Positions 1-64,000 of a DNA stretch of 64,000 bases are shown in pieces (the first letter of the stretch is position 1; each line of letters opens with the position of its first letter). This stretch comes from Micromonospora sp. WMMD812 (GTDB lineage Bacteria > Actinomycetota > Actinomycetes > Mycobacteriales > Micromonosporaceae): positions 3,556,001-3,620,000 of the forward strand of contig NZ_CP114904.1 of assembly GCF_027497215.1 (NCBI RefSeq). Reading direction: 5' to 3'. The translations under genes and the position numbers were made by a program. The notes beneath the pieces were generated by a model. It made no database searches and had not been told where the DNA came from. It saw only the letters and a list, made by a program, of their open reading frames with translations.

Positions 1-250
1 TCGAGATCGTCTTCGGGTCCTCTTCGTAGCCGCTGAGCTTCGCCCGCACCGTCTCCAGGTCGTCCCGTTCGTCACCCCGGTCCCGCCCGTCCCGGTTGCC
101 CGCGTCTCGCCAGTCGAAAGAGTCGTGCGAGTCGTGCGAGTCGCGGGAGTCGCTTCTTCCGTCGCCCATGGCCGCACTTCCCACGGCGGTGGCCGCCACC
201 GCGGCGCTGACCGCCATCGCCACCGCCCACAGTCGGGTACGTCCCACCAT
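1..250 (-). CDS. Secreted CHRD-domain-like protein (5' part only)
   Basis: The gene is read leftwards and runs off the left edge, so only about 83 N-terminal residues are visible. An ATG at 250 sits 8 nt after AGGAG; an in-frame GTG at 253 is the alternative. Residues 1-28 form a signal peptide (basic MVGRTR, then an Ala/Val-rich stretch). A very polar Asp/Ser/His/Arg linker follows. The last visible residues, VRAKLSGYEEDPKTIS, resemble the opening of CHRD (chordin) domains, usually written as L-S-G-x-x-E-x-P. CHRD proteins are extracellular and of uncertain role. The call rests on this short match only. Confidence 0.6.
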   Translation of the reverse strand, partial: MVGRTRLWAVAMAVSAAVAATAVGSAAMGDGRSDSRDSHDSHDSFDWRDAGNRDGRDRGDERDDLETVRAKLSGYEEDPKTIS

Positions 251-253
251 CAC

Positions 254-557
254 TGCTGCTCCTTCCCTAGATGACGCCTGGGCCCGGATTCGCCGACGGC
301 GATGACCATCCGTGGGGCGCGCAGGCGTGAAGGCGCCGTTCACCGTGGATTGGGAGTCCTTGAGAACTTCGGCACTCGGCCGGGTCGACGCCCCCTTTGG
401 TGAAAGTTTCCCACGTTTTGGCGGATACGGGTGGCGGCTTCCCTGATCCGATGGTCAGGGGTAATAAGGCACCGGATCAGGTGATATGCCGCTGCTCATG
501 CCACAAGGAGTGCGCCGGGACGGTAAGGGCGACCCCAACCGGTGCCCGAAAACGCAT
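254..557. other. Intergenic region, 5' of the CHRD gene
   Basis: No coding region is convincing here. It must hold the promoter of the leftward CHRD-like gene. The notable structure is a pair of mutually exclusive inverted repeats: 442-450 can pair with 473-481 (CCTGATCCG / CGGATCAGG), while 441-446 can pair instead with 455-460 (CCCTGA / TCAGGG). Confidence 0.4.
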
Positions 558-596
558 CGCCCCCTGCCACCACAGCGAATGCGGTGACAGGGGGCG
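558..596 (-). terminator. Stem-loop after the SRPBCC gene
   Basis: A 9-bp arm (CGCCCCCTG, 558-566) pairs with 588-596, with a further CACC/GGTG pairing inside. It lies about 12 bases past the stop of the leftward SRPBCC gene, which fits an intrinsic terminator without a U tract, as is common in actinobacteria. Confidence 0.6.
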
Positions 597-607
597 AGGC
601 CCACACC

Positions 608-1489
608 TCAGCCGGCGGCGGCCGCCGTCTCCGGCTGCGCTCCGGGAACCTCCTCGGCGAGCCAGATCGGAGTCCAGTCCGCCATCTCGTGGTAGCGGCG
701 CAGCTCGGCCAGGCCCGCCACCGACCCGGCCCAGGCCGCGTACGGCGGGTTGGTCTCGTCGAAGCCGCTCTGCACGAACGTGAGCTTGGTCTTCCCGCCG
801 GACTCGGCCAGCTCCCAGGTGGTCACACCGGTCGGGCCCCAGTCGACCGAGACCTTGCGGCCCGGGTCCACGTCGATGACCTTGGCCGCGTAGCCGGCGT
901 CGAAGCCACCCATGGCGTAGCGCCCGCCGACCCACGGCTCGATCCCGATCGGGTAGCCGAACCACGCGCTGGCCTGCTCGGAGTCGGTCAGCGACTCGTA
1001 CACCGTGGCCATCGGCGCGTCGATCAGCAGCTCACCCCGGAAGTCGGCGGAGGTGAAGTCGACCTTCGGCAGCTGCGGCCGGCCCTCCAGGTGGGCAGCG
1101 AGATTGGCGATCGACAGGCTCCAGTACGTCTGGAGCACACCCCGGATGCTTCCGGTGCCGCTGATCGCCTCGGCGAAGTCGAAGTGGCTCTGGCTGAGCG
1201 TGAGGATGGTCGCCTCGGCGCCGTCGGCGCGCAGGTGGAGCTCGCTGGTGGTCTCGACGCCGCCCAGCAGCCAGGCGAAGCGCACGGTGTCGTCGTCGGC
1301 GTGCAGCAGCCGCTGGTGCGGCGCGTCCCCCTCGGGCGTGTAGCGGCCCCAGAACTCGTACCGGCGCGGCAGCTCGACCTCGGCGTGCTCGGCCAACCAG
1401 ACGCGCAGCTCCGCGGGGTCGGTGACGGCCCGGCGGACGGCCTCGATCGGGGCGGCCAGGCGGGCGCTCAGCTTCATCGGTTCACTCAC
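608..1489 (-). CDS. SRPBCC (AHSA1-type) protein, two tandem domains
   Basis: 293 residues holding two START/SRPBCC-type domains in tandem (about 1-140 and 150-285). Each has the AHSA1 pattern: an N-terminal 'APIEAVRRAVTDP' or 'APMATVYESLTDS' segment, then a W-rich strand such as GRYTPEG or GGRYAMGG. These domains bind hydrophobic ligands in a deep pocket; the substrate cannot be read from sequence. The start overlaps the end of the upstream arsR-like gene by 8 bp, so the two are co-transcribed and probably translationally coupled. ArsR/SRPBCC pairs are common in actinobacteria and usually form a self-regulated unit. Confidence 0.85.
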   Translation of the reverse strand: MSEPMKLSARLAAPIEAVRRAVTDPAELRVWLAEHAEVELPRRYEFWGRYTPEGDAPHQRLLHADDDTVRFAWLLGGVETTSELHLRADGAEATILTLSQSHFDFAEAISGTGSIRGVLQTYWSLSIANLAAHLEGRPQLPKVDFTSADFRGELLIDAPMATVYESLTDSEQASAWFGYPIGIEPWVGGRYAMGGFDAGYAAKVIDVDPGRKVSVDWGPTGVTTWELAESGGKTKLTFVQSGFDETNPPYAAWAGSVAGLAELRRYHEMADWTPIWLAEEVPGAQPETAAAAG

Positions 1490-2039
1490 GGTCTTTCCCC
1501 TTCGGGTAACAGGCCACGGCGAGCTTGAAGGCGTCTCCCTCGGCGCCGCCGTAGCGGGTGAAAAGGTCCTGCAGAGCGGTCTGCAGGTCGTGCAGGAACT
1601 GCTGGCGTTGCTCCGCCGGCACCCGGATCTCGCCGGACACCCCGACCGAGGGCAGCTCGGGCGCGGCGCGATCGAGCGCGGCGATGTCGGCCTGGACCTC
1701 CTCCATCAGGTCGAGCAGGTAGCCCAGGCTCAGTTCGTCGCGCGCCCGGCGTAGCCCGATCCGGCCGACGAGCCGGGGCGAGAGCCAGTAGGACCGGGCG
1801 GCGGCCTGGTAGATGCCCTCGGTGATGCCGCGGACCTTGCGCTCGGCGACGAGGTCGACGAGGCCGGCCGCGACCAGTTGCTTGACGTGGTAGTAGACGC
1901 GCTGCGGCGTCTGCTCCAGCCGGGCCGCCACCTCGGTGCAGGTGCGCGGCTCGGCCAGCTGCCGCAGCACCTCCACGCGCTGCGGCTTGAGCAGGGCCTC
2001 GGCCTGCTCGATCTGCTCCAGGTACAGGACATCTCTCAT
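1482..2039 (-). CDS. ArsR-type winged-helix transcriptional regulator
   Basis: 185 residues from the ATG at 2039. An upstream in-frame TTG at 2063 would add 8 residues but lies inside the dyad described below, so I prefer 2039. The winged helix-turn-helix spans about residues 5-75, with recognition segment CTEVAARLEQTPQRVYYHVKQL. It belongs to the helix_turn_helix ArsR group found next to SRPBCC genes. No metal-binding cysteine pair is evident, so metal sensing is unlikely. The C-terminal half (about 90-185) is helical and probably dimerises. There is no Shine-Dalgarno sequence, so the mRNA may be leaderless. A long inverted repeat at the start suggests autorepression of this operon. Confidence 0.85.
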   Translation of the reverse strand: MRDVLYLEQIEQAEALLKPQRVEVLRQLAEPRTCTEVAARLEQTPQRVYYHVKQLVAAGLVDLVAERKVRGITEGIYQAAARSYWLSPRLVGRIGLRRARDELSLGYLLDLMEEVQADIAALDRAAPELPSVGVSGEIRVPAEQRQQFLHDLQTALQDLFTRYGGAEGDAFKLAVACYPKGKDRE

Positions 2040-2041
2040 GG

Positions 2042-2073
2042 CAAAATCAGTTTGTACGTACAAAGCGATTTTG
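2042..2073. promoter_or_regulatory. 32-bp dyad, probable autoregulatory operator of arsR
   Basis: The centre lies between 2057 and 2058. The inner 14 bp TTTGTACGTACAAA is a perfect palindrome (2051-2064). After a two-base mismatch on each side, the outer arms CAAAATC / GATTTTG also match perfectly. It begins 3 bases upstream of the arsR ATG, where a bound dimer would block a promoter. The AT-rich content stands out from its surroundings. Operator function is inference. Confidence 0.7.
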
Positions 2074-2086
2074 TCAATCGGTTCGA

Positions 2087-2117
2087 GGAAGGGCCGCGCG
2101 GGTCGCGCGGCCCTTCC
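2087..2117 (-). terminator. Terminator hairpin after the methyltransferase operon
   Basis: A perfect 14-bp stem (GGAAGGGCCGCGCG with its complement) and a 3-base loop, about 60 bases past the stop of the leftward methyltransferase gene and just before the arsR promoter region. Confidence 0.75.
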
Positions 2118-2178
2118 GTGGTGTCAGCCCGCCGGGAGAAGGCCGCGCACGGGCGGTCTTCTCGTCAGCGGGTGGTGC

Positions 2179-3522
2179 TCAGGGCAGCCAGTCCGGGCGC
2201 AGCGGATATCCGTTGCGGCCGTCCGGCTCGTTGCGGGTGGCCAGCACCTGGTGCAGCTGGATGCCGTTGCGCTCGAACGCCAGCCGTGACCCGGCCATGT
2301 AGAGGCCCCACACCCGGGCGGTGCCCGCGCCGACCTCGGAGACGCAGAAGTCCCAGTTGTCCACGAGGTTGCGGCACCAGCCGGCCAGCGTCAGTGCGTA
2401 GTGCTGGCGCAGGTTCTCCTCGTGGTGCACCTCCAGCCCGGCGTCGTGCACCTCGCTGATCACCCGGCCCGGGCCGGCCAGCTCGCCGTCCGGGAAGACG
2501 TACCGGTCGATGAACGCGCCGGAGCGGTGCGGCGCCCGGTTGTCCGCGCGGGTGATGCAGTGGTTGAGCAGCCGCCCGCCCGGACGGAGCCGGTCACGCA
2601 GGAAGCCGAAGTAGGCCGGGTAGTTGCGCACGCCGATGTGCTCGGTCAACCCGATCGAGGAGACCGCGTCGAACTGCTCGCGCGGCGCGTCCCGGTAGTC
2701 CAGGTGCCGCACCTCGGCCAGCTCGGTGAGCCCCTCCCGCTCGATCGCCGCCTGCGCCCACTCGGCCTGCGCCTGCGACAGCGTCACCCCGAGCGCCTTC
2801 ACGCCGTACTCGCGGGCCGCGTGCCGGACCATGCCGCCCCAGCCGCAGCCCACGTCGAGCAGCCGCATCCCGGGCTTGAGCGCCAGCTTGCCGGCGACCA
2901 GGTCGTACTTCGACGCCTGGGCCTGCTCCAGCGTGTCGTCCGGGGACCGGAAGACCGCGCAGGTGTACGTCATCGACGGGCCGAGCACCTTCTCGTAGAA
3001 GGCGTTCGAGACGTCGTAGTGGTGCGAGATCGCGGAGCTGTCGCGGGCCCGGGAGTGCCGCAGCCCGTTCATGACCCGCCTCCACCGCGGCTGCGCCTCC
3101 TGCGGCGGGGCGGGCGGCGGGAGCAGCCGCTCCCAGCCCAGCCCGCGCACCAGGGCCAGCCCCTCACTGAGCGGCGGCACGCGCAGCCGCAGCTCGTCCT
3201 TCAACACCCGCAGCGCCTCGTACGGATCGCCCGGGTGCACCCCCTGCAACTCCAGGTCACCGCTGACGTAGGCGCGGGCCATGCCCAGGTCGCCCGGGGC
3301 GGTGAGCAGGTAGGACAGTCCTCGCTCGGAACGGATGGACAGGGTGATCCCGGCGTCGGCCGGGCCGACGGCGCTGTCGTCGTAGCCGGTGATCCGCACC
3401 GGAAGGTCACCGACGGTCACCGTGCGGACCACCTCCGCCACGGTCGGCCCCGGACGCCGGCCCCCCGCCGGCGGTGTGCCGGGGGCGCTCGTCGCCCCCT
3501 GGTCTCGGTCGGTCAGGCTCAT
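2179..3522 (-). CDS. Cyclopropane-fatty-acid-synthase-type SAM methyltransferase (BfaB/TmsB-like)
   Basis: 447 residues, the usual length for the CFA synthase/mycolic acid methyltransferase family. The SAM-binding motif is LLDVGCGWGGMVRHAA (about residues 220-235), followed by GVTLSQAQAEWA and SIGLTEHIG. The family transfers a methyl group from SAM to the double bond of a phospholipid acyl chain. Its ATG overlaps the stop of the FAD oxidoreductase gene by 4 bp (ATGA), so the two are coupled. This pairing matches the BfaA-BfaB/TmsA-TmsB (UfaA1-Rv0449c-like) systems, in which the methyltransferase makes a 10-methylene intermediate that the flavoprotein reduces to a 10-methyl fatty acid such as tuberculostearate. 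A plain cyclopropane synthase remains the alternative. Confidence 0.85.
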   Translation of the reverse strand: MSLTDRDQGATSAPGTPPAGGRRPGPTVAEVVRTVTVGDLPVRITGYDDSAVGPADAGITLSIRSERGLSYLLTAPGDLGMARAYVSGDLELQGVHPGDPYEALRVLKDELRLRVPPLSEGLALVRGLGWERLLPPPAPPQEAQPRWRRVMNGLRHSRARDSSAISHHYDVSNAFYEKVLGPSMTYTCAVFRSPDDTLEQAQASKYDLVAGKLALKPGMRLLDVGCGWGGMVRHAAREYGVKALGVTLSQAQAEWAQAAIEREGLTELAEVRHLDYRDAPREQFDAVSSIGLTEHIGVRNYPAYFGFLRDRLRPGGRLLNHCITRADNRAPHRSGAFIDRYVFPDGELAGPGRVISEVHDAGLEVHHEENLRQHYALTLAGWCRNLVDNWDFCVSEVGAGTARVWGLYMAGSRLAFERNGIQLHQVLATRNEPDGRNGYPLRPDWLP

Positions 3523-4919
3523 GCTCGTGCTACCGCCTTCTCGTACAGTCCCGTGAACCGGTGCTCCGGGTCGTAGCGGTCCCGCACCGCACGCCAGGTC
3601 GGCCCGCCGTAGAGCCGGTCGAAGGAGTCCCGGTCGTAGTACGCGTCGGAGTAGAGCGACTTGTGCCCGCCCAGCTCCGACACCTCGCGTTCGATCGACC
3701 GGTTGACGTCGCCGTCGGCGGCGCCCTCGGTCATCGGCACGCTCCCCCAGAAACCGATGTTGACGTAGTCCTGCCCCGCGTGCAGCGGATACAGCGGCCA
3801 GGACCGGGCCGAGCCGGGACCCGCCGGCTCACGCAGTCGCAGTGGGCAGAGCCAGACCGGGGTCATCCCGACGCTGCCCGCGAACCAGCGCAGGAAGTCG
3901 GCCGTCCGCTCCAGTGGGATCTCCACGTCCTGCACCACCCGCTCGCGGGTGGGCTGGCCGCGCAGCCGGTCGATCCGGGCGGCGACACCGTACTGGTGCT
4001 CGAGCCGGACCAGCCGGTGATAGACGTCGCTGCGCCGCAACCGCGCCGGCCAGAGCCGGCGCACCACCGGGTGCTGCACACCGAACGCCGCGGAACACCA
4101 GAACCAGTCGGTGTCCCAGCGCCAGAGATAGTCGTACGTGGTCAGGGTGTCGCGGGTGCGCCGGCGCAGGGACCGGTAGTAGATGTCCTGCCCGGTGTAG
4201 TCGCTGGGCCGCTCCACCTCGTCGGTGAAGGTGGCCAGCACCAGGTATGACTCCCCCGGGCTGAACATCACCCCGTCCATCGCGTCGACCGGCGACCCGG
4301 CCCAGGCCCGGGTGGCGGTCACCTCGCCGATCGCGTCGGTCAGGTCCTCCAACCGGGTGAACCGGATGTTGCGCAGCGCCACGTAGCGGCGTACCGGTTG
4401 GAGCTCGATGCGCAGCCGGGTGGCGTAGCCGAGGCTGCCCAGCGAGTTCGGGAAGGCCGCGTAGAGGTCGGCGTGGTCGCCGTCCGGCCGGGCCGTGACG
4501 ATCTCGCCGGAGCCGGTGAGCACGTCCAGCTCGGTCACCGACTCGTGCGGCAGACCGTTGCGGAACGAGGTCGACTCGATGCCCAGACCGGTGACCGCGC
4601 CGCCGAGGGTGATGGTGCGCAGCTGCGGCACCACCAGCGGCATCAGGCCGTGGGGCAGGGTCGCGTCGACCAGGTCCTCGTAGGTGCACATGCCCTGCAC
4701 GTCGGCCGTGCGGGCCTCCCGGTCCACGGCGAGGACGCCGGTCAGGCCGCTGACGTCCAGGCCCGGGGTGTGCACCGCGGCGCGGGGCCGGAACAGGTTG
4801 GAGGTGCGCTTGGCGAGCCGGACCGGCTCCCCGGGCGGCACTGCCGCGTACGACCGCCGCAGCAGGTCCACCGCACTGTCATGGTCGACCGATTCATGAT
4901 CCACACGGACGGCGCGCAT
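3519..4919 (-). CDS. FAD-binding oxidoreductase (BfaA/TmsA-like, 10-methylene acyl reductase candidate)
   Basis: 466 residues from the ATG at 4919. The FAD_binding_4 (PCMH) fold covers about residues 30-200: VLAVDREARTADVQG, then TITLGGAVTGLGIESTSFRNG, the hallmark stretch of flavoproteins related to Delta24-sterol reductase (DIMINUTO) and Rv0449c. The C-terminal half is the substrate cap. It is first in a two-gene operon with the methyltransferase (4-bp overlap). The known role of this pair is the two-step synthesis of 10-methyl branched fatty acids in the membrane, the flavoprotein doing the reduction. The third gene found in some relatives (TmsC/Rv0448c type) is not next to it. A -10-like TACAGT (4926-4931) lies 6 nt before the start and there is no Shine-Dalgarno, suggesting a leaderless message. 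Confidence 0.85.
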   Translation of the reverse strand: MRAVRVDHESVDHDSAVDLLRRSYAAVPPGEPVRLAKRTSNLFRPRAAVHTPGLDVSGLTGVLAVDREARTADVQGMCTYEDLVDATLPHGLMPLVVPQLRTITLGGAVTGLGIESTSFRNGLPHESVTELDVLTGSGEIVTARPDGDHADLYAAFPNSLGSLGYATRLRIELQPVRRYVALRNIRFTRLEDLTDAIGEVTATRAWAGSPVDAMDGVMFSPGESYLVLATFTDEVERPSDYTGQDIYYRSLRRRTRDTLTTYDYLWRWDTDWFWCSAAFGVQHPVVRRLWPARLRRSDVYHRLVRLEHQYGVAARIDRLRGQPTRERVVQDVEIPLERTADFLRWFAGSVGMTPVWLCPLRLREPAGPGSARSWPLYPLHAGQDYVNIGFWGSVPMTEGAADGDVNRSIEREVSELGGHKSLYSDAYYDRDSFDRLYGGPTWRAVRDRYDPEHRFTGLYEKAVARA

Positions 4920-5015
4920 GTGATCACTGTACGCTCCTCGTTGCCCGAAGCACCGGTTGTCCACGTTGGCCTTTTCACACTTCCGGCCAGGTCCCGGCGG
5001 GTTACCGTGCACGGC
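4920..5015. promoter_or_regulatory. Divergent promoter region, FAD oxidoreductase / ybaK
   Basis: This 96-bp gap must serve both flanking genes. Leftward: TACAGT (4926-4931), 6 nt from the ATG. The perfect 8-bp palindrome GTGATCAC (4920-4927) abuts the start codon and overlaps this -10-like element. Confidence 0.45.
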
Positions 5016-5486
5016 ATGTCGTCCCCCGCGCTCGCCGCCCTCGACGCCGCCGGCCTCCCCTACCGGGTGATCCGGCACGGGCCGGCGACCAGCCTCTCCG
5101 AGGCCGCGGCGGTGCGCGGTGTCGAGGTACCCGACGTGGTGAAGACCATCGTCGTGCGACGCGGCCCGGACGACCACCTCTTCGTGCTCACCCCCGGCGG
5201 CCGGGTCATCTCCTGGCCCAAGCTGCGCGCCCTGCTCGGCGTCAGTCGCCTGTCGATGCCCGACGCCGCCACCGCCAAGGACGTCACCGGCTACGAGCGC
5301 GGCACCATCACCCCGTTCGGCGCCACCACGGCCTGGCCCGTGGTGGCCGACGAGCGGGTGCGCGGCCGCACCATCACGCTCGGCGCCGGCGAGCACGGGG
5401 TGGCGGTGGCGGTGGACGCGGACACGACGCTGGACGTGCTGGGCGCCACCGTCGCCGACGTCACCGACCCGGAACCGACCCGCTGA
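5016..5486 (+). CDS. YbaK/EbsC-family aminoacyl-tRNA deacylase
   Basis: 156 residues, the standard size for a stand-alone YbaK/ProX editing domain. Visible signatures are YRVIRHGPATSLSEAA near the N terminus, VVKTIVVRR with the conserved lysine, and GTITPFGA followed by the last strand. The family hydrolyses mischarged tRNAs such as Cys-tRNA(Pro) or Ala-tRNA(Pro) in the cytosol. It is transcribed divergently from the FAD oxidoreductase and stands alone. The ATG at 5016 gives the family's usual N terminus. Substrate specificity cannot be assigned from the sequence. Confidence 0.88.
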   Translation: MSSPALAALDAAGLPYRVIRHGPATSLSEAAAVRGVEVPDVVKTIVVRRGPDDHLFVLTPGGRVISWPKLRALLGVSRLSMPDAATAKDVTGYERGTITPFGATTAWPVVADERVRGRTITLGAGEHGVAVAVDADTTLDVLGATVADVTDPEPTR

Positions 5487-5507
5487 ACGACCACCGGGCG
5501 CGCCGGG

Positions 5508-6230
5508 TCAGGACCGGTCGCGCAGCCGCGCCAGCCGCTCGCGTACGCCGTCGAAGTGGGCTTGGACGGCGATGACGGCCGCCTCCTTGTCGCCCGCGAC
5601 CACGGCCTCGTGGATCACCCGGTGGCGGTGCACGACCTCCTCCGGCGACTCGGTCGGCGCGCCGAGGTCCAGCCGCAGCTGGTGGTAGACGTCCCAGAAC
5701 GCGCCGAGCAGCTGGCCGACGAGCGGGTTGCGCAGCGGCAGGTAGAGCACGTCGTGGAAGAGCCGGTCGGTCTCCGGGGAGACCGCCCCGAGGCGCGCCT
5801 CCGCGGCCATCTGGTCCAGCACGTCGACCGCCGCGCTCAGATCGGCCTCGCGGTGCCGCTCGATGAGCTGGATGACCAGCCCGCTCTCCAGCGCTTCCCG
5901 GACCTGCATGAGATAGCCGAGCTGGTGACCACCGCCGGCGGGGGTGATCCGGCCGTGGAAGGCCAGCTCGTCGACCAGCCCGCCGAGGGACATCTGCCCG
6001 ACGAACATGCCGAAGCCGTGCCGGATCTCCACGATGCCCACGGCCTGCAGCGCCTTGAGCGCCTCGCGGACGGAGTTGCGGCTGATGGCGAGTTCCCGCA
6101 TCAGCTCCGACTCGGTGGGTAACGGGTCCCCCACGCCGAGGCCCCGGTCGAGGATCAGTCGTTTGACGGCCTCCCGCGCTTCGGCGGCGCGGCTCGTTCG
6201 AGGGCGGACGGGACGGTCGGCAACGCTCAT
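5508..6230 (-). CDS. FadR-subfamily GntR regulator of the sialic-acid locus (copy 1)
   Basis: 240 residues from ATG 6230, preceded by GGAAGG about 12 nt upstream. The alternative ATG at 6257 lies within the operator-like site, so it is less likely. An N-terminal GntR winged helix (about 15-80) has recognition segment SRNSVREALKALQAVG and wing EIRHGFGMFVG. An FCD ligand-binding domain (about 95-225) carries the metal/ligand residues in DRLFHDVLY, DVYHQL, HRVIHEA and AHFDG. It is divergent from the ABC importer operon, with its own RACRT-CCY-AYGTC site 22 bp upstream. By family and context (compare NanR) it probably senses a sialic-acid breakdown product. A near-twin lies at 16234. Confidence 0.88.
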   Translation of the reverse strand: MSVADRPVRPRTSRAAEAREAVKRLILDRGLGVGDPLPTESELMRELAISRNSVREALKALQAVGIVEIRHGFGMFVGQMSLGGLVDELAFHGRITPAGGGHQLGYLMQVREALESGLVIQLIERHREADLSAAVDVLDQMAAEARLGAVSPETDRLFHDVLYLPLRNPLVGQLLGAFWDVYHQLRLDLGAPTESPEEVVHRHRVIHEAVVAGDKEAAVIAVQAHFDGVRERLARLRDRS

Positions 6231-6252
6231 GGTCAGGCTCAACCTTCCGCTG

Positions 6253-6265
6253 GACATCCTATGAC
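6253..6265. promoter_or_regulatory. Operator-like site a (GntR copy 1)
   Basis: GACATCCTATGAC matches the 13-bp consensus RACRT-CCY-AYGTC except for one base in the right half. It lies 22 bp before the start of the regulator gene, suggesting autoregulation. Confidence 0.6.
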
Positions 6266-6392
6266 TCGCAGGCCGGCCGACGGGTCGTCGACCGAGCCGG
6301 ACGAGGTCGAAACCTCCGGGAAACCTGTCTGACCCATTCCCTTGACCCGGTCGCCACGGCCACTCTAGCCTCCATCCTAACCGGGGAGGTGG

Positions 6393-6412
6393 GATGTGGA
6401 ACGTCCCACGTC
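6393..6412. promoter_or_regulatory. Operator-like site b (ABC importer operon)
   Basis: AACGTCCCACGTC at 6400-6412 fits the consensus fully. A second, weaker palindrome GATGTGGAACGTC (6393-6405) overlaps it. It is centred about 48 bp upstream of the GTG start of the solute-binding protein, where a repressor would cover the promoter. Confidence 0.65.
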
Positions 6413-6453
6413 CTAGCAGTAACGTCAATCACCTCAACTCGGTAGGAGGCACC

Positions 6454-8070
6454 GTGAGCGCCCCGGTATCCCGCGCCCACTACAGCCGCCGAGACTTCCT
6501 GCGCTTCAGTGGGATGCTCGGCGCGGCGGCTGTCGTGACCGCCAACATCTCCGCCTGCCAGTCCGGCCCGGCGTCCACCAGCTCGGTGGGCGCGGGCACC
6601 GACAAGGACCTGGTCACCGCGGTCATCGGCTACGGCAACGACCAGAGCTGGGACCCGACGATGACGGCCTCGGCGTTCTCCATGGCCGCCAACAACCACA
6701 TCTACGAGGGGCTGGTCGAGACCGACCCGGTCAGCCGCGAGCCCTACCCCGCGCTGGGCACCGCGCTGCCCACCGACACCGCGGCCACCACCTGGCGCTT
6801 CACCCTGCGCGAGGGCGCGAAGTGGCACGACGGCCAGCAGGTCACCGTGGACGACGTCCTCTTCACCTTCGACCGGGTGCTCGACAAGTCCACCCTGGTC
6901 AGTTCCTTCTTCCGCTCCTGGCTGAAGGAGGTGAAGCGCGTCGACGACCGGAGTGTGGACCTCGTCTTCCACTTCCCGTTCCCCGACGCCCTGCGCCGCC
7001 TGTCGATCGCCAAGATCATGCCGAAGCACGTGTTCGGCGCCGCCGGTGGCTGGGACGCCGCCAAGGGCGGCAAGGCGGTCGGGTCGGGCCCCTACCGGCT
7101 CACCGCGCACAACCCCAAGTCGAACAGCACCTTCGAGGCCTTCGCCGACTACAACGGGCCCCGCAAGGCGCGGTTCAAGAAGATGAACTGGTTGTCGATC
7201 GTCGACAGCTCCGCCCGGGTCGCGAAGATCTCCGGCGGGTCCGCCGAGGCGCAGATCGCCGACAACATCCCCTACGCCAACATCGACCAGCTCAAGAAGT
7301 CCGGGCTCACCGTCGAGGGCGGCAAGGGCATGAACCACATGTTCCTGATGTTCAACACCGGCGCCAAGCCCTTCGACGACGTGCGGGTCCGGCAGGCGCT
7401 GCTCTACGCCATCGACACGCGGAAGATGATCGACGTGGCGCTCAAGGGCCACGGCAGCGCGTCCACGAGCTTCCTCAACGAGCAGAACCCCTCGTACGCC
7501 AAGGCGAAGACGGTCTACGGCTACGACCCGGCGAAGGCGAAGTCCCTGCTCGCCGCGGCCGGCGTCAGCAACCTGTCGGTCACCCTCATGGCGGTGAACG
7601 TCAGCTGGATCGCCGACTGCCTCCCCACCATCGCCAACTCCTGGAACGCGATCGGCGTCAAGACCACCCTCCAGCCGCAGGACACCAGCGCGCTGTTCAC
7701 CAAGATGGACCAGTCGCAGGACTACCAGGTGGTCGCGGCCGCGTCGAACCCCAACCAGTTCGGCCTCGACGCCGATCTCATCCTCCGCTACAACTACACC
7801 CCCGGCGGCACCTGGATGAAGTACACCAAGTGGGACAGCAGCGCCGAGGCCAAGAGCCTCTTCGCGCTGATGGACCAGGCGACCCGGGAGCCGGACCAGA
7901 CCCGCAAGCTCGCGCTGACGCACCAGTACCTGGACGTCATCGCCGAGCAGGCCGTCCTCTACCCGGTGGTGCACACCGAGCTGATGACCGCCTGGGACCC
8001 GAAGCGGCTCGCCAGCATCCGCCCGCAGGCCTACCCGGGCATCAACCTGCTCCAAGCGGAGCGCGTCTGA
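6454..8070 (+). CDS. Family 5 (dipeptide-type) solute-binding lipoprotein, sialic-acid importer candidate
   Basis: 538 residues from GTG 6454, preceded by GGAGG at 4-nt spacing. The N terminus carries a twin-arginine signal (SRRDFLRF) and a lipobox ending ISAC, so the mature protein is a lipid-anchored receptor exported folded. The rest is SBP_bac_5: DPTMTASAFSMAANNHIYEGL, then TWRFTLREGAKWHDG with VDDVLFTFDRVLD, both family hallmarks. Although named for peptides, this family also serves sialic-acid importers (SatA of Haemophilus ducreyi; SiaE of Corynebacterium glutamicum). The linked sialidases and lyase favour that here. It is first in a five-gene operon. Confidence 0.88.
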   Translation: MSAPVSRAHYSRRDFLRFSGMLGAAAVVTANISACQSGPASTSSVGAGTDKDLVTAVIGYGNDQSWDPTMTASAFSMAANNHIYEGLVETDPVSREPYPALGTALPTDTAATTWRFTLREGAKWHDGQQVTVDDVLFTFDRVLDKSTLVSSFFRSWLKEVKRVDDRSVDLVFHFPFPDALRRLSIAKIMPKHVFGAAGGWDAAKGGKAVGSGPYRLTAHNPKSNSTFEAFADYNGPRKARFKKMNWLSIVDSSARVAKISGGSAEAQIADNIPYANIDQLKKSGLTVEGGKGMNHMFLMFNTGAKPFDDVRVRQALLYAIDTRKMIDVALKGHGSASTSFLNEQNPSYAKAKTVYGYDPAKAKSLLAAAGVSNLSVTLMAVNVSWIADCLPTIANSWNAIGVKTTLQPQDTSALFTKMDQSQDYQVVAAASNPNQFGLDADLILRYNYTPGGTWMKYTKWDSSAEAKSLFALMDQATREPDQTRKLALTHQYLDVIAEQAVLYPVVHTELMTAWDPKRLASIRPQAYPGINLLQAERV

Positions 8071-8155
8071 CGGCGGGGCGGGCGGCGACCGGAGCGTCGC
8101 CGCCCGCCCGGCCGCACCTCCGGCCCGGCCGTCCCACCCGCCGAGGAGTCACACC

Positions 8156-9115
8156 GTGGCAGTCATCGCCAGAATGCTGGTCCGCCGCCTGCTCATCCTG
8201 ATCCCGCTCCTGCTGGGCGTGATCCTGTTCGTCTTCATCGTCATGCGGTTCTCGGAGAACAAGCCCGAGTACGCGTACTTCCAGGGGGCGAACCCCACGC
8301 CGGAACAGATCCACCAGTTCCAACTGGAGAACGGCCTCCTGGATCCGCTGCCGGTCCGCTACGTCCGGTTCGTGGGCGACCTCGCGCAGGGCGACATGGG
8401 CACCAGCGTCCTGACCAAGTCTCCCGTGCTGGACTCGGTGCTCACCGCGCTGCCGCTGACCCTGCAGCTGACCTTCCTCGGCCTGCTGATCGCCGTGGTC
8501 ACCGCCCTGGTCTTCGGCGTCACCGCGGCGATCTTCCGGGACCGCTGGCCGGACCAGCTGATCCGGGTGTTGTCGCTGACGGGTGTCGCCGCACCGTCGT
8601 TCTGGCTCGCCCTGCTGATGATCCAGTACCTCGCCGTCGACGCCGGCCTCTTCCCCACCGGCGGATACATCAACCCGGCCGACTCCTTCACCGGCTGGTT
8701 GCGGTCGCTGACCCTCCCGGCCCTGGCCCTGTCGCTGCCCGTCGCGGCTCAGCTCACCCGGATCGTCCGGACGTCGATGGTGGAGGAGCTGGACAAGGAC
8801 TACGTACGCACCGCGATCGGCAGCGGCCTGCCGCCGGTCGTCGTGGTCGGCCGCAACGTGCTGCGCAACGCGCTGATCAATCCGCTCACCGTGCTCGGCC
8901 TGCGGGTCGGCTACCTCCTCGGCGGCGCGGTGGTCATCGAGACGATCTTCTCCCTCCCCGGCATGGGGAAGCTGATGATCGACGGCGTGACCAACGGCGA
9001 CCCGGCCGTCGTGCAAGGCGTCGTGCTGACCATCGCCACCGGCTTCGTCGTGGTCAACCTCGTCGTCGACGTCCTCTACCTACTGGTCAACCCACGCCTG
9101 AGGAGTGCCGGCTGA
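8156..9115 (+). CDS. ABC transporter permease (DppB type)
   Basis: 319 residues, GTG start after GAGGAG. It has an N-terminal helix (about 8-28), an extracytoplasmic segment, then five helices of the BPD_transp_1 domain. The EAA-type coupling loop is near DYVRTAIGSGLPPVVVVGRN (about 218-237), followed by ALINPLTVLGLR and GGAVVIETIFSLPGMGKL, all DppB hallmarks. It follows the binding-protein gene by 85 bp. Its TGA overlaps the ATG of the next gene (TGATG), so synthesis of the two membrane subunits is coupled. Confidence 0.92.
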   Translation: MAVIARMLVRRLLILIPLLLGVILFVFIVMRFSENKPEYAYFQGANPTPEQIHQFQLENGLLDPLPVRYVRFVGDLAQGDMGTSVLTKSPVLDSVLTALPLTLQLTFLGLLIAVVTALVFGVTAAIFRDRWPDQLIRVLSLTGVAAPSFWLALLMIQYLAVDAGLFPTGGYINPADSFTGWLRSLTLPALALSLPVAAQLTRIVRTSMVEELDKDYVRTAIGSGLPPVVVVGRNVLRNALINPLTVLGLRVGYLLGGAVVIETIFSLPGMGKLMIDGVTNGDPAVVQGVVLTIATGFVVVNLVVDVLYLLVNPRLRSAG

Positions 9116-11079
9116 TGCGTCGACGACTCACCGAACGGCTGGCCCGACCCGGCATCGGATTCCGCCGGCTGCCGCCCCTGTCCTGGGTCGCGCTCGGGGT
9201 CCTCGTGGTGGTCGCCCTCGCCGCCCTGCTCGCCCCGATCATCGCGCCGCACTCCCCGCTGACCCAGCACTCCGCCGGCGGCGGCCCCTCCGCCACCCAC
9301 TGGATGGGCCTGGACAGCGCCAGCCGGGACATCTTCAGCCGCCTGCTGCACGGCGCCCGGTGGTCACTGCTCATCGGGCTCGGCGCGACCGGCCTGGCGC
9401 TGCTGGCCGGGTCGGTGATCGGGGCCGTCGCGGCCACCTCCCGCAAGTGGGTGGACGAAGGGGTCATGCGCGTCCTGGACGTGATCATGGCCTTCCCCGG
9501 CATCGCGCTGGCGGCCGTCCTGGTTGCGGTGTTCGGCGGCGGGGTCGGCGTCCTGGTCGCCGCGATCGGGTTCCTCAACACCCCGCCCGTCGCCCGCATC
9601 GTCCGGGCGAACGTGCTCGCCCAGTACGGCGAGGACTACGTCGCCGCCGAGAAGACCATCGGCGCCCGTACGCCGTACATCCTCGTCCGGCACGTGGCGG
9701 TCAACTGCGCCGCGCCCATCCTGGTCTTCTGCACCGTCATGGTCGCCGACGCGATCGTGTTCGAGGCGTCGCTGTCCTTCATCGGCGCGGGCGTCCGCCC
9801 ACCGGACCCCTCCTGGGGCAGTGTCATCGCCGATGGCAAGAACCTGGTGCTGCTCGGCGGGTGGTGGGCCACCGTCTTCCCGGGCCTGCTGATCCTGCTC
9901 ACCGTGCTGGCCCTGAACATCCTGTCCGAGGGCATCTCCGACGCCTGGGCCACACCGGCCGCCCGCCGCCCGGCGACCCGGCGCGCCGGCGACGTCGACA
10001 CGATCGAGCAGGCCCGACCCGGATCGGGCGAGGTCACCGAACTGCCCGGGCTCGCCGAAGCCGCCCGCCGGCTCGCCGAACGGGCCCGCCCCCTGCCCGA
10101 CGGCCCGCCGATCCTCGAGGTGGACAACCTCGCCATCGGCTTCGACGGCCGGCATGACGGCGTGGACGTCGTCGACGGGATCTCCTTCGACGTCCGACCC
10201 GGAGAAGTGCTCGGGCTCGTCGGGGAATCCGGCTGCGGCAAGTCCCTGACCGCCCTGACCGTCATGGGCCTGCAACCGCGCGAGGCCCGGATCCGCGGCG
10301 CCATCCGGTTCGCCGGCGCCGATCTGCTCCGCATGCCCCGCACGGCGCGACGGCGGCTCCTCGGCCACGACCTGGCCATGATCTACCAGGACGCGCTCTC
10401 GTCGCTCAACCCGGCGATGACCGTCCGCGCCCAGCTCAAGCAGCTCGTCCGGCGGGGCGGCCGGCGTACCGCGACGGAGCTGCTCGAACTGGTCGGGCTC
10501 GACCCGGACCGCACGCTCTCCGCCTACCCGCACGAACTCTCCGGCGGCCAGCGGCAACGGGTCCTCATCGCGATGGCCCTGTCCCGGGATCCCAAGCTCA
10601 TCATCGCCGACGAACCGACCACCGCGCTGGACGTCACGGTGCAGGCACAGGTGATCCAGCTGCTGCTGCGGCTCCGCGCGGAACTCGGCTTCGCGCTGAT
10701 CCTGGTCTCGCACGACCTCGCCCTGGTCGCCGACGTGACCGACCGGGTCGTGGTGATGTACGGCGGGCAGATCGTCGAGACCGGCGTGACGACCGAACTG
10801 GTGGGCGCACCCGCCCACCACTACGCCCGGGGGCTGCTCGGTTCGGTGCTGTCCCTGGAATCCGGGGCGGCCCGGCTGTCGCAGATCCGCGGCGTCGTCC
10901 CGTCCCCCGCCGATTTCCCGGCCGGCTGCCGGTTCGCCGACCGCTGCCCCATGGCGACCGACGTGTGCCACGCCGTCGCCCCCGACCTGGTCGGCGACCA
11001 ACGTCGGCATGCGGCGGCCTGCCACCACCCGGCGATCACGCTCACCCAGCCGCTCACGGCGGGAACGGAGGCCCGGTGA
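9115..11079 (+). CDS. ABC transporter permease-ATPase fusion (DppC-DppD)
   Basis: 654 residues, about twice the normal length of either part. Residues 1-275 are a DppC-type permease: WMGLDSASRDIFSRLLHGARWSLLIG, EDYVAAEKTIGAR and a final helix ending LNILSEGISDAW. A linker of about 50 residues leads to an ATPase at about 330-640: Walker A GESGCGKS, Q-loop YQDALSSLNPAMT, signature LSGGQRQR, Walker B LIIADEPTTALD, switch VSHDLALV and the C-terminal oligopeptide-transporter cysteine region CRFADRCPMATDVC. The reading frame is intact, so this is a true fusion. SiaG-like proteins of corynebacterial sialic-acid importers are, to my recollection, similarly fused; that deserves a check. Confidence 0.92.
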   Translation: MRRRLTERLARPGIGFRRLPPLSWVALGVLVVVALAALLAPIIAPHSPLTQHSAGGGPSATHWMGLDSASRDIFSRLLHGARWSLLIGLGATGLALLAGSVIGAVAATSRKWVDEGVMRVLDVIMAFPGIALAAVLVAVFGGGVGVLVAAIGFLNTPPVARIVRANVLAQYGEDYVAAEKTIGARTPYILVRHVAVNCAAPILVFCTVMVADAIVFEASLSFIGAGVRPPDPSWGSVIADGKNLVLLGGWWATVFPGLLILLTVLALNILSEGISDAWATPAARRPATRRAGDVDTIEQARPGSGEVTELPGLAEAARRLAERARPLPDGPPILEVDNLAIGFDGRHDGVDVVDGISFDVRPGEVLGLVGESGCGKSLTALTVMGLQPREARIRGAIRFAGADLLRMPRTARRRLLGHDLAMIYQDALSSLNPAMTVRAQLKQLVRRGGRRTATELLELVGLDPDRTLSAYPHELSGGQRQRVLIAMALSRDPKLIIADEPTTALDVTVQAQVIQLLLRLRAELGFALILVSHDLALVADVTDRVVVMYGGQIVETGVTTELVGAPAHHYARGLLGSVLSLESGAARLSQIRGVVPSPADFPAGCRFADRCPMATDVCHAVAPDLVGDQRRHAAACHHPAITLTQPLTAGTEAR

Positions 11080-12107
11080 ACCCGACCGGATCGGCAGGTG
11101 CCCCCCTGCTGGAACTCGCCGACGTGCACGTCGTCCACCGGGCCCGTTCGGGCGGCATCTTCGCCCGCGACCGGGTGTACGCGCTGACCGGCGCCGATCT
11201 CACCGTCGCGCCCGGGGAGACGGTCGGGATCGTGGGCGAGTCGGGCTGCGGCAAGTCGACGCTGGCCCGCGTGCTGGTCGCGCTGCAGCGCCCCACCGCC
11301 GGGACCGTCCGCTTCCGGGGCCAGGACGTGTGGGCGACACCGGAGTCGCGGCGCCGCCGGACGATCGGCGCCACGACCGGCATGGTCTTCCAGGACCCGT
11401 CGACCGCGTTGAACCGCCGCCTGTCCGTCCGGCAGATCCTGCGCGACCCGCTGGATGTGCACCGGCGCGGCACCGCGGGCGACCGGGAGCGGCGGGTCCG
11501 TGAGCTGCTCGACCTCGTCGGACTGCCGGCCAGCTCCGCCGACGTGCTGCCCGGCCAGCTCTCCGGCGGGCAGCGGCAGCGGGTCGCCATCGCCCGGGCC
11601 CTGGCGCTGGAACCCGACCTGGTGGTGGCCGACGAGCCGACGAGCGCGCTGGACGTGTCGGTGCGGGCCCAGATCCTCAACCTGCTGCTGGACCTCAAGG
11701 ACCAGCTCGGGCTCGCCATGGTCTTCGTCTCGCACGACATCCAGACGGTACGGCGGATGAGCGACCGGGTGGTCACCATGTACCTCGGGCGGATCGTGGA
11801 GCAGGCCCCCGCCCGGTCCGTGCCCGGGCAGGCACGGCACCCGTACACGCGGGCGCTGTTCTCCGCGACCCCGGGCCTGCTCTCGCCGATCGACCCGATC
11901 CCGCTGTCCGGCCTCGTCCCCTCGGCGACCCGGCCGCCGTCCGGATGCCCGTTCCGCACCCGATGTTGGAAGGCGGACGACACCTGCGCCCGTGAGCTTC
12001 CCGCGGCGCAGGGCGGGACGGACGGGCACCTGTTCCGCTGTCACCACCCCGTGCCGGTCGGCGCCACCGACCTCGAACTGATCAGCCAAGCACAGGAGCG
12101 TCCATGA
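11076..12107 (+). CDS. ABC transporter ATPase (DppF type)
   Basis: 343 residues from GTG 11076, which overlaps the previous stop (GTGA). Walker A is GESGCGKST, Q-loop VFQDPSTALNRRLSV, signature LSGGQRQR, Walker B LVVADEPTSALD and H-loop VSHDIQTV. The C-terminal tail CPFRTRCWKADDTC is the oligo_HPY cysteine cluster typical of peptide/nickel-type importers. It pairs with the ATPase half of the fused subunit to make the NBD dimer. Its stop overlaps the ATG of the lyase gene (ATGA). Confidence 0.93.
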   Translation: MNPTGSAGAPLLELADVHVVHRARSGGIFARDRVYALTGADLTVAPGETVGIVGESGCGKSTLARVLVALQRPTAGTVRFRGQDVWATPESRRRRTIGATTGMVFQDPSTALNRRLSVRQILRDPLDVHRRGTAGDRERRVRELLDLVGLPASSADVLPGQLSGGQRQRVAIARALALEPDLVVADEPTSALDVSVRAQILNLLLDLKDQLGLAMVFVSHDIQTVRRMSDRVVTMYLGRIVEQAPARSVPGQARHPYTRALFSATPGLLSPIDPIPLSGLVPSATRPPSGCPFRTRCWKADDTCARELPAAQGGTDGHLFRCHHPVPVGATDLELISQAQERP

Positions 12108-13036
12108 CCATCGCCGCCGCACTCACCGGCGTCATCCCCCCGGTGTGCACCCCGCTGACCCCCGACTTCGAGGTGGACACCCGTTCGCTCACCCGGCTCG
12201 TCGACCACCAGCTCCGGGGCGGAGTGGACGCGCTGTTCGTGCTCGGCTCCTCGTCCGAGGTGGCCTTCCTGCCCGACGGGCACCGGCGGACCGTGTTGGA
12301 CACGGTGGTCAATCACGTCGCGGGTCAGGTGCCGGTGCTCGCCGGCGTCATCGACATGACCACCCCACGGGTGCTGGACCACGCCCGGGTCGCCGCGCAG
12401 GCCGGGGCGGCGGCGCTCGTCGCCACCGCGCCGTTCTACGCCCGCACCCACCCGGTGGAGATCGACACGCACTTCCGGGCCATCGCCGAGCGGACCGGCC
12501 TGCCGCTGTACGCGTACGACCTGCCGGTGTCGGTGCACACCAAGCTCGGCGCGGAACTGGTGCTCGGGCTGGCCGCGGACGGGGTGCTGGCCGGTGTCAA
12601 GGACTCCAGCGGCGACGACGCCGGCATGCGGGGGCTGCTGCTCGGCCGGCGGGACCGGCCGGACCTCACCGGATTCAGCGTGCTGACCGGTTCGGAGCTC
12701 ACCGTCGACTCGGCGTTGTGGATGGGCGCCGACGGTGTCGTGCCCGGTCTGGGCAATGTCGACCCGGACGGCTACGTGCGGCTGTACCAGTCCGCGGCCA
12801 AGGGCGACTGGGTGGCGGCGCGCACGGAGCAGGAGCGGCTGTTCCGGATGTTCGAGCTGGTGTTCGTGGGAGCGCACCGGATGGGGATGAGCTCGTCGGC
12901 GCTCGGCGCGTTCAAGGCGGCGCTGCACCTGCGGGGGATCATCGACCATCCGACCACCGCCCGGCCGCAGGTGCCGCTGAACAGCGAGGAGACCGCCCGG
13001 GTCGGCCGGTACCTGGCCGACGCCGGGCTGCTCTGA
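12104..13036 (+). CDS. DapA-family aldolase, probable N-acetylneuraminate lyase
   Basis: 310 residues with a class I aldolase TIM barrel. The Schiff-base lysine is in AGVKDSSGD (about residue 166). The catalytic tyrosine is in YAYDLP, where NanA and dihydrodipicolinate synthase have YNIP/YNVP. The phosphate/carboxylate loop, usually G-S-T-G-E, reads LGSSSEV, so the substrate may not be the classical one. As the last gene of the importer operon, it would cleave the imported sialic acid to pyruvate and N-acetylmannosamine in the cytosol. Alternatives within the family are 4-hydroxy-tetrahydrodipicolinate synthase (unlikely here) and 2-keto-3-deoxy-sugar aldolase. No nanE or nanK gene is nearby. 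Confidence 0.82.
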   Translation: MTIAAALTGVIPPVCTPLTPDFEVDTRSLTRLVDHQLRGGVDALFVLGSSSEVAFLPDGHRRTVLDTVVNHVAGQVPVLAGVIDMTTPRVLDHARVAAQAGAAALVATAPFYARTHPVEIDTHFRAIAERTGLPLYAYDLPVSVHTKLGAELVLGLAADGVLAGVKDSSGDDAGMRGLLLGRRDRPDLTGFSVLTGSELTVDSALWMGADGVVPGLGNVDPDGYVRLYQSAAKGDWVAARTEQERLFRMFELVFVGAHRMGMSSSALGAFKAALHLRGIIDHPTTARPQVPLNSEETARVGRYLADAGLL

Positions 13037-13039
13037 GCG

Positions 13040-14032
13040 TCAGGGGGTCGAGGGGCCGCCGGCGGGCACCCGCGTGCCGAGCCAGCGCAGCTGCTCCACC
13101 CGCTGGAAGGCGGCTCCTCCCTCGTGCCGGTTGTACGGCCAGACCACGATGTCCTTGTCCGCGCTGGCGCAGTGGTGGTAAGCGGCGAAGACGGTCGACG
13201 GCGGGCAGACCGCGTCCATCAGCGCCACCGACATCAGCACCGGCGCCGTGATCCGGGGGGCGAAGTTCACCCCGTCGACGTACCCGAGGGTGTGGAACAC
13301 CCGGTCCACCTCGCCGCGGCGCGTCTGGAGGTACGACCCGAGTTCGGCGTACGGTCCGGCGTCGGTGATGTCCACCGCCCGGCGGAAGTGGCACAGGAAC
13401 GGCACGTCGGCGAGCACCCCGGCCAGGCCGTCGACGAGCCCCGCCGCGGCGAGCGCGATCCCGCCGCCCTGGCTGCCGCCAGCCACCACGATGCGGGTCG
13501 GGTCGACCTGCGGGAGGAGCCGGGCGGTCTCGACGGCCCGCACCGCGTCGGCGAAGACGCGGCGGTAGTAGTAGCTGCCGGGGTCGGTGACGCCCCGGGT
13601 GAGGAAGCCGTTGGCCTGGGGTGACCCGGACGGGTCCGGGTCGGGGGTGTCCCCGGTCAACGAGCCGGCGGCGCCCTGGCCCCGGGTGTCCATGACGAGG
13701 TGGGCGTACCCGGCGGCGCTCCAGAAGAGCCAGTCGTGCGGCAGGCCGCGGCCGTTGCCGTAGCCGATGTACTCGACGACGCAGGGCAGCGGCCCGGACC
13801 GGTGGCGGGGCAGCAGCAGCCAGGCGCGTACCGGCTGGCCGGCGTAGCCGGCGAAGGTGACGTCGTACACCTCCACCGTGGCGAGTCCCGCGTCGTACGG
13901 GTCGAGACGGGCCGGCCAGGCGGCGGCCGCGGCCTCGCCGATCGTCGCGGTCCAGAAATCGTCGAAGTCGTCGGGTTCGGTCCGGGCGGGCCGGTAGTCG
14001 CGCAGCGTGTCGAGTGGCCAGTCGGTGAGCAC
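13040..14032 (-). CDS. AXE1-family acetyl esterase (cephalosporin-C deacetylase type)
   Basis: 330 residues from GTG 14032, chosen for the GGGAGG seven bases upstream. It is an alpha/beta hydrolase with nucleophile elbow GGSQGGGIAL (serine about 180), preceded by DTRGQG and followed by DVPFLCHFRRAVD; the acid and base are near ALMDAVCPP and NRHEGG. AXE1 enzymes remove O-acetyl groups from xylan or small sugars. There is no signal peptide, so it acts in the cytosol. In this setting it could deacetylate O-acetylated sialic acids, which lyases handle poorly; that is inference. Its stop lies only 3 bp from the stop of the convergent lyase gene. Confidence 0.85.
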   Translation of the reverse strand: MLTDWPLDTLRDYRPARTEPDDFDDFWTATIGEAAAAAWPARLDPYDAGLATVEVYDVTFAGYAGQPVRAWLLLPRHRSGPLPCVVEYIGYGNGRGLPHDWLFWSAAGYAHLVMDTRGQGAAGSLTGDTPDPDPSGSPQANGFLTRGVTDPGSYYYRRVFADAVRAVETARLLPQVDPTRIVVAGGSQGGGIALAAAGLVDGLAGVLADVPFLCHFRRAVDITDAGPYAELGSYLQTRRGEVDRVFHTLGYVDGVNFAPRITAPVLMSVALMDAVCPPSTVFAAYHHCASADKDIVVWPYNRHEGGAAFQRVEQLRWLGTRVPAGGPSTP

Positions 14033-14065
14033 AGCGTTCCTCCCTGATCGGTTCGTCCTCCGGCG

Positions 14066-14101
14066 CACCGCGGCGCCCACCGTCTGGTGGGCGCCGCGGT
14101 G
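14066..14101 (-). terminator. Terminator hairpin after sialidase 1
   Basis: A perfect 16-bp stem (CACCGCGGCGCCCACC with its complement) and a GTCT loop, between the stop of the leftward sialidase and the start of the esterase. It separates the two into independent transcripts. Confidence 0.75.
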
Positions 14102-14119
14102 CCGGTCGGCGGCAGCGGG

Positions 14120-16084
14120 TCAGCGCACGGTCTCCAGCGGCAGCCGCAGGCCGAGTTGGCCGCCGATCGGCAGGTTCCGCTCGCGGATCAGCTCGAGTTC
14201 GGTGGGCGACAGCGCCCGGCGGTACAGGCGGACCTCGTCGAGCGTGCCGCGGAAGCGGTCCACGCCGTCCACCCGCTGCCCGAGGTGGATGCCCTGCACA
14301 CCGAACTCCTTACCCGCGGTGACGGATCCGGGCGGCACCGCCGCCGCGGCCACCTCGGCACCGTCGACCCGCAGAACCAGCCGGCCGTCGACCCGTTGCA
14401 GCACCACATGGTGCCACTGTCCGTCGTTGTACGCCTGCGGCGAGGAGACCGATACGTTGAAGCGATCCACCATGATCAGTGCGCGGATCCGGTTGCTGGC
14501 CGGCTCCGCCCGCAGCCACAGCTGAGGGGTCGTGCCGCCACCGGTGCGGTACGCCCACATGATGGCGTGCGAGCCCGTCGTGTCCGCGTACCGGATCCAG
14601 GTCGCGAACGTGAAGTCCCCACCGCCGAGGTCGATCGAGCGGTCGAACGGCACCTCGACCCGGTCGTCCACCCCGTCCAGGGCCAGCCCGTCGCCGAAGC
14701 GGCCCGCCGTCGGCTGCGCCCCGCCGCGGACGTACGCCGGGTTGCGATGGTGCGAGATGTCGGGCGTGGTCGGTCCCGGCGCCGGCGGGCCCGGGATCCC
14801 CGGCGGCGTACCGTTCGGGGTCGCCAGGTAGGCCTCGTTGAACCGGGCGTACCGGATGGTCTCGTACGGGCTCGCCTGCCCCGCCTCGTACAGCAGCGCC
14901 GCCTCGTCGCCGTCCAGCCGGACGAGGTCCGAGTACGCGGTCGGGCCCCAGTGGAAGACCTTGCCCTCGTCCCAGTCCTGCCAGCGCCGGCCCTCGTCGA
15001 AGGAGGAACGAATCGTCATCACCTCCCGCGCCACGGGGTGGGCGGGGGACGAGAGCAGGATCCGGTTCCGGCGCTGGCCGGCGTCGGTCGCGCCGAACCG
15101 CAGCAGCGACGCCTGCACGTCCGGTATCTCCAGGTCGGGGATGGTCCGGAAGGGCGCGTCGAACGTCTGCCCGCCGTCGCTGCTGAGCGCGTACGCCCGG
15201 TGCCCCGGGTCGGTGCCCCGTTCCCGGGCCAGCGCGTAGATCCGCCCGTCCGTCCGCTCCACGACGGTCACCTCCTGGGCGATCACCGAGCCGTCGTCCC
15301 GGGACGTCTCCGCGCCGATCTGCCAGGTCAGCCCTCCGTCGTCGCTGTAGAGCAGGTGCGTGCCGTAGACGTGCGGGCCCACCCCGTCGTAGCTCTCGAA
15401 GCTGGCCCCGACCACCAGCCGCCCGGCGTGCGGGCCACGCTGGAGCTGGATGCCGTGCATCGGCCCGGTGGCGTACCAGAAGTTCCACTCCGGGCGCTTG
15501 GCCTCGGTCAACTCCCGTACCGGCGACCAGGTCGCGCCGTTGTCCTCGCTGGTGACCAGGTAGGGGTCGCGGTCGCAGCCGTTCGGGCACGGGGCGGGGC
15601 CGTTGCTCGTGCCCACCACCACGACCCGTCCGGTGCGCTCGTCGACGATCGGCACCGGGTTGCCCCGGGTCCGGCCGTCGCCCTGGACGACCACCTGGAG
15701 CGGACCCCAGGTGCGCCCGCCGTCGGCGGACCGGCGCAGCACCAGGTCGATGTCCCCGTCGTCGCCGCAGTCGTCGACCCGGCCCTCGGCGAACGCCAGG
15801 ACCATGCCGTTCGCCGCCCGGACGACTGCCGGGATCCGGAAGCAGGCGTATCCGAACTGGCCCTGCCCGTAGAGCACCTGTTCGTCGACGAACGGGGCGG
15901 CACCGGTCGCCCCGGGCCGTGCATCGGCCGCGCCTGCCCGCACGGCGCCCGCGTCGGCCGCGTCCGCCGCCTGCGGCGCGGTCAGCGTGCCGGCGAGCAG
16001 GCCGGCCACGGCCAGCAGGACGCCGGCGCGGCGGCGGGGCCCACGCCAGCCGGCGGGGTGCCGTGTTCGATGCCCTTCACTCAT
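14120..16084 (-). CDS. Secreted exo-alpha-sialidase (GH33) with C-terminal LamG domain
   Basis: 654 residues. A signal peptide with RRRAG and a hydrophobic run ends near residue 42. The GH33 six-bladed propeller (about 65-420) has the FRIP motif with the first active-site arginine (CFRIPAVV) and five Asp-box-like repeats ([44 protein letters not shown]). The acid/base environment FAEGR follows FRIP. Residues about 470-640 form a LamG/concanavalin-like domain (FTFATWIRY ... QWHHVVLQ ... [12 protein letters not shown]) that probably binds glycans. It would release terminal sialic acid outside the cell. Two tandem operator-like sites lie upstream. Confidence 0.9.
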
Positions 16085-16117
16085 GTCGCGCCCTTCAGAT
16101 CGACGGTGATGGCGTCG

Positions 16118-16144
16118 GTCATCCTATGTGGGACGTGGGATGTC
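16118..16144. promoter_or_regulatory. Tandem operator-like sites c (sialidase 1)
   Basis: The main site is GACGTGGGATGTC at 16132-16144; its complement GACATCCCACGTC fits the consensus fully. A second copy, GTCATCCTATGTG at 16118-16130, matches 11 of 13 positions one base away. They lie 34-60 bp upstream of the sialidase start. Confidence 0.65.
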
Positions 16145-16233
16145 CGGAAGGGGCAGTTCACCGCTCGGCCACCGGGTGGGCGCGCTTCGCCTCGGCGGGG
16201 CAGCCGAGGGCCCGCCACCCTCGACCGGAGAGA

Positions 16234-16932
16234 TCAGGCCGGCTGTTGACCCGCCTCGGCGAGCCACCGCTCGGCCCGGGCGATCCTGGCCTTGACGTCG
16301 CGGAAGTGCCGGCGCATCGCCTCCTGGGCGCCGCTCCCGTCGCGGTTGCGCAGCGCCTCGACGATCCGCCGGTGATTGGCGACGATGTCCGCCGCCCGGT
16401 CCTCGGGCGGCCCGAGCGCCGGCTCCACCTCGTGGTAGACGTCCCAGAACAGCCCGATCAACTGGAGCACCAACTCGTTGTCACAGGACTCGTAGAGCAA
16501 CGAGTGGAAGGCCCGGTCCGCCTCCTTGTCCCTGGCCATCGCCGTGACCAGGGCGTCCAGGGCCGCGAGGCGGGCCTCGCTGACGTCGAGCGCCACCGAG
16601 GCGATGAGCCCCGTCTCCAGGATCTCGCGAACGGCCACCAGATCGTGCAGCGCCCGTACGCCGTGCCCGGGCCGGGTACGCACCCGGAACGTCAGCGACG
16701 GGGTGAGGACGTCCAGCGGCGCATGCCCCACGAACGTGCCGAAGCCGTGCCGGATCTCCACGATGCCCAGCGCCTGCAGGGCGCGGATCGCCTCCCGCAC
16801 GCTGTTGCGGCTGGCCCCTAGCAGATCCATCAACTGCGGCTCGGTCGGCATCGGGGCGCCGGGCGCGAGTTGACGCTCGTGAATGAGGGCGACGATGCGG
16901 TCCTGCAGGGTCTCCCTCGTGCGTGCCCGCAT
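16234..16932 (-). CDS. FadR-subfamily GntR regulator (copy 2)
   Basis: 232 residues from ATG 16932, picked because GGGAGG lies 4 bases upstream; an in-frame GTG at 16956 is less likely. The recognition segment SRNSVREAIRALQALG and wing EIRHGFGTFVG are almost identical to those of the regulator at 5508-6230, so both should bind the same operator. The FCD domain (about 90-220) shows DRAFHSLLY, DVYHEV and RRHFRD, with the histidine/asparagine ligand set of the family. It lies between sialidase 1 and the divergent GH42 gene, with a consensus operator 44 bp before its start. It probably co-regulates the locus with its paralogue. Confidence 0.88.
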   Translation of the reverse strand: MRARTRETLQDRIVALIHERQLAPGAPMPTEPQLMDLLGASRNSVREAIRALQALGIVEIRHGFGTFVGHAPLDVLTPSLTFRVRTRPGHGVRALHDLVAVREILETGLIASVALDVSEARLAALDALVTAMARDKEADRAFHSLLYESCDNELVLQLIGLFWDVYHEVEPALGPPEDRAADIVANHRRIVEALRNRDGSGAQEAMRRHFRDVKARIARAERWLAEAGQQPA

Positions 16933-16975
16933 GCTGCCTCCCACACTCCGCGCCACCAGGTCTTCTCACGCTCCG

Positions 16976-16988
16976 AACATCCCACGTC
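16976..16988. promoter_or_regulatory. Operator-like site d (GntR copy 2)
   Basis: AACATCCCACGTC matches RACRT-CCY-AYGTC at every position. It is 44 bp upstream of the regulator start. Confidence 0.65.
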
Positions 16989-17083
16989 ATGGCCCTGACG
17001 AGGCGGGGGCGGTGGGCCAGAATTTACACCCGCCCCGCCTTGACGGTCATCACGCCCCCACCTAGTGTGCCCGGTTGACGGAT

Positions 17084-17096
17084 GACATCCCATGTC
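17084..17096. promoter_or_regulatory. Operator-like site e (GH42 beta-galactosidase)
   Basis: GACATCCCATGTC is a perfect 5-3-5 palindrome and the best copy of the motif. It lies 60 bp upstream of the GH42 start, in the divergent region shared with GntR copy 2. Confidence 0.68.
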
Positions 17097-17155
17097 CGCC
17101 TCGCCCGAATCGGGGGCATCTGGCGGCACCGCGCGGCGACGAGGAGTGGAGCAGG

Positions 17156-19147
17156 ATGACCATGCCCCGAATCATGTTCGGCGGGGACTACAACCCGGAA
17201 CAGTGGCCGGAGGACGTCTGGGCCGAGGACATGAAGCTGATGGTGGAGGCGGGCGTCTCGCTGGTCTCGGTGGGCATCTTCGCGTGGGCCCAGGTGGAGC
17301 CCCGGCCCGGCGAGTACGACTTCGGCTGGTTCGACCGGGTGCTGGACCACCTGGCGGAGGCGGGCATCGGCGCGAGCCTGGCCACCATGACCGCCTCGCC
17401 GCCGCCCTGGTTGTCCCGCCGGCACCCCGAGGTGCTGCCCAGCAGGGCGGACGGCGTGACGCTCTGGCCCGGCGCCCGCCAGCACTACTGCCCGTCCAGT
17501 CCGGTCTACCGGGAACACGCGGCCCGGCTGGTCGAACAGGTCGCCACCCGCTACGGCGACCACCCGGCCCTGCGGCTGTGGCACATCGGCAACGAGTACG
17601 GCTGCCATGTGCGGGCCTGCTACTGCGACGTCTCCGCGGATGACTTCCGGCGCTGGCTGCGCGAACGCCACGGCGACGTCGACACGCTCAACGCCGCCTG
17701 GTCCACCGCCTTCTGGTCCCAGCGTTACGACGACTGGTCGGAGGTCCTGCCGCCGCGCACCGCGCCCACCTTCGGCAACCCCGCCCACAAGCTCGACTTC
17801 GCCCGCTTCAGCAACGACGCGATCCTCGCCTGCTACACCGTGGAACGCGACATCCTGCGCCGGCACACCCCGGACGTCCCGGTGACCACGAACTTCACCG
17901 GCCTCGTGCACAAGCCGATCGACTCCTTCCGCTGGGCCGCCGAGCAGGACGTCGTCAGCCTGGACAGTTATCCCGACCCGTACGACCCGCGTACGCACGT
18001 CGACGCCGGGTTCGGCTACGACCTCGTCCGCTCGGCCCGTCAGGGGCAGCCCTGGCTGCTCATGGAGCAGGCGCCGAGCGCGGTCAACTGGCGGGAGCGC
18101 AACGCCCCCAAGCCACCCGGGGTGATGCGGCTGTGGAGCTGGCAGGCGGTCGCCCACGGCGCCGACGGGGTGCTGTTCTTCCAGTGGCGGCAGGCGGCGG
18201 GCGGCGCCGAGAAGTTCCATTCGGCGATGCTGCCGAACGCCGGGGCGCACACCCGGACCCACCGCGAGGTACGCGACCTCGGCGCCGAGCTCGCGGCGAC
18301 GGCCGAGCTGGCCGGCACCCGGGTACGGGCCGAGGTGGCCCTGCTGCACGACTGGCCCAACTGGTGGGCGGTGGAGGGTGAGGCGCACCCGGCCCCGCTG
18401 GACCTCCTGGCGGCCCACCGGGCGCACTACGCGCCGCTGTTCGACGCCCACGTCACCTGCGACGTCGTGCCACCCGACGCCGACCTGGCCGGATATCGCC
18501 TGGTGATCGTGCCCAACCTGTACCTGCTGTCGGACGCGACGGCCGCCGCGCTCCGCGAGCACGTGGACCGCGGCGGGACCCTGCTCGTGTCCTACTTCAC
18601 GGGTGTCGTCGACGGCACCGAGCGGCTTCATCCGGGGGGCGCGCCGGGGCCGTTGCGGGACGTGCTCGGACTGCGGGTGGAGGAGTTCTGGCCCCTGCCC
18701 GCCGGGGGCACCATCGGCCTGGACCTCGACGGTCGGCAGGGTCGGGGTCTGGAATGGTCGGAATGGGTCGAGCCGGCGGGGGCCCAGGTGGCGGGGAGGT
18801 TCACCGAGGGCGAGCTGGCCGGCCGGCCCGCGGTGCTGCGGCACCGCTACGGCGCCGGGACCGCCTGGTACCTGGCGACCCGCCCCGACCCGGCGCTGAT
18901 GCGCACCGTGCTCGACCAGGTCCGCGCGGAGGCCGGAGTCGCACCGGTCCTGCCGGACCTGCCCGACGGCGTGCAGGCCGTCCGCCGCCACGGCGACGAC
19001 CGGTCGTACCTCTTCCTGCTCAACCACGGCGACACGCAGGCGACGGTGGCGCTCCCGTCCCCGGCCGTCGACCTGCTCGGTGACGCGGACCGACCGACCG
19101 AGCGCGTCACCCTGCCGCCGCGCGGCGTCGCCGTCCTGCGCTCCTGA
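17156..19147 (+). CDS. GH42 beta-galactosidase
   Basis: 663 residues, the usual length for GH42. The ATG at 17156 follows GGAG at about 5 nt. The (beta/alpha)8 barrel opens with FGGDYNPEQWPEDVW, the family signature. The acid/base glutamate is in HIGNEYGCH (about residue 147) and the nucleophile in LLMEQAPSAVNW (about residue 304). A trimerisation domain follows (about 390-590), then a small beta-sandwich. No signal peptide, so it hydrolyses imported beta-galactosides in the cytosol. Sialic acid usually caps galactose, so this step fits the removal of sialic acid by the linked sialidases. It carries the regulon's best operator. Confidence 0.92.
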   Translation: MTMPRIMFGGDYNPEQWPEDVWAEDMKLMVEAGVSLVSVGIFAWAQVEPRPGEYDFGWFDRVLDHLAEAGIGASLATMTASPPPWLSRRHPEVLPSRADGVTLWPGARQHYCPSSPVYREHAARLVEQVATRYGDHPALRLWHIGNEYGCHVRACYCDVSADDFRRWLRERHGDVDTLNAAWSTAFWSQRYDDWSEVLPPRTAPTFGNPAHKLDFARFSNDAILACYTVERDILRRHTPDVPVTTNFTGLVHKPIDSFRWAAEQDVVSLDSYPDPYDPRTHVDAGFGYDLVRSARQGQPWLLMEQAPSAVNWRERNAPKPPGVMRLWSWQAVAHGADGVLFFQWRQAAGGAEKFHSAMLPNAGAHTRTHREVRDLGAELAATAELAGTRVRAEVALLHDWPNWWAVEGEAHPAPLDLLAAHRAHYAPLFDAHVTCDVVPPDADLAGYRLVIVPNLYLLSDATAAALREHVDRGGTLLVSYFTGVVDGTERLHPGGAPGPLRDVLGLRVEEFWPLPAGGTIGLDLDGRQGRGLEWSEWVEPAGAQVAGRFTEGELAGRPAVLRHRYGAGTAWYLATRPDPALMRTVLDQVRAEAGVAPVLPDLPDGVQAVRRHGDDRSYLFLLNHGDTQATVALPSPAVDLLGDADRPTERVTLPPRGVAVLRS

Positions 19148-19178
19148 CCGGACCAGCCGGCGCCGCTGCCGGCCGGGA

Positions 19179-19213
19179 GGGGTGCGCCGCGGCCGGCGGC
19201 CGCGGCGCACCCC
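19179..19213. terminator. Bidirectional terminator between GH42 and sialidase 2
   Basis: A perfect 16-bp stem (GGGGTGCGCCGCGGCC with its complement) and a 3-base loop lie between two convergent stops. Confidence 0.78.
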
Positions 19214-19218
19214 CGCGC

Positions 19219-20448
19219 TCACCCGCGCGGCTTCAGTTCACCGGTCGGGATCCGGCGGAAGGTGATGGTCTCGTACGGGCCGAAGTTGCCCGTCTCGTAG
19301 AGCACACCGACCGTACGCGCGTCCAGTTGCACCAGGTCGGAGTAGCCGGCGGGAAGGCCGGACAGCGCCAGGGCCGGCGACCAGGTGGCGCCCTGGTCCG
19401 TGCTGATCCGCAGCGTCATCGCGGCCCGGCTGGCCGGGTCGGCGGGCCCGGAGAAGAGCAGTGGCGCCTTCGGGCCGGTCAACTGCAGGACGCTCGCCTG
19501 CACGACCGGCCCCACCAGCGTCGCCTGTGGCCGGTACGGCAGCACCAGCGACTGGCCGCCGTCGGCGCTGTAGGTGTCGGCCCGGTTCCCCGGCCCGCTG
19601 CCGTTGTGCTCCCGGGTGTTCAGGTAGAGCCGGCCGTCCGGCAGCTGCGCGGCCGTGGACTCGTTGACGTTCACGTAGCCGTCCGGGTTGTCGTCGACCG
19701 CCCCGATCTGCCAGTTCGCGCCGTCGTCGTCGCTGTAGAGCAGGTGGCCGCCGTAGTACTTGGCCTCGGTGCCGAGATCGGGCGAGCCGGCCGGCGGCGC
19801 GATCGAGTGGTTGGCGGGCACCACCAGCCGGCCCCGGTGCGCCGTGCCGGCCAGGCGCAGGGCGTGGCCCGGCCCCGTCGCGTACCACCGCCAGTTCTCC
19901 GCCTTCGCCTGCCCGGTGATCTCCTGAGGAGCGGACCAGGTGGCTCCCTCGTCGTCGCTGTGCTGGACGAAGACCCGGCGGCTCTGCTCGGCCGTGACCT
20001 CGCCGCGCATGATCTCGGCCTCCGACGCGTCGGCGGCGTTCACGGTGGACAACAGCACGAGACGGCCGCTCGCCGTCAGCACCGGGGCGGGGTTGCCGGC
20101 GGTGTCCGGCCCGCGGTCGTGCACCATCTGCAGCGGCCCCCAGGTGCACCCGCCGTCCGTGGACCGCTTCAGGACGAGATCGATGTTGCCGGCGTCGCTC
20201 AACGAGCCGTGCCGCCCTTCCGCGAAGGCGAGCAGGACCCCGGACCGGGCCGTGACCACGGCGGGGATCCGGAATCCGGTGTAGCCCTCGGCGCCGGAGG
20301 TGAACGGCACGGACGTGCCGCACCGGCCACCGGCCGCGGCCGGCTCCGCCGTGGCTTGTTCCGCCGTGGCCGGTGGGGCGCCGAGGGTGAGGGATGCGGC
20401 GAGTGCGACAGCGCCAAGGGCGATCATCGAACGGGGTGACCGGGACAT
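19219..20448 (-). CDS. Secreted exo-alpha-sialidase (GH33), catalytic domain only
   Basis: 409 residues from ATG 20448 (AGAGGTG upstream). The signal peptide (MSRSPRSMIALGAVALAASL region) ends near ATAEQA. The propeller shows the FRIP arginine motif (GFRIPAVV), FAEGR, and Asp boxes STDGGCTWG, SDDEGATWS, SDDDGANWQ and STDQGATWS. Unlike sialidase 1 it has no lectin domain. Two secreted enzymes of differing build suggest different linkages or insoluble versus soluble substrates. An operator-like site with one mismatch lies upstream (20531-20543), placing it in the same regulon. Confidence 0.9.
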   Translation of the reverse strand: MSRSPRSMIALGAVALAASLTLGAPPATAEQATAEPAAAGGRCGTSVPFTSGAEGYTGFRIPAVVTARSGVLLAFAEGRHGSLSDAGNIDLVLKRSTDGGCTWGPLQMVHDRGPDTAGNPAPVLTASGRLVLLSTVNAADASEAEIMRGEVTAEQSRRVFVQHSDDEGATWSAPQEITGQAKAENWRWYATGPGHALRLAGTAHRGRLVVPANHSIAPPAGSPDLGTEAKYYGGHLLYSDDDGANWQIGAVDDNPDGYVNVNESTAAQLPDGRLYLNTREHNGSGPGNRADTYSADGGQSLVLPYRPQATLVGPVVQASVLQLTGPKAPLLFSGPADPASRAAMTLRISTDQGATWSPALALSGLPAGYSDLVQLDARTVGVLYETGNFGPYETITFRRIPTGELKPRG

Positions 20449-20530
20449 GCGCACCTCTTTCGTGGTGGTGGGGTGGCCCTTCGTGGAGCCGGCGCGTCCT
20501 CGGAGACGCGCCTGGTCGGGCATGAGGTAG

Positions 20531-20543
20531 GACGTCCTCTGTC
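20531..20543. promoter_or_regulatory. Operator-like site f (sialidase 2)
   Basis: GACGTCCTCTGTC differs from the consensus at a single position (C for A at the start of the right half). It is about 83 bp upstream of the sialidase 2 start. This is the weakest site apart from the 11-of-13 tandem copy at 16118. Confidence 0.5.
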
Positions 20544-20674
20544 CGATCCAGACGCTAATGGCGGAGTTCGATATGGTCAAGGTCGACGACGGCCGCCAGC
20601 CCTGCCGCCTACCGGGAGCGCGCGCGCAGGTGCGGGGTCCGGCGATTGGCCTCCGCCCGCCGGGGTGGGTGAGG

Positions 20675-21415
20675 ATGGGCCGCATGCCCGCACCGGATGA
20701 CCGCCCCGATCCGACCGGCACCGTCTACGGCGGCCGCCGCTCGTCACCGGCCCTGCTGCCCCGCGACCCGCTGATGCGCGTGGCGCTCGCCGTCGCGGTG
20801 GTCGGCGTACTCCTCGGGCTGATGTTCGCCACCGGGGTGTTCGGCGGAGCCGACGACCCGGTGACGCCGGCGGCGGTCCCCACCCCGTCGACGGCCCCCG
20901 CGACCTCCCCGGCGAGCCAGCCGGCACCGACCTCGCAGGCGCCCACGCCGACCCCGTCACCGACCACCCCGCCACCGGCGCCCACGACCCCGGCCGGACC
21001 GCCCACCGGGCCGACGGTCCTGCGGGTGGCCACCTCCGGGCTCTGCCTCGGGCTGGACGGCGGCGGCGAAAAGGCCGAGGCGAAGCTCGCCGCCTGCTCG
21101 GGCGGGCCCGAGCAGCAGTGGGTCGCCAACCCCGTCTCGGGGGACGTGGTGACGCTGACCAACGCGGCGTACGGGCAGTGCCTGGACATCGAGGGCGGCA
21201 GCGCCGACGACGGGGCGAAGCTGCAGCAGTTCCCCTGCCACGGCCAGGCCAATCAGCAGTGGCGGCTGGTCCCGACCGGTACCGGCCCGGTGCTCCTGGT
21301 CGCCGCGGTGAGCGGCAAGTGCGGCCAGGCGGAGGACGACGGCGCCGAGGCCGGCGACTCGATCAAGCAGCAGCCGTGCGACGGCACCCCGCGGCAGCAA
21401 TGGGCGCTGGGCTGA
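20675..21415 (+). CDS. Membrane-anchored ricin B-type lectin protein
   Basis: 246 residues from ATG 20675 (ATG 20684 is equally possible). A short cytoplasmic N terminus is followed by one transmembrane helix (about 33-53, MRVALAVAVVGVLLGLMFATG). A Pro/Thr/Ser-rich stalk of about 60 residues leads to a beta-trefoil domain (about 115-246). That domain has Q-x-W repeats (EQQWV, NQQWRL, RQQWAL) and paired cysteines (LCLGLDGG, QCLDIEGG, KCGQAEDD). The lectin domain therefore faces outwards. It is divergent from sialidase 2 and may tether host or environmental glycans at the cell surface. No catalytic domain is present. Confidence 0.8.
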   Translation: MGRMPAPDDRPDPTGTVYGGRRSSPALLPRDPLMRVALAVAVVGVLLGLMFATGVFGGADDPVTPAAVPTPSTAPATSPASQPAPTSQAPTPTPSPTTPPPAPTTPAGPPTGPTVLRVATSGLCLGLDGGGEKAEAKLAACSGGPEQQWVANPVSGDVVTLTNAAYGQCLDIEGGSADDGAKLQQFPCHGQANQQWRLVPTGTGPVLLVAAVSGKCGQAEDDGAEAGDSIKQQPCDGTPRQQWALG

Positions 21416-21449
21416 CCCGGCCGCTCACGGACCGCGGCGGCCGGGCGCG

Positions 21450-21474
21450 GCGCCCGCGGGGAGGCAGCGGGCGC
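21450..21474. terminator. Stem-loop between convergent lectin and MFS genes
   Basis: GCGCCCGC (21450-21457) pairs with 21467-21474 over a 9-base loop, between two convergent stops. Confidence 0.5.
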
Positions 21475-21491
21475 CCGTCGCCGCCCCACCC

Positions 21492-22853
21492 TCAGCCCCG
21501 GTAGCTCCACGCCCGCCGGGCGACCGGCGCGGCGCTGACCAGCACCGGCGCCGGCTCGGCACCGGCGGCGCGCCGGCGACGCAGCAGCAGCGACAGCCCG
21601 GCCGCGCCGATCGACAGCGCCCCGGCCACGTACCAGGCCAGCGCGTAGTCGCCGAGCCGGTCGCGGACCAGTCCGGCGCCGGTGGCGGCGAGCGCCGCGC
21701 CGAACTGGTGGGAGGCGAACACCCACCCGAAGACCACCGCGCCGGCGTCGCCGAAGTACTCCCGGCACAGCGCCACGGTCGGCGGCACGGTGGCCACCCA
21801 GTCCAGCCCGTAGAAGATGATGAACACCAGCATGCTCGGCTGGGCGCTGTCGGCGAAGAGCGCCGGCAGCACCAGCAGGGACGCGCCGCGCAGCGCGTAG
21901 TAGGCGCCGAGCAGCAGCCGACTGTCCACCCGGTCGGTGAGCCAGCCGGAGGCGATGGTGCCGACGATGTCGAAGAGCCCGACCAGCGCCAGCAGGCCGG
22001 CCGCGGTCGTCTCCGGCATGCCGTGGTCGTGCGCGGCGGGCACGAAGTGCGTGCCGACCAGACCGTTGGTGGTCGCGCCGCAGATCGCGAAGCCGCCGGC
22101 GAGCAGCCAGAACGGCCGGGTCCGGGCGGCCTGGGCCAACGCGCCGATCGCACGGGCGGCGGCCCCGCCCGCCGGCGCCGGCGCCGCGGTGACCTCGGCC
22201 GCGCCGTACGCGGGCAGGCCGAGATCCGCCGGGTGCTCGCGCAGCAGCCACACCACCAGCGGTACGACCGCCAGCGCGGCCCCGGCGACGACGAGCGCCG
22301 CCGCCCGCCAGCCGTGGTCGCGGACCAGCAGCGCCAGCAGAGGCAGGAAGACCAGCTGCCCGGCCGCCCCACCGGCGGTGAGCACCCCGGTGACCAGGCC
22401 CCGACGCCGGACGAACCAGCGGCCGGTCACGGTCGCCACGAACGCCAGTGCCATCGAGCCGGTGCCCAGCCCGACCAGCACGCCCCAGCAGAGGACGAGT
22501 TGCCAGCTCGCGGTCATGAACACGGTCAGCCCGCTCCCGGCGGCGACCAGCAGCAGCGCCGCGGCGACCACCCGACGGATGCCGAACCGGTCCATCAGGG
22601 CGGCGGCGAACGGCGCGGTCAGGCCGTAGAGGAGCAGGTTGACCGAGACGGCGGCGGAGATGGTGGCCAGCGGCCAGCGGAACTCGGAGTGCAGGGGGTG
22701 CAGCAGCACCGACGGGGTGGCACGGAAGCCGGCCGCGCCCACCAGCGCGACGAAGGCGACGGCGGCGACGACCCAGGCGGGGTGCAGGCGGCGTGTGGTC
22801 ACGGTACGAGTCTGGGGAGCGGCGGCCGCCGCGACGAGTGGCCGGAAAGCCAT
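21492..22853 (-). CDS. MFS transporter
   Basis: 453 residues from ATG 22853, with about 12 hydrophobic helices. The loop 2-3 motif appears as ALMDRFGIRR, and GRWFVRRRGLVTGVLTAGGAAGQL is the usual helix-5 region. It resembles oxalate/formate-antiporter-like and monocarboxylate-type MFS proteins; the substrate is unknown. An ATG at 22874 would start inside the neighbouring regulator gene and overlap its start codon, so I reject it. A GTG at 22802 is also possible. A -10-like GATTAT lies 8 nt before ATG 22853 with no Shine-Dalgarno. The divergent GlxA-type regulator probably controls it. Confidence 0.85.
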   Translation of the reverse strand: MAFRPLVAAAAAPQTRTVTTRRLHPAWVVAAVAFVALVGAAGFRATPSVLLHPLHSEFRWPLATISAAVSVNLLLYGLTAPFAAALMDRFGIRRVVAAALLLVAAGSGLTVFMTASWQLVLCWGVLVGLGTGSMALAFVATVTGRWFVRRRGLVTGVLTAGGAAGQLVFLPLLALLVRDHGWRAAALVVAGAALAVVPLVVWLLREHPADLGLPAYGAAEVTAAPAPAGGAAARAIGALAQAARTRPFWLLAGGFAICGATTNGLVGTHFVPAAHDHGMPETTAAGLLALVGLFDIVGTIASGWLTDRVDSRLLLGAYYALRGASLLVLPALFADSAQPSMLVFIIFYGLDWVATVPPTVALCREYFGDAGAVVFGWVFASHQFGAALAATGAGLVRDRLGDYALAWYVAGALSIGAAGLSLLLRRRRAAGAEPAPVLVSAAPVARRAWSYRG

Positions 22854-22860
22854 GATGCGC

Positions 22861-22867
22861 AATAATC
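22861..22867. promoter_or_regulatory. Shared -10 element for divergent MFS and GlxA genes
   Basis: AATAATC reads AATAAT rightwards, 6 nt before ATG 22873, and GATTAT leftwards, 8 nt before ATG 22853. Both spacings suit leaderless transcripts, so one AT-rich heptamer may serve as -10 for both genes, allowing only one polymerase at a time. Confidence 0.45.
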
Positions 22868-22872
22868 GGGCC

Positions 22873-23901
22873 ATGACCCTCTCGCCCCCGTGCCAACCTT
22901 CCGTTCACGACTGCGAGGCTCGCAAGCTCACCCCTCGCGCTCACCGGATCGCCGTGGTCGCCCTCGACAACGTGGTCGGCCTCGACCTCGGCACCCCCGC
23001 GCAGGTCTTCAGCACCGCCCGGGACGCGCACGGCGACCCGCTCTACACCGTCGAGGTCTGCACCCCCGGCGGCCGGCCGGTCCGCAGCACCGCCGGCTAC
23101 CAGGTGGTCCCCGAGCACGGGCTGGAGCTGATCGAGGCGGCGGACACCGTGATCGTCCCCGGCATCCACGACGGGTCGCCACTGACCGACGGGACGCTGG
23201 ACGCGGAGGTGGCCGAGGCGCTGCGCACGGCGTACCACCGGGGCGCCCGGATCATGTCGATCTGCACCAGCGCCTTCGTGCTCGCCGCGGCCGGCCTGCT
23301 CGACGGCCGCCGGGCCACCACCCACTGGGCGTACGCCGACCGGTTCCGCCGGCTGCACCCCGGTGTCGACCTCGACCCGGACGTGCTCTTCATCGACGAC
23401 GACCGGGTACTCACCTCGGCCGGGGTGGCCGCTGGAATCGACCTGTGCCTGCACGTGATCCGCACCGACCACGGCACCGAGGTGGCCAACCGGGCGGCCC
23501 GGCGCTGCGTGGTGCCGCCGTGGCGGGAGGGCGGCCAGGCCCAGTACATCGAGCACCCGGTGCCGAAGGTCGCCGACACCAGCACCGCCGCCGCCCGGGA
23601 GTGGGCCCGGCAGCGGCTGCACGAGCCGGTCAGCCTGCGTGACCTGGCCGAACAGTCGCGGATGAGCGTACGCACGTTCACCCGCCGGTTCCGCTCCGAG
23701 ACCGGGCTCAGCCCGGCGCAGTGGCTGCTCCAGCAGCGCACCGACCACGCCCGGCTGCTGCTGGAGACCACCGACCTGACCATCGACCAGGTGGCCCGGC
23801 GCGCCGGCTTCGGCACCGCCGCCGCCCTACGCCAACAGCTGCACCAACGCCTGGGCGTGGCCCCGTCGACCTACCGCCGTGCCTTCCGCCAACCCGTGTG
23901 A
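22873..23901 (+). CDS. GlxA-family (AraC-type) transcriptional regulator
   Basis: 342 residues. The N-terminal DJ-1/PfpI-like domain (about 20-195) shows VVLDNVVGLDLGTPAQVF-type openings and MSICTSAFVLAAAGLLDG with the nucleophile-like cysteine. Two C-terminal AraC helix-turn-helices (about 235-335) show LAEQSRMSVRTFTRRFRSETG and VARRAGFGTAAALRQQL. GlxA-type proteins sense small metabolites and activate or repress a divergent target, here the MFS gene. No Shine-Dalgarno precedes the start. Confidence 0.88.
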   Translation: MTLSPPCQPSVHDCEARKLTPRAHRIAVVALDNVVGLDLGTPAQVFSTARDAHGDPLYTVEVCTPGGRPVRSTAGYQVVPEHGLELIEAADTVIVPGIHDGSPLTDGTLDAEVAEALRTAYHRGARIMSICTSAFVLAAAGLLDGRRATTHWAYADRFRRLHPGVDLDPDVLFIDDDRVLTSAGVAAGIDLCLHVIRTDHGTEVANRAARRCVVPPWREGGQAQYIEHPVPKVADTSTAAAREWARQRLHEPVSLRDLAEQSRMSVRTFTRRFRSETGLSPAQWLLQQRTDHARLLLETTDLTIDQVARRAGFGTAAALRQQLHQRLGVAPSTYRRAFRQPV

Positions 23902-23940
23902 TCACCGCCGCCCGCGCCGCTCCCGCTCCCGCTCCCGCTC

Positions 23941-24016
23941 CCGCGATCTTGCACTTTCGGTCCCTCGTTTGCCCTGTTACGCCCGCTTTGCTGGGGCACA
24001 AAGTGCAAGATCGCGG
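23941..24016. repeat. Palindromic intergenic repeat (REP/MITE-like), type 1
   Basis: Perfect 17-bp arms (CCGCGATCTTGCACTTT at 23941-23957; complement at 24000-24016) flank 42 bases. The long loop and non-terminator composition suggest a dispersed hairpin element rather than a simple terminator. The word CGATC-W-TGC is shared with the element at 24517. Confidence 0.7.
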
Positions 24017-24032
24017 GGCGCGGGAGGGGGCG

Positions 24033-24506
24033 TCAGGTGCGCAGGAGGCGGAGTTGGGACAGGTGTTTGGGGAGGTGGACCTTGGTGTGCAGGTCCAGGG
24101 TGCGGCCCCAGGGCAGTGAATCGTCGACGTTGAGGTCGTAGCCCTCCCGCAGGTGGGTGTCGACCGGGGTCTCCGCGGCCAGCCCGAGCCGCTCGGTCAG
24201 TGCGCAGAGCTTCTGGCTGGTGGCGCGGAACAGGGTGGCCAGCCCGTCCAGCCCGCCGCACTGGGCGACCAGCGCGTCCACCTGGGGGCGGTGGATCGTC
24301 TCCAGGTCGTAGTACGCGAACGGCGACCCGGCCAGCACCGCCTCGGTCGCCTCGCTCATCAGCTCGTCGTTGGCGGCCAGGTGCGCCACGATCTGCTCGG
24401 CGCTCAGCTGGCCCTCCGGCGGCGCCCCGAACCCGCCCGCGTCGATCTCCACGAGCAGCTCGTCGTACGCCTGCCGCAACCTCCCGCTGTCCACCGGCTC
24501 AGTCAA
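24033..24506 (-). CDS. DinB/MDMPI-like small protein
   Basis: 157 residues from TTG 24506; an in-frame GTG a few codons in is an alternative. It looks like a four-helix bundle: LSAEQIVAHLAANDELM carries an early histidine, and HTKVHLPKHLSQL near the C terminus supplies two more at the spacing used for metal binding in DinB/maleylpyruvate-isomerase-like proteins. Such proteins are often thiol-dependent (mycothiol) transferases, but this one is short and could have another role. It lies alone between two hairpin repeats. Confidence 0.6.
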   Translation of the reverse strand: MTEPVDSGRLRQAYDELLVEIDAGGFGAPPEGQLSAEQIVAHLAANDELMSEATEAVLAGSPFAYYDLETIHRPQVDALVAQCGGLDGLATLFRATSQKLCALTERLGLAAETPVDTHLREGYDLNVDDSLPWGRTLDLHTKVHLPKHLSQLRLLRT

Positions 24507-24516
24507 CCCCGCCCCA

Positions 24517-24599
24517 CCCCGTCGATCATGCGGTTGTGGTGCCCGGTTCACCCGGACGGGCGGCTTTCGTGCACCAGCACAACTGCATGATCGACGGGG
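24517..24599. repeat. Palindromic intergenic repeat (REP/MITE-like), type 2
   Basis: The left arm 24517-24542 (CCCCGTCGATCATGC ...) pairs with 24571-24599, with one mismatch and a 3-base insertion. The arms share the CGATC-W-TGC core with the element 500 bp away. It sits in the 106-bp gap between two co-directional genes. Confidence 0.7.
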
Positions 24600-24612
24600 C
24601 GGGCGGACGGGA

Positions 24613-26565
24613 CTAGCGGCGGGACTGGCGGGCGCGGAGATAGTCGGAGACCACGTACTCGCCCAGGTCGTCGGGGTCGGGGGTGAACATGCGGCCCTTC
24701 GAGCGGCGGGCCACCGCGTCGACGAACCGGCGCAGCCCCGGGTCGTCGCCGAGCATGAACAGGTTCAACGTCGCCCCGTACCGGGCCAGCCGGTCGACCT
24801 CGCGGATCGTCGCCTCGATCGTCTCCGGCAGCGGCGGCCAGTGGAAGTACGCCTCCCCGTCGTCCGGGTCCAGGTGGGCGGTCGGCTCCCCGTCGGTGAC
24901 CACCAGCACCACCGGCTCGGCGTCCGGATGCCGGCGCAGGTGCCGGGCCGCCAGCCGCAGCGCGTGCTGGAGGTTCGTGCCCTGCTCCAGGTCCGGGTCC
25001 ACCCCCGCCAGCTCCTGCTGGGTCAGCGGCATGGCCTGCCGGCCGAAGCCGATGATCTGCAGCGCGTCCTGCGGGAACCGGGTCGCCATCAGGTGCGACA
25101 GGGCCAGCGCCGTCTGCTTCATCGGGCCCCACCGACCCTGCGAGATCATCGAGTACGACAGGTCGACGCAGAGTGCCACCGCCGCCGACGACCTCCGTTC
25201 GGTCTCCACCACCTCAAAGTCGTCGACCGCGAGCTGCACCGGCACCCGCGGGCCGGCCCGGCGGACCGCCCGGGTCAGCGTGCGGACGACGTCCAGCGGC
25301 TGCTCGTCGCCGTACTCCCAGGGCCGGGACCCGCCACTGACCTCGCCGGCGGCGCCCGCCGAGCGCAGGTCGTGCTGGCCGCGCGGCCCGGCGGTCAGGT
25401 CGGCGAAGACCCGCCGCAGCGCCGTGCCGCCGAGCCGGCGCAGCGCCTTCGGGCTCAACGTCAGGCCGTCCGCGTCCCGGCTCACCCAGCCCTGCCGGCG
25501 CAGCTCCCGCTCCAGCTCCCGCAACCGGCGTACGTCGTCGGCCGCCTCCCGGCCCAGCGTGCGGGCCACCGCGTCCACGTCGACGTCGTCCAGGGTCGCC
25601 CCGGGGTGCTCCTGGTCGAGCTGATCGAGCAGGTCGTCCAGCTCGGCGATCTCGTCGAGCGCGCCGGCCGCCTCGCCGTAACCGAGCGGCTGTTCCCCCC
25701 GCACCCGCTCGCCGCGGCCCCACCGCAGGTCGGGCCGGAGCGCCCGCAGGTGGCCGTCGAGCGTCGACAGCTCACCGGCCAGCCGGTCGCCGAGCGACTG
25801 CCGCATCAGCCCGGCCAGCTCCTCGCGCTGCCGGTCCGACAGCGAGCGCATCAGCCGCTCCCCGGCCGCGGCCCGCCGGGCCAGCACGTCGACCAGCTCG
25901 TCGACGTTCTCCGGCCGCTCCGGGAAGAACTCGCCGTGCCGGCGCATGAACTCGGCGAACGCGTCGGTGGTGTCCTCCGAGCGGGCGTGCCGGGCCAGCA
26001 GGTCGTTCAGGTCGCCCATCATCTCGGCCAGCCGCTGCTGCGCCGCCGGGTCCGCGGAGGCGCGCACCGCGTCCCGCAGCCCGGCGAACCGCTGGCCCAG
26101 CACGTCGTCGCGGAGCCCGTCGAGGATCTGCTGGTACGACCGGCGGGCCTCGTCGCTGGCCCACTCGTAGCCGGCCAGCTCCTGCACCGCCCGCGCCGTG
26201 GAGCGGGGCAGGTTGTCCAGCACCGCCTCGGCGAACCGGGCCGCGTCGTCGTCCCGGCCGCGCAGCTCGTCCCGCTCGGCGGCGAGCGCCTGGTCGAGCA
26301 GGGCCTGCGACCGGGTCACCGCCCCGTCCAGGTCACCGCGGCGCAGCGCCTCCCGGCGCAGCCGCCGGGCCCGGGCGGCCAGGTCGTCCAGGCCGCCGCG
26401 CCCCTGCGGACCCCGACGCAGCAGGTCCCGCAACGCCTCTCGCAGACTGCCGCCGGCCAGCACCTCGGAGCCGACCGCGTCCACCGCCTCGCGCACGTCG
26501 TACGGGGGTGCCAGCGGGTCCGGCCCGCCGCGCCACTGCCCGTACCGGAACCGGTTGCCGGCCAT
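24613..26565 (-). CDS. VWA-domain protein, partner of a MoxR/ChlI-type AAA ATPase
   Basis: 650 residues. The N-terminal two thirds are Arg/Glu/Leu-rich and helical, with several DEL-type coiled segments. The C-terminal von Willebrand A domain (about 440-640) has a MIDAS start DLSYSMIS and the later threonine/aspartate in VVLVVTDGEPTAH. Metal-dependent VWA domains bind partner proteins. The start is 2 bp after the stop of the AAA ATPase gene, the usual pairing for MoxR-VWA and Mg-chelatase (BchI-BchD)-like systems, which load or remodel target proteins. No chlorophyll or cobalamin gene is nearby, so the target is unknown. A DUF58 or transglutaminase partner is absent. Confidence 0.85.
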   Translation of the reverse strand: MAGNRFRYGQWRGGPDPLAPPYDVREAVDAVGSEVLAGGSLREALRDLLRRGPQGRGGLDDLAARARRLRREALRRGDLDGAVTRSQALLDQALAAERDELRGRDDDAARFAEAVLDNLPRSTARAVQELAGYEWASDEARRSYQQILDGLRDDVLGQRFAGLRDAVRASADPAAQQRLAEMMGDLNDLLARHARSEDTTDAFAEFMRRHGEFFPERPENVDELVDVLARRAAAGERLMRSLSDRQREELAGLMRQSLGDRLAGELSTLDGHLRALRPDLRWGRGERVRGEQPLGYGEAAGALDEIAELDDLLDQLDQEHPGATLDDVDVDAVARTLGREAADDVRRLRELERELRRQGWVSRDADGLTLSPKALRRLGGTALRRVFADLTAGPRGQHDLRSAGAAGEVSGGSRPWEYGDEQPLDVVRTLTRAVRRAGPRVPVQLAVDDFEVVETERRSSAAVALCVDLSYSMISQGRWGPMKQTALALSHLMATRFPQDALQIIGFGRQAMPLTQQELAGVDPDLEQGTNLQHALRLAARHLRRHPDAEPVVLVVTDGEPTAHLDPDDGEAYFHWPPLPETIEATIREVDRLARYGATLNLFMLGDDPGLRRFVDAVARRSKGRMFTPDPDDLGEYVVSDYLRARQSRR

Positions 26566-26567
26566 GC

Positions 26568-28058
26568 TCAGCCCCGGCCGCCGTAGACGGTGCGACCCCT
26601 GTCGGTCACGTCCTTGCCGAGCCGGCGGGTCAGGTGCAGCCCTTCGAGGACGAACTCCACTCCGGCGGCGGCCTCCTCCGGGGTGGGCGCGTCGCCCATC
26701 CCCAGCCGGTCCAGCACCTTCGCCAGCCCCGGCACGGTGCCCACCTGACGCAGCAGCTCGGCCGAGCCGACCAGCTCGCCGGTCTCGATGACGTCGCCCT
26801 CGGCGACCAGCTCGGTGAAGCCGGAGAGGTCCAGCCCGGCCAACCGGGCCCGGAACGTCTCGGCGGTCGCGGTCCGCAGCAGGTGGGCCAGGATCTCGAC
26901 CTCCCGCCCCTCCTCGCCGCTCTCGAACTCGACCTTCCCGCGCAGCGTCGAGGTCACCGACACGGCGTCACCCACCCGGGCCACCGGAGCCTCGGGCCGG
27001 GTCGCCGGGTCGCCGGAGACCGCACCGGACGCGGCGGCGGAGCCGGACGTGGCGTGGGCGGCCAGCAGACCGGAGCGGCGCAGCGCGGACGCGGCGACCG
27101 TCTCGGCGGCGGCGATGGCGAACCGGGCGGAGACGCCGGAGCGCGGGTCCACCGACGGCGACTCGCGCACCGCCCGGGCGAGCCGCGCCAGCACCTCCAG
27201 CACGTGCTCGGGCACCTCGGCGACCAGGTCGGCCTCCTGCCGGATCAGCGCCAGCTCCAGGTCCAGGTCCACCGGGTAGTGGGTCCGGATCTCCGCGCCG
27301 AACCGGTCCTTGAGCGGGGTGATGATCCGGCCGCGGTTGGTGTAGTCCTCCGGGTTGGCGCTCGCCACCAGCAGCAGGTCCAGCGGCAGCCGCAGCTGGT
27401 AGCCGCGGACCTGGATGTCCCGCTCCTCCAGCACGTTGAGCAGCGCCACCTGGATCCGCTCGGCCAGGTCGGGCAGCTCGTTGACGGCGAAGATGCCCCG
27501 GTTGGTCCGCGGCACCAGGCCGAAGTGGATCGTCTCCGGGTCGCCGAGGGTGCGCCCCTGGGCGATCCGGATCGGGTCGACGTCGCCGATCAGGTCGCCG
27601 ACGCTGGTGTCCGGGGTGGCCAGCTTCTCGCCGTACCGCATCGAGCGGTGCAGCCAGCCGACCGGCAGGTCGTCGCCGGCCTCGGCGACCTGGGCGCGGG
27701 AGGCCGGGGTGAGCGGGTGCAGCGGGTGCTCGTTGAGCACCGAGCCGGGGATGACCGGGGTCCACTCGTCCAGCAGCGCGGCCAGCGAGCGGATCAGCCG
27801 GGTCTTGCCCTGGCCCCGCTCGCCGAGCAGCACCACGTCGTGCCCGGCGAGCAGCGCGCGCTCGACCTCGGGCAGGACGGTGTCGTCGTAGCCGACGATG
27901 CCGGGGAAGCGATCGGCGCCGGTGCGCATCCGGGCCAGAAGGTTGTCGCGGAGTTCCTGCTTGACGGTGCGGTATCGGTGGCCGGCCGCCCGCAGCTCGC
28001 CGAGCGTGCCGGGCAGGTCGGCCGGTGGGACCGGGATTACCGGGTTGGGCGCAGTCAC
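26568..28058 (-). CDS. AAA+ ATPase (Mg-chelatase ChlI / MoxR type)
   Basis: 496 residues from GTG 28058. Walker A is LLGERGQGKT (about residue 105), followed by an insert with VIPGSVLNEHPLHPLTPASRAQ. Walker B is represented by the region NRGIFAVNELPDLAERIQVALLNVLEERDIQVRG, with the ChlI-type helix-2 insert and sensor 1 in LLLVASANPEDYTNRGRI. It hydrolyses ATP to remodel a substrate chosen by the VWA partner encoded immediately downstream. An arginine-rich lid and a low-complexity Ala/Ser segment (about 345-365) follow. Confidence 0.87.
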   Translation of the reverse strand: MTAPNPVIPVPPADLPGTLGELRAAGHRYRTVKQELRDNLLARMRTGADRFPGIVGYDDTVLPEVERALLAGHDVVLLGERGQGKTRLIRSLAALLDEWTPVIPGSVLNEHPLHPLTPASRAQVAEAGDDLPVGWLHRSMRYGEKLATPDTSVGDLIGDVDPIRIAQGRTLGDPETIHFGLVPRTNRGIFAVNELPDLAERIQVALLNVLEERDIQVRGYQLRLPLDLLLVASANPEDYTNRGRIITPLKDRFGAEIRTHYPVDLDLELALIRQEADLVAEVPEHVLEVLARLARAVRESPSVDPRSGVSARFAIAAAETVAASALRRSGLLAAHATSGSAAASGAVSGDPATRPEAPVARVGDAVSVTSTLRGKVEFESGEEGREVEILAHLLRTATAETFRARLAGLDLSGFTELVAEGDVIETGELVGSAELLRQVGTVPGLAKVLDRLGMGDAPTPEEAAAGVEFVLEGLHLTRRLGKDVTDRGRTVYGGRG

Positions 28059-28077
28059 CCGCCCACGCTAGCTCGCG

Positions 28078-28119
28078 GGGAGCGGGGGCGCCCCCGCGTT
28101 GCCGGGTACCCCCGCTCCC
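28078..28119 (-). terminator. Stem-loop after the membrane protein gene or before the AAA operon
   Basis: GGGAGCGGGGG (28078-28088) pairs perfectly with 28109-28119 across a 20-base loop that can itself pair (GCGCCCCCGC). It sits 5 bases past the stop at 28124, and would end that leftward gene. Confidence 0.55.
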
Positions 28120-28123
28120 ACCC

Positions 28124-29197
28124 TCAGCCGCGCCCGCAGCGCGCGCAGGCGCCGCGCCGCCGCAGGTGGTACGCGTACGTGGCCAGGCCCAGCGCCGGCC
28201 CCCACGCCGGCCAGAGCAGCATCGGCGCGGTGGCCAGGCTGAACCCGTCATCGGTCAGCTCCCAGAAGTGGGGGTTCGCCATGAGCCCGACGACGGCCGC
28301 GGTGACCGCCACCGCGACCACGGTGGCGGGGATCACCGCGAGCCGCACCGGTACGGTCCGGCCGGCCAGCCCGGGCATCCAGCGGGGGAACCGCTCGCCC
28401 CAGCGCTGGACCAGGCCGAGGGTGAGCACCCCGCCGACGGCGGCGAAGGCCCCCAGCCCGAACGCGGCCCAGGCGATACCGTCGTCCCGCATCTCGGTCA
28501 GCAACTCCCGGGACATGCCGAGCGGGATGTTGGCCGCCCAGGCGAGCCGGGTCAGCGCGTACGCGAAGGGGATGGCCGCGGCGATGCCGGCAGCCCACCG
28601 GCCCCACCGGGCGGCGGCGGCCGGGGTGTTCCAGCCGCGCTCGGCGTCGGCCCGGCCACAGGCCACGCAGGCGTTCGCGGTCCGCCGCAGCCACACCAGC
28701 ACCGCGCCGGCCAGCAGCAGCCCACCGACCACGGCGGCGAACCGGGCGAAGAGCGGCCACGTGAAGATCTCGGCGTAGTCGACGTCCGGCCAGCCGAACG
28801 GCGCACCGATGATCAGCATCGGGGCGTAGCCGAGGATGACCAGCACCCGGGCGTCCGGCACCACCACGGCCAGGACGAGCGCGACCGCCCCGGCGTAGCC
28901 GGCGAGCAGCCAGCGGAGCGGACCGGCCGGGCGGACCGCCGGACGGCTCATGGCCAGCGCGGCGACGGCCGCGGTGAGCAGCAGCGCGGCGAACAGCGGC
29001 GCGCCGACGCGGACCGGGATCACCCGGAGCAGGTTGGTGTCGCCGTCCGGGTCGTTCGCGCCGAACGGGTAGCCGGCGCCGGTGACGGTGGCGAGCAGGG
29101 CGAGGACGCCCCAGAGGCCGAGCCAGGCGGCGGCCAGGGGGGCGAGTCGGTCGGGCCAGCGGATGGCCGGGCGAGGCGGTGCATCGAGGATCGTCAT
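28124..29197 (-). CDS. Polytopic membrane protein of unknown function
   Basis: 357 residues from ATG 29197 (TGAGGG upstream). About eight hydrophobic helices alternate with short loops. Two CxxC pairs are visible, CVACG in a cytoplasmic loop near residue 180 and CARCG at the extreme C terminus, which could bind a metal or form a disulfide. I do not recognise the family. It precedes the two-component genes on the same strand but is separated from them by about 240 bp. Confidence 0.7.
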   Translation of the reverse strand: MTILDAPPRPAIRWPDRLAPLAAAWLGLWGVLALLATVTGAGYPFGANDPDGDTNLLRVIPVRVGAPLFAALLLTAAVAALAMSRPAVRPAGPLRWLLAGYAGAVALVLAVVVPDARVLVILGYAPMLIIGAPFGWPDVDYAEIFTWPLFARFAAVVGGLLLAGAVLVWLRRTANACVACGRADAERGWNTPAAAARWGRWAAGIAAAIPFAYALTRLAWAANIPLGMSRELLTEMRDDGIAWAAFGLGAFAAVGGVLTLGLVQRWGERFPRWMPGLAGRTVPVRLAVIPATVVAVAVTAAVVGLMANPHFWELTDDGFSLATAPMLLWPAWGPALGLATYAYHLRRRGACARCGRG

Positions 29198-29433
29198 GCC
29201 CTCAGCCTCGGCCGGCACGGCTTCGAAACCCTCCCGTGCGCCGGGGAACCCGCTCCCCCGGCCGGGGGAACTCGGCGGGGACGCCCCGCGACCCGGCCCC
29301 GGCGGGCCGCGGGTCGGGGCCGGGCACCCCGGTCGTCGACTCCCGGCGACACCATGACCCCGGGCCACCGCGCCCGACCGGCCGGCTCGCCGGCCGCCGG
29401 GCGGCGATGTGGGCCGCCGGGCGGTGCGGGCGT

Positions 29434-30084
29434 TCAGCCGGCCGGGGTGACGAAGCCGGACTCGTACGCGGCGATCACCGCCTGGGTGCGGTCCCGCACG
29501 CCCAGCTTCGCCAGCACGTTGCCGACGTGCGTCTTCACCGTCTCCACGCCGACCACCAACTGCGCGGCGATTTCCGGATTGGACAGACCGGCCGCCATCA
29601 GCCGCAGCACCTCGGCCTCGCGCTCGGTCAGCCGCGCCGCGCGCAGCCGGTCGCCGCCCCGCCCGCCGTACGCCCCGACCAGCCGGCGGATCGCGGCCGG
29701 GAAGAGCAGCGACTCACCCGCGGCGACGATCCGCACCGCCTCCACCACCTCGGCCGGCCGGGCCCGCTTCAGCAGGAAGCCGCTCGCGCCGGCGCGCAAC
29801 GCGTCGTAGACGTACTCGTCGTTGGCGAACGTCGTGACCACCAGCACCCGGGGCGGGTCGGCGGACGCGGCGAGCAGCCGCCGGGTGGCCTGGATGCCGT
29901 CGATCCCGGGCATCCGCACGTCCATCAGCACCACCGCCGGCCGGTGCCGGGCGACCAGCGGCAGCACCTCGGCGCCGTCCGCGGCCTCGGCGAGCACCCG
30001 CAGGTCCGGCTGGGCGTCGATGATCGCCCGCAGCCCGACCCGGATCAGCTCGTCGTCGTCGACGATCAGCACTCCGACGGTCAC
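29434..30084 (-). CDS. NarL/LuxR-family response regulator
   Basis: 216 residues from GTG 30084, which overlaps the kinase stop by 4 bp (GTGA). The receiver domain (1-120) has the acidic pocket VDDDE, phospho-acceptor aspartate in VVLMDVRMPG, threonine in VTTFAND and lysine in LLKRARPAE. The LuxR helix-turn-helix (about 150-210) shows LTEREAEVLRLMAAGLSNPEIA and GVETVKTHVGNVLAKLGVRDRTQAV. Its cognate kinase is encoded immediately upstream; the regulated genes are not evident. Confidence 0.93.
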   Translation of the reverse strand: MTVGVLIVDDDELIRVGLRAIIDAQPDLRVLAEAADGAEVLPLVARHRPAVVLMDVRMPGIDGIQATRRLLAASADPPRVLVVTTFANDEYVYDALRAGASGFLLKRARPAEVVEAVRIVAAGESLLFPAAIRRLVGAYGGRGGDRLRAARLTEREAEVLRLMAAGLSNPEIAAQLVVGVETVKTHVGNVLAKLGVRDRTQAVIAAYESGFVTPAG

Positions 30085-31328
30085 TGCGCCCCCTGGTACG
30101 GCAGCCGGGCCCGGATCCGCCACCGGTCCCCCTCCGGCCCGGCGGTCAGCCGGCCACCGAGCAGCAGCACCCGCTCGCGCATCCCGTCGAGGCCGCGGCC
30201 GCCCCGGCCCGGGTCCCGCCCGCGCGGGGCCGGCAGCAGGTCGTTGACCAACTCCAGCTGCAGCTCGTCCGGCCCCACGTCGAGCCGGAGCGTCACCGGC
30301 CCCCGGCCGTACCGGGCGGCGTTGGTCAGCCCTTCCTGGACAATCCGGTAACCCTCCCGGGACACCGTCGCCGGCAGCGCCGCCGGGTCGCCGGCGCGCC
30401 GGGCGTCCACCGCGAGGCCGGCCGCGCGGGTGTCGGCGACCAGCCGGTCCAGGTCGGCGAGGGTGCGCGGCGGCGCCACGCCGGGCCGGGCCGTGTCCGG
30501 CTCGCGGAGCAACCCCAGCACCTGGTCCAGCTCGTCCATGGCGGTGCGACCGGCCTCCTCGATCGCGGCCAGCGCCCGGCGGGCGAACTCCGGGTCGGTG
30601 TCCAGCACCGCCCGGGCCGCCCCGGCCTGGAGGGTGGCCACGGTCAGCGCGTGCCCGACCGAGTCGTGCAGCTCCCGCGCCAGCCGGTTGCGTTCGGCGA
30701 GCCGGGTGGCCCGCGCCTCGAGCGCGGCGATCCGCTCGGCCGGCGCCGGCCCGAGCAGCACCGGCGCCATCGACGCGGCCAGCGCGCCCAGGCCTGCGAC
30801 GGCGTAGCCCAGGCCGACCAGCAGCAGCACCCCGGTCAGCGTCAGCCAGCCGCTGTCGCGCCCGTCGAGCGGCCCGAACCGCTGTGCGGTGATCAGTTCG
30901 GTGCCGATGCCGAACTGCTGGGCGATGAAGGCCAGCGCCATCGGCACCGCGCTGATCAGCGCGAACATCACCAGCCCGCCGACGGTCAGGTGGGTGGCGA
31001 TCCAGAGCGCGGCGCGCAGCCGGGTCTCCCGGTCGCCGTGGTGCCCGGGTTCCGGATCGGGCAGGTCCACACCGAGCAACGCCCGGGCCGCGGCGACCTC
31101 CAGCGCCCGGCTGCCGTCGAGCAGCAGCGGCACCACGGCGATCACCACGGCCACCACGAGCAGGCCGACCGACAGCGGCCAGGGCACCGCCGGGCCGGTG
31201 AAGAGCTGCGCGAACGTCACCGCGAGCAGCACGTACGGCAGCACGAGCACCCCGCCGAGCAGCAGGAAGACGCCGCGCCGCCAGGTCGTGGCGGCGATCA
31301 GCGGGGCCAGGGCCGCTCGGGGGGTCAC
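30081..31328 (-). CDS. Sensor histidine kinase (HisKA_3)
   Basis: 415 residues, GTG start at 31328. Six or so N-terminal transmembrane helices (about 15-200) form an intramembrane sensor with no large extracellular domain. The dimerisation/phosphoacceptor segment is RLARELHDSVGHALTVATLQAGAAR (histidine about 226). The ATPase domain has EGLTNAARYGRGPVTL and the glycine loop GRGGRGLDGMRERVLLLGGRL. It phosphorylates the response regulator in the same operon. Confidence 0.92.
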   Translation of the reverse strand: MTPRAALAPLIAATTWRRGVFLLLGGVLVLPYVLLAVTFAQLFTGPAVPWPLSVGLLVVAVVIAVVPLLLDGSRALEVAAARALLGVDLPDPEPGHHGDRETRLRAALWIATHLTVGGLVMFALISAVPMALAFIAQQFGIGTELITAQRFGPLDGRDSGWLTLTGVLLLVGLGYAVAGLGALAASMAPVLLGPAPAERIAALEARATRLAERNRLARELHDSVGHALTVATLQAGAARAVLDTDPEFARRALAAIEEAGRTAMDELDQVLGLLREPDTARPGVAPPRTLADLDRLVADTRAAGLAVDARRAGDPAALPATVSREGYRIVQEGLTNAARYGRGPVTLRLDVGPDELQLELVNDLLPAPRGRDPGRGGRGLDGMRERVLLLGGRLTAGPEGDRWRIRARLPYQGAQ

Positions 31329-31383
31329 CGGCTCATTCTGCCGCCGGCCGGCTTGTCGGCGACTCCCCCGCGTCGGGGAGTTG

Positions 31384-31890
31384 TCAGCGGTGCTCGCGCA
31401 CGTACCGCTGCGGGTCCTTGTCGACGAACGGCAGGTTGCGGCCGTTCTTGTGCTCCCCGTAGAAGGTCAGCCAGCGCCGGCCGAGCTCGGCGCGCAGCTC
31501 GGTGCCGGCATGCCGGCGGAAGTCCGGCAGCGCCTCGTCCTCCTCCTCGGCGAGGTGCTCGCTGTTCTCCCGGCGGGCCCGCCAGACCGCCGCCCACCAC
31601 TCGTCGGAGCCGACCGGGTGCAGCTTCGCCTCCGCGATCGCGTCCCGGATCTTGTTGTGGTCCCCGACCGCGTCGGCGGTCTCCGCCTCGCCGTCGTCGC
31701 CGTGCCGCACCAGGTGCGGGTAGAGGATGGCCTCCTCGGCCTCGGCGTGGATGTCCAGGTGCAGGGCGAGCGCGTCCCAGATCGCGAGCAGCTCCTGTTC
31801 GTCCCGGGCGTCGTCGAGGCGGGCGAAGCCGCGCCGGAACGCGGCGTGGTCGTCCATGATCATGGCGGTGATGTCGTCCATCGTGGTCAT
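31384..31890 (-). CDS. Hemerythrin HHE-domain protein
   Basis: 168 residues from ATG 31890 (GGGGGA upstream). A four-helix bundle carries the iron ligands in MDDHAAFRRG, HLDIHAEAEEAILYPHL, VGDHNKI and SEHLAEEEDEALP. Such proteins bind a di-iron centre that handles O2, NO or peroxide in the cytosol. The stand-alone gene is followed by the kinase operon but separated from it by about 55 bp. Confidence 0.88.
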   Translation of the reverse strand: MTTMDDITAMIMDDHAAFRRGFARLDDARDEQELLAIWDALALHLDIHAEAEEAILYPHLVRHGDDGEAETADAVGDHNKIRDAIAEAKLHPVGSDEWWAAVWRARRENSEHLAEEEDEALPDFRRHAGTELRAELGRRWLTFYGEHKNGRNLPFVDKDPQRYVREHR

Positions 31891-32040
31891 TCCCCCGCTC
31901 TGATGTTCGGCGTGAGGGTCAACTTCCCGGCTGCGCACTTGGTCACGCGACCGGACGGCGAGCGGGCGGCGCGACGCGAGCGGCGATGACCGGCGGGCGG
32001 ACCTCTGGTTGGCGCGGGGTCGGTGTTGCCGCGTCGGTGC

Positions 32041-32955
32041 TCAGGCCAGGTCGTCCGCCGCCGGCCCGGGTGCGCCCGCCCCGGACGGCCCGTCGGAGTC
32101 GGTCGTCGGCCTTCCCCGTACCCGCAGGGTGACCGTCTCCTCGGTGTGGTCGACCGTGAAGAGGGTGCCGGACGGGAACGTCGCCAGCGTCTCGGGCGGC
32201 AGTTGGATGGTGCCGTCACCCGCCACGACGGCGAAATCCTGGCCGCCGCGCCCTTCGGCGCCCACTCGACCGTCGCGGATCGTGACGGCCCGCCCGAGCC
32301 GGGCCCCCACCTCGGTGTCGTGGGTCACCACGACGACGGTGGTGCCATGGGCGGCGTTGATCGTCTCCAACGCATCCAGCACCTCGTCGCGCCCGGCATG
32401 GTCGAGCTGGCTGGTCGGCTCATCGACCAGGAGCAGCCGAGGGCCGGCGGCGAGGCCCTGCGCCAGGGCGGCCCGCTGTCGTTGCGCCGGGCTGAGCTCG
32501 CCACTACGCCGCTGGCCCGCCCCACCCAGACCCACCAGCTCCAGGATCCTCTCGGGAGGATCCAACCGGCGGTCGGACACCCGCACGGCGGACCGCTGCG
32601 CCAGCCAGATGTTGCGGGACAGCGACGCGTACGGGAGCAGGTTCCGTTCGGCGCCCTGCAGCACCGTGCCGATCAGCGTTCCTCGCAGGGCGGCGAGTTG
32701 CCCGGTCGACAGCCGGGACAGCTCGTGGTCACCGACGAACAGGCGCCCGGCGCTGGGGCGCATCAGGCCGCCGAGGATCGACACCAGGGTGGACTTGCCC
32801 GAGCCCGACGGGCCGACCAGCGCGAGCATCTCGCCGGATTCGATGCGCAGGTCGACGCCCGACAACGCGATGACGTCGCTGGCCGCCGTCGGGTAGATGT
32901 GCATCAGGCGGTGGCAGGCCACCGACGCGCCCGCGCCCTGGGCGCCGGCGCTCAT
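32041..32955 (-). CDS. ABC transporter ATP-binding protein (LolD/MacB type), orphan
   Basis: 304 residues. Walker A is GPSGSGKST, the Q-loop VLQGAERNL, the signature LSPAQRQR (LSGGQ variant), Walker B LLLVDEPTSQLD and the switch VTHDTEVG. After residue 230 a 70-residue tail has VAGDGTIQLPPETL, a pattern seen in actinobacterial LolD-type ATPases. These ATPases work with FtsX-like permeases in extruding lipids or peptides. The ATG overlaps the stop of a reading frame that looks like the last helix of a permease (see 32953-33086), so the permease appears largely lost. Confidence 0.87.
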   Translation of the reverse strand: MSAGAQGAGASVACHRLMHIYPTAASDVIALSGVDLRIESGEMLALVGPSGSGKSTLVSILGGLMRPSAGRLFVGDHELSRLSTGQLAALRGTLIGTVLQGAERNLLPYASLSRNIWLAQRSAVRVSDRRLDPPERILELVGLGGAGQRRSGELSPAQRQRAALAQGLAAGPRLLLVDEPTSQLDHAGRDEVLDALETINAAHGTTVVVVTHDTEVGARLGRAVTIRDGRVGAEGRGGQDFAVVAGDGTIQLPPETLATFPSGTLFTVDHTEETVTLRVRGRPTTDSDGPSGAGAPGPAADDLA

Positions 32956-33086
32956 CGCCGCACCGCGTTGAGTGCGGTCGCGACGGCGACGGAGACGGCC
33001 AGCATGAACGTCACGGTAGGCAGCGCCGGACGGGGACGCCGGCCGTCGTCGACTATCGATGCGCAGCGGTTACCTTCCGCCTCCAC
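32953..33086 (-). pseudogene. Remnant of an ABC permease C terminus
   Basis: A frame of about 44 codons ends in TGA inside the ATG of the ATPase gene (ATGA overlap). Its last 21 residues, TVTFMLAVSVAVATALN then AVRR, make a good transmembrane helix with a basic end, as at the C terminus of FtsX-type permeases. An in-frame TAG upstream closes it, so at most a fragment remains. The overlap shows that the ATPase once followed a larger gene. Alternatively it is a small membrane ORF in its own right. Confidence 0.45.
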
Positions 33087-33151
33087 CCTCGCCGGCACCA
33101 CCGCCCGGGCGCACCGATCATGTCCCGCGGGTGGCGACTAGTCTCATGATC

Positions 33152-34141
33152 GTGACCTACCTCGCCGCGGACGACCGCTACGACACCATGACCTACCGGC
33201 GCAGCGGACGCAGCGGCCTGCGGCTGCCCGCCATCTCCCTCGGCCTGTGGCACAACTTCGGCCCGGACCGTCCGCTCGAGCGGCAGCGGGACATCGTCCG
33301 CCGCGCGTTCGACCTCGGGGTCACCCACTTCGACCTGGCCAACAACTACGGCCCGCCGCCCGGAGCCGCCGAGGAGAACTTCGGCCGGCTGCTCGCCACC
33401 GACCTGAAGCCCTACCGGGACGAGCTGGTTGTCTCCAGCAAGGCCGGCTACCTCATGTGGCCCGGCCCGTACGGCGAGTGGGGCTCCCGCAAGTACCTGA
33501 TCTCCTCGCTGGACCAGTCGCTGCGCCGGATGGGTCTCGACTACGTCGACATCTTCTACTCGCACCGGTTCGACCCGGAGACCCCGCTGGAGGAGACGAT
33601 GGGGGCGCTGGACGCCATCGTCCGCTCCGGTAAGGCGCTCTACGTCGGCATCTCCAACTACGACGCCGAGCAGACCGCCCGGGCCGCCGCGATCCTGCGC
33701 GACCTCGGCACGCCGCTGCTGATCAACCAGCCGTCGTACTCGATGCTCAACCGCTGGACCGAGGCCGACGGCCTGCTGGACACCCTGGCAGAGGTCGGCG
33801 CGGGGTGCATCGCGTACAGCCCGCTGGCGCAGGGCCTGCTGACCGACCGCTACCTGGCCGGCATCCCGGCCGACTCGCGGGTTCGCACCAGCGTCTTCCT
33901 CAACGAGAGCGACCTCAGCGAGGAGCGCATGGCGACCATCCGCGGGCTCGGGGCGATCGCCGAGCGGCGCGGCCAGTCGCTCGCGCAGCTCGCGCTGGCC
34001 TGGGCGCTGCGCGACCCACGCATGACCAGCCTGATCATCGGGGCGAGCAGCGTCCCGCAGCTGGAGACGAACATCGCCGCGCTGGACAACCTCGACTTCA
34101 CCGCCGAGGAGTTGGCCGAGATCGAGCGGCAGCTCGGCTGA
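33152..34141 (+). CDS. Aldo/keto reductase (YghZ / L-glyceraldehyde-3-phosphate reductase type)
   Basis: 329 residues from GTG 33152, giving the family N terminus TYLAADDRYDTMTYRRSGRSG; ATG 33146 is the alternative. The barrel has the catalytic tetrad Asp/Tyr in HFDLANNYG, Lys in VSSKAGYLMWPG and His in IFYSHRFDP. NADPH-binding elements SPLAQGLLTDRYL and IIGASSVPQLETN follow. YghZ-type enzymes detoxify glyceraldehyde phosphates and methylglyoxal. A -10-like TAGTCT (33139-33144) is 7 nt from the GTG, consistent with a leaderless transcript. Confidence 0.9.
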   Translation: MTYLAADDRYDTMTYRRSGRSGLRLPAISLGLWHNFGPDRPLERQRDIVRRAFDLGVTHFDLANNYGPPPGAAEENFGRLLATDLKPYRDELVVSSKAGYLMWPGPYGEWGSRKYLISSLDQSLRRMGLDYVDIFYSHRFDPETPLEETMGALDAIVRSGKALYVGISNYDAEQTARAAAILRDLGTPLLINQPSYSMLNRWTEADGLLDTLAEVGAGCIAYSPLAQGLLTDRYLAGIPADSRVRTSVFLNESDLSEERMATIRGLGAIAERRGQSLAQLALAWALRDPRMTSLIIGASSVPQLETNIAALDNLDFTAEELAEIERQLG

Positions 34142-34241
34142 CCGCCCCGAGTCGATCACCAGCGGGGAATCACCGCGCCCGCACCGGCGTTTTCTCCTGC
34201 GTACGGCACGAGGCAGGACCCGAGCCGGAGGAGAATGAGAC

Positions 34242-34364
34242 ATGAAGGTACGTAGCTCCCTGCGGTCGCTGAAGCAGAAGCCGGGTTCCGTGGTGGTCCG
34301 CCGCCGCGGTCGGGTGGTCGTGGTGAACCGCTCCAACCCGCAGTGGAAGAGCCGCCAGGGCTGA
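34242..34364 (+). CDS. Ribosomal protein bL36, cysteine-free (type B) paralogue
   Basis: 40 residues beginning [20 protein letters not shown] and ending WKSRQG, with GGAGGAG 7 nt upstream. bL36 normally holds zinc through CxxC/C/H residues. This copy has no cysteine, placing it in the C-minus YkgO-like group that replaces the zinc-binding form when zinc is scarce. I see no clear Zur box in the 100 bp upstream. It is followed by a strong hairpin, so it is a monocistronic unit. Confidence 0.9.
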
Positions 34365-34373
34365 ATGAACCAC

Positions 34374-34408
34374 CGATCGGCGCCGTCGCACCGCGACGGC
34401 GCCGATCG
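34374..34408 (+). terminator. Terminator hairpin after bL36
   Basis: A perfect 16-bp stem (CGATCGGCGCCGTCGC with its complement) and a 3-base loop begin 10 bases past the bL36 stop. Confidence 0.8.
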
Positions 34409-34524
34409 TGCGTCGTGCCCGATTCCGGGCACGGGATTGGCCATCCAGCCGAGGCGAGCGCGCGGAATCACCGACACTCACAAGGAGTGGCTCTGACCTG
34501 CGCGACCTTCCGGCTGGAGGACCG

Positions 34525-35319
34525 ATGAAACCGGACACGATCGTCCTGATCCACGGATTCTGGGTGACACCGCGCAGCTGGGAGCACTGGAAGGCGCACT
34601 ACGAGCGGCAGGGCTACCGGGTGCTGACGCCCGCGTACCCCGGGTTCGAGGTCGAGGTCGAGGCGCTCAACGCCGACCCGACCCCGATCGAGAGGGTCAC
34701 CGCGCCGGAGATCGTCGCCCACCTGGAGTCGATCGTCCGCGAGTTGCCCACGCCACCCATCCTCATCGGGCACTCGGCCGGTGGCACGTTCACCCAGATC
34801 CTGCTCGACCACGGCTTCGGCGCGGCCGGCGTGACGCTCAACTCGGCGCCCACCGAAGGCGTCCTGACGGCGCCGCCGTCCCAGCTGAAGTCGTTGTTTC
34901 CGGTGCTCCGCAACCCGGCCAACCGGCACAAGGCGGTCGGCTTCACGCCCGAGCAGTGGCACTACGTCTTCACCAACACGTTCAGCGAGCCGGAGTCGCG
35001 CGCGCTCTACGAGCGCTACCACGTCCCGGCGTCCGGATCGCTCGTCTGGGCCAGCGTGCTCGCCAACCTCCAGCCCGGCCGCCAGGACACCTGGGTCGAC
35101 TACGGCAACGACGACCGGGCCCCGCTGCTCTTCGTCTCCGGCGGCGAGGACCACCTCATGCCACCCAGCGTCCAGCGCTCCAACGCCAAGCACTACAAGT
35201 CGAGCGCCCTCACCGAGGTCAAGGAGTACCCCGGCTACGCCCACCTGCTGCCCGCGCAGCCGGGCTGGCAGCAGATCGCCGACGAGGTCCTCACCTGGGC
35301 CCTCGCGCACGCCCGGTAG
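34525..35319 (+). CDS. Alpha/beta hydrolase
   Basis: 264 residues from ATG 34525 with GGAGGA 5 nt upstream. The oxyanion motif HGFW (residues 9-12), nucleophile GHSAGG (serine about 88), acid in SGGEDHLMPP and histidine in GYAHLLPAQPGW are all present. There is no signal peptide. The sequence resembles broad-specificity carboxylesterase-like hydrolases; no substrate can be named. Confidence 0.85.
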   Translation: MKPDTIVLIHGFWVTPRSWEHWKAHYERQGYRVLTPAYPGFEVEVEALNADPTPIERVTAPEIVAHLESIVRELPTPPILIGHSAGGTFTQILLDHGFGAAGVTLNSAPTEGVLTAPPSQLKSLFPVLRNPANRHKAVGFTPEQWHYVFTNTFSEPESRALYERYHVPASGSLVWASVLANLQPGRQDTWVDYGNDDRAPLLFVSGGEDHLMPPSVQRSNAKHYKSSALTEVKEYPGYAHLLPAQPGWQQIADEVLTWALAHAR

Positions 35320-35458
35320 CCCGGCACCCGACGTCCGCCTTCCTGGCGTCGGGCGGATCGCGACCGCGCCCGACGCCGCCCGGTCGGCGCGGTGCCGGTC
35401 GCCGCCGTCGGGCCGCCGACGCGGCGTGGACACCGCGCCGGCGGCAGCCCGGCCGGGA

Positions 35459-36223
35459 CTACTTCCCGTGCGGGTCGGCGGCGTTGACCGTCGCCACGAC
35501 CTGGTCGTAGTCACCGCGTGCCTCGCCGTAGCGCAGGAACTTCACGCGCTCGACCTGGATCTCCCTCGCGTCCGGCTGCGCCTCCAGCAGGCCGACCACC
35601 TCGGTCACGAACTCGTCGAGCGGCATCGCGAACTCGCTGGTCTCCTGGCCGGGCAGCAGGGCCGTACGGACCGACGGCGGCACCAGCTCGACGACCTTCA
35701 CGCTCGTGTCGGCCAACTGGAGCCGAAGCGACTCGCTGAGCATGTGGATGGCGGCCTTCGACGCGTTGTAGCTCGGCGTGACCTTGAGCGGGGTGAACGC
35801 GAGGCCCGAGGAGACGGTGACGATGGTGGCGTCCGGCTGCGTCTGCAGGTGCTCGACGAACGCGGCGATGAGACGGATCGGACCGAGCACGTTGGTCGTC
35901 ACCACCGACTCGGCGGACGCCAGGAAGTCCTCGGGCCGGCGCCAGTCCTCGATCCGCATGATGCCGGACATCGTGACCAGGACGTTGAGGTCGGGGTGCC
36001 GTGCCAGCACCTCCTTGGCCGCCGACTCGATGCTCGCGGCGTCCGTGGTGTCGATCTGGACGGTGTCGAGGCCGGGGTTCTCCTCGGAGATCCGCCGGAG
36101 CAGGTCGGCGCGGCGGCCACCGATGATCACTGTGTTGCCCCGGGCCCGCAGGCGGAGCGCGAGGGCCAGACCGATACCGCTCGTGGAGCCGGGGATGAAG
36201 ATGGTGTTTCCGGTGATGTTCAT
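35459..36223 (-). CDS. Short-chain dehydrogenase/reductase (DltE-like)
   Basis: 254 residues. The Rossmann motif is GSTSGIG (residues 12-18), with GGRRADLL for cofactor choice (basic residues suggest NADP). The active site shows VSSGLAF and YNASKAAIH. The C-terminal region has LVPPSVRTALLPGQ. It is divergent from an XRE regulator with a 99-bp gap, a common arrangement in which the regulator represses the reductase. The substrate is unknown. Confidence 0.87.
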   Translation of the reverse strand: MNITGNTIFIPGSTSGIGLALALRLRARGNTVIIGGRRADLLRRISEENPGLDTVQIDTTDAASIESAAKEVLARHPDLNVLVTMSGIMRIEDWRRPEDFLASAESVVTTNVLGPIRLIAAFVEHLQTQPDATIVTVSSGLAFTPLKVTPSYNASKAAIHMLSESLRLQLADTSVKVVELVPPSVRTALLPGQETSEFAMPLDEFVTEVVGLLEAQPDAREIQVERVKFLRYGEARGDYDQVVATVNAADPHGK

Positions 36224-36322
36224 GCTTCGAGACTGGGCGACCGCCCGGGGCGGGGGCAGAGAGCACTCATCGGGGGATCCGCGGTCCCTGGTTCGCGCCG
36301 GGCGCCGGCGGATACTGGATTC

Positions 36323-37177
36323 ATGGACCGTGCAGCCCTGGCCGACTTCCTGCGCCGCCGCCGCGAGGCGTTGCAGCCCGGGGACGTCGGCCTGCCCGAA
36401 GGGCCGCGTCGCCGGGCCCGCGGGCTCAAGCGCGAGGAGGTCGCCTCGCTCGCGGCGATGTCGACCGACTACTACACGCGGCTGGAGCAGCAGCGCGGCC
36501 CGCAGCCGAGCGAGCAGATGCTCGCGTCGCTGGCCCGGGCCCTGCGGCTGACGGGGGGCGAGCGCGACTACCTGTTCCAGATGGCCGGGCGCAACGCCCC
36601 GTCCTCGGTACCGGCCGCGACGCACGTCGCGCCGGCCCTGCTGCGCGTGCTGGACCGCCTGGAGGACACCCCGGCGCTCATCCTCTCCAACCTCGGCGAG
36701 GTGCTCGTCCAGAACCGGATGGCCGCGGCCCTGCTGGGCGACCGGTCCGGCTACACCGGGCTGGCCCGCAGCGAGATCTACCGCTGGTTCACCGACCCCG
36801 CCGAGCGGCTGCGCTATCCGGCGGAGGACCGCGACCGGCAGAGCCGCACCCAGGTCGCCAACCTGCGTGCCGCCTACGGGTCGATGGGCGCGCAGTCGCG
36901 GGCCGGCGAGCTGGTGCGGGCGCTGCGGAAGGCCAGCCCGGAGTTCGCCGACCTGTGGGAACGGCACGAGGTCGGCAAGCGCTTCGGCGACCACAAGACG
37001 CTCGTCCATCCCGAACTCGGCGCGATCGAACTCGACTGCCAGGCGCTCTTCACCGAGGACCAGTCCCAGGCACTGCTCGTGCTCACCGCCGCTCCGCGTA
37101 CGGAGAGCTACGAGAAGCTGCAGCTGCTGCGCGTGTTGGGGCACGAGAGGTTCGCCGCCGACGTCTCCGGCGATTAG
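36323..37177 (+). CDS. XRE-family regulator with MmyB-like ligand domain
   Basis: 284 residues. The N-terminal helix-turn-helix (about 5-80) shows GLKREEVASLAAMSTDYYTRLEQQRG, the diagnostic segment of this large actinobacterial group. The MmyB-like PAS-fold domain (about 110-275) binds small hydrophobic ligands in characterised relatives. It is divergent from the SDR gene. GATACT (36311-36316) lies 6 nt before the ATG, with no Shine-Dalgarno. Confidence 0.88.
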   Translation: MDRAALADFLRRRREALQPGDVGLPEGPRRRARGLKREEVASLAAMSTDYYTRLEQQRGPQPSEQMLASLARALRLTGGERDYLFQMAGRNAPSSVPAATHVAPALLRVLDRLEDTPALILSNLGEVLVQNRMAAALLGDRSGYTGLARSEIYRWFTDPAERLRYPAEDRDRQSRTQVANLRAAYGSMGAQSRAGELVRALRKASPEFADLWERHEVGKRFGDHKTLVHPELGAIELDCQALFTEDQSQALLVLTAAPRTESYEKLQLLRVLGHERFAADVSGD

Positions 37178-37199
37178 CTCGGCCTCCTCCGACCTGCAC

Positions 37200-39029
37200 C
37201 TACGGCACGCCGTCCATCTGCTCATCGAGGTACATGGCGGCGGTGATCAGGGACAGGTGGCTGAACGCCTGGGGATAGTTGCCGATCTGCTCACCACTCG
37301 CCGCGATCTCCTCCGAGTAGAGGCCGAGGTTGCTGCTGTAGGTGAGCATCTTCTCGAACGTCAGGCGGGCATCGTCGAGGCGGCCGGACTCGGCGAGCGA
37401 GCGGACGTACCAGAAGCTGCACATGCTGAAGGTGCCCTCGCTCCCGGCAAGGCCGTCGGGCGACGCGGCCGGGTTGTAGCGGTAGACAAGGCTGTCGGAG
37501 ACGAGCTCGTCGTCCATGGCCCGCAGCGTCGACTGCCACATCGGGTCTCTGGGCGAGATGAAACCGACCGACGGCATGCCGAGCATCGACGCGTCCAGGA
37601 CGTCGGTCCGGTAGTGCTGCACGAACGCGCCGCGTCCGCGGTGAAAGCCGCGGGACATGACCTGCTCGTAGATCGCGTCGCGGGCGCGCGCCCACCCGGC
37701 CGTGCTCGCCGGCCAGCCGGTCCCCGCGGCCAGGCGGACGGCCCGGTCCAGCGCCACCCAGGACATGAACCGTCCGGAGGTGAATTCCTGACGGCCACCA
37801 CGGGTCTCCCACACACCGTCCTCGGGTTGGTCCCAGTTCTCGCTGAGCCAGTCGACCATCCGCACGACGCTCCGCCACCCGTGGTGGGAGCTCTGCAGCC
37901 CCCGGCCGGCGGCGAGGTAGATGCAGTTCAGCACCTCGCCATAGATGTCGAGCTGCAACTGGTCGGCCGCGTTGTTGCCGATCCGCACCGGCGCCGATCC
38001 TCGGTAGCCCTCCAGGTGGTCGAGCACCTCCTCGCCGAGATCACGTGAACCGTCGACCCGGTACATGATCTGAAGCGGCGCCCCGTCGCCCGCGCTGTCC
38101 CGGACCCGGTCCTCGACCCAGGTCAGGTACCGCTCGGCCTCGTCGGTGAAGCCCAGGTTGAGCAGTGCGAACACCGAGATGGAAGCATCGCGGACCCAGG
38201 CGTAGCGGTAGTCCCAATTGCGCTCCCCGCCGACCTGCTCGGGCAGCCCGGCCGTCGGCGCGGCGACCAGCGCGCCGGTGGGCGCGTACGTCATGAGCTT
38301 GAGCGTCATCGCCGACCGCTCCACCATCTCCCGCCACCGACCCCGGTAGCGGGAGCCGGCCAGCCACCGCCGCCAGAAGCTCTGAGTCAGGTCGGCCAAC
38401 TCCCGCACCTCGTCGGGCGTCACGACGCGCGGCGCTCCGGCCGGGGCGGTCTCCAGAATCACGCCGCCCACGTGGCCCTCGTGCAGCGTCACGACCAGGT
38501 GAATTCCCTGCTCGATCCGCACCACTTCCGCGTCCTCGAACAGCCGCCCGCCAGAACGGACGTGACTCAGGTTCACGGTTAGCGTCGGACTGCGGAAGAC
38601 AACCCCGTCCGGACGCACGTCGACCTCGTGCCGGTCCCGTCCGTAGTTGAACCGCGGTTGACAGTCGACCCGGAACCGCATGGTGCCGCGCACCACCAGC
38701 ACCATGCGGACCAGGCGATGCCGGTCGGTGGCCCGGTCACCGGCCACCGGCATGAAGTCCACCACCTCGGCCACGCCGTCCGTGGTCAGGAACCGCGTGA
38801 TCAGGATCGGCGTGCCCGGCAGGTACAACTGCTTGCTCGTGTAGTCGACGCCGTCCGGCGAAATCTGGAAGTGGCCACCCCGTTGCTTGTCCAGCAGTCC
38901 GGCGAAGATGCTCGGCGAGTCGAAGCGAGGGGCGCAGAACCAGTCCACCGTCCCGTCGTCGCTCACCAGCGCGGCCGTCTGGAGGTCGCCGATCAGACCG
39001 TGCGCCTCCACGGCGGGGTACGAGTCCAT
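37200..39029 (-). CDS. GH15 family glucoamylase/trehalase-like enzyme
   Basis: 609 residues from ATG 39029. An N-terminal TPP/GH15 N-domain (about 1-230) starts PAVEAHGLIGDLQTAALV with VDWFCAPRFDSPSIFAGLL. The (alpha/alpha)6 barrel shows ERNWDYRYAWVRDASISVF (general-acid region) and a second conserved block around GEQIGNYPQAFSHL at the C terminus. In mycobacteria such proteins are trehalases; in others they are glucoamylase-like. No signal peptide, hence cytosolic. It stands alone and is convergent with the XRE gene. Confidence 0.88.
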   Translation of the reverse strand: MDSYPAVEAHGLIGDLQTAALVSDDGTVDWFCAPRFDSPSIFAGLLDKQRGGHFQISPDGVDYTSKQLYLPGTPILITRFLTTDGVAEVVDFMPVAGDRATDRHRLVRMVLVVRGTMRFRVDCQPRFNYGRDRHEVDVRPDGVVFRSPTLTVNLSHVRSGGRLFEDAEVVRIEQGIHLVVTLHEGHVGGVILETAPAGAPRVVTPDEVRELADLTQSFWRRWLAGSRYRGRWREMVERSAMTLKLMTYAPTGALVAAPTAGLPEQVGGERNWDYRYAWVRDASISVFALLNLGFTDEAERYLTWVEDRVRDSAGDGAPLQIMYRVDGSRDLGEEVLDHLEGYRGSAPVRIGNNAADQLQLDIYGEVLNCIYLAAGRGLQSSHHGWRSVVRMVDWLSENWDQPEDGVWETRGGRQEFTSGRFMSWVALDRAVRLAAGTGWPASTAGWARARDAIYEQVMSRGFHRGRGAFVQHYRTDVLDASMLGMPSVGFISPRDPMWQSTLRAMDDELVSDSLVYRYNPAASPDGLAGSEGTFSMCSFWYVRSLAESGRLDDARLTFEKMLTYSSNLGLYSEEIAASGEQIGNYPQAFSHLSLITAAMYLDEQMDGVP

Positions 39030-39121
39030 CGGCCCTCTCTGTCCCTGGTCACACGCTAAGAGCGATATGTCCAGCCTAAGAGCGGGCCGGGCCCCGGTCC
39101 GGGGAGAATACGACAAAACGC

Positions 39122-39145
39122 CCTGATTGGCGTTCCCATCAGGGC
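39122..39145 (-). terminator. Terminator next to the outer tRNA-Ala 3' copy
   Basis: GCCCTGAT pairs with ATCAGGGC across 10 bases and, on the minus strand, is followed by GTTTTG. It lies just downstream (leftward) of the outermost tRNA 3' copy, so it may be the tRNA gene's original terminator, now 8 kb away from the intact tRNA. Confidence 0.6.
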
Positions 39146-39157
39146 CTTTCGCATGGG

Positions 39158-39200
39158 TGGAGCCGAGGGGACTCGAACCCCTGACCCCCCGCACTGCCAG
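39158..39200 (-). repeat. tRNA-Ala 3'-end duplicate, outer att copy
   Basis: A 43-bp copy of the anticodon-arm to 3'-end part of tRNA-Ala(GGC), with one inserted and one changed base relative to 47175-47217. The 5' half of a tRNA is missing, so it is not a gene. Confidence 0.8.
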
Positions 39201-39374
39201 GAGCGGGCGAGGTCGCGCCAGCGCCGCCTGCCGGCAGCCGGGACGGATGAGTGTGGCGAGGCTCGGACCGGCTTGGCTGGATCAGCCTCGATACGACCAC
39301 CGCGCGATTTCGATCACGACCCACCACAACCGCATCGGGTCTCGGGCCACTCATAGTGTTGGTGGGAGGCCAGA

Positions 39375-39602
39375 TTGCGGAGTGAACGAGAGTACGTCGA
39401 GTACGTGCAGGCACGCATGCCGTGGCTGCGACGGCTGACGTACAGACTGTGCGGACAGTGTTGGGAGGACCTCGACATCGCACCTACCGCAGAGGCGCTG
39501 GGCTGCTCGACCGGGACCGTCAAGAGCCAGACCTCGTTCGCCATAGCGGCGCTGCGCCGCCTGCTGCCCAACTACGTGCCAGGAGGGTTGGACGCGCCAT
39601 GA
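39375..39602 (+). pseudogene. Internally deleted ECF sigma factor (SigE-type)
   Basis: 75 codons in an open frame. The first 27 residues (YVEYVQARMPWLRRLTYRLC) match the start of region 2 in actinobacterial SigE-family ECF factors. They run straight into the region-4 helix-turn-helix end (TAEALGCSTGTVKSQTSFAI, then LRRLLP). About 90 residues in between, including the core-binding and -10-reading parts, are missing, so it cannot work as a sigma factor. The frame survives and its stop overlaps the next start (ATGA). It could at most compete for -35 binding. Confidence 0.7.
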
Positions 39603-40975
39603 GAGAACTGTTCGCCACCCTGCCCGACGAACCGCCGCCGGCACCGCCCGGCTACCTGGACACCGTGCTGACCCGGGGCCGTCGCTCGGTTCGGCGCCAG
39701 CGGATCGGCGCGGCCGCGGTGTGGGCGGTCGTCGTGCTCATCCTGGCCGCCCTGGTCGTGCCCGATGTCCCGCTCCCCGTCCGTCCAGCAGCCCCGTCGA
39801 CGAAGCCGAGCCTGCCGGAGAGCTTCGCCGGGTACTCGATGCTCACCAGCACCGTCGCGAAAGCTCCGCCTGGCCGTGCGATCGCCCTCTACGGCTACGG
39901 CAATGGCGAGACGTTCAACATGTTCCAGTCACTGGTCGTCGGAGCCGACGCGGACACATACCGGCGCGTCGACGCCATGGAGGAGCGGGACCGGCCGTCG
40001 GCGCTGCTCGCCCCGGACGGCACCCGTGTGCTGCTCGGCGACGAACGTGGCGCGACCGATGATCTGATCCTCGTCGATCTGAGCACCGGCGAGCGCCGGT
40101 CGATCCCGCTCGGCGACCCGGTCGGCGTGCGGCTGCTGGCCTGGTCCCCCGACGGCCGCCACATCGCGTACAGCGCCGCGCCCCTCACCAACTCCGGCGA
40201 GTTCGGCACCGTCAACCTGGTCGAGGCCGAGGTGGCCCGAACCGGCACGCTGCGGCTGCTCGACCTGTCGACCGGACACAGCACCGAGGTGCCAGCGATC
40301 AAACCCGCCTGGACGGCGGCGTTCGCGCCGGACAGTCGGCGCCTCGCCGCGCAGGTCGGTCAGCAGGCCCACCTCATGGACCTCGACGGCCGCGAGTACG
40401 GCAGCCTCGAAATCAAGGCCGGACGCGAGTTGGCCGCCGACGTCGGCTGGTCGCCGGACGGCAGGTTCCTCGCCACCGTGCCATGGATCTACGACGGGCC
40501 ATTCAACGGCACCTCCGGCGGCGAAACCGGCCGTCACGGGACCTTCCTCTGGAAGGTCGGCGACGTCGATTTCATGCCCGTCGAGGGCACCAGCACCCCA
40601 CCGACGCCGGTCCGCGATGTCGTGCAACTGCTCGGCTGGCGCTCGGCGGCCAGTGTGGTCGTCGCGACCATCAACACCGCGGGTCACACGTCATTGGCAG
40701 AGATACAACTCGACACCGGCACCCGCCGGACCCTGTCCCGCTTCGACACGGGCCACAACTGCGAACTGGGCACCCAGACCTGCCAGGTGTTCGACCTGCA
40801 CCTCGCCACCGGTTTGCTGCCCGACCTGACGGTAAGGAGCGCCGGTCGACCGCAGCGCGGCCCCCGGCCGACACTCGTGACCGTCGTCCTCGGCGTCGTC
40901 GTCCTCGCCGCCGCGTTCCTGCTCTGGCGCCGGATACGTCCGTCCACGCGTCTCCGACGACCGGAAGTGGAATAG
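39599..40975 (+). CDS. Membrane-anchored beta-propeller-like protein, sigma-factor partner
   Basis: 458 residues from ATG 39599, overlapping the sigma frame by 4 bp. A cytoplasmic N terminus (MRELFATLPDEPPPAPPGYLDTVL), one helix (about 38-58), then a long outer domain with WD40/TolB-like blade motifs (LLAWSPDGRHIAYS, AAFAPDSRRLAAQ, VGWSPDGRFLATV). A second hydrophobic segment near the C terminus (about 425-445) is followed by a basic tail. In this position actinobacterial genomes usually encode an anti-sigma-like or signal-sensing partner of SigE-type factors. Ligand and mechanism are unknown. Confidence 0.75.
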   Translation: MRELFATLPDEPPPAPPGYLDTVLTRGRRSVRRQRIGAAAVWAVVVLILAALVVPDVPLPVRPAAPSTKPSLPESFAGYSMLTSTVAKAPPGRAIALYGYGNGETFNMFQSLVVGADADTYRRVDAMEERDRPSALLAPDGTRVLLGDERGATDDLILVDLSTGERRSIPLGDPVGVRLLAWSPDGRHIAYSAAPLTNSGEFGTVNLVEAEVARTGTLRLLDLSTGHSTEVPAIKPAWTAAFAPDSRRLAAQVGQQAHLMDLDGREYGSLEIKAGRELAADVGWSPDGRFLATVPWIYDGPFNGTSGGETGRHGTFLWKVGDVDFMPVEGTSTPPTPVRDVVQLLGWRSAASVVVATINTAGHTSLAEIQLDTGTRRTLSRFDTGHNCELGTQTCQVFDLHLATGLLPDLTVRSAGRPQRGPRPTLVTVVLGVVVLAAAFLLWRRIRPSTRLRRPEVE

Positions 40976-41009
40976 CCGATCTTCTAACCGCGGCGCGCTC
41001 GGACCACGC

Positions 41010-41193
41010 GTTGCGGCACCGCTGCCACGCTCCTGCTAGCTGTACTGCCCAGGGCGCGCCGGCCCGAGTGCTCATGGAAACCCTGGGCCACTCGGGGATC
41101 GGCGTCACCATGAACACCTACAGCCACGTCATGCCCACGCAACTCGTCCAGGCCGAGGCCATGAAGGAGGTGCGGTGGGATCGGGGGCAATAG
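41010..41193 (+). pseudogene. Tyrosine integrase C-terminal remnant (inner element)
   Basis: The sequence encodes PARVLMETLGHSGIGVTMNTYSHVMPTQLVQ, the end of a phage-type integrase with the final histidine region and the catalytic tyrosine (NTYSHV). Just upstream, the HTAATLLL part is present only out of frame and the rest is missing. It closely resembles the same part of the integrase at 46436. Confidence 0.75.
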
Positions 41194-41753
41194 CTGTGGC
41201 TACTTGCTTGGCTACTTCTGGTGCCGGACCTGACGAAGGGCGTCCGCCGTGTCCGACGAACGCCCTGATCGTGATGGGTGGAGTCGAGGGGACTCGAACC
41301 CCCTGACCCCCACACTGCCAGAGGGGGTCTCTCGGATCTCTCTGACCTCGTGCTGCGCCGGCCTGCGGTCAGCCCTCCTCTTACTCCGCCAGTCCCCGCC
41401 ACTCCCCTCGTGTAACTTGTCGACCTGGCACGGATCTGGCACGCCACCGCCGCTTGGCGTGGACTATGAACCACTTCGCCGGCAGCCGGTTGTCCGGTCT
41501 CGGGACATGGATGACAGATCGGTATCAGTTTTCTGGTCCATGGGGACGCCGCGCGTGCGGGAAAATCGGGTTGGTCGCCCGCCGACGTCGGTCGTCCTTG
41601 GCGCAGGTGAGGCCGTGTATCAGTTTGACGCTGGGAGCCGCCACGAGGGGCTGCGCATTGTAGCTACGAGCACGAGGGTCCGACTCTTCCTGTTTCCCCG
41701 ATGGCTCCCGCGGGTGACCGTCCCCGATCCCCCTTTCCTCCTCAGAGGTTGTC
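41194..41753. other. Att junction and IS110 left-end non-coding region
   Basis: 41231-41321 is a 91-bp repeat of 47128-47217 (tRNA terminator hairpin plus tRNA 3' end). The remaining 430 bases to the IS110 start have no convincing gene and lower GC. In IS110-group elements the non-coding end upstream of the recombinase encodes the bridge RNA, so part of 41430-41753 is a candidate. The exact left boundary of the insertion is not visible. Confidence 0.5.
41231..41321 (-). repeat. tRNA-Ala 3' end plus terminator, middle att copy
   Basis: About 91 bp nearly identical to 47128-47217. It includes a hairpin (GGGCGTCCGCCG with its near-complement) and 43 bp of tRNA 3' end (41279-41321) with one C-to-T change and one extra C. 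Beyond CTGCCAG the similarity to the tRNA stops. Confidence 0.8.
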
Positions 41754-43046
41754 ATGGAAGAAGTCGATGAGCAGGAGCTACACGTCGAGCGGGTAGCCGC
41801 GCTTGATCTTGGCAAGGCGGTGTTGGAGGCGTGTGTGCGGGTGCCGCACGAGTCCAGGCCGGGCCGGCGGATGCAGGAGGTGCGGACCTACCCGACCACC
41901 ACGGTGGCGTTGCTGCAGATGGCGGACTGGTTCCGCATCTGGGGTGTGACCCGGGTGGTCATGGAAAGCACCAGCGACTACTGGAAAGGTGCCTACTACC
42001 TGCTGGAGGCGGAGGGCTTCGAGTGCTGGCTGGTCAACGCCCGGGACGTCAAGAACGTCCCGGGCCGAGCCAAGACCGACAAGCTCGATGTGGTGTGGCT
42101 GGCCAAGGTTGCCGAGCGGGGTATGTGCCGACCGTCGCTGGTGCAGCCCCGACCGATCCGGGAGTTACGCAACCTGACCCGGTACCGGCGTTCTCTGATC
42201 CGCGATCGCACCCGGGAGATGCAACGGGCGGAGAAGCTGCTTGAGGACGCCCAGATCAAGCTGTCCTCGGTGGTCAGTGAGCTGTTCGGGGTGACCGGGC
42301 GGCTGATCCTGGACGCGTTGGTCGCCGGGCAGCGCGACCCGAGGGTGCTCGCGCAGTTGGCCAAGGGCCGCCTACGGCCGAAGATCGCACAGCTGCAGGA
42401 GGCGTTGCGCGGGTTCTTCACCGATCATCACGGTGCCATCCTGGCGATGATGCTTTCCAACATCGACCGGCTCACCGCCCAGATCGCCGCCCTGGACACG
42501 ATGGTCGAGCAGGCGATCACCCCGTTCGCACATCAAGCACAGCAGTTGGCGCAGATCACCGGAGCCGGCCCCATCGCCGCGCAGGAGATCATCGCCGAAG
42601 TGGGCGTAGACATGGCCCGGTTCCCGTCCGCCGCCCACCTGGTGTCCTGGGCCAAGTTCTGCCCACAGACCCACGAGTCGGCCGGCAAGAAGAAGAACAA
42701 GGGCCGTGCCAAGGGCAACCCCTGGCTGGCCGCCACCCTGGGCAACATCGCCGCGACCGTCGCCCGCAGCGGTGCCGGCTTCCTCGGCGCCCGGCACCGA
42801 CGCATCGCCCGACGCCGCGGGCCGCAGAAAGCGATTGTCGCCACCGGCAACTGCGTGCTGACCATCGCCTACCATCTGCTGTCCGACCCCACCGCCCAGT
42901 TCCACGACCTCGGCGCCGACTACTTCACCACGCGCATCGACAGGAACCGCCGGGCCCGCAGCCTGGCCGCCGCACTGCAAGCCGTCACCGGCCAGAAGAT
43001 CACCATCCGGGATGGCCAAGCGATCATCGAAGTCCAAGCCGCGTAA
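41754..43046 (+). CDS. IS110-family transposase/recombinase
   Basis: 430 residues, full length for the family. The N-terminal RuvC-like DEDD domain shows AALDLGKAVLEACV and VMESTSDYWKG, then KTDKLDVVWLA. The C-terminal Transposase_20 domain shows QITGAGPIAAQEIIAEVG and FPSAAHLVSWAKFCP, with the catalytic serine, plus NPWLAATLGNIAA. IS110 enzymes insert DNA without terminal repeats, guided by a bridge RNA made from the element's non-coding end. The frame is intact, so it may be active. No second copy lies in the window. Confidence 0.92.
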   Translation: MEEVDEQELHVERVAALDLGKAVLEACVRVPHESRPGRRMQEVRTYPTTTVALLQMADWFRIWGVTRVVMESTSDYWKGAYYLLEAEGFECWLVNARDVKNVPGRAKTDKLDVVWLAKVAERGMCRPSLVQPRPIRELRNLTRYRRSLIRDRTREMQRAEKLLEDAQIKLSSVVSELFGVTGRLILDALVAGQRDPRVLAQLAKGRLRPKIAQLQEALRGFFTDHHGAILAMMLSNIDRLTAQIAALDTMVEQAITPFAHQAQQLAQITGAGPIAAQEIIAEVGVDMARFPSAAHLVSWAKFCPQTHESAGKKKNKGRAKGNPWLAATLGNIAATVARSGAGFLGARHRRIARRRGPQKAIVATGNCVLTIAYHLLSDPTAQFHDLGADYFTTRIDRNRRARSLAAALQAVTGQKITIRDGQAIIEVQAA

Positions 43047-43377
43047 CCTCACCGCTGTCACGCAACGACAGCACTCCACACGGCACGCTGTCGGGGCGCT
43101 GCCCCGACGCTGCCGCCTGCCCACACGTCCGTTGATTTACGGGTCAGGACCTGCGTGACAGTTTGCCACCTCTAGCAGCCCCGACGCCTGGGCCAAGGTC
43201 GACGAGCTGGTCAGAACCGGCGGCGACGGCTGGCGGGACCTGATCGGCCTCTACCGTCGCCCGCCACGAGCGGGGCCGTTCGATCCCGGGCCGCAGCAGC
43301 ACATCCACATCAACCAGCGGTGCCGGGTGGTACGACTGCTTCAAGGCTGACAGAAGCGGCAGAAACGGGGCGAACCG
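43047..43377. other. IS110 right flank and IS481-type inverted ends
   Basis: It contains a hairpin GTCGGGGC-GCT-GCCCCGAC (43090-43108). An outer inverted repeat CTGTCACGCA (43055-43064) pairs with TGCGTGACAG (43152-43161). An open stretch of about 59 codons from 43174 to 43350 (SSPDAWAKVDELV ... IHINQR) looks like the tail of a lost gene I cannot identify. Confidence 0.45.
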
Positions 43378-44553
43378 ATGACGGGTGGCGCAGCCCGGCT
43401 GGTGCGGGGACCGGAGGAGAAGCGGGCGACGTTCCTGGACCTGTTCTTCGACCTGGTGTTTGTCTTCGCGCTCTTCCGGCTCTCGCACGGGCTGCGGGAA
43501 CAGCTGGACTGGAGCGGCGCCTTCCAAACGCTGGTGTTGCTGCTCGCCGTGTGGTGGGTGTGGGACCAGTCGGCGGCGGCAGGCGACAGGTTCGACCCGC
43601 GACGGCCGGCGATGCAGGTGCTGGCCATCGGGTGCATGTTCGGCAGCTTCGTGCTGGCAGCCGCGGTGCCTGAGGCGTTCGGCGCGCATGGCCTGGTCTT
43701 CGCCGGCGCGTACGTCGCCGTCCAGGTCGGTCGCAGCCTGTTTCTCGTGATCGTTACGCGGGGCGACAAACGGCAGCGTCCCGAGACGCGGGCGCTGTTC
43801 TGGTTCGGCGTGTCGGCGGTGCCATGGCTCGCGGGCGCTGCCGTGCAGGGTTGGCCGCGTGGGGCGCTATGGGCGCTGGCGGTGGTGGTGGAATACACGG
43901 TGGCCATACTCGGCTGGCCCACGCCGAGGCTGGGCCGCGTCAGTGCGGCGGAGTTTTCGATCTCGGGTGAGTTCCTGGCCGAGCGGCATCGGCAGTTCGT
44001 CATCATCGCGCTCGGCGAGCTGATCCTGGTGGCAGGGCTGGGGCTCAGCAGCAACGGCTTCGAGGCGGACCGCAGCGCGGCGGCCGTGGTGGCGTTCGCG
44101 ACCACGGTGCTGCTGTGGCGGATCTACATCCACCGTGCTGGGGAGGTTTTGGGCGAGGCCGTCGCCACGGCCCGTGATCCGCTCCGCGTTGCCTTGCCGG
44201 CGAGATTCGCCCACCCGGTCATGGTCGGCGGCATCGTCGCGATCTCCGTCAGCGACGAGCTCGTCATCGAGCACCCGCTCGGGAACACACCACCGGCGTG
44301 GGCCGCCGTCATCCTCGGCGGACCCGCACTGTTCCTCGCCGGACGGGCCATCTTCGAGTACTCGGTGTTCGGCCGAGTGTCCCGAGGCTGCGTGGCCGGG
44401 ATCCTCGTACTCCCCGCCACCTCCCCGGCAACGATCGTCCTGCCGCCGCTCCTGGTCGCCGCCACCGCTGCTCTCGTCCTGGCCGGGATCGCCGTATCCG
44501 ACGCAGCCCGCGCCCGAGGACACCCACCCGAGCCGCCCGCACCACCGGGCTAG
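43378..44553 (+). CDS. LtrA-family (low temperature requirement) membrane protein, copy 1
   Basis: 391 residues with about ten hydrophobic helices. The family opening FLDLFFDLVFVFALFRLS is clear, as is a histidine/glutamate pair in ERHRQFVIIALGELILVAG, the second LtrA hallmark. The role of LtrA proteins is not established beyond a cold-growth phenotype in Listeria. It is the first of two LtrA genes in the island and is flanked on both sides by similar IS481-type end sequences (43145-43161 and 44624-44640). Confidence 0.87.
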   Translation: MTGGAARLVRGPEEKRATFLDLFFDLVFVFALFRLSHGLREQLDWSGAFQTLVLLLAVWWVWDQSAAAGDRFDPRRPAMQVLAIGCMFGSFVLAAAVPEAFGAHGLVFAGAYVAVQVGRSLFLVIVTRGDKRQRPETRALFWFGVSAVPWLAGAAVQGWPRGALWALAVVVEYTVAILGWPTPRLGRVSAAEFSISGEFLAERHRQFVIIALGELILVAGLGLSSNGFEADRSAAAVVAFATTVLLWRIYIHRAGEVLGEAVATARDPLRVALPARFAHPVMVGGIVAISVSDELVIEHPLGNTPPAWAAVILGGPALFLAGRAIFEYSVFGRVSRGCVAGILVLPATSPATIVLPPLLVAATAALVLAGIAVSDAARARGHPPEPPAPPG

Positions 44554-44584
44554 CCGGAAAGTGTCACCACGTCCCGAGGCTGTT

Positions 44585-44640
44585 CTGTCACGGACGTTCT
44601 GAGACCCGACACCTGTCTGATTGCAGAACCTGCGTGACAG
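44585..44640. repeat. IS481-like terminal inverted repeat pair
   Basis: CTGTCACGGACGTTCTG (44585-44601) pairs with CAGAACCTGCGTGACAG (44624-44640), 15 of 17 positions. The right arm recurs at 43145-43161 with 16 of 17 identity. TGTCAC ends of this sort are typical of IS481-like elements in actinobacteria, by my recollection. Confidence 0.6.
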
Positions 44641-44713
44641 TGCGCCGTGTGCTGGTGGAGTTTGCCGCGACGGAGCAGCGGAATCGCGTGGTGCTGGAAG
44701 TCCAGGCGGTGCG
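44640..44713 (+). pseudogene. IS481-type transposase N-terminal fragment
   Basis: GTG at 44640, at the edge of the inverted repeat, opens VRRVLVEFAATEQRNRVVLE, which resembles the start of IS481-family transposases (L-V-E-x-x-x-x-E-Q-R-x-x-x-V). The similarity ends after about 25 residues, before the helix-turn-helix. The matching C-terminal fragment is at 46091. Confidence 0.45.
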
Positions 44714-44829
44714 TCGACGACGGAGATCGCCCGAACCGTTGGGAACGTCTCGGCTGTGGACCGTTGGTGGACTGGCACCATATTAGACGTCCGGGTCCGT
44801 ATTGGCCGGATCGGTAGGAAGATGCGCCT

Positions 44830-46038
44830 ATGGGGCAAATCTTGGGGATTCGGCGACCGGTGCCGATCGGCGAGGCCCAACGCACCACCCCGTTTGAGGT
44901 CTTCTTCGACCTGGTGTTCGCGTTCGCCTTCATCCGCGTGGCCACGTTCATGGCAGGGTCGCCGACGCCGCTCGTCCTGGTGCAGGGCCTGGTGTTCCTG
45001 ATGCTGCTGTGGTGGCCCTTCACTACCTTCGCCTGGCTGGCCAACCAGGTCCGCGCCGACGTGGGCCTGGTCCGCGCCGGGCTGGTCGTGGTGATGGCCG
45101 CAATGTTCGTGGCCGGCTTGGTCATCCCGTACGCGTGGGGGAACGGCAGGTGGACGGTTTCCGAAGCGCTGACGGTGGCGGTGGCGTACATCGTGATCCG
45201 GACCGCGTTTTACCTACTCAATTGGCACGTCGCCGTCGTTAAGCCGCGAATCCCGGCGCCCGGCTTCCGCTATGCCATCCCGATCGCGGGGGGCTGGATT
45301 CCGCTGCTGCTCGGGGCGGTGCTCGGCGGCGCCACACAAACGCTGTTGTGGGCCGTAGCGTTCCTCATCGACTGCCTCGGTACCGCGTGCGCCTCGGTGT
45401 TCAGCAGAGACCGATTTCAGTTGCGCAGCGCTAGCCACTTGTGCGACCGGCATGGCCTGTTACTGATTATCGCCCTGGGCGAGTCGCTGATCGCGGTGGG
45501 CGCTGGCGCCGGATCGGCGGTCACCCACTGGCCTGTCCTGATCGCCGCACTGCTCGCCGTGGCCATTGCCACGGCCCTGTGGTGGCTGTACTTCGAGAAC
45601 GCCGCCGCACCGGCCGGACAGGCCCTGGCGCGCCTCCCCGAACAGGACCGCGTCCGGCCTGCCATCAACGCCTACAGCCTGGCCCACTTCCCGCTCATCG
45701 CCGGGATCATCTACCTGGCCCTGGGCATCGAACTCGTCGTCGAGCACCTGGCCCACCACCCGTTGCAGCATCCTGCCGGGGCGCCCCTGGATTGGACCTC
45801 CACAGCGGCCCTGTTCGGCGGCCCGGTCGTCTACCTCATCGGCCGGGGCCTGTTCCTCCGTTTCACCGTCGGACACACCCCACGCGCCCCAATCGTCGCG
45901 GCCGGCATCATGCTCGCACTGCTTCCCGTCGCCCGGAGCCTGCCCGCCCTCGGCGCCTTCGGCGTGATCACCGCTGTCCTCGCCGCCCTCGTCTGCTACG
46001 AACGAATCATGTGGCAGCCGACCGCAGGTGCCAGATGA
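44830..46038 (+). CDS. LtrA-family membrane protein, copy 2
   Basis: 402 residues, AGGAAG 8 nt upstream. It opens with RTTPFEVFFDLVFAFAFIRVA and has CDRHGLLLIIALGESLIAVG, the two family hallmarks, with about eleven helices. It is clearly divergent from copy 1, so the two are not a recent duplication. It lies between an N-terminal and a C-terminal fragment of an IS481-type transposase, as if inserted into or captured by that element. Confidence 0.87.
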   Translation: MGQILGIRRPVPIGEAQRTTPFEVFFDLVFAFAFIRVATFMAGSPTPLVLVQGLVFLMLLWWPFTTFAWLANQVRADVGLVRAGLVVVMAAMFVAGLVIPYAWGNGRWTVSEALTVAVAYIVIRTAFYLLNWHVAVVKPRIPAPGFRYAIPIAGGWIPLLLGAVLGGATQTLLWAVAFLIDCLGTACASVFSRDRFQLRSASHLCDRHGLLLIIALGESLIAVGAGAGSAVTHWPVLIAALLAVAIATALWWLYFENAAAPAGQALARLPEQDRVRPAINAYSLAHFPLIAGIIYLALGIELVVEHLAHHPLQHPAGAPLDWTSTAALFGGPVVYLIGRGLFLRFTVGHTPRAPIVAAGIMLALLPVARSLPALGAFGVITAVLAALVCYERIMWQPTAGAR

Positions 46039-46090
46039 TTACTCACCCACACCGTGAAGAACCAGCAATATCCCCGAGCCTTGGCCATCA

Positions 46091-46435
46091 GTCAGCGACG
46101 GCGTCCGACCCAAGACCGTCCCGTCCCGGCTCACCCCCGGCCACCTGCACCAGCTCCTCGCCGACGACGGCGTCCCGGCCGGACCACCACCGCAGCCCGC
46201 GTCCCAGCCGCTGCGGGTCGAACGCCGCGTCAGCACCCGCGGAGCCCTAGTCATCGCCGGTCAACGCATCCACGTCGGCGTCGCCCACGCTGGATCCACC
46301 CTCACCGTCGAAGCCGCCGACACCACCTTCCGCGTCCACAACGGTGACCAACTCCTCACCGAAGTCGCCCGCACCACCGCCATGGACGTCGCCAGGTTCA
46401 AGGGCCGCAAACCCGAACCGCCACGACCCTCGGCG
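46091..46435 (+). pseudogene. IS481-type transposase C-terminal fragment
   Basis: The frame from 46091 reads VRPKTVPSRLTPGHLHQLL, then VERRVSTRGALVIAGQRIHVG, FRVHNGDQLLTEVARTT and VARFKGRKPEPPR. That is the C-terminal linker and beta-barrel typical of actinobacterial IS481-type transposases. The DDE catalytic core is absent. It fuses at about 46436 into integrase sequence in another frame. Confidence 0.6.
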
Positions 46436-47076
46436 CCCCCTGCGTCACAAGGAGGTAAGCCCTCTCACCGTGGAAGAGGCGCGGCAGCTCGTCGCGGCCG
46501 CACACGGTGACCGGATGAAGGCCCGGCGGATCATCGGTCTTTCGCTCGGACTGCGCCAGAGCGAGGTACTCGGCCTGTGGTGGGAGGACATCGACCTCGA
46601 CGCCGCGACGCTTCGGGTACGCCGGCAGCTCACCCGCGCCCGTATACCAGTCGAGAAGTTGTCATTCGGCCCGTTGAAGTCGGCCAAATCCATGCGGGTC
46701 CTACCGCTGCCAGCTCCGTTGGTCGTCGCTCTCGGGGAGCACCAGCAGCGGCAGCGCCAGGAGCGAGACGCCCTCGGTGAGACTTGGGTAGACCCCACCG
46801 GAACGACACCCGGTCTTTCAAGGCGCTCCTGATAGCGGCCAATGTTCGATGCGAGGAAGTAGTAGCTCCCGACGTATCGGCCCGCCTCGTGCCGAAGGTC
46901 CGGCTTCATGACCTGCGGCACACCGCTGCCACGCTCCTGCTGGCGCAAGGCGTGCCGGCCCGAGTGCTCATGGAACTCCTGCGCCACTCTCAGATCGGCA
47001 TCACCATGAACATCTCAGCCACGTCATGCCCACTCAGCTCGTCCAGGCCGCCGACGCCATGAAGAACGTGCTGTAG
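46436..47076 (+). pseudogene. Tyrosine integrase (outer element), frameshifted
   Basis: The catalytic domain starts LTVEEARQLVAAAHGDRMK, with ArgI in GLRQSEVLGLWWEDID. A frameshift or deletion near 46795-46815 moves the rest into another frame, which continues SFKALLIAANVR, then HDLRHTAATLLLAQGVPARVLMELLRHSQIG. A second 1-base deletion near 47013-47016 turns the expected NTYSHV into NISATS, so the catalytic tyrosine codon is lost. Downstream sequence restores HVMPTQLVQAADAMKNVL only in the third frame. The N-terminal arm-binding domain is also gone. This cannot be an active recombinase. Confidence 0.82.
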
Positions 47077-47127
47077 GCCGAGGGGCACTAGCTTGGCTAC
47101 TCGGTTGGCTACATCCGACGTCCGAAA

Positions 47128-47172
47128 TGACGAAGGGCGTCCGTCGTGTCCGACGAACGCCCTTATCGCGAG
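47128..47172 (-). terminator. Terminator of tRNA-Ala(GGC), att-proximal
   Basis: GGGCGTTCGTCG pairs with the complement across a short loop (GGGCGTCCGTCGTGTCCGAC region on the plus strand). It is directly downstream of the tRNA and duplicated at the middle att copy. Confidence 0.65.
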
Positions 47173-47174
47173 GG

Positions 47175-47247
47175 TGGAGCCGAGGGGACTCGAACCCCTG
47201 ACCCCCACACTGCCAGTGTGGTGCGCTACCAGCTGCGCCACGGCCCC
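47175..47247 (-). tRNA. tRNA-Ala (anticodon GGC)
   Basis: 73 nt fold fully: acceptor GGGGCCG/CGGCTCC with the G3-U70 wobble that identifies alanine tRNAs, a D arm GCGC/GCGC, an anticodon stem CCACA/TGTGG with loop CTGGCAG (anticodon GGC), and a T arm AGGGG-TTCGAGT-CCCCT. CCA is not encoded. Its 3' end is the attachment site for the island to its left. Confidence 0.95.
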
Positions 47248-47343
47248 ATGCTGCTGTCCCGGTCGCCCGGGCACTTGCGAAACTATACACATCCCGGCCG
47301 GCGCGGTCACATCGCGGGGGTCCCGTGCCGGCGCCTCCGGGGC

Positions 47344-47934
47344 TCAGTTGAGCGCCACGTCCGGCGGGAAGTGGGCCACCGCCGCCATCATCCCGCCCTG
47401 CCGGCGGAGCACCATCGGCCACAGGTCGTCGGGCCGGTCGACGAAGGCGTCACCGGGCAGCGCGTCGAGCACGAACCAGGAGCCCTCCTCGATCTCCTGC
47501 TCCACCTGGCCGGAGCCCCAACCGGAGTAGCCCGCGAAGACCCGGATGGAGCCGATGCTCTCCCGCAACCGCTCGGGGTCGACCGACAGATCGAGCGTGC
47601 CGACGGCGCCGGAGACCTGGTGAAACCCCTTCACCCGCTTCACCGGGTGACGCATCCGGGCCAGGCAGATGGCCGAGTCGGGCTGGACCGGGCCGCCCTC
47701 GAAGAGCACGGCCGGGTCGCGGGCCAGGTCGCTCCAGTCGCCGAGCACGTCGGCCACCGGCACCTCGGTGGCGCGGTTGAGCACCACGCCGAGCGCACCG
47801 CCCGGCTCGTGGGCCACGAGCAGCACTACCGTACGGTCGAAGTTGGGGTCCTTCAGCGAGGGAGTCGCGACCAGCAGCCGCCCGGTCATCGCCTCCATCG
47901 CCCGCCCGCCGATCGCCTGGCCCTCTCCCTGCAT
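47344..47934 (-). CDS. YqgE/AlgH family protein (UPF0301)
   Basis: 196 residues from ATG 47934 (AGGTG 6 nt upstream); GTG 47943 and ATG 47898 are alternatives, the last giving the compact family N terminus MEAMTGRLLVATPSL. The family motifs NFDRTVVLLVAHEPGGALGVVLNR, the GGPVQPD turn and GYSGWGSGQVEQEI are all present. The function of AlgH/YqgE proteins is unresolved; they are small cytosolic proteins linked to exopolysaccharide and redox control in proteobacteria. Confidence 0.9.
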   Translation of the reverse strand: MQGEGQAIGGRAMEAMTGRLLVATPSLKDPNFDRTVVLLVAHEPGGALGVVLNRATEVPVADVLGDWSDLARDPAVLFEGGPVQPDSAICLARMRHPVKRVKGFHQVSGAVGTLDLSVDPERLRESIGSIRVFAGYSGWGSGQVEQEIEEGSWFVLDALPGDAFVDRPDDLWPMVLRRQGGMMAAVAHFPPDVALN

Positions 47935-48094
47935 GTCACGCACCTGTCACCCGCGCACCCGGACTCGGGACCCGTTGTCCCGCGGGCCGGCCGGCCTCCG
48001 CGCTGTCAACGCCATGCCTGGCACCATAGCCTGCGACCGGGGTGCTGGCTAAGGTCTGAGCGGCGGGTGATCGGGCAGTGGAGGGGGAGCACCG

Positions 48095-48898
48095 GTGGGT
48101 CCTACGGCCGACGTGGCGGTCATCGGCGGTTCGGGTCTCTACGCGCTGCTCGACGGCGCCACGGAGCACGAGGTGGCGACCCCGTACGGGCCGCCGTCGG
48201 ATGCGGTGACGATCGCCGAGGTGGGCGGCCGGCGGGTGGCGTTCCTGCCCCGGCACGGCCGGGATCACCGCCACCCGCCGCACCTGATCCCGTACCGGGC
48301 GAACCTCTGGGCGCTGCGTTCGCTCGGGGTGCGCCAGGTGCTCGCCCCGTGCGCGGTCGGCGGGCTGCGCCCCGACCTCGGGCCGGGGACCTTCGTCGTG
48401 CCCGACCAGCTGATCGACCGCACCAGCGGGCGGGCGCAGACGTACTACGACCGCGGTGCGGTGCACGTCCCGTTCGCCGACCCGTACTGCCCGGACGGGC
48501 GTCGTACGCTGCTGGCCGCCGCGGCCGGCCGGGACGTCGCGGCGGTCGACGGTGGGACGGTCGTGGTCGTCGAGGGACCGCGGTTCTCCACCCGTGCCGA
48601 GTCCCGCTGGTATGCCTCGATCGGCGGCACGGTGGTCAACATGACCGGTCACCCGGAGGCGGTGCTTGCCCGGGAGCTGGCGCTCTGCTACTCGGCGATC
48701 GCCCTCGTCACCGACTTGGACGCCGGGCTCACCGCCGGCGAGTCGGTGACCCAGGAGGAGGTGTTCCGGGTCTTCGGCGAGAACACCGACCGGCTGCGTG
48801 GCGTGCTGCTGGACGCGCTGGCCGCGCTCCCCGCCGAGCGGACCTGCCCGTGCGGCCGGGCGCTAGAGGGCATCCGGCTGCCCTTCGCGCTGCCCTGA
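48095..48898 (+). CDS. S-methyl-5'-thioadenosine phosphorylase-like nucleoside phosphorylase
   Basis: 267 residues from GTG 48095 with GGAGGGGGAG upstream. The phosphate loop is VIGGSGLYALLDG, phosphate-binding residues are in PRHGRDHRHPPHLIPYRAN, and the base/ribose pocket shows EGPRFSTRAESRWY and VNMTGHPEA. It splits methylthioadenosine (or methylthioinosine) with phosphate in polyamine/SAM salvage. Asp/Asn specificity positions near the C terminus (VTDLDAG) fit adenosine-type substrates, but I would not exclude methylthioinosine. Confidence 0.85.
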   Translation: MGPTADVAVIGGSGLYALLDGATEHEVATPYGPPSDAVTIAEVGGRRVAFLPRHGRDHRHPPHLIPYRANLWALRSLGVRQVLAPCAVGGLRPDLGPGTFVVPDQLIDRTSGRAQTYYDRGAVHVPFADPYCPDGRRTLLAAAAGRDVAAVDGGTVVVVEGPRFSTRAESRWYASIGGTVVNMTGHPEAVLARELALCYSAIALVTDLDAGLTAGESVTQEEVFRVFGENTDRLRGVLLDALAALPAERTCPCGRALEGIRLPFALP

Positions 48899-49058
48899 CG
48901 GCCGGCCCCGCGACCACCTCCGACCCGGCCGGGTGATCACGGCTCGTCGGCGACGGGGAAAGGCCCGAACTGCCCGGCTCGTCCCGATAGATTCGGCAGG
49001 GTCGGGGCGCGCCGTCTCCGGCGAGCGGAGCACGCCCGCGACGCGGAGGCAGGTGGCG

Positions 49059-50654
49059 ATGGCAACGGTCCGGGAGACCACGTACGACCTGCTCCGCAGC
49101 CTCGGCATGACCACCGTCTTCGGCAACCCGGGCTCCACCGAGGAGCCGTTCCTCCAGGACTTCCCGGCCGACTTCCACTACGTGCTCGCGTTGCACGAGG
49201 CGTCCGCCGTCGGTATCGCCGACGGCTACGCGCAGGCCACCGGCCGCCCCGCGCACGTCAACCTGCACACCGCCCCGGGCACCGGCAACGGCATGGGCAA
49301 CCTGGTGACGGCCTGGCACAACAAGACTCCGTTGATCATCACCGCCGGCCAACAGGCACGGGAGATGCTGCTGCTCGAACCGCGGCTCACCAGCCGCCGC
49401 GCGGCCGAGTTCGCCCAGCCGTACGTGAAATGGGCCTACGAACCGGTGCGTGCCCAGGACATCCCCGGCGCGCTGCTGCGGGCCTACGCGACCGCGGTGC
49501 AGCCGCCGGCCGGGCCGGTCTTCCTCTCGCTGCCGCTGGACGACTGGGCGCAGCCCGCCGACCCGCCGCCACCGCCGCGATCCGTGGCCACCCGCTTCGC
49601 GCCCGACCCCGAACAGCTGCGGCGCTTCGCCGACGTGCTGGCCGGCAGCGGCAACCCGGCGCTGGTGTTCGGCGCGGCGGTGGACCGGGCCGAGGCCTGG
49701 CCGCTCGCCGCCGCCCTCGCCGACCGGCTGGCCGCGCCGGTCTGGTCGGCCCCCGCGCCGGAGCGGGCCGCTTTCCCCGAGGACCACCCGCACTTCCGGG
49801 GCGTGCTGCCGTTCGCCATCGGCCCGCTCGCCGAGAAGCTGCGCGGCCACGACACGGTGCTGGTGGTGGGCGCGCCCGTATTCCGCTACTACCCGTACGT
49901 GCCGGGCGCGTACCTGCCCGACGGCACCCGGCTGCTGCACGTCACCGACGACCCCGACGAGGCCGCCCGGGCGCCCGTCGGGGACAGCCTGCTCGCGGAC
50001 CCCGGGCTCGCCCTGGCCGCGCTGGTCGACCTGCTGCCGCCGGCGCAGCGGCCACCACCGACCCCCCGACCCGCACCCGCGCCGCCCGAGGTGACCACAC
50101 CGCTCAGCGCCGACGCGCTCTTCGCCGCGCTGGCCCGGCACCTGCCACCGGACGCGGTGCTGGTGCAGGAGAGCCCGTCCAACCTGCCCGCGCTGCGCCG
50201 GCATCTGCGGATCACCCGGCCGGCGTCGTACTTCACCATGGCCAGCGGCGGCCTCGGTTACGGCCTGCCGGCGGCCGTCGGGGTGGCGCTGGCCGAGCGG
50301 GACACCGGCCGCGGCCGGCCGGTGGTCGCGGTGATCGGCGACGGCTCGTTCCACTACTCGGTGCAGGCGCTCTGGACCGCCGCCCGGCTGCGGCTGCCGC
50401 TGGTGGTCGTGGTGCCGGTCAACCAGCAGTACGCGATCCTGAAGGCGTTCGCCGAGCTCAAGCACACGCCGGGGGTGCCCGGCCTGGACCTGCCGGGCCT
50501 GGACATCACGGCCGTGGCGCGGGGGTACGGCTGCGCCACGACCGTGCTGGAGACGCCGGATCAGCTCGGCGAGGCGCTCGCCGCCGGACTGCGGGCCGAC
50601 GGTCCCACCGTGCTGCCGGTGCCGATCAGCACTGACCCGCCCCGGATCCTCTGA
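49059..50654 (+). CDS. ThDP-dependent decarboxylase, benzoylformate decarboxylase-like
   Basis: 531 residues, ATG 49059 after GGAGG. The N-terminal PYR domain has VFGNPGSTEEPFLQDF, with the ThDP-activating glutamate, and LALHEASAVGIADGYAQ with the active-site histidine region. The C-terminal PP domain has GDGSFHYSVQALWTAAR, ending in NQQYAILK (metal-binding N, usual pattern N-N). Length and motifs match benzoylformate decarboxylase (MdlC). No mandelate pathway genes are adjacent, so the true 2-keto acid substrate is uncertain. Confidence 0.83.
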   Translation: MATVRETTYDLLRSLGMTTVFGNPGSTEEPFLQDFPADFHYVLALHEASAVGIADGYAQATGRPAHVNLHTAPGTGNGMGNLVTAWHNKTPLIITAGQQAREMLLLEPRLTSRRAAEFAQPYVKWAYEPVRAQDIPGALLRAYATAVQPPAGPVFLSLPLDDWAQPADPPPPPRSVATRFAPDPEQLRRFADVLAGSGNPALVFGAAVDRAEAWPLAAALADRLAAPVWSAPAPERAAFPEDHPHFRGVLPFAIGPLAEKLRGHDTVLVVGAPVFRYYPYVPGAYLPDGTRLLHVTDDPDEAARAPVGDSLLADPGLALAALVDLLPPAQRPPPTPRPAPAPPEVTTPLSADALFAALARHLPPDAVLVQESPSNLPALRRHLRITRPASYFTMASGGLGYGLPAAVGVALAERDTGRGRPVVAVIGDGSFHYSVQALWTAARLRLPLVVVVPVNQQYAILKAFAELKHTPGVPGLDLPGLDITAVARGYGCATTVLETPDQLGEALAAGLRADGPTVLPVPISTDPPRIL

Positions 50655-50700
50655 CCTCTCCGGCGGCCGCGCTGGGGCCGGCCTTCCGACCCGCCCGTCC

Positions 50701-51660
50701 TCAGCGCGGACCGAGTGGCAGCGGTGTGCCGGTGAGCACGTCCAGCACCGGGCGGGCGCCCAGCGGTGCCTTCAGCGTGACGGTGACCGGCGCGAGCTTC
50801 AACTGGTCGGTGCAGACGCCGCTGGACCGGATCACACCGCCGCCGACCACCACCGCGTCGCCGCGCTCCTGCACCAGCGGGGTGATCCCGGTGTCGCAGG
50901 CGCCCACCCCGAGGCGGTACGTGACCCGGACGCCGTCGACCGCCTGGAGGTCCTGCGCGCCGACCACCCCGTCCGGCGCGGGACGGGCCGGCGCGCTCGG
51001 CTCCGGCGCGGCGGCGATCGCGTCCGGCGCGACCGCCAGGCGGGCCACCGGGCCGGACAGCTCCTCCACCGTGAACAGCCACGCGGGCACCTGCGCCTCG
51101 CCCCGGCTGGTGCGCACCGGTGCCGTGCCGAGCCGCACGGCGGTGACCGTGAGCGGCGTGCAGGCGGACTGCGGCGGGCCGGTCACCCAGCCGTCCGGGC
51201 CCGGCTCGATGGTCGGCCCGCCCTTGGTCCGCGGCGACGGCGCCTGCGGCCGCTCCTCGCACGGCGGCGGATCCCCCTGGTCCAGCTGCCGGTACGCCTC
51301 GGCGGCGCTCACCAGTGGGACGGTCAGCGTCCCGTCCGGGAAGCGGATCGTGCCTTCGGCCGGAGGCGTGCCGGGCAGCGGAACCTGCTCCCGGTACCAG
51401 CCGGCCTGGAATGCCGTCTCGGTGTCCACGGTGAACCCCGGGTCGCCGGTCAGCACGGTGGGACCCTGCAGCGGCACGTACCCCTGCGTCCACGTCGGAC
51501 CGGGGCGCCAGGCCTCGGCGACCTCGGTGGCTCGCTGGTGGAACCCCTCCCAGCGGTGGTCCGGGCTGGTGGCCGGCGCGTCGGAACCGGAGCCGGCGGG
51601 CGCGCAGCCGACGGCCAGCACCAGCAGGGGCAGGCTGAGCAGGACGAGTGAGCGACGCAT
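50701..51660 (-). CDS. Secreted lipoprotein of unknown function
   Basis: 319 residues. A signal peptide with lipobox LAVGC (cysteine 19) means it is anchored in the cell membrane facing out. The mature part is rich in Pro/Ala/Gly with several cysteines (PPPCEERP, QSACTPL, GACDTGI, SGVCTDQ) that could form disulfides. I recognise no domain. Confidence 0.75.
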   Translation of the reverse strand: MRRSLVLLSLPLLVLAVGCAPAGSGSDAPATSPDHRWEGFHQRATEVAEAWRPGPTWTQGYVPLQGPTVLTGDPGFTVDTETAFQAGWYREQVPLPGTPPAEGTIRFPDGTLTVPLVSAAEAYRQLDQGDPPPCEERPQAPSPRTKGGPTIEPGPDGWVTGPPQSACTPLTVTAVRLGTAPVRTSRGEAQVPAWLFTVEELSGPVARLAVAPDAIAAAPEPSAPARPAPDGVVGAQDLQAVDGVRVTYRLGVGACDTGITPLVQERGDAVVVGGGVIRSSGVCTDQLKLAPVTVTLKAPLGARPVLDVLTGTPLPLGPR

Positions 51661-51782
51661 GCCCGGTTCGACGCCCGACCCGGCTGGCCGGTTCCCCCGA
51701 GCCGGGGCGCCGGCCCGGGGACGGCCGGATCCCGGGCGGACCGCACGCCGACCCGGGCGGGTGACAGCCCGGTCCGGCGGCG

Positions 51783-52253
51783 TCAGGTCTCGCCGCCGAG
51801 GTCGGTCTCGTACGCCAGCCAGAGCAGGTCGGCGCCGCGCTGCCGGTGCCGGGACAGGGCCCGCAGCAGGTGGGCGGCGAGCATGCGGAGCTCATGGGCC
51901 GGCGCGCCGGGCCGCTCGGCCGCGTGCTGCAGGGCGGCGAGCGCCGCGGCGATCGCCTCGTGCTCCCGGGTCAGCAGGCGCACCCCGCGGTCCAGCCGCG
52001 GCGCCTGCGCGAGCAGCTCGGCGTAGAGGCCGGCGGGCCCCTCGGTCGCCGCGACGTGCTCGGCGAAGCCCTGCCGGACCGGGGCGAGTCCGATCTCCAC
52101 CCCCTCCCGCCAGCGCGGCTCTCCCGGCGCGGCGGCGAGCAGCCGGGTGAGGGCGTGCAGGTCGCGGAGGAGGGAGGCCGGGCCGGGACGGGCGGCGGGC
52201 GGCTGGAGTACCCCGCTGACGGCGGACGGTTGCTGGATCGGCTGGGTGGCCAT
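51783..52253 (-). CDS. Hemerythrin-like helical protein
   Basis: 156 residues from ATG 52253 (GGGAGGTGCCC upstream). It is Ala/Leu-rich and fully helical, with LLRDLHALTRLL, FAEHVAATEG, LTREHEAIAAAL and LRALSRHRQRGADLLWLAY. The spaced histidines suggest a four-helix HHE-like bundle, but the canonical ligand set is incomplete, so metal binding is doubtful. Confidence 0.65.
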   Translation of the reverse strand: MATQPIQQPSAVSGVLQPPAARPGPASLLRDLHALTRLLAAAPGEPRWREGVEIGLAPVRQGFAEHVAATEGPAGLYAELLAQAPRLDRGVRLLTREHEAIAAALAALQHAAERPGAPAHELRMLAAHLLRALSRHRQRGADLLWLAYETDLGGET

Positions 52254-52455
52254 GGGCACCTCCCGCGCTGCGTCTGACCGCGTACGCCGATGGTGAACCC
52301 GCCGCTGCCGGCTGTCCAGGCTCCCCGATCGCCTCATATGTCCCATGGGCACCAGCAGTCGCAGTGGCCACAACCGCCCCTGGAGTGCGCCTTCCGGCGG
52401 CGCTGGACCGGGCGCCCTTAACAACAGGCGGCGGGCGCCGTCCCCGGAAACGCCG

Positions 52456-52486
52456 GTGCGCCCCGGTCCGGTGGACCGGGGCGCAC
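52456..52486 (-). terminator. Terminator of tmRNA
   Basis: A perfect 14-bp stem (GTGCGCCCCGGTCC with its complement) and a GGT loop, 9 bases past the tmRNA 3' end. Confidence 0.8.
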
Positions 52487-52494
52487 AGGTCAGG

Positions 52495-52870
52495 TGGTGG
52501 AGGTGCCGGGAATCGAACCCGGGTCCTTCGCCGGTTTGTCAGGGCTTCTCCGAGCGCAGCTCGCTATGCCTCTACTCGGCCCCTCCGATCACGCGAGCGA
52601 GTCGGTGTGACGGGCCCAGTCGCTGATTGATCTCGCCGCACGGACCCCGCGACCGGGTCCGATTGGCCAGCCTTCTAGCTGATGCCGGCTAACTGGGTCG
52701 AAGGCGCTCCCAGGCCGACAGACTCACTACTCGCCTCAGGCGGCGAGAGCGAAGTCAGCGCGATTGTTCTTGGCGCTTATTGGTTTCCGACGACCGATTC
52801 TCGAGACGACGTCGGCTTCCTCGGCTCGCTTCCCCTGCCGCAACGTACGAAGTCGAAACCAGTCACCCCC
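52495..52870 (-). ncRNA. ssrA: tmRNA (transfer-messenger RNA)
   Basis: 376 nt. The 5' end GGGGGTGACTGGTTTCGACT pairs with the 3' end CACCTCCACCA, and the T arm is CCGGG-TTCGATT-CCCGG. CCA is encoded. The tag frame reads AKNNRADFALAA then stop (about 52773-52736), a typical actinobacterial degradation tag ending in ALAA. It rescues ribosomes stalled on broken mRNAs, together with SmpB, encoded 100 bp upstream. Confidence 0.96.
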
Positions 52871-52976
52871 TCGACAGGCCGCCGGATGCGGCGGCACTGA
52901 CAAGCCTAACGCCTGCCGCAACGGGTTTCATCCCGAGGCCCGGGTCGGGCGCGCCGACCCGGACAGGGCGGACAAT

Positions 52977-53456
52977 TCAGTCGTTCATCCCCTTGCCACG
53001 CCGGCCACTGACCCGGGCGATCTCCCGGTCCGCGTCCCGCTTGGCGAGGTCCTGCCGCTTGTCGTAGGACTTCTTGCCCTTGGCCAGGGCGATCTCCACC
53101 TTGGCCCAGCCGTCGGCGAAGTAGACCTGCAGCGGCACCAGCGTGTGGCCGCCCTCCCGGGTCTTCCCGATCAACCGGTCGATCTCCAGGCGGTTGAGCA
53201 GCAGCTTCCGGGTACGCCGGGGCTCGTGGTTCGTCCAGGTGCCCTGGGTGTACTCGGGGATGTGCATGCCGTGCAGGTAGAGCTCGCCGTTGCGCTCCTG
53301 CGCGAAGGCGTCCACCAGCGAGGCGCGCCCCGCACGCAGCGACTTGACCTCGGTGCCGGTCAGCGCCATGCCCGCCTCGTACGTGTCGAGGATGGCGTAG
53401 TCGTGGCGCGCCTTGCGGTTGGAGGCGACGACCTTTCGTCCCTTTTCCCGTGGCAT
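52977..53456 (-). CDS. smpB: SsrA-binding protein SmpB
   Basis: 159 residues from ATG 53456 (GGAGG upstream). The OB-fold core shows [33 protein letters not shown] and [10 protein letters not shown], and the C-terminal tail [18 protein letters not shown] is the helix that enters the ribosomal mRNA channel. It binds the tRNA-like part of tmRNA. Encoded between ftsX and ssrA, as is usual in actinobacteria. Confidence 0.97.
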
Positions 53457-53528
53457 CGGCGCCACCTCCCTTCCTGGTGGGCCGGGGTGATCCGGCCGGA
53501 CGGCGGAGATCATGCTACCCGAATGACA

Positions 53529-53570
53529 AGGGCCCTCCCGCGCCGTTTATTCCTGGCGCGGAAGGGCCCT
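53529..53570 (-). terminator. Terminator of ftsEX
   Basis: AGGGCCCTCCCGCGCC (53529-53544) pairs with 53555-53570 with one mismatch over a 10-base loop, about 30 bases past the ftsX stop. Confidence 0.75.
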
Positions 53571-53601
53571 CGGACGACGTCTGGGACGACCCGTACGGCG
53601 A

Positions 53602-54477
53602 CTAGACCCGCAGGTAGAAGCGGAGCGTGACCCACGCGGTGATCGCGCTGACCAGGCCGCCGATCAGCGCCATGAACGGGAAGATGAACAGGATGTCGCC
53701 CCAGCTGATCGGGGAGAGCAGACCCTGGAGCGCCTCGAGCGAGCCGTCGAAGAGCAGATACTTCGCCAGGATCAGGGCCACCAGGCCGAGCAGGGCGCCG
53801 ATCAGACCGGCGACCACCGCCTCCAGCACGAACGGCGCCTGGATGAACCAGTTCGACGCGCCGACCAGCTTCATGACGGCGACCTCACGTCGCTTGCTGT
53901 ACGCGGCCACCTGGATCGTGTTCGCGACCAGCAGCAGTGCGGCGATGGCCATCACGACCGCGGCGGCCAGCGCGATGTTCTGGATCGCGGTGAGGATGTT
54001 GAAGATCTTGTCCAGCAGCCGGCTCTGGTCGACGATCTCGTCGACGCCCTCGGTGTCCTTGTACTGGTCGTAGATGTTCTTGTACTGCTCCGGGTTGACC
54101 AGCTTCAGCCGGAACGACTCGGGCAGCTGGTCGGGCTTGACCGCGTTCACCAGGTCGGGCGCGTCCTGGTACATCTCCTTGAAGCGCTTGTACGCCTCGT
54201 CCTTGTTGACGTACAGGACCTCCTTGACCAGGGGGTCTGTCTTCAGCTTGCTGTCCAGGTCGGTGCGCTGCTGCTCGGTCACCTCCTGGCTGAGGAAGAT
54301 CGAGACCTCGATGTTCTTGTAGTAGAGGTCCTTCATGTCGTCAACCTGGCGGTACATGAGACCGCTGGCGCCGAGCATGGTCAGCGAGACCGCCATCGTG
54401 ATGATCATCGCGATGGTCATGGTCACGTTGCGCCACAGTCCGACCAGTACCTCGGACAGGACGTATTTCACGCGCAT
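53602..54477 (-). CDS. ftsX: Cell-division ABC permease FtsX
   Basis: 291 residues. The N-terminal helix (about 20-42) is followed by a 120-residue outer loop (KNIEVSIFLSQEVT ... DEIVDQS), then three helices (about 160-290) with ALLLVANTIQVAAYSKRREVAVMKLVGASNWFIQAPF, the FtsX signature. With FtsE it controls peptidoglycan hydrolases (RipC type in actinobacteria) at the division site. It follows ftsE by 65 bp. Confidence 0.96.
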   Translation of the reverse strand: MRVKYVLSEVLVGLWRNVTMTIAMIITMAVSLTMLGASGLMYRQVDDMKDLYYKNIEVSIFLSQEVTEQQRTDLDSKLKTDPLVKEVLYVNKDEAYKRFKEMYQDAPDLVNAVKPDQLPESFRLKLVNPEQYKNIYDQYKDTEGVDEIVDQSRLLDKIFNILTAIQNIALAAAVVMAIAALLLVANTIQVAAYSKRREVAVMKLVGASNWFIQAPFVLEAVVAGLIGALLGLVALILAKYLLFDGSLEALQGLLSPISWGDILFIFPFMALIGGLVSAITAWVTLRFYLRV

Positions 54478-54542
54478 CGGGAATTCCTCCGGGTCTCCGG
54501 CATGAGGTGTTCGTCGTCAGGCTGCGGGGTGAGGGGGTCAGG

Positions 54543-55223
54543 TCACCCGTAGACGCCGCGGGCCTGGTCGCGCACGATGCGGCCGCTCTCGATCTCGATG
54601 ACGCGGCGGCGCATCTGGTTCACGATGTTGGAGTCGTGCGTGACCATCACGACGGTCGTGCCGGTGCGGTTGATCCGGTCCAGCAGGCGCATGATCTCGA
54701 TCGACGTGTCCGGGTCCAGGTTTCCGGTCGGCTCGTCGGCGAGCAGGATCAGCGGACGGTTCACGAAGGCCCGGGCGACGGCCACCCGCTGCTGCTCACC
54801 ACCGGAGAGCTCGTGCGGGTAGCGGTGCTCCTTGCCACCGAGCCCGACCAGCTCCAGCACCTCGGGCACGACCCGGCGGGCGACCGCCTTCGTCTTGCCG
54901 ATCACCTCGAGGGCGAACGCCACGTTCTCGTACGCGGTGCGGTTGGGCAGCAGCCGGAAGTCCTGGAACACGCAGCCGATCGAGCGCCGGAAGTGGGGTC
55001 GCTTCCAGGACCGCATCGACGTCACGTCCTTGCCGTTGACGACGACCCGGCCCTTGTTGGGGCTGACCTCGTGCAGCAGCATTTTGATGATCGTGGACTT
55101 GCCGGAGCCGGATGGCCCGATGAAGAAGACGAACTCGCCCTTCTCAATGGAGACGGACACGTTGTCGAGCGAAGGCCGGGACGCCTTCGGGTACGTCTTC
55201 GTCACTTGCTCAAGCTGAATCAC
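54543..55223 (-). CDS. ftsE: Cell-division ABC ATPase FtsE
   Basis: 226 residues from GTG 55223. Walker A is [10 protein letters not shown]-loop [19 protein letters not shown], signature [10 protein letters not shown], Walker [14 protein letters not shown] and switch [15 protein letters not shown] (55232-55237) 8 nt from the GTG and the lack of a Shine-Dalgarno suggest a leaderless ftsEX message. Confidence 0.96.
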
Positions 55224-55282
55224 GGGTGGTGAGTCTACGCGGTGTAACCGGAGAGCCAAGTGCCACGCCCCGATGATGCGAG

Positions 55283-55326
55283 GCGCGTCATCGATTTAGT
55301 GGGTTGTGCGGAGATCGATGACGCGC
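55283..55326 (-). terminator. Terminator of prfB
   Basis: GCGCGTCATCGAT (55283-55295) pairs perfectly with 55314-55326 across 18 bases, just past the prfB stop. Confidence 0.65.
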
Positions 55327-55341
55327 TCCGCCCGCAGGCCG

Positions 55342-56463
55342 TCACGCACTGTCGCCGGCAAGCTCCCGCTGCTTACGCCACCGGATCCCGGCTTCGATGA
55401 AGCTGTCCAGTTCGCCGTCGAAGACCGAGCTCGGATTGCCGGTCTCCTGCTCGGTTCGGAGATCCTTCACCATCTGATAAGGGTGCAGGACGTACGAGCG
55501 CATCTGGTCGCCCCACGAGCCGGCCGCGTCGGTCTTCAGACCCTGGAGCTTGGCCTGCTCCTCCTGACGCTTGCGCTCCAGCAGCCGGGCCTGGAGCACC
55601 CGCAGCGCGGACGCCTTGTTCTGCAGCTGGGACTTCTCGTTCTGGCAGGTGACCACGATGCCGGTCGGGATGTGGGTGATCCGCACCGCCGAGTCGGTGG
55701 TGTTGACGCTCTGCCCACCCGGACCCGAGGAGCGGTAGACGTCGATCCGCATCTCATTCTCGGGGATGTCGATGTGGTCGGTCTGCTCCACCACGGGCAG
55801 CACCTCGACGCCGGCGAAGCTGGTCTGCCGGCGCCCCTGGTTGTCGAAGGGGCTGATCCGGACCAGCCGGTGGGTGCCCGACTCGACACTGAGCGTGCCG
55901 TAGGCGTACGGGACCTTGACCGTGAAGGTGGCGGACTTCAGGCCGGCCTCCTCCGCGTACGAGGTCTCGTAGACCTCGGTCGGGTAGCCGTGCCGCTCGG
56001 CCCAGCGCAGGTACATGCGGAGCAGCATCTCGGCGAAGTCCGCCGCGTCCACCCCGCCGGCGCCGGCCCGGATGGCGACCAGCGCCTCCCGGGAGTCGTA
56101 CTCGCCGGAGAGCAGGGTGCGGACCTCCATCTCCTGGATGGCCTTGGTCAGCCCGGTGATCTCGCTCTCCACCTCGTTGAGCACGCCCGGGTCGGACTCC
56201 GCCTCGGCCAGCTCGAGCAGGACCTGGGCGTCGTCGAGCCGGGAGCGGAGGCTGGACAGCTTGCCGATCTCGCCGTTGACGTACGACAGCTGCGAGGTCA
56301 CCTGCTGCGCCTTGGCCTGGTCGTCCCAAAGGTCGGGCGCGGAGGCCTCCTCCTCCAGGCGGGCCTTCTCCTCGCGCAGCCGGTCAAGGTTGAGCACGGC
56401 CTCGATGTTGCGCAGGGTGGCGTCGAGTTCCTTGAGCTGTTCGGCATAATCGGCAGCGGTCAC
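55342..56463 (-). CDS. prfB: Peptide chain release factor 2
   Basis: 373 residues from GTG 56463; a TTG three codons earlier is the alternative. It shows the SPF anticodon-like tripeptide (ISPFDNQ), which reads UGA/UAA, and the GGQ loop ([11 protein letters not shown]) that triggers peptide release. No in-frame UGA or frameshift signal is present, as in other high-GC actinobacteria. TACGCT (56472-56477) lies 8 nt before the GTG. It precedes ftsE on the same strand, separated by a hairpin. Confidence 0.96.
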
Positions 56464-56580
56464 GACAGACAAGCGTACTGCTCGGGCGCCGAGTGAGCTT
56501 GCGAGCCCCGCGGGCCGAGGCCAAAAACCCCCTGGCGCCGCGGCCGGAGTGGCGCTTTCTCACGGCGGAACCGCCGGAGG

Positions 56581-57102
56581 TCACCCGACGGGGGAGGCCT
56601 TCAGCCAGGACAGCGCCGCCCGGTGATAGGCGACGGCGAACTCCAGGGCGCTCGCGTCGTAGGTCTCGCCCTCCTTCTTGGCGTTCTTGACCTGCTCGCG
56701 GACCGCCGCCAGGGCCTCCGTGTGGTACTCGTTGGCCGACGCGTACAGGCTCTTCAGCTGGCTGGGCGAGTGCAGGTCGCCGAAGGCCATCCGCAGGGCG
56801 ATCGGATTCCGGATGGTGTCCCGACCGGGGTTTTCGGCCAACCACTTCGAGAATGTCCGTTTTCCGGACGCGGTGATCGAATAGGGCTGGCTCAACCGCG
56901 GCCCGGGCTTGCCCATCCGGACCAGACCCCGCTCGGCCAGGACCGGCAACTCCCGGTACACCTGGCTACGGGTCATCGACCAGTACGGCGCCAGCCGGCG
57001 CTCAGCGGCGGCCATCAGTTGACCGCCTGTCATCGGGCCCTCGTGGAGCAGCCCTAGCAGGGCCGCCGCCGTGGGGTTGACTCCGGAATCCGCCATGGCC
57101 AT
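56581..57102 (-). CDS. PadR-family transcriptional regulator
   Basis: 173 residues from ATG 57102. The winged helix (about 10-90) shows LLGLLHEGPMTGGQLMAAAE and MTRSQVYRELPVLAERGLV with wing GPRLSQPYSITASGKRTF. The C-terminal helix pair dimerises. PadR proteins repress stress or efflux genes in response to small ligands; no target is evident in the neighbourhood. Confidence 0.9.
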   Translation of the reverse strand: MAMADSGVNPTAAALLGLLHEGPMTGGQLMAAAERRLAPYWSMTRSQVYRELPVLAERGLVRMGKPGPRLSQPYSITASGKRTFSKWLAENPGRDTIRNPIALRMAFGDLHSPSQLKSLYASANEYHTEALAAVREQVKNAKKEGETYDASALEFAVAYHRAALSWLKASPVG

Positions 57103-57285
57103 TACGCTGCCACTTTGCCGACGCGGCGTCCAGGATTTCACGGTTTGCCACCCGACAGGACTTCCAATGTGCACTGTCGGCCGACGACAGTCCGTTGAGG
57201 ACTATCGATGCCTCCGATCCCGGGTGTCGCCGACGCCGCCGTCCCGCGCCGGCGGCGGGCGCGGAGAGCCGGCCGCGTGGGCCGC

Positions 57286-58089
57286 TCAGAGCCTGCTGCG
57301 CAACTCCCACAGCTCCGGGTAGAACCGGGTCTCGACCCGGGAGCGCAGGTAGACGCCGCCGGCCGAGCCGCCGGTGCCCGGTTTCGTGCCGATCTGCCGC
57401 TCCGCCATCAGCACGTGCCGGGCCCGCCACAGCGAGAACGACTGGTCGTGCCCCACCAGCGCCTCCGCGAGATCCCACAGCGGCCCGAACCGCTCCCGGT
57501 CCGCGGCGATCTCCTGATACGCCGCGAAGCGCTCCGCCGCCGTGCCGACCGGGAACCCGGCGGCGCTCAGCACGGCGAGGAAGCCGTCCCACAGGCTCGG
57601 CTCGGCCAGCCGCCGCTCCAGCCGCTCCCGCTCCCCCGGCGGCAGACGACGGAACCGGCGCAGGAAGTCCGGGTCCTTGAGCCCGGAGAGGAACTCGATC
57701 TCCCGGAACTGGACCGACTGGAAACCGGACGCCGGGGCCAACTTGGTGCGGAAGGCCAGGAAGTCCTGCGGGGTCATGGTGTCGATCACGTCGACCTGCC
57801 CGATCAGCACCCGCTCCACCACGTGGCAGCGCTCCAACCGCACCCGGGGCAGGTACGTCTCGCCCGCCAACATCCGGTCGCGGGCGTCGGTCAGCTCGGC
57901 GAGCAGCAGCTTGAACCAGAGCTCGTAGACCTGGTGGATGGTGATGAAGAGCAACTCGTCGTGCGAGGCCGGGTCGGACTCCGGCACCTGGGCGGCAAGC
58001 AGGTCGGCCAGCCGCAGGTAGTCGCTGTAGGTGAGCAGCCCGCCCTGCTCGCCGAACCGGGCGTCGTGAGGAGGGGTCACGTCGGTCAC
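57286..58089 (-). CDS. kynA: Tryptophan 2,3-dioxygenase
   Basis: 267 residues. Substrate/heme-pocket motifs FITIHQVYELWFK and GFQSVQFREIEFL are present, as is the proximal heme histidine region VGHDQSFSLWRARHVLMAERQIG, followed by KPGTGGSAGGVYL. It opens the indole ring of tryptophan to N-formylkynurenine in the cytosol. No kynureninase or formamidase gene lies in the window, so the pathway continues elsewhere. Confidence 0.95.
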   Translation of the reverse strand: MTDVTPPHDARFGEQGGLLTYSDYLRLADLLAAQVPESDPASHDELLFITIHQVYELWFKLLLAELTDARDRMLAGETYLPRVRLERCHVVERVLIGQVDVIDTMTPQDFLAFRTKLAPASGFQSVQFREIEFLSGLKDPDFLRRFRRLPPGERERLERRLAEPSLWDGFLAVLSAAGFPVGTAAERFAAYQEIAADRERFGPLWDLAEALVGHDQSFSLWRARHVLMAERQIGTKPGTGGSAGGVYLRSRVETRFYPELWELRSRL

Positions 58090-58144
58090 CCCGGTCAGGC
58101 TACGCCCGCGCTGGCGCTCCCGCCCTCGGCCGCGGGGCCGGTCC

Positions 58145-58174
58145 GGCCGCCGGCGACCCGGGTCGCCGGCGGCC
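58145..58174. terminator. Perfect 30-bp palindrome, pruA/kynA junction
   Basis: The 15-bp arm GGCCGCCGGCGACCC is followed at once by its complement. It begins 9 bases past the pruA stop and can act as that gene's terminator; the absence of a loop means four or so central bases would stay unpaired. Confidence 0.6.
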
Positions 58175-58182
58175 GAGCCGGG

Positions 58183-59811
58183 TCAGCCCATGTGGGGGTA
58201 CGTGTGGTCGGTCGGCGGGACGAAGGTCTCCTTGATCGTCCGCGGGGACGTCCAGCGGACCAGGTTGTGCCAGGAGCCCGCCTTGTCGTTGGTGCCGCTG
58301 GCCCGGGCGCCGCCGAACGGCTGCTGCCCGACCACCGCGCCGGTCGGCTTGTCGTTGATGTAAAAGTTGCCGGCCGCGTAGCGCATCTTCTCCGCCACCG
58401 CGTCGACGACCTGGCGGTCGGTCGCGAAGATCGACCCGGTCAGCGCGTACGGCGCGATCGCCTCCGCCTGGGCCACCACCTCGTCGAAGCGGGCGTCGTC
58501 GAAGACGTGCACGCCGAGGATCGGACCGAAGTACTCGGTGGTGAAGCTCTCGTGCGACGCGTCGGTGCACTCGAAGAGCGTCGGGCGCACGAACCAGCCG
58601 ACCGAGTCGTCCGCCGTGCCGCCGGCCAGGATCCGGCAGGTGTCGTCACCGGAGATCAGCTCCAGCGCGGCGGTGTGCCGGGCGAACGCCTTGTCGTCGA
58701 TCACCGCACCGCCGAAGTTGCGGAAGTCGGTGACGTCGCCGTAGGACAGCGAGTCGGCGGTGGCGGCGAGCCGATCCCGCAGCCCACCCTCCCAGAGCGA
58801 GCGCGGCACGTACGCCCGCGAGGCCGCCGAGCACTTCTGGCCCTGGTACTCGTAGGCGCCCCGGATCAGCGCCGTGTGCAGCGCGTCCACGTCGGCGCTG
58901 GAGTGCGCGACGACGAAGTCCTTGCCGCCGGTCTCGCCGACGAGCCGCGGGTAGCCCCGGTAGCCGGAGATGTTCTCGCCGACGGTGCGCCACAGGTGCT
59001 GGAAGACCTTCGTGGAGCCGGTGAAGTGGATGCCCGCCAGGTCCGGGTCCGCGAGGACGACGTCGGAGACCTCCTCGCCGCGACCGGTGACCATGTTGAT
59101 GACACCGGGCGGGAGGCCGGCCGCCTCGAAGAGCCGCATGGTGAAGTGCGCGGCGAACTGCTGGGTCGGGCCCGGCTTCCAGACCACGGTGTTGCCCATC
59201 AGTGCCGGCGCCGACGGCAGGTTGCCGGCGATCGCGGTGAAGTTGAACGGGGTCACCGCGTAGACGAAGCCCTCGAGCGGCCGGTGGTCGAACCGGTTCC
59301 ACGTGCCGGCCGACGAGAGCGGCTGCTCGGCGAGGAGCCTGCGGGCGAAGTGCACGTTGAACCGGAGGAAGTCGATCAACTCGCAGGCCGAGTCGATCTC
59401 CGCCTGCACCGCCGTCTTCGACTGACCCAGCATGGTGGCGGCATTCAAGGTGTCGCGCCACGGGCCGGCGAGCAGCTCGGCCGCCCGCAGGAAGATGGCG
59501 GCCCGCTCCTCGAACGGCAGTGCCCGCCACATCGGGGCGGCGTCCTTGGCGGCCTTGACCGCCGCGCGCGCGTCGTCGTGGGTGGCGTGGCCCGTGACAC
59601 CGAGGACGTGGGCGTGCTTGTGCGGCTGCACCACATTGATCGACTCGCCGCCGGCCATCCGCTGCTCGCCGGCGATGGTCATCGAGAGGTCGATCCGCTC
59701 GGCGGCCAGCTCGGTCAGGCGCCGCTGCAGCCGCTCCCGGTCGGCACTGCCCGGCTCGTAGGTGCGTACCGGCTCGTTGCGCGGTTCGGGTACGGAGAAC
59801 ACGGCGTCCAT
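58183..59811 (-). CDS. pruA: L-glutamate gamma-semialdehyde (P5C) dehydrogenase
   Basis: 542 residues from ATG 59811 (AGGAGCC upstream). An aldehyde dehydrogenase of the PruA type: FNFTAIAGNLPSAPALMGNTVVWKPG (NAD-binding), general-base glutamate in LVGETGGKDFVVAH and nucleophile cysteine in YQGQKCSAASR, then TEYFGPILGVHVF and NFYINDKPTGAVVGQQPFGG. It oxidises pyrroline-5-carboxylate to glutamate in proline breakdown. No proline dehydrogenase is adjacent. Confidence 0.95.
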   Translation of the reverse strand: MDAVFSVPEPRNEPVRTYEPGSADRERLQRRLTELAAERIDLSMTIAGEQRMAGGESINVVQPHKHAHVLGVTGHATHDDARAAVKAAKDAAPMWRALPFEERAAIFLRAAELLAGPWRDTLNAATMLGQSKTAVQAEIDSACELIDFLRFNVHFARRLLAEQPLSSAGTWNRFDHRPLEGFVYAVTPFNFTAIAGNLPSAPALMGNTVVWKPGPTQQFAAHFTMRLFEAAGLPPGVINMVTGRGEEVSDVVLADPDLAGIHFTGSTKVFQHLWRTVGENISGYRGYPRLVGETGGKDFVVAHSSADVDALHTALIRGAYEYQGQKCSAASRAYVPRSLWEGGLRDRLAATADSLSYGDVTDFRNFGGAVIDDKAFARHTAALELISGDDTCRILAGGTADDSVGWFVRPTLFECTDASHESFTTEYFGPILGVHVFDDARFDEVVAQAEAIAPYALTGSIFATDRQVVDAVAEKMRYAAGNFYINDKPTGAVVGQQPFGGARASGTNDKAGSWHNLVRWTSPRTIKETFVPPTDHTYPHMG

Positions 59812-60060
59812 CAAGGCTCCTGGCGATCTCGACAGCGGTGGCGGAACCGGACCCGCGGGCACCGACCGGGCGGTCGGACGCCGCACGCCACCCGGGATGA
59901 CCGGCCACGGCGGCGGGACCTGCCGCGATTCTCCCACGCGCCGGTGAACGTCCCGCTCCCCCCGGCCAGGGCACGGCGGGGGCCGATGCGTGCCGGGTGC
60001 CGGAACCGGGGGCGGATAGGCTGGGTGGCCGGTGACCTGCCGACCCGCGAAGGGAACACG

Positions 60061-61215
60061 ATGACCAAGCAGCCCGGCGGCTCCACGGCCGCGGAGCCGG
60101 ACCAGCCCGCGGTCGGCGACAGCGCACCGACCACGCCGGGCGAGGCCGCCCCGACGGCGGACGCCGACCCGGCGACCGTCGACGGCGAGGCTGGGCGCGA
60201 CGCCGGCGACGCCCCGGAAGACGACGGGACCGCGGCGCACGGCACCGCCGGAACCGTCGACGGGCCGGTGCCGGTGCCCGCCGCGGTGCTGCTCGCGCTG
60301 CTGTCGCTGGGGTGGCTGGCCGCGATGCTCTGGTCGACCCGCGAGGCGATCCACTCCGCGGCGGTCGGCGTCACCGCGATCAGTCTCTCCGCCTTCGCGC
60401 TCCCGGGGGTCATCTCGGCCGCGCTGGTCGCCGGCGCCGCCTTCGCGCTCTTCGGTGTCGACCTGCTCGCCCACCGGGTCGGCGAGCGCGCCACCCTGCG
60501 CTTCGTCGCCGCGATCGGCACCGGTGCGCTGATCGGGCTCGCCGCCGCGGTCGTGGTCAACCTCACCTACGCCGACAACTCGATCACCAACGTCATCGCC
60601 GGCACCACCGCGGCCGCGGCGATCATCGGTGGCGCGATGGCCGGCGCCCGCACCGCGCCGGTGGTCGGCGCCGTGGTTTCCGCCGCGCTGGGCGCGCTGA
60701 TCTTCGTGGTCGCGTTCAGTCAGGCCCGGGACCCGCTCTTCAACCTCTTCGGGGCCGGCGAGACGCAGGAGTCGATGGTGAACGCGGCCAAGTGGGTGTC
60801 CCGCACCGAGTCCCTGCTCGCCGGGCTGCTCGCCGGGCTGCTCGCCTTCGGATACCTGACCTGGGCGCGGCGCCGGGCCGCCGCCCGCGGGACCGCGACC
60901 GCCCCGCGCTGGCCCGCGTACCTGCTGGCCGGGGCGGGGCCGGGCCTGCTCCTGCTGCTGGCCGAGGTGATCATCCGGATCGGCGGGCGCTCCCTGCTCG
61001 ACCTGGCCAGCGCGCTGAGCGAGGCCGACGCGGTGGCGCAGACCAGCCTCGGCACCTCGCGGGTCGACAACGGGATCTGGGTGCTCTTCGTGGGGGCGCT
61101 CACCGCGCTCATCGCGTTCGGCCGCACGCTCGGCCCGGCCCGGTCCGACGACGAGCCCGTGGCGGCCGGTGACGAGCCTGCCGAGGACGCGCTGGAACCC
61201 GACGCCGCCCGCTGA
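60061..61215 (+). CDS. Polytopic membrane protein with acidic N-terminal tail
   Basis: 384 residues, GAAGGG upstream. Residues 1-75 are a disordered, Asp/Ala/Pro-rich cytoplasmic tail. About seven transmembrane helices follow (from 76), and the last 25 residues are again acidic. Similar proteins are common in Micromonosporaceae and unnamed. Divergent from pruA. Confidence 0.75.
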   Translation: MTKQPGGSTAAEPDQPAVGDSAPTTPGEAAPTADADPATVDGEAGRDAGDAPEDDGTAAHGTAGTVDGPVPVPAAVLLALLSLGWLAAMLWSTREAIHSAAVGVTAISLSAFALPGVISAALVAGAAFALFGVDLLAHRVGERATLRFVAAIGTGALIGLAAAVVVNLTYADNSITNVIAGTTAAAAIIGGAMAGARTAPVVGAVVSAALGALIFVVAFSQARDPLFNLFGAGETQESMVNAAKWVSRTESLLAGLLAGLLAFGYLTWARRRAAARGTATAPRWPAYLLAGAGPGLLLLLAEVIIRIGGRSLLDLASALSEADAVAQTSLGTSRVDNGIWVLFVGALTALIAFGRTLGPARSDDEPVAAGDEPAEDALEPDAAR

Positions 61216-61281
61216 CCGGCGCGCCGCTCCGGCACCCGGCCGCCCGCGCCGCCGCCCGGAGCCCGCTGACCGGCGCTCCCG

Positions 61282-61791
61282 TCAGGAGGCGTCGCGGAGC
61301 AGCAGGTCGAGCTCGGTCACGTCGTACCACTCCAGCTCGTGATCCTCGGCGCCGTCGACGGTGAACTGGGCGTCCGGGTCACCGGCCAGCGCCTCGGCCA
61401 CCACCTCGGCCGCGGCGGCGACCTCCTCGACCGCCTCGGCGCCGTCCACGTGGATCGCCGCGACGGCGCCCACCGGCACCGGGGCCGCCAGCCCGACCCG
61501 GCTGGACCCCAGCTCCGGGTCCGCCCGGCCCACCGCCGCGGCCGGCAGGTCAGCGGAGACCACGACCCGACGACGAGGGGCGCCCGGGTCGGCCCGGAGC
61601 AGCTGCAGCGCGTCCTGGGCGGCGCGGGTGAAGGCGACGTACTCCAACTCCTCCTCGTCGCCCTCGGCGTACCACTCGCGCAGCGACGGGGTGACCGCGT
61701 GCGCCTCGGCGGCGGTGAGCCCGTGCTCGCGCAGCCGGGCCAGCATGGGCACGGTCGCCGGCACGTACACCCGGACAAGCTCGTCGGTCAC
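61282..61791 (-). CDS. Conserved small protein (DUF6912-like)
   Basis: 169 residues, GTG start, beginning [19 protein letters not shown], then [18 protein letters not shown]. It is acidic, mixed alpha/beta, with no motif of known activity. Genes of this type are widespread in actinobacteria; function unknown. The DUF number is from memory. Confidence 0.75.
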
Positions 61792-62011
61792 CGGTCGTCT
61801 CCCCGCTCAGGTGCTTCCACCGGCGTCCGCCGGCCCGGGCGCAGATCATGCCGTACGCCGTGACCGTCATACACCTCGCGTCCGACCGGTGGAAGTTCCC
61901 CCGCCGGTGTGTCCCCGCCCGACGCCAGGCCACCAGCGACCCTCCGAGCTGGGTGGCTGTCGGCAGGCGATGGCAAACCGAAGCAACCGATGACAATCGA
62001 GGGACTCCCCC

Positions 62012-62353
62012 GTGGAACCGAGGTTCCTGCTGCTGTCCGACGTCGCCGCCGAGCTGAACGTGTCGGACTCGCAGGTCTGCCACATGGTGGCCAGCGCTGA
62101 ACTGCCCCCGATCAAGATCGGTGGACGCGGCCAGTGGCGCGTGGAGCGCGCCCGGCCGGAGGAGCAACCCCGGCCCGGGCGCACTACCTGCTGGCCGAGC
62201 TGGCCAACGCCACAATCCGGTCCGAGCCCCGGCCGTTCCAGCAAGCACAGGGCGCGGGCGTGGCACGAAGGCGCGCGGGGCGCAGGGCGCACGGGGCAGG
62301 GCGCGAAGGGGCAACGAAGCGCGCGGAACACCGCGCGGCCCGGCGGGCAATGA
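62012..62353 (+). CDS. Small excisionase/BldC-like HTH protein with aberrant C terminus
   Basis: 113 residues from GTG 62012. Residues 1-48 (LLLSDVAAELNVSDSQV ... IKIGGRGQWRVERAR) are a MerR-like HTH_17 domain as found in BldC and excisionase-type proteins. In relatives a short helical tail (E-E-Y-I-x-R-x-Y) follows. Here the frame turns into a Pro/Arg/Gly-rich run instead, as if a small indel near 62155-62165 had shifted it. The DNA-binding part is intact. It may be functional, but the tail looks degenerate. Confidence 0.6.
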   Translation: MEPRFLLLSDVAAELNVSDSQVCHMVASAELPPIKIGGRGQWRVERARPEEQPRPGRTTCWPSWPTPQSGPSPGRSSKHRARAWHEGARGAGRTGQGAKGQRSARNTARPGGQ

Positions 62354-62426
62354 TCGACTCGCCTTACAAGGAAGTCGGAGTGTCCCCCGGCCCGGGCACC
62401 CCAACTTCATTGAAGGCGAATTGACC
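62353..62426. repeat. Imperfect palindromic repeat (REP-like), type 3
   Basis: The left arm (62353-62387, GATCGACTCGCCTTACAAGG ...) pairs with 62394-62426 at roughly three quarters of positions; TCGCCTT, GAAGT and GTG-CCC cores match. It resembles hairpin repeats seen between genes in Micromonospora, by recollection. It starts at the stop of the HTH gene. The rest of the 345-bp gap to secA, apart from the hairpin at 62576, shows nothing else. Confidence 0.55.
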
Positions 62427-62575
62427 TTGACCAGCGACGACAAGGGCCCACACCGTGCGACCGAGCCACAGCGCAGCGACCGCGCGACCAGCGGCCCGCG
62501 GCCCCAGCCGCCCCACCGCGTCACGGACGCCCCGGCCAGCCGGGCAACAGGACCGGACGGGGAAGGGCCGGAACG

Positions 62576-62610
62576 CGACGTGCCCCGGCCGAGAAGGCCG
62601 GGGCACGTCG
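62576..62610 (-). terminator. Terminator of secA
   Basis: A perfect 15-bp stem (CGACGTGCCCCGGCC with its complement) and a GAGAA loop, about 90 bases past the secA stop. Confidence 0.78.
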
Positions 62611-62698
62611 GACGATGCGCCCGGGGTCCACCTGGATCGGTCAGTAGGCGCCCCGGGCTCCACCTCAGGGCCGGCGCCGAGCGGCGCCGGCGCGGTGA

Positions 62699-64000
62699 TC
62701 AGGCGCCGCCGTTGGGCGCGCCGTGGCACCGCTTGTACTTGCGGCCGGAGCCGCACGGGCAGGGCGCGTTGCGGGACGGGCCGTTGCCGGCGTCCGCCTG
62801 CCCCGGGTCGGCGCGGCGGGTCGAGCTGCCGGCGACCGCCGGGCCGCGAAGCCCGGTCGCGGGGCGCTGCGGGGCCGCCGGAGCGGTCCGTCCCGGGCCG
62901 GCCGGCGCCGCCTTCGGCGACCGCCCGACACCGAGCGCCGGCGCCTGCTGGTCGGTCTGCTCCACGGTGGGCGCGCCGGGGCTCGCCTCGCCGTCGATGG
63001 TGGGGGCGGAGTATTGCAGCGGCTGCTGCTGCGGGGCCCGGTTGAGGCCCTTGGCCCGCAGCTCCACCGGCTTGTCCAGCAGCTGGACCTCCTCCTCGGC
63101 CGCCGGCTCCGGCGCCTCGACCTGGACCTCCAGGTTGTAGAGGAAGCCGACCGTCTCCTCCTTGATGCCGTCCATCATGGTGGCGAACATGTCGAAGCCC
63201 TCGCGCTGGTACTCCACCACCGGGTCGCGCTGGGCGTACGCCCGGAGGCTGATGCCCTCCTGGAGGTAGTCCATCTCGTAGAGGTGCTCGCGCCACTTGC
63301 GGTCGATGACCTGGAGCAGGACCATCCGCTCCAGCTGCCGGACGCCCTCCTCGCCGAGCTCCTGCTCACGGCGGTCGTACGCGGCGTGCGCGTCCTCCTT
63401 GAGGCGGGCGATCAGGAAGTCGGCGTCCATGCCGGCGCGCGAGCCGCCGACCTCCTCCTCCAGCTCGTCGATCGTGATGCCGACCGGGTAGAGCTGCTTG
63501 AGGTTGGACCAGAGCTGCTCGAGGTCCCAGTCCTCGCCGTAACCCTCGGAGGTGGCCCCCTGCACGTAGGCGCCGACGACGTCGTCGATCATGTTGCGGA
63601 CCTGCTCGGAGAGGTCCTCGCCGTTGAGCACCCGAAGCCGCTCGGCGTAGATCACCTGGCGCTGCTTGTTGAGCACCTCGTCGTACTTGAGCACGTTCTT
63701 GCGGATCTCGGCGTTCTGGCCCTCGATCTGGGCCTGGGCGCTCTTGATCTGGCGGGTGACCATCTTCGACTCGATGGGCACGTCCTCCGGGATGTTGAAG
63801 CGCTCCATGACCGCCTCGACCGCGCCGGCCCGGAAGCGCCGCATCAGCTCGTCCTGGAGCGACAGGTAGAAGCGGGACTCGCCCGGGTCACCCTGCCGAC
63901 CGGAACGACCGCGCAGCTGGTTGTCGATCCGGCGCGACTCGTGCCGCTCGGTGCCCAGCACGTAGAGCCCACCGGCGGCGGCGACCTCCTCCGCCTCGGC
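62699..64000 (-). CDS. secA: Preprotein translocase ATPase SecA (C-terminal part, cut by window edge)
   Basis: The last 433 codons are visible, and the frame continues past the right edge. The motif VI region [25 protein letters not shown] (helicase ATPase arginine finger) is followed by [10 protein letters not shown], the helical wing/scaffold ([18 protein letters not shown] and [23 protein letters not shown]) and a Pro/Ala-rich linker. The C terminus is the zinc-binding [18 protein letters not shown], which binds SecB or ribosomes. SecA drives secretion through SecYEG. Confidence 0.97.

Follow-up and report, generated by a model that had tools for sequence, protein, structure and literature searches.

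The window analysed here is a stretch of 64,000 nucleotides from the genome of Micromonospora sp. WMMD812. One part of it carries genes that appear to be used for cutting sialic acid off sugar chains and importing it, with copies of a 13-bp palindrome in the gaps. The features are listed below, with mismatches counted against the pattern RACRTCCYAYGTC.

5508..6230, minus strand: GntR1, FadR-type (FCD) regulator, 240 aa (Pfam GntR and FCD, scanned on the longer ORF 5508-6425)
6253..6265, plus strand: GntR1 operator, GACATCCTATGAC, with T12 changed to A
6386..6412, plus strand: operator array of the ABC operon, palindromes spaced by 7 bp at 6386 (2 mismatches), 6393 (1 mismatch, with the centre left open) and 6400 (exact)
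6454..8070, plus strand: solute-binding protein (SBP), SBP_bac_5, with a Tat signal (domain scan, gene finder)
8156..9115, plus strand: ABC permease, 53% identical to its counterpart in a C. glutamicum-like locus
9115..11079, plus strand: fused ABC permease and ATPase, 654 aa
11076..12107, plus strand: second ABC ATPase (scanned as 10965-12104; start from the gene finder)
12104..13036, plus strand: DHDPS-family aldolase, probable N-acetylneuraminate lyase (NanA)
13040..14080, minus strand: AXE1, acetyl xylan esterase family, downstream of sialidase 1
14120..16084, minus strand: sialidase 1, BNR_2 and laminin-G (best PDB match 1eur, SIALIDASE)
16118..16144, minus strand: pair of operator sites of sialidase 1, an exact one at 16132 and an 11/13 copy at 16118, with a spacing of 14 bp
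16234..16932, minus strand: GntR2, FadR-type (FCD) regulator, 232 aa (Pfam, NCBIfam, family profile)
16976..16988, plus strand: GntR2 operator, AACATCCCACGTC, exact
17077..17096, plus strand: GH42 operator, exact palindrome GACATCCCATGTC at 17084, overlapped by a partial one at 17077 with 2 mismatches
17156..19147, plus strand: GH42 beta-galactosidase (domain scan, gene finder)
19219..20448, minus strand: sialidase 2, BNR_2 (domain scan; start read from the sequence)
20524..20543, minus strand: operator of sialidase 2, two 1-mismatch palindromes (20524 and 20531) that overlap with an offset of 7 bp

The best PDB matches of the SBP are 5za4, 5z99 and 5yyb (about 356 bits), which we take to be SatA of Haemophilus ducreyi, and 1eur is presumably the sialidase of Micromonospora viridifaciens. 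The aldolase is probably an N-acetylneuraminate lyase, judging by its best PDB match 5c54 (304 bits), which is named dihydrodipicolinate synthase/N-acetylneuraminate lyase, and by its 53.5% identity to its counterpart in the C. glutamicum-like locus; among NCBIfam models, dapA (127.8 bits) scores above the lyase models, all of them below their cut-offs. The AXE1 product is possibly a sialate O-acetylesterase.

The pattern RACRTCCYAYGTC has four exact matches in the window, at 6400 (+), 16132 (-), 16976 (+) and 17084 (+), and 100 dinucleotide shuffles of the window gave a mean of 0.02 and at most 1. Weaker copies lie at 6253 and 20531 (one mismatch each) and at 16118 (two mismatches). The operator copies of the first-pass annotation are all correctly placed; it lacked a 1-mismatch copy at 20524 (minus strand, GACGTCCTACCTC) that overlaps the one at 20531, and the partial palindromes in 7-bp register at 6386, 6393 and 17077. 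With the preferred starts, taken from ribosome-binding sites and the gene finder (GntR1 6230, SBP 6454, sialidase 1 16084, GntR2 16932, GH42 17156, sialidase 2 20448), the sites lie 22, 41, 47, 43, 59 and 82 bp ahead of the starts, respectively, in agreement with the 22-83 bp given before. The looser pattern RACRTNNNAYGTC, at up to two mismatches, is not enriched (172 found against 233 expected), and therefore the CCY centre holds much of the signal.

In the whole genome there are eight exact matches to RACRTCCYAYGTC, while 35 genomes of the same genus, with G022 left aside, hold 34 together, or 0.97 each (Poisson P(>=8) = 8e-6 against this rate). One exact site is unlinked, 2.3 Mb away, upstream of the third BNR_2 sialidase of the genome (Sia3). 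Thus all three BNR_2 sialidases carry the site, two of them exactly and sialidase 2 with one mismatch. The distant sites, G000:C1:1232576 and 1232276, were absent from the first-pass annotation. A divergent GDSL esterase has a weak site, but this copy overlaps the probable start codon and ribosome-binding site and may be a coincidence. Three of the eight exact sites lie elsewhere, two inside predicted ORFs and a third ahead of a predicted GH15 gene, 198 bp from its start. The GH15 gene was rejected as a regulon member since G022, of the same genus, has exact sites in the sialic acid cluster only; all six exact matches of G022 precede the orthologues of Sia3, GntR2, SBP, Sia1, GH42 and Sia2. 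Genome G054 has eleven exact matches; the four that were read, in two stretches, lie beside transposase genes with no homologue of the window genes, and they were set aside. NanE lies in a separate LacI-associated cluster, which was rejected as a target of the same operator since no site with at most one mismatch occurs in its 19 kb.

The related loci were fetched by homology to GntR2 (80 loci, 47 of which gave the promoter counts) and are mutually related (16 of the 43 sialidase-bearing loci are from Nonomuraea); therefore, the counts that follow are not independent. Exact intergenic sites occur in 41 of the 43 sialidase-bearing loci, with 93 intergenic and 5 coding sites in all, and 200 permuted patterns gave a mean of 0.04 intergenic (maximum 2) and 0.30 coding matches (maximum 15) in these loci. 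The window shuffles, the counts in the same genus and these permutations together rule out chance as the origin of the sites. At up to one mismatch, sites precede 45 of 47 GntR2-type genes, 17 of 17 SBP, 11 of 11 GntR1, 28 of 30 Sia1, 11 of 17 GH42 and 9 of 15 Sia2 genes. At the same threshold they are missing from the GntR2-type genes of L099 and L109, from 6 of 17 GH42 and 6 of 15 Sia2 genes, and from 3 of 4 AXE1, 16 of 19 DHDPS and all five Sia3-type genes; several of the site-less genes look operon-internal. Median distances to the predicted starts of GntR1, GntR2, SBP, Sia1, Sia2 and GH42 are 22-50 bp, with a range of -5 to 246. L070 and L110 keep the 20524 copy GACGTCCTACCTC, and the position-12 change of the GntR1 operator recurs 5' of 4 of 11 GntR1 genes (L070, L072, L088 and L096) and in L110. 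The operator is real and conserved in many actinobacteria. The proposal that one operator ties the six promoters together is supported, and two of the three findings named beforehand as refuting it, a random frequency of the motif and its absence from orthologous promoters, did not turn up. The operator extends to the orthologous promoters of many genera and to the unlinked third sialidase, and weakly to the GDSL esterase.

The sites are also arranged in a regular manner. Of the second palindromes that lie no more than 22 bp from one of 101 exact sites, all are at +7 (28), -7 (18), +14 (26) or -14 (2), and shuffled flanks gave 0.19, 1.25, 0.02 and 0.02 at these positions. The 14-bp pair of the Sia1 promoter is also present in Nonomuraea, Hamadaea, Dactylosporangium, Streptosporangium and Virgisporangium. 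A plain direct-repeat operator was considered and dropped, since C3 and G11 are fixed and R4 and Y10 vary in the site logo, which fits inverted half-sites; as the logo was drawn from sites chosen by the pattern, it is a description and not a proof.

Both regulators match PF00392 and PF07729 above cut-off. The NanR model PRK03837 is their best NCBIfam match, with 86.7 bits for GntR1 and 91.3 bits for GntR2, under its cut-off of 260 bits, and its name is therefore not assigned to either. In PDB, the GntR2 family profile finds 6az6 (E 1e-25), 2di3 (6e-18) and, as third best, E. coli NanR 6on4 (3e-16). GntR1 and GntR2 are 47% identical and each forms its own clade in the tree (support 98/98 and 98/99, respectively), and they are best read as anciently duplicated repressors. 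The first-pass annotation had pointed to their near-identical recognition helices. The stretch SRNSVREA, which we take to be that helix, is indeed identical in both, but the argument is weak. Streptomyces homologues (44-49% identical) have SRNSVRE in at least 32 of 33 loci and no exact site in any of the 33 (one 1-mismatch match, in L137); therefore, the helix sequence alone leaves the operator unfixed. An alignment of upstream regions from 32 Streptomyces loci, tried as a source of their operator, gave merely an unrelated block, TTGGCCGGATACCCTCT. A generic FadR-family site was also rejected: the genome has seven further FCD genes, and by coordinates every one of them is more than 2 kb from any RACRTNNNAYGTY site.

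The operator resembles a known switch of Corynebacterium glutamicum and is apparently a variant of it; there, NanR is reportedly a repressor that binds a 21-bp motif, AMGYMTGATGTCWKATGTMTA, and is said to respond to ManNAc-6P or GlcNAc-6P. This motif was found in both expected gaps of a C. glutamicum-like genome, which are presumably the NanR operator positions. Each gap has the palindrome RACRT-N3-AYGTY and, 7 bp further along, a weaker copy, RAYRTCNNAYGTM, and in the window the palindrome RACRTNNNAYGTY likewise has a further copy staggered by 7 bp. As in the window, the C. glutamicum regulator is of FadR/FCD type and lies beside an SBP_bac_5-like importer and a DHDPS-family lyase, and importer and lyase proteins are 36-56% identical to those of the window. 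The view that the operator had not been described in actinobacteria does not hold, since the reported C. glutamicum motif has the same 13-bp frame with a weaker copy 7 bp away. However, its centre is ATG or CTG in C. glutamicum and CCY in the window group, the 21-bp AMGYMTGATGTCWKATGTMTA has no match in the window at up to three mismatches, and the window has two regulators and includes sialidases and GH42 in the regulon. GntR1 is 32.5% identical to the C. glutamicum-like regulator, which has a long branch in the tree. The pattern RACRTCNNAYGTM occurs in 13 of 30 small-genome, Corynebacterium-like loci (15 hits against a permutation maximum of 6). The looser RACRTNNNAYGTM gave 16 hits in these 30 loci and a mean of 1.64 in 200 permutations, one of which reached 20; this control weakens the count for RACRTNNNAYGTM, and RACRTCNNAYGTM is the tighter of the two.

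E. coli NanR is a FadR-family repressor of sialic acid genes with the operator (GGTATA)3, on whose repeats, about half a turn apart, several dimers are packed, and a 32-residue N-terminal extension is required for cooperativity (PMC8012715). It shares with the window the FadR family and the close spacing of repeats, and differs in DNA sequence and in having direct repeats. In a survey of nan clusters, fadR was found in 226 of 234 Actinomycetia clusters, free-living actinomycetes included, together with an ABC transporter and sometimes sialidases, as in the window (Li and Huang 2022, PMC8754123). Within the main text as available, that survey names only the class of the regulator, and the words "operator" and "GntR" are absent. 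In the accessible portions of the open-licence literature, no operator was found named for the sialic acid genes of Micromonospora, Nonomuraea or their kin.

We put the probability at about 0.86 that the locus is a sialoregulon of NanR type, its operator centred on CCY and its two GntR repressors derived from an ancient duplication, as predicted from sequence. The operator is common to promoters of sialic acid import, catabolism and sialidases, as in such a regulon. For binding, repression, cooperativity and the inducer, we infer the following scheme. GntR1 and GntR2 would be FadR-family dimeric repressors, both reading the inverted half-sites RACRT-N3-AYGTY with CCY as the centre here. Without sialic acid, they would sit 22-82 bp upstream of the starts and block transcription of the SatABCD/SiaEFGI-like importer and lyase operon, the two sialidases, the GH42 beta-galactosidase and both regulator genes, and the third, unlinked sialidase may be under the same control. 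At several promoters, two to four half-sites in 7-bp register could hold two or three dimers side by side in a cooperative manner. Neu5Ac released by the sialidases would enter the cell, and Neu5Ac or a breakdown product would lower the affinity for DNA, leading to joint induction.

It is conceivable, though doubtful, that only one regulator, most likely GntR2, reads the operator, while GntR1 has another target or role and its site comes from membership in the regulon. In the stretch examined, most Nonomuraea loci and Kribbella L083 and L092 combine the motif with a GntR2-type gene but lack a GntR1-type one, and the nearest site of GntR1 deviates from the pattern at position 12, both in the window and in five relatives. 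However, all eleven GntR1 genes have their site with at most one mismatch within -300..+60, for several of them solely as the array in the gap common with the importer operon. Moreover, in G040 a GntR1-type gene and the importer are neighbours, and the gap between them contains a 1-mismatch site, although a second homologue lies on another contig.

Binding by a different, unlinked transcription factor, with the GntR genes as passengers, is very improbable; it would agree with the Streptomyces homologues that share the helix stretch and lack exact sites, but the GntR2-type gene itself is so regularly preceded by a site, same-genus genomes without a close homologue have about one exact site each, and the frame agrees with the reported NanR operator of C. 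glutamicum. That the regulators activate, or do both, is unlikely: the variable distance of the sites would allow it, as would a second site 136-241 bp upstream at some Nonomuraea GntR2 promoters, yet the C. glutamicum counterpart reportedly represses. The E. coli protein is a repressor as well (PMC8012715).

The two-repressor sialoregulon, if correct, offers a signature by which free-living soil actinobacteria can be searched for sialic acid scavenging, and ties unlinked sialidases to one regulon. It would also be a naturally occurring example of two paralogous repressors retained side by side, with one operator, in many genera, and it makes NanR-type dimer packing on closely spaced repeats a testable question in a second lineage.

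A more speculative suggestion is that the operator is a modular array with half-sites every 7 bp (three steps being 21 bp, or two helical turns), on which the two duplicated repressors assemble, perhaps as mixed dimer stacks tuned by the number of half-sites per promoter and by weak positions that are conserved, A12 at the GntR1 promoter being one of them. If so, NanR dimers would pack closely on sub-turn repeats in E. coli, in Corynebacterium and in soil actinomycetes alike, despite their differing DNA sequences. The 7-bp register makes the direct-repeat and inverted-half-site descriptions overlap. Some 1-mismatch sites show other spacings, of 18 bp (L074 and L095) or 25 bp (L076 and others).

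The window holds a gene cluster for sialic acid scavenging (5508-20448), which is listed here together with a divergent gene pair from elsewhere in the genome.

5508-6230, minus strand: GntR1, a FadR-type (GntR + FCD) regulator
6454-13036, plus strand: importer operon of solute-binding protein (SBP), permease, fused permease-ATPase and ATPase, with a DHDPS-family aldolase as last gene
13040-16084, minus strand: AXE1 esterase downstream of sialidase 1 (Sia1), together
16234-16932, minus strand: GntR2, the other FadR-type regulator
17156-19147, plus strand: GH42
19219-20448, minus strand: sialidase 2 (Sia2)
L033:5879-8281, minus strand, and L033:8770-10656, plus strand: two-domain GDSL esterase and third sialidase (Sia3), with one one-mismatch and one exact operator, unlinked to the window cluster

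The starts of sialidases 1 and 2 were taken by reading the sequence. The SBP matches 5za4, 5z99 and 5yyb (about 356 bits), which we take to be SatA of H. ducreyi; sialidase 1 matches 1eur, presumably the M. viridifaciens sialidase; and the aldolase matches 5c54 (dihydrodipicolinate synthase/N-acetylneuraminate lyase, 304 bits), assumed to be NanA of C. glutamicum. Since the NCBIfam model dapA (127.8 bits) outscores the lyase models and all are under their cut-offs, the name NanA is only probable for this aldolase. In the importer, a single 654-aa protein (9115-11079) joins permease and ATPase, and its counterpart in a C. glutamicum-like locus (L187:11343-13346) has much the same length, about 668 aa. 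A ricin-B-type lectin gene (20684-21415) adjoins sialidase 2, with no operator link seen.

The first-pass annotation had tied six promoters of this cluster together by a 13-bp palindrome of 5-3-5 form (RACRT-CCY-AYGTC), and the copies are real: exact RACRTCCYAYGTC occurs in the window at 6400, 16132, 16976 and 17084 only, compared with a mean of 0.02 (maximum 1) in 100 shuffles, while 6253 and 20531 carry one mismatch and 16118 two. Allowing an open centre and up to two mismatches gives no enrichment in the window (172 found vs 233 expected). The 7.13 Mb genome has eight exact matches, four of them in the window. Another, at 1232576, lies 2.3 Mb from the cluster and 144 or 180 bp upstream of the third sialidase, depending on the start chosen; a one-mismatch copy at 1232276 lies across the start of the divergent GDSL esterase, coinciding with its likely ribosome-binding site and start codon. 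By PF13088 there are exactly three sialidases in the genome, two with exact sites and sialidase 2 with one-mismatch sites. The remaining three exact matches comprise two within predicted ORFs and one (L032:7878-7890) 198 bp ahead of a GH15 (glucoamylase/trehalase-like) gene, measured to its predicted start. A NanE gene (N-acetylmannosamine-6-phosphate epimerase family) shares a region (L156:1818-9200) with genes for a LacI-type regulator, an FAD oxidoreductase and an SBP_bac_1 protein; no operator at up to one mismatch occurs there, and the region is perhaps a second amino-sugar pathway.

GTDB contigs were scanned with a GntR2-family alignment, and the best 80 of 236 confirmed loci were analysed. 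Among these 80, the 43 sialidase loci hold 93 intergenic (by our own gene finder) and 5 coding exact operators, compared with means of 0.04 (maximum 2) and 0.30 (maximum 15) for 200 column-permuted patterns, although the loci are related (16 genera, 16/43 from Nonomuraea) and the counts are not independent. An intergenic exact site is present in 41/43, all except L098 and L109. The 34 sialidase-free loci from L112 up have two exact sites, both in L126 (Amycolatopsis), and the 33 Streptomyces loci have none, with a single one-mismatch match (L137). Upstream regions of these Streptomyces homologues (within L112-L149) share a block, TTGGCCGGATACCCTCT, and many also have a putative tRNA-like block. 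Sites with at most one mismatch between -300 and +60 were counted per gene in 47 of the 80 loci (L070-L111, L114, L115, L121, L126, L128), excluding the 33 Streptomyces loci and genes that were below 40% identity or too close to the end of a locus; they precede GntR2 in 45/47, SBP in 17/17, GntR1 in 11/11, Sia1 in 28/30, GH42 in 11/17, Sia2 in 9/15, DHDPS in 3/19, AXE1 in 1/4 and Sia3 in 0/5. Regulator-sialidase loci L079 and L080, on two scaffolds of Nonomuraea sp. NEAU-A123, have identical operator flanks, through either a real duplication or an assembly artefact.

Around 101 distinct intergenic sites with exact RACRTCCYAYGTY, a second RACRTNNNAYGTY palindrome (up to one mismatch, within 22 bp) was found at +7 in 28, -7 in 18, +14 in 26 and -14 in 2, with none at other offsets; shuffled flanks gave 0.19, 1.25, 0.02 and 0.02, respectively. 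Of the two registers, the 7-bp one is found in 17 genus-by-gene combinations and the 14-bp one in 6. Since the window arrays (6386/6393/6400, 16118/16132, 17077/17084 and 20524/20531) fit the same register, it appears from these sequences as if the natural unit is a series of half-sites in 7-bp steps, not a single 13-mer. Weaker pairs lie further out at other spacings, e.g. 18 bp in L074 and L095 and 25 bp in L076. The T12->A change upstream of GntR1 recurs in 4/11 GntR1 genes (L070, L072, L088, L096), and also in L110, and may make a deliberately weak site.

A 21-bp motif has reportedly been defined for C. glutamicum NanR by Uhde and co-workers in 2016; 397 genomes sampled from the order gave no match to a shortened form of it. 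The regulator alignment was searched against the small-genome genus g65, and 127 of 242 genomes had a homologue at E <= 1e-15. Among the 30 loci returned, RACRTCNNAYGTM has 15 matches in 13 loci (200 permutations: mean 0.40, maximum 6); looser RACRTNNNAYGTM has 16, yet one of 200 permutations gave 20. The CCY-centred palindrome of the window is absent from all 30. Eight longer stretches of g65 genomes were then compared. In C. glutamicum-like G480, the full 21-bp motif occurs twice, in the gap ahead of the lyase and in that ahead of the importer, and both times overlaps one RACRTNNNAYGTY palindrome and a weaker copy, RAYRTCNNAYGTM, 7 bp further along. G450 and G625 share this arrangement, and G454 has it at one of two gaps; G432, G292 and G433 have palindromes but lack the 21-bp motif, and no operator site was seen in G461. 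The shared operator stands, but the idea that it was undescribed for actinobacterial sialic-acid genes does not, since the NanR motif sits on the same palindrome. The window operator is best read as a variant of the NanR-type site, not as one of an unknown class, and the system as a variant NanR-type sialoregulon.

A tree of 38 regulators, drawn from 24 of the 80 GntR2-family loci and four others, places GntR1 and GntR2 in separate supported clades (98/98 and 98/99); since each spans Micromonosporaceae and Streptosporangiaceae, the pair is, judging by the tree, old. Corynebacterium-like rows have long branches and unsure placement. The helix stretch SRNSVREA is common to GntR1, GntR2 and the Streptomyces homologues without the operator motif. 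Most likely, both regulators would occupy the operator arrays as repressors, their dimers packing cooperatively, until Neu5Ac or a catabolite frees them from DNA. The model for this packing and release is E. coli NanR, for which PMC8012715 describes three dimers bound to (GGTATA)3 roughly half a turn apart, and weakened binding with Neu5Ac.

A same-genus genome, G022, has homologues of both GntR1 and GntR2 and six exact operators, all inside 21.5 kb and each upstream of an orthologue (Sia3, GntR2, SBP, Sia1, GH42, Sia2). The GDSL esterase and third sialidase are conserved there immediately beside the GntR pair (L152), with the operator copy at the GDSL start retained at one mismatch. No exact operator lies outside the sialic cluster of G022 (compare the GH15 site of WMMD812). 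Another 35 sampled genomes of the genus have 34 exact matches in total. In genome G054, a perfect 13-mer, GACATCCCATGTC, recurs; four copies read (L150:2261 and 8459, L151:2588 and 7099) are paired in inverted orientation at distances of 6.2 and 4.5 kb, adjoin IS110- and ISL3-type transposase genes, and seem to belong to a repeated mobile element.
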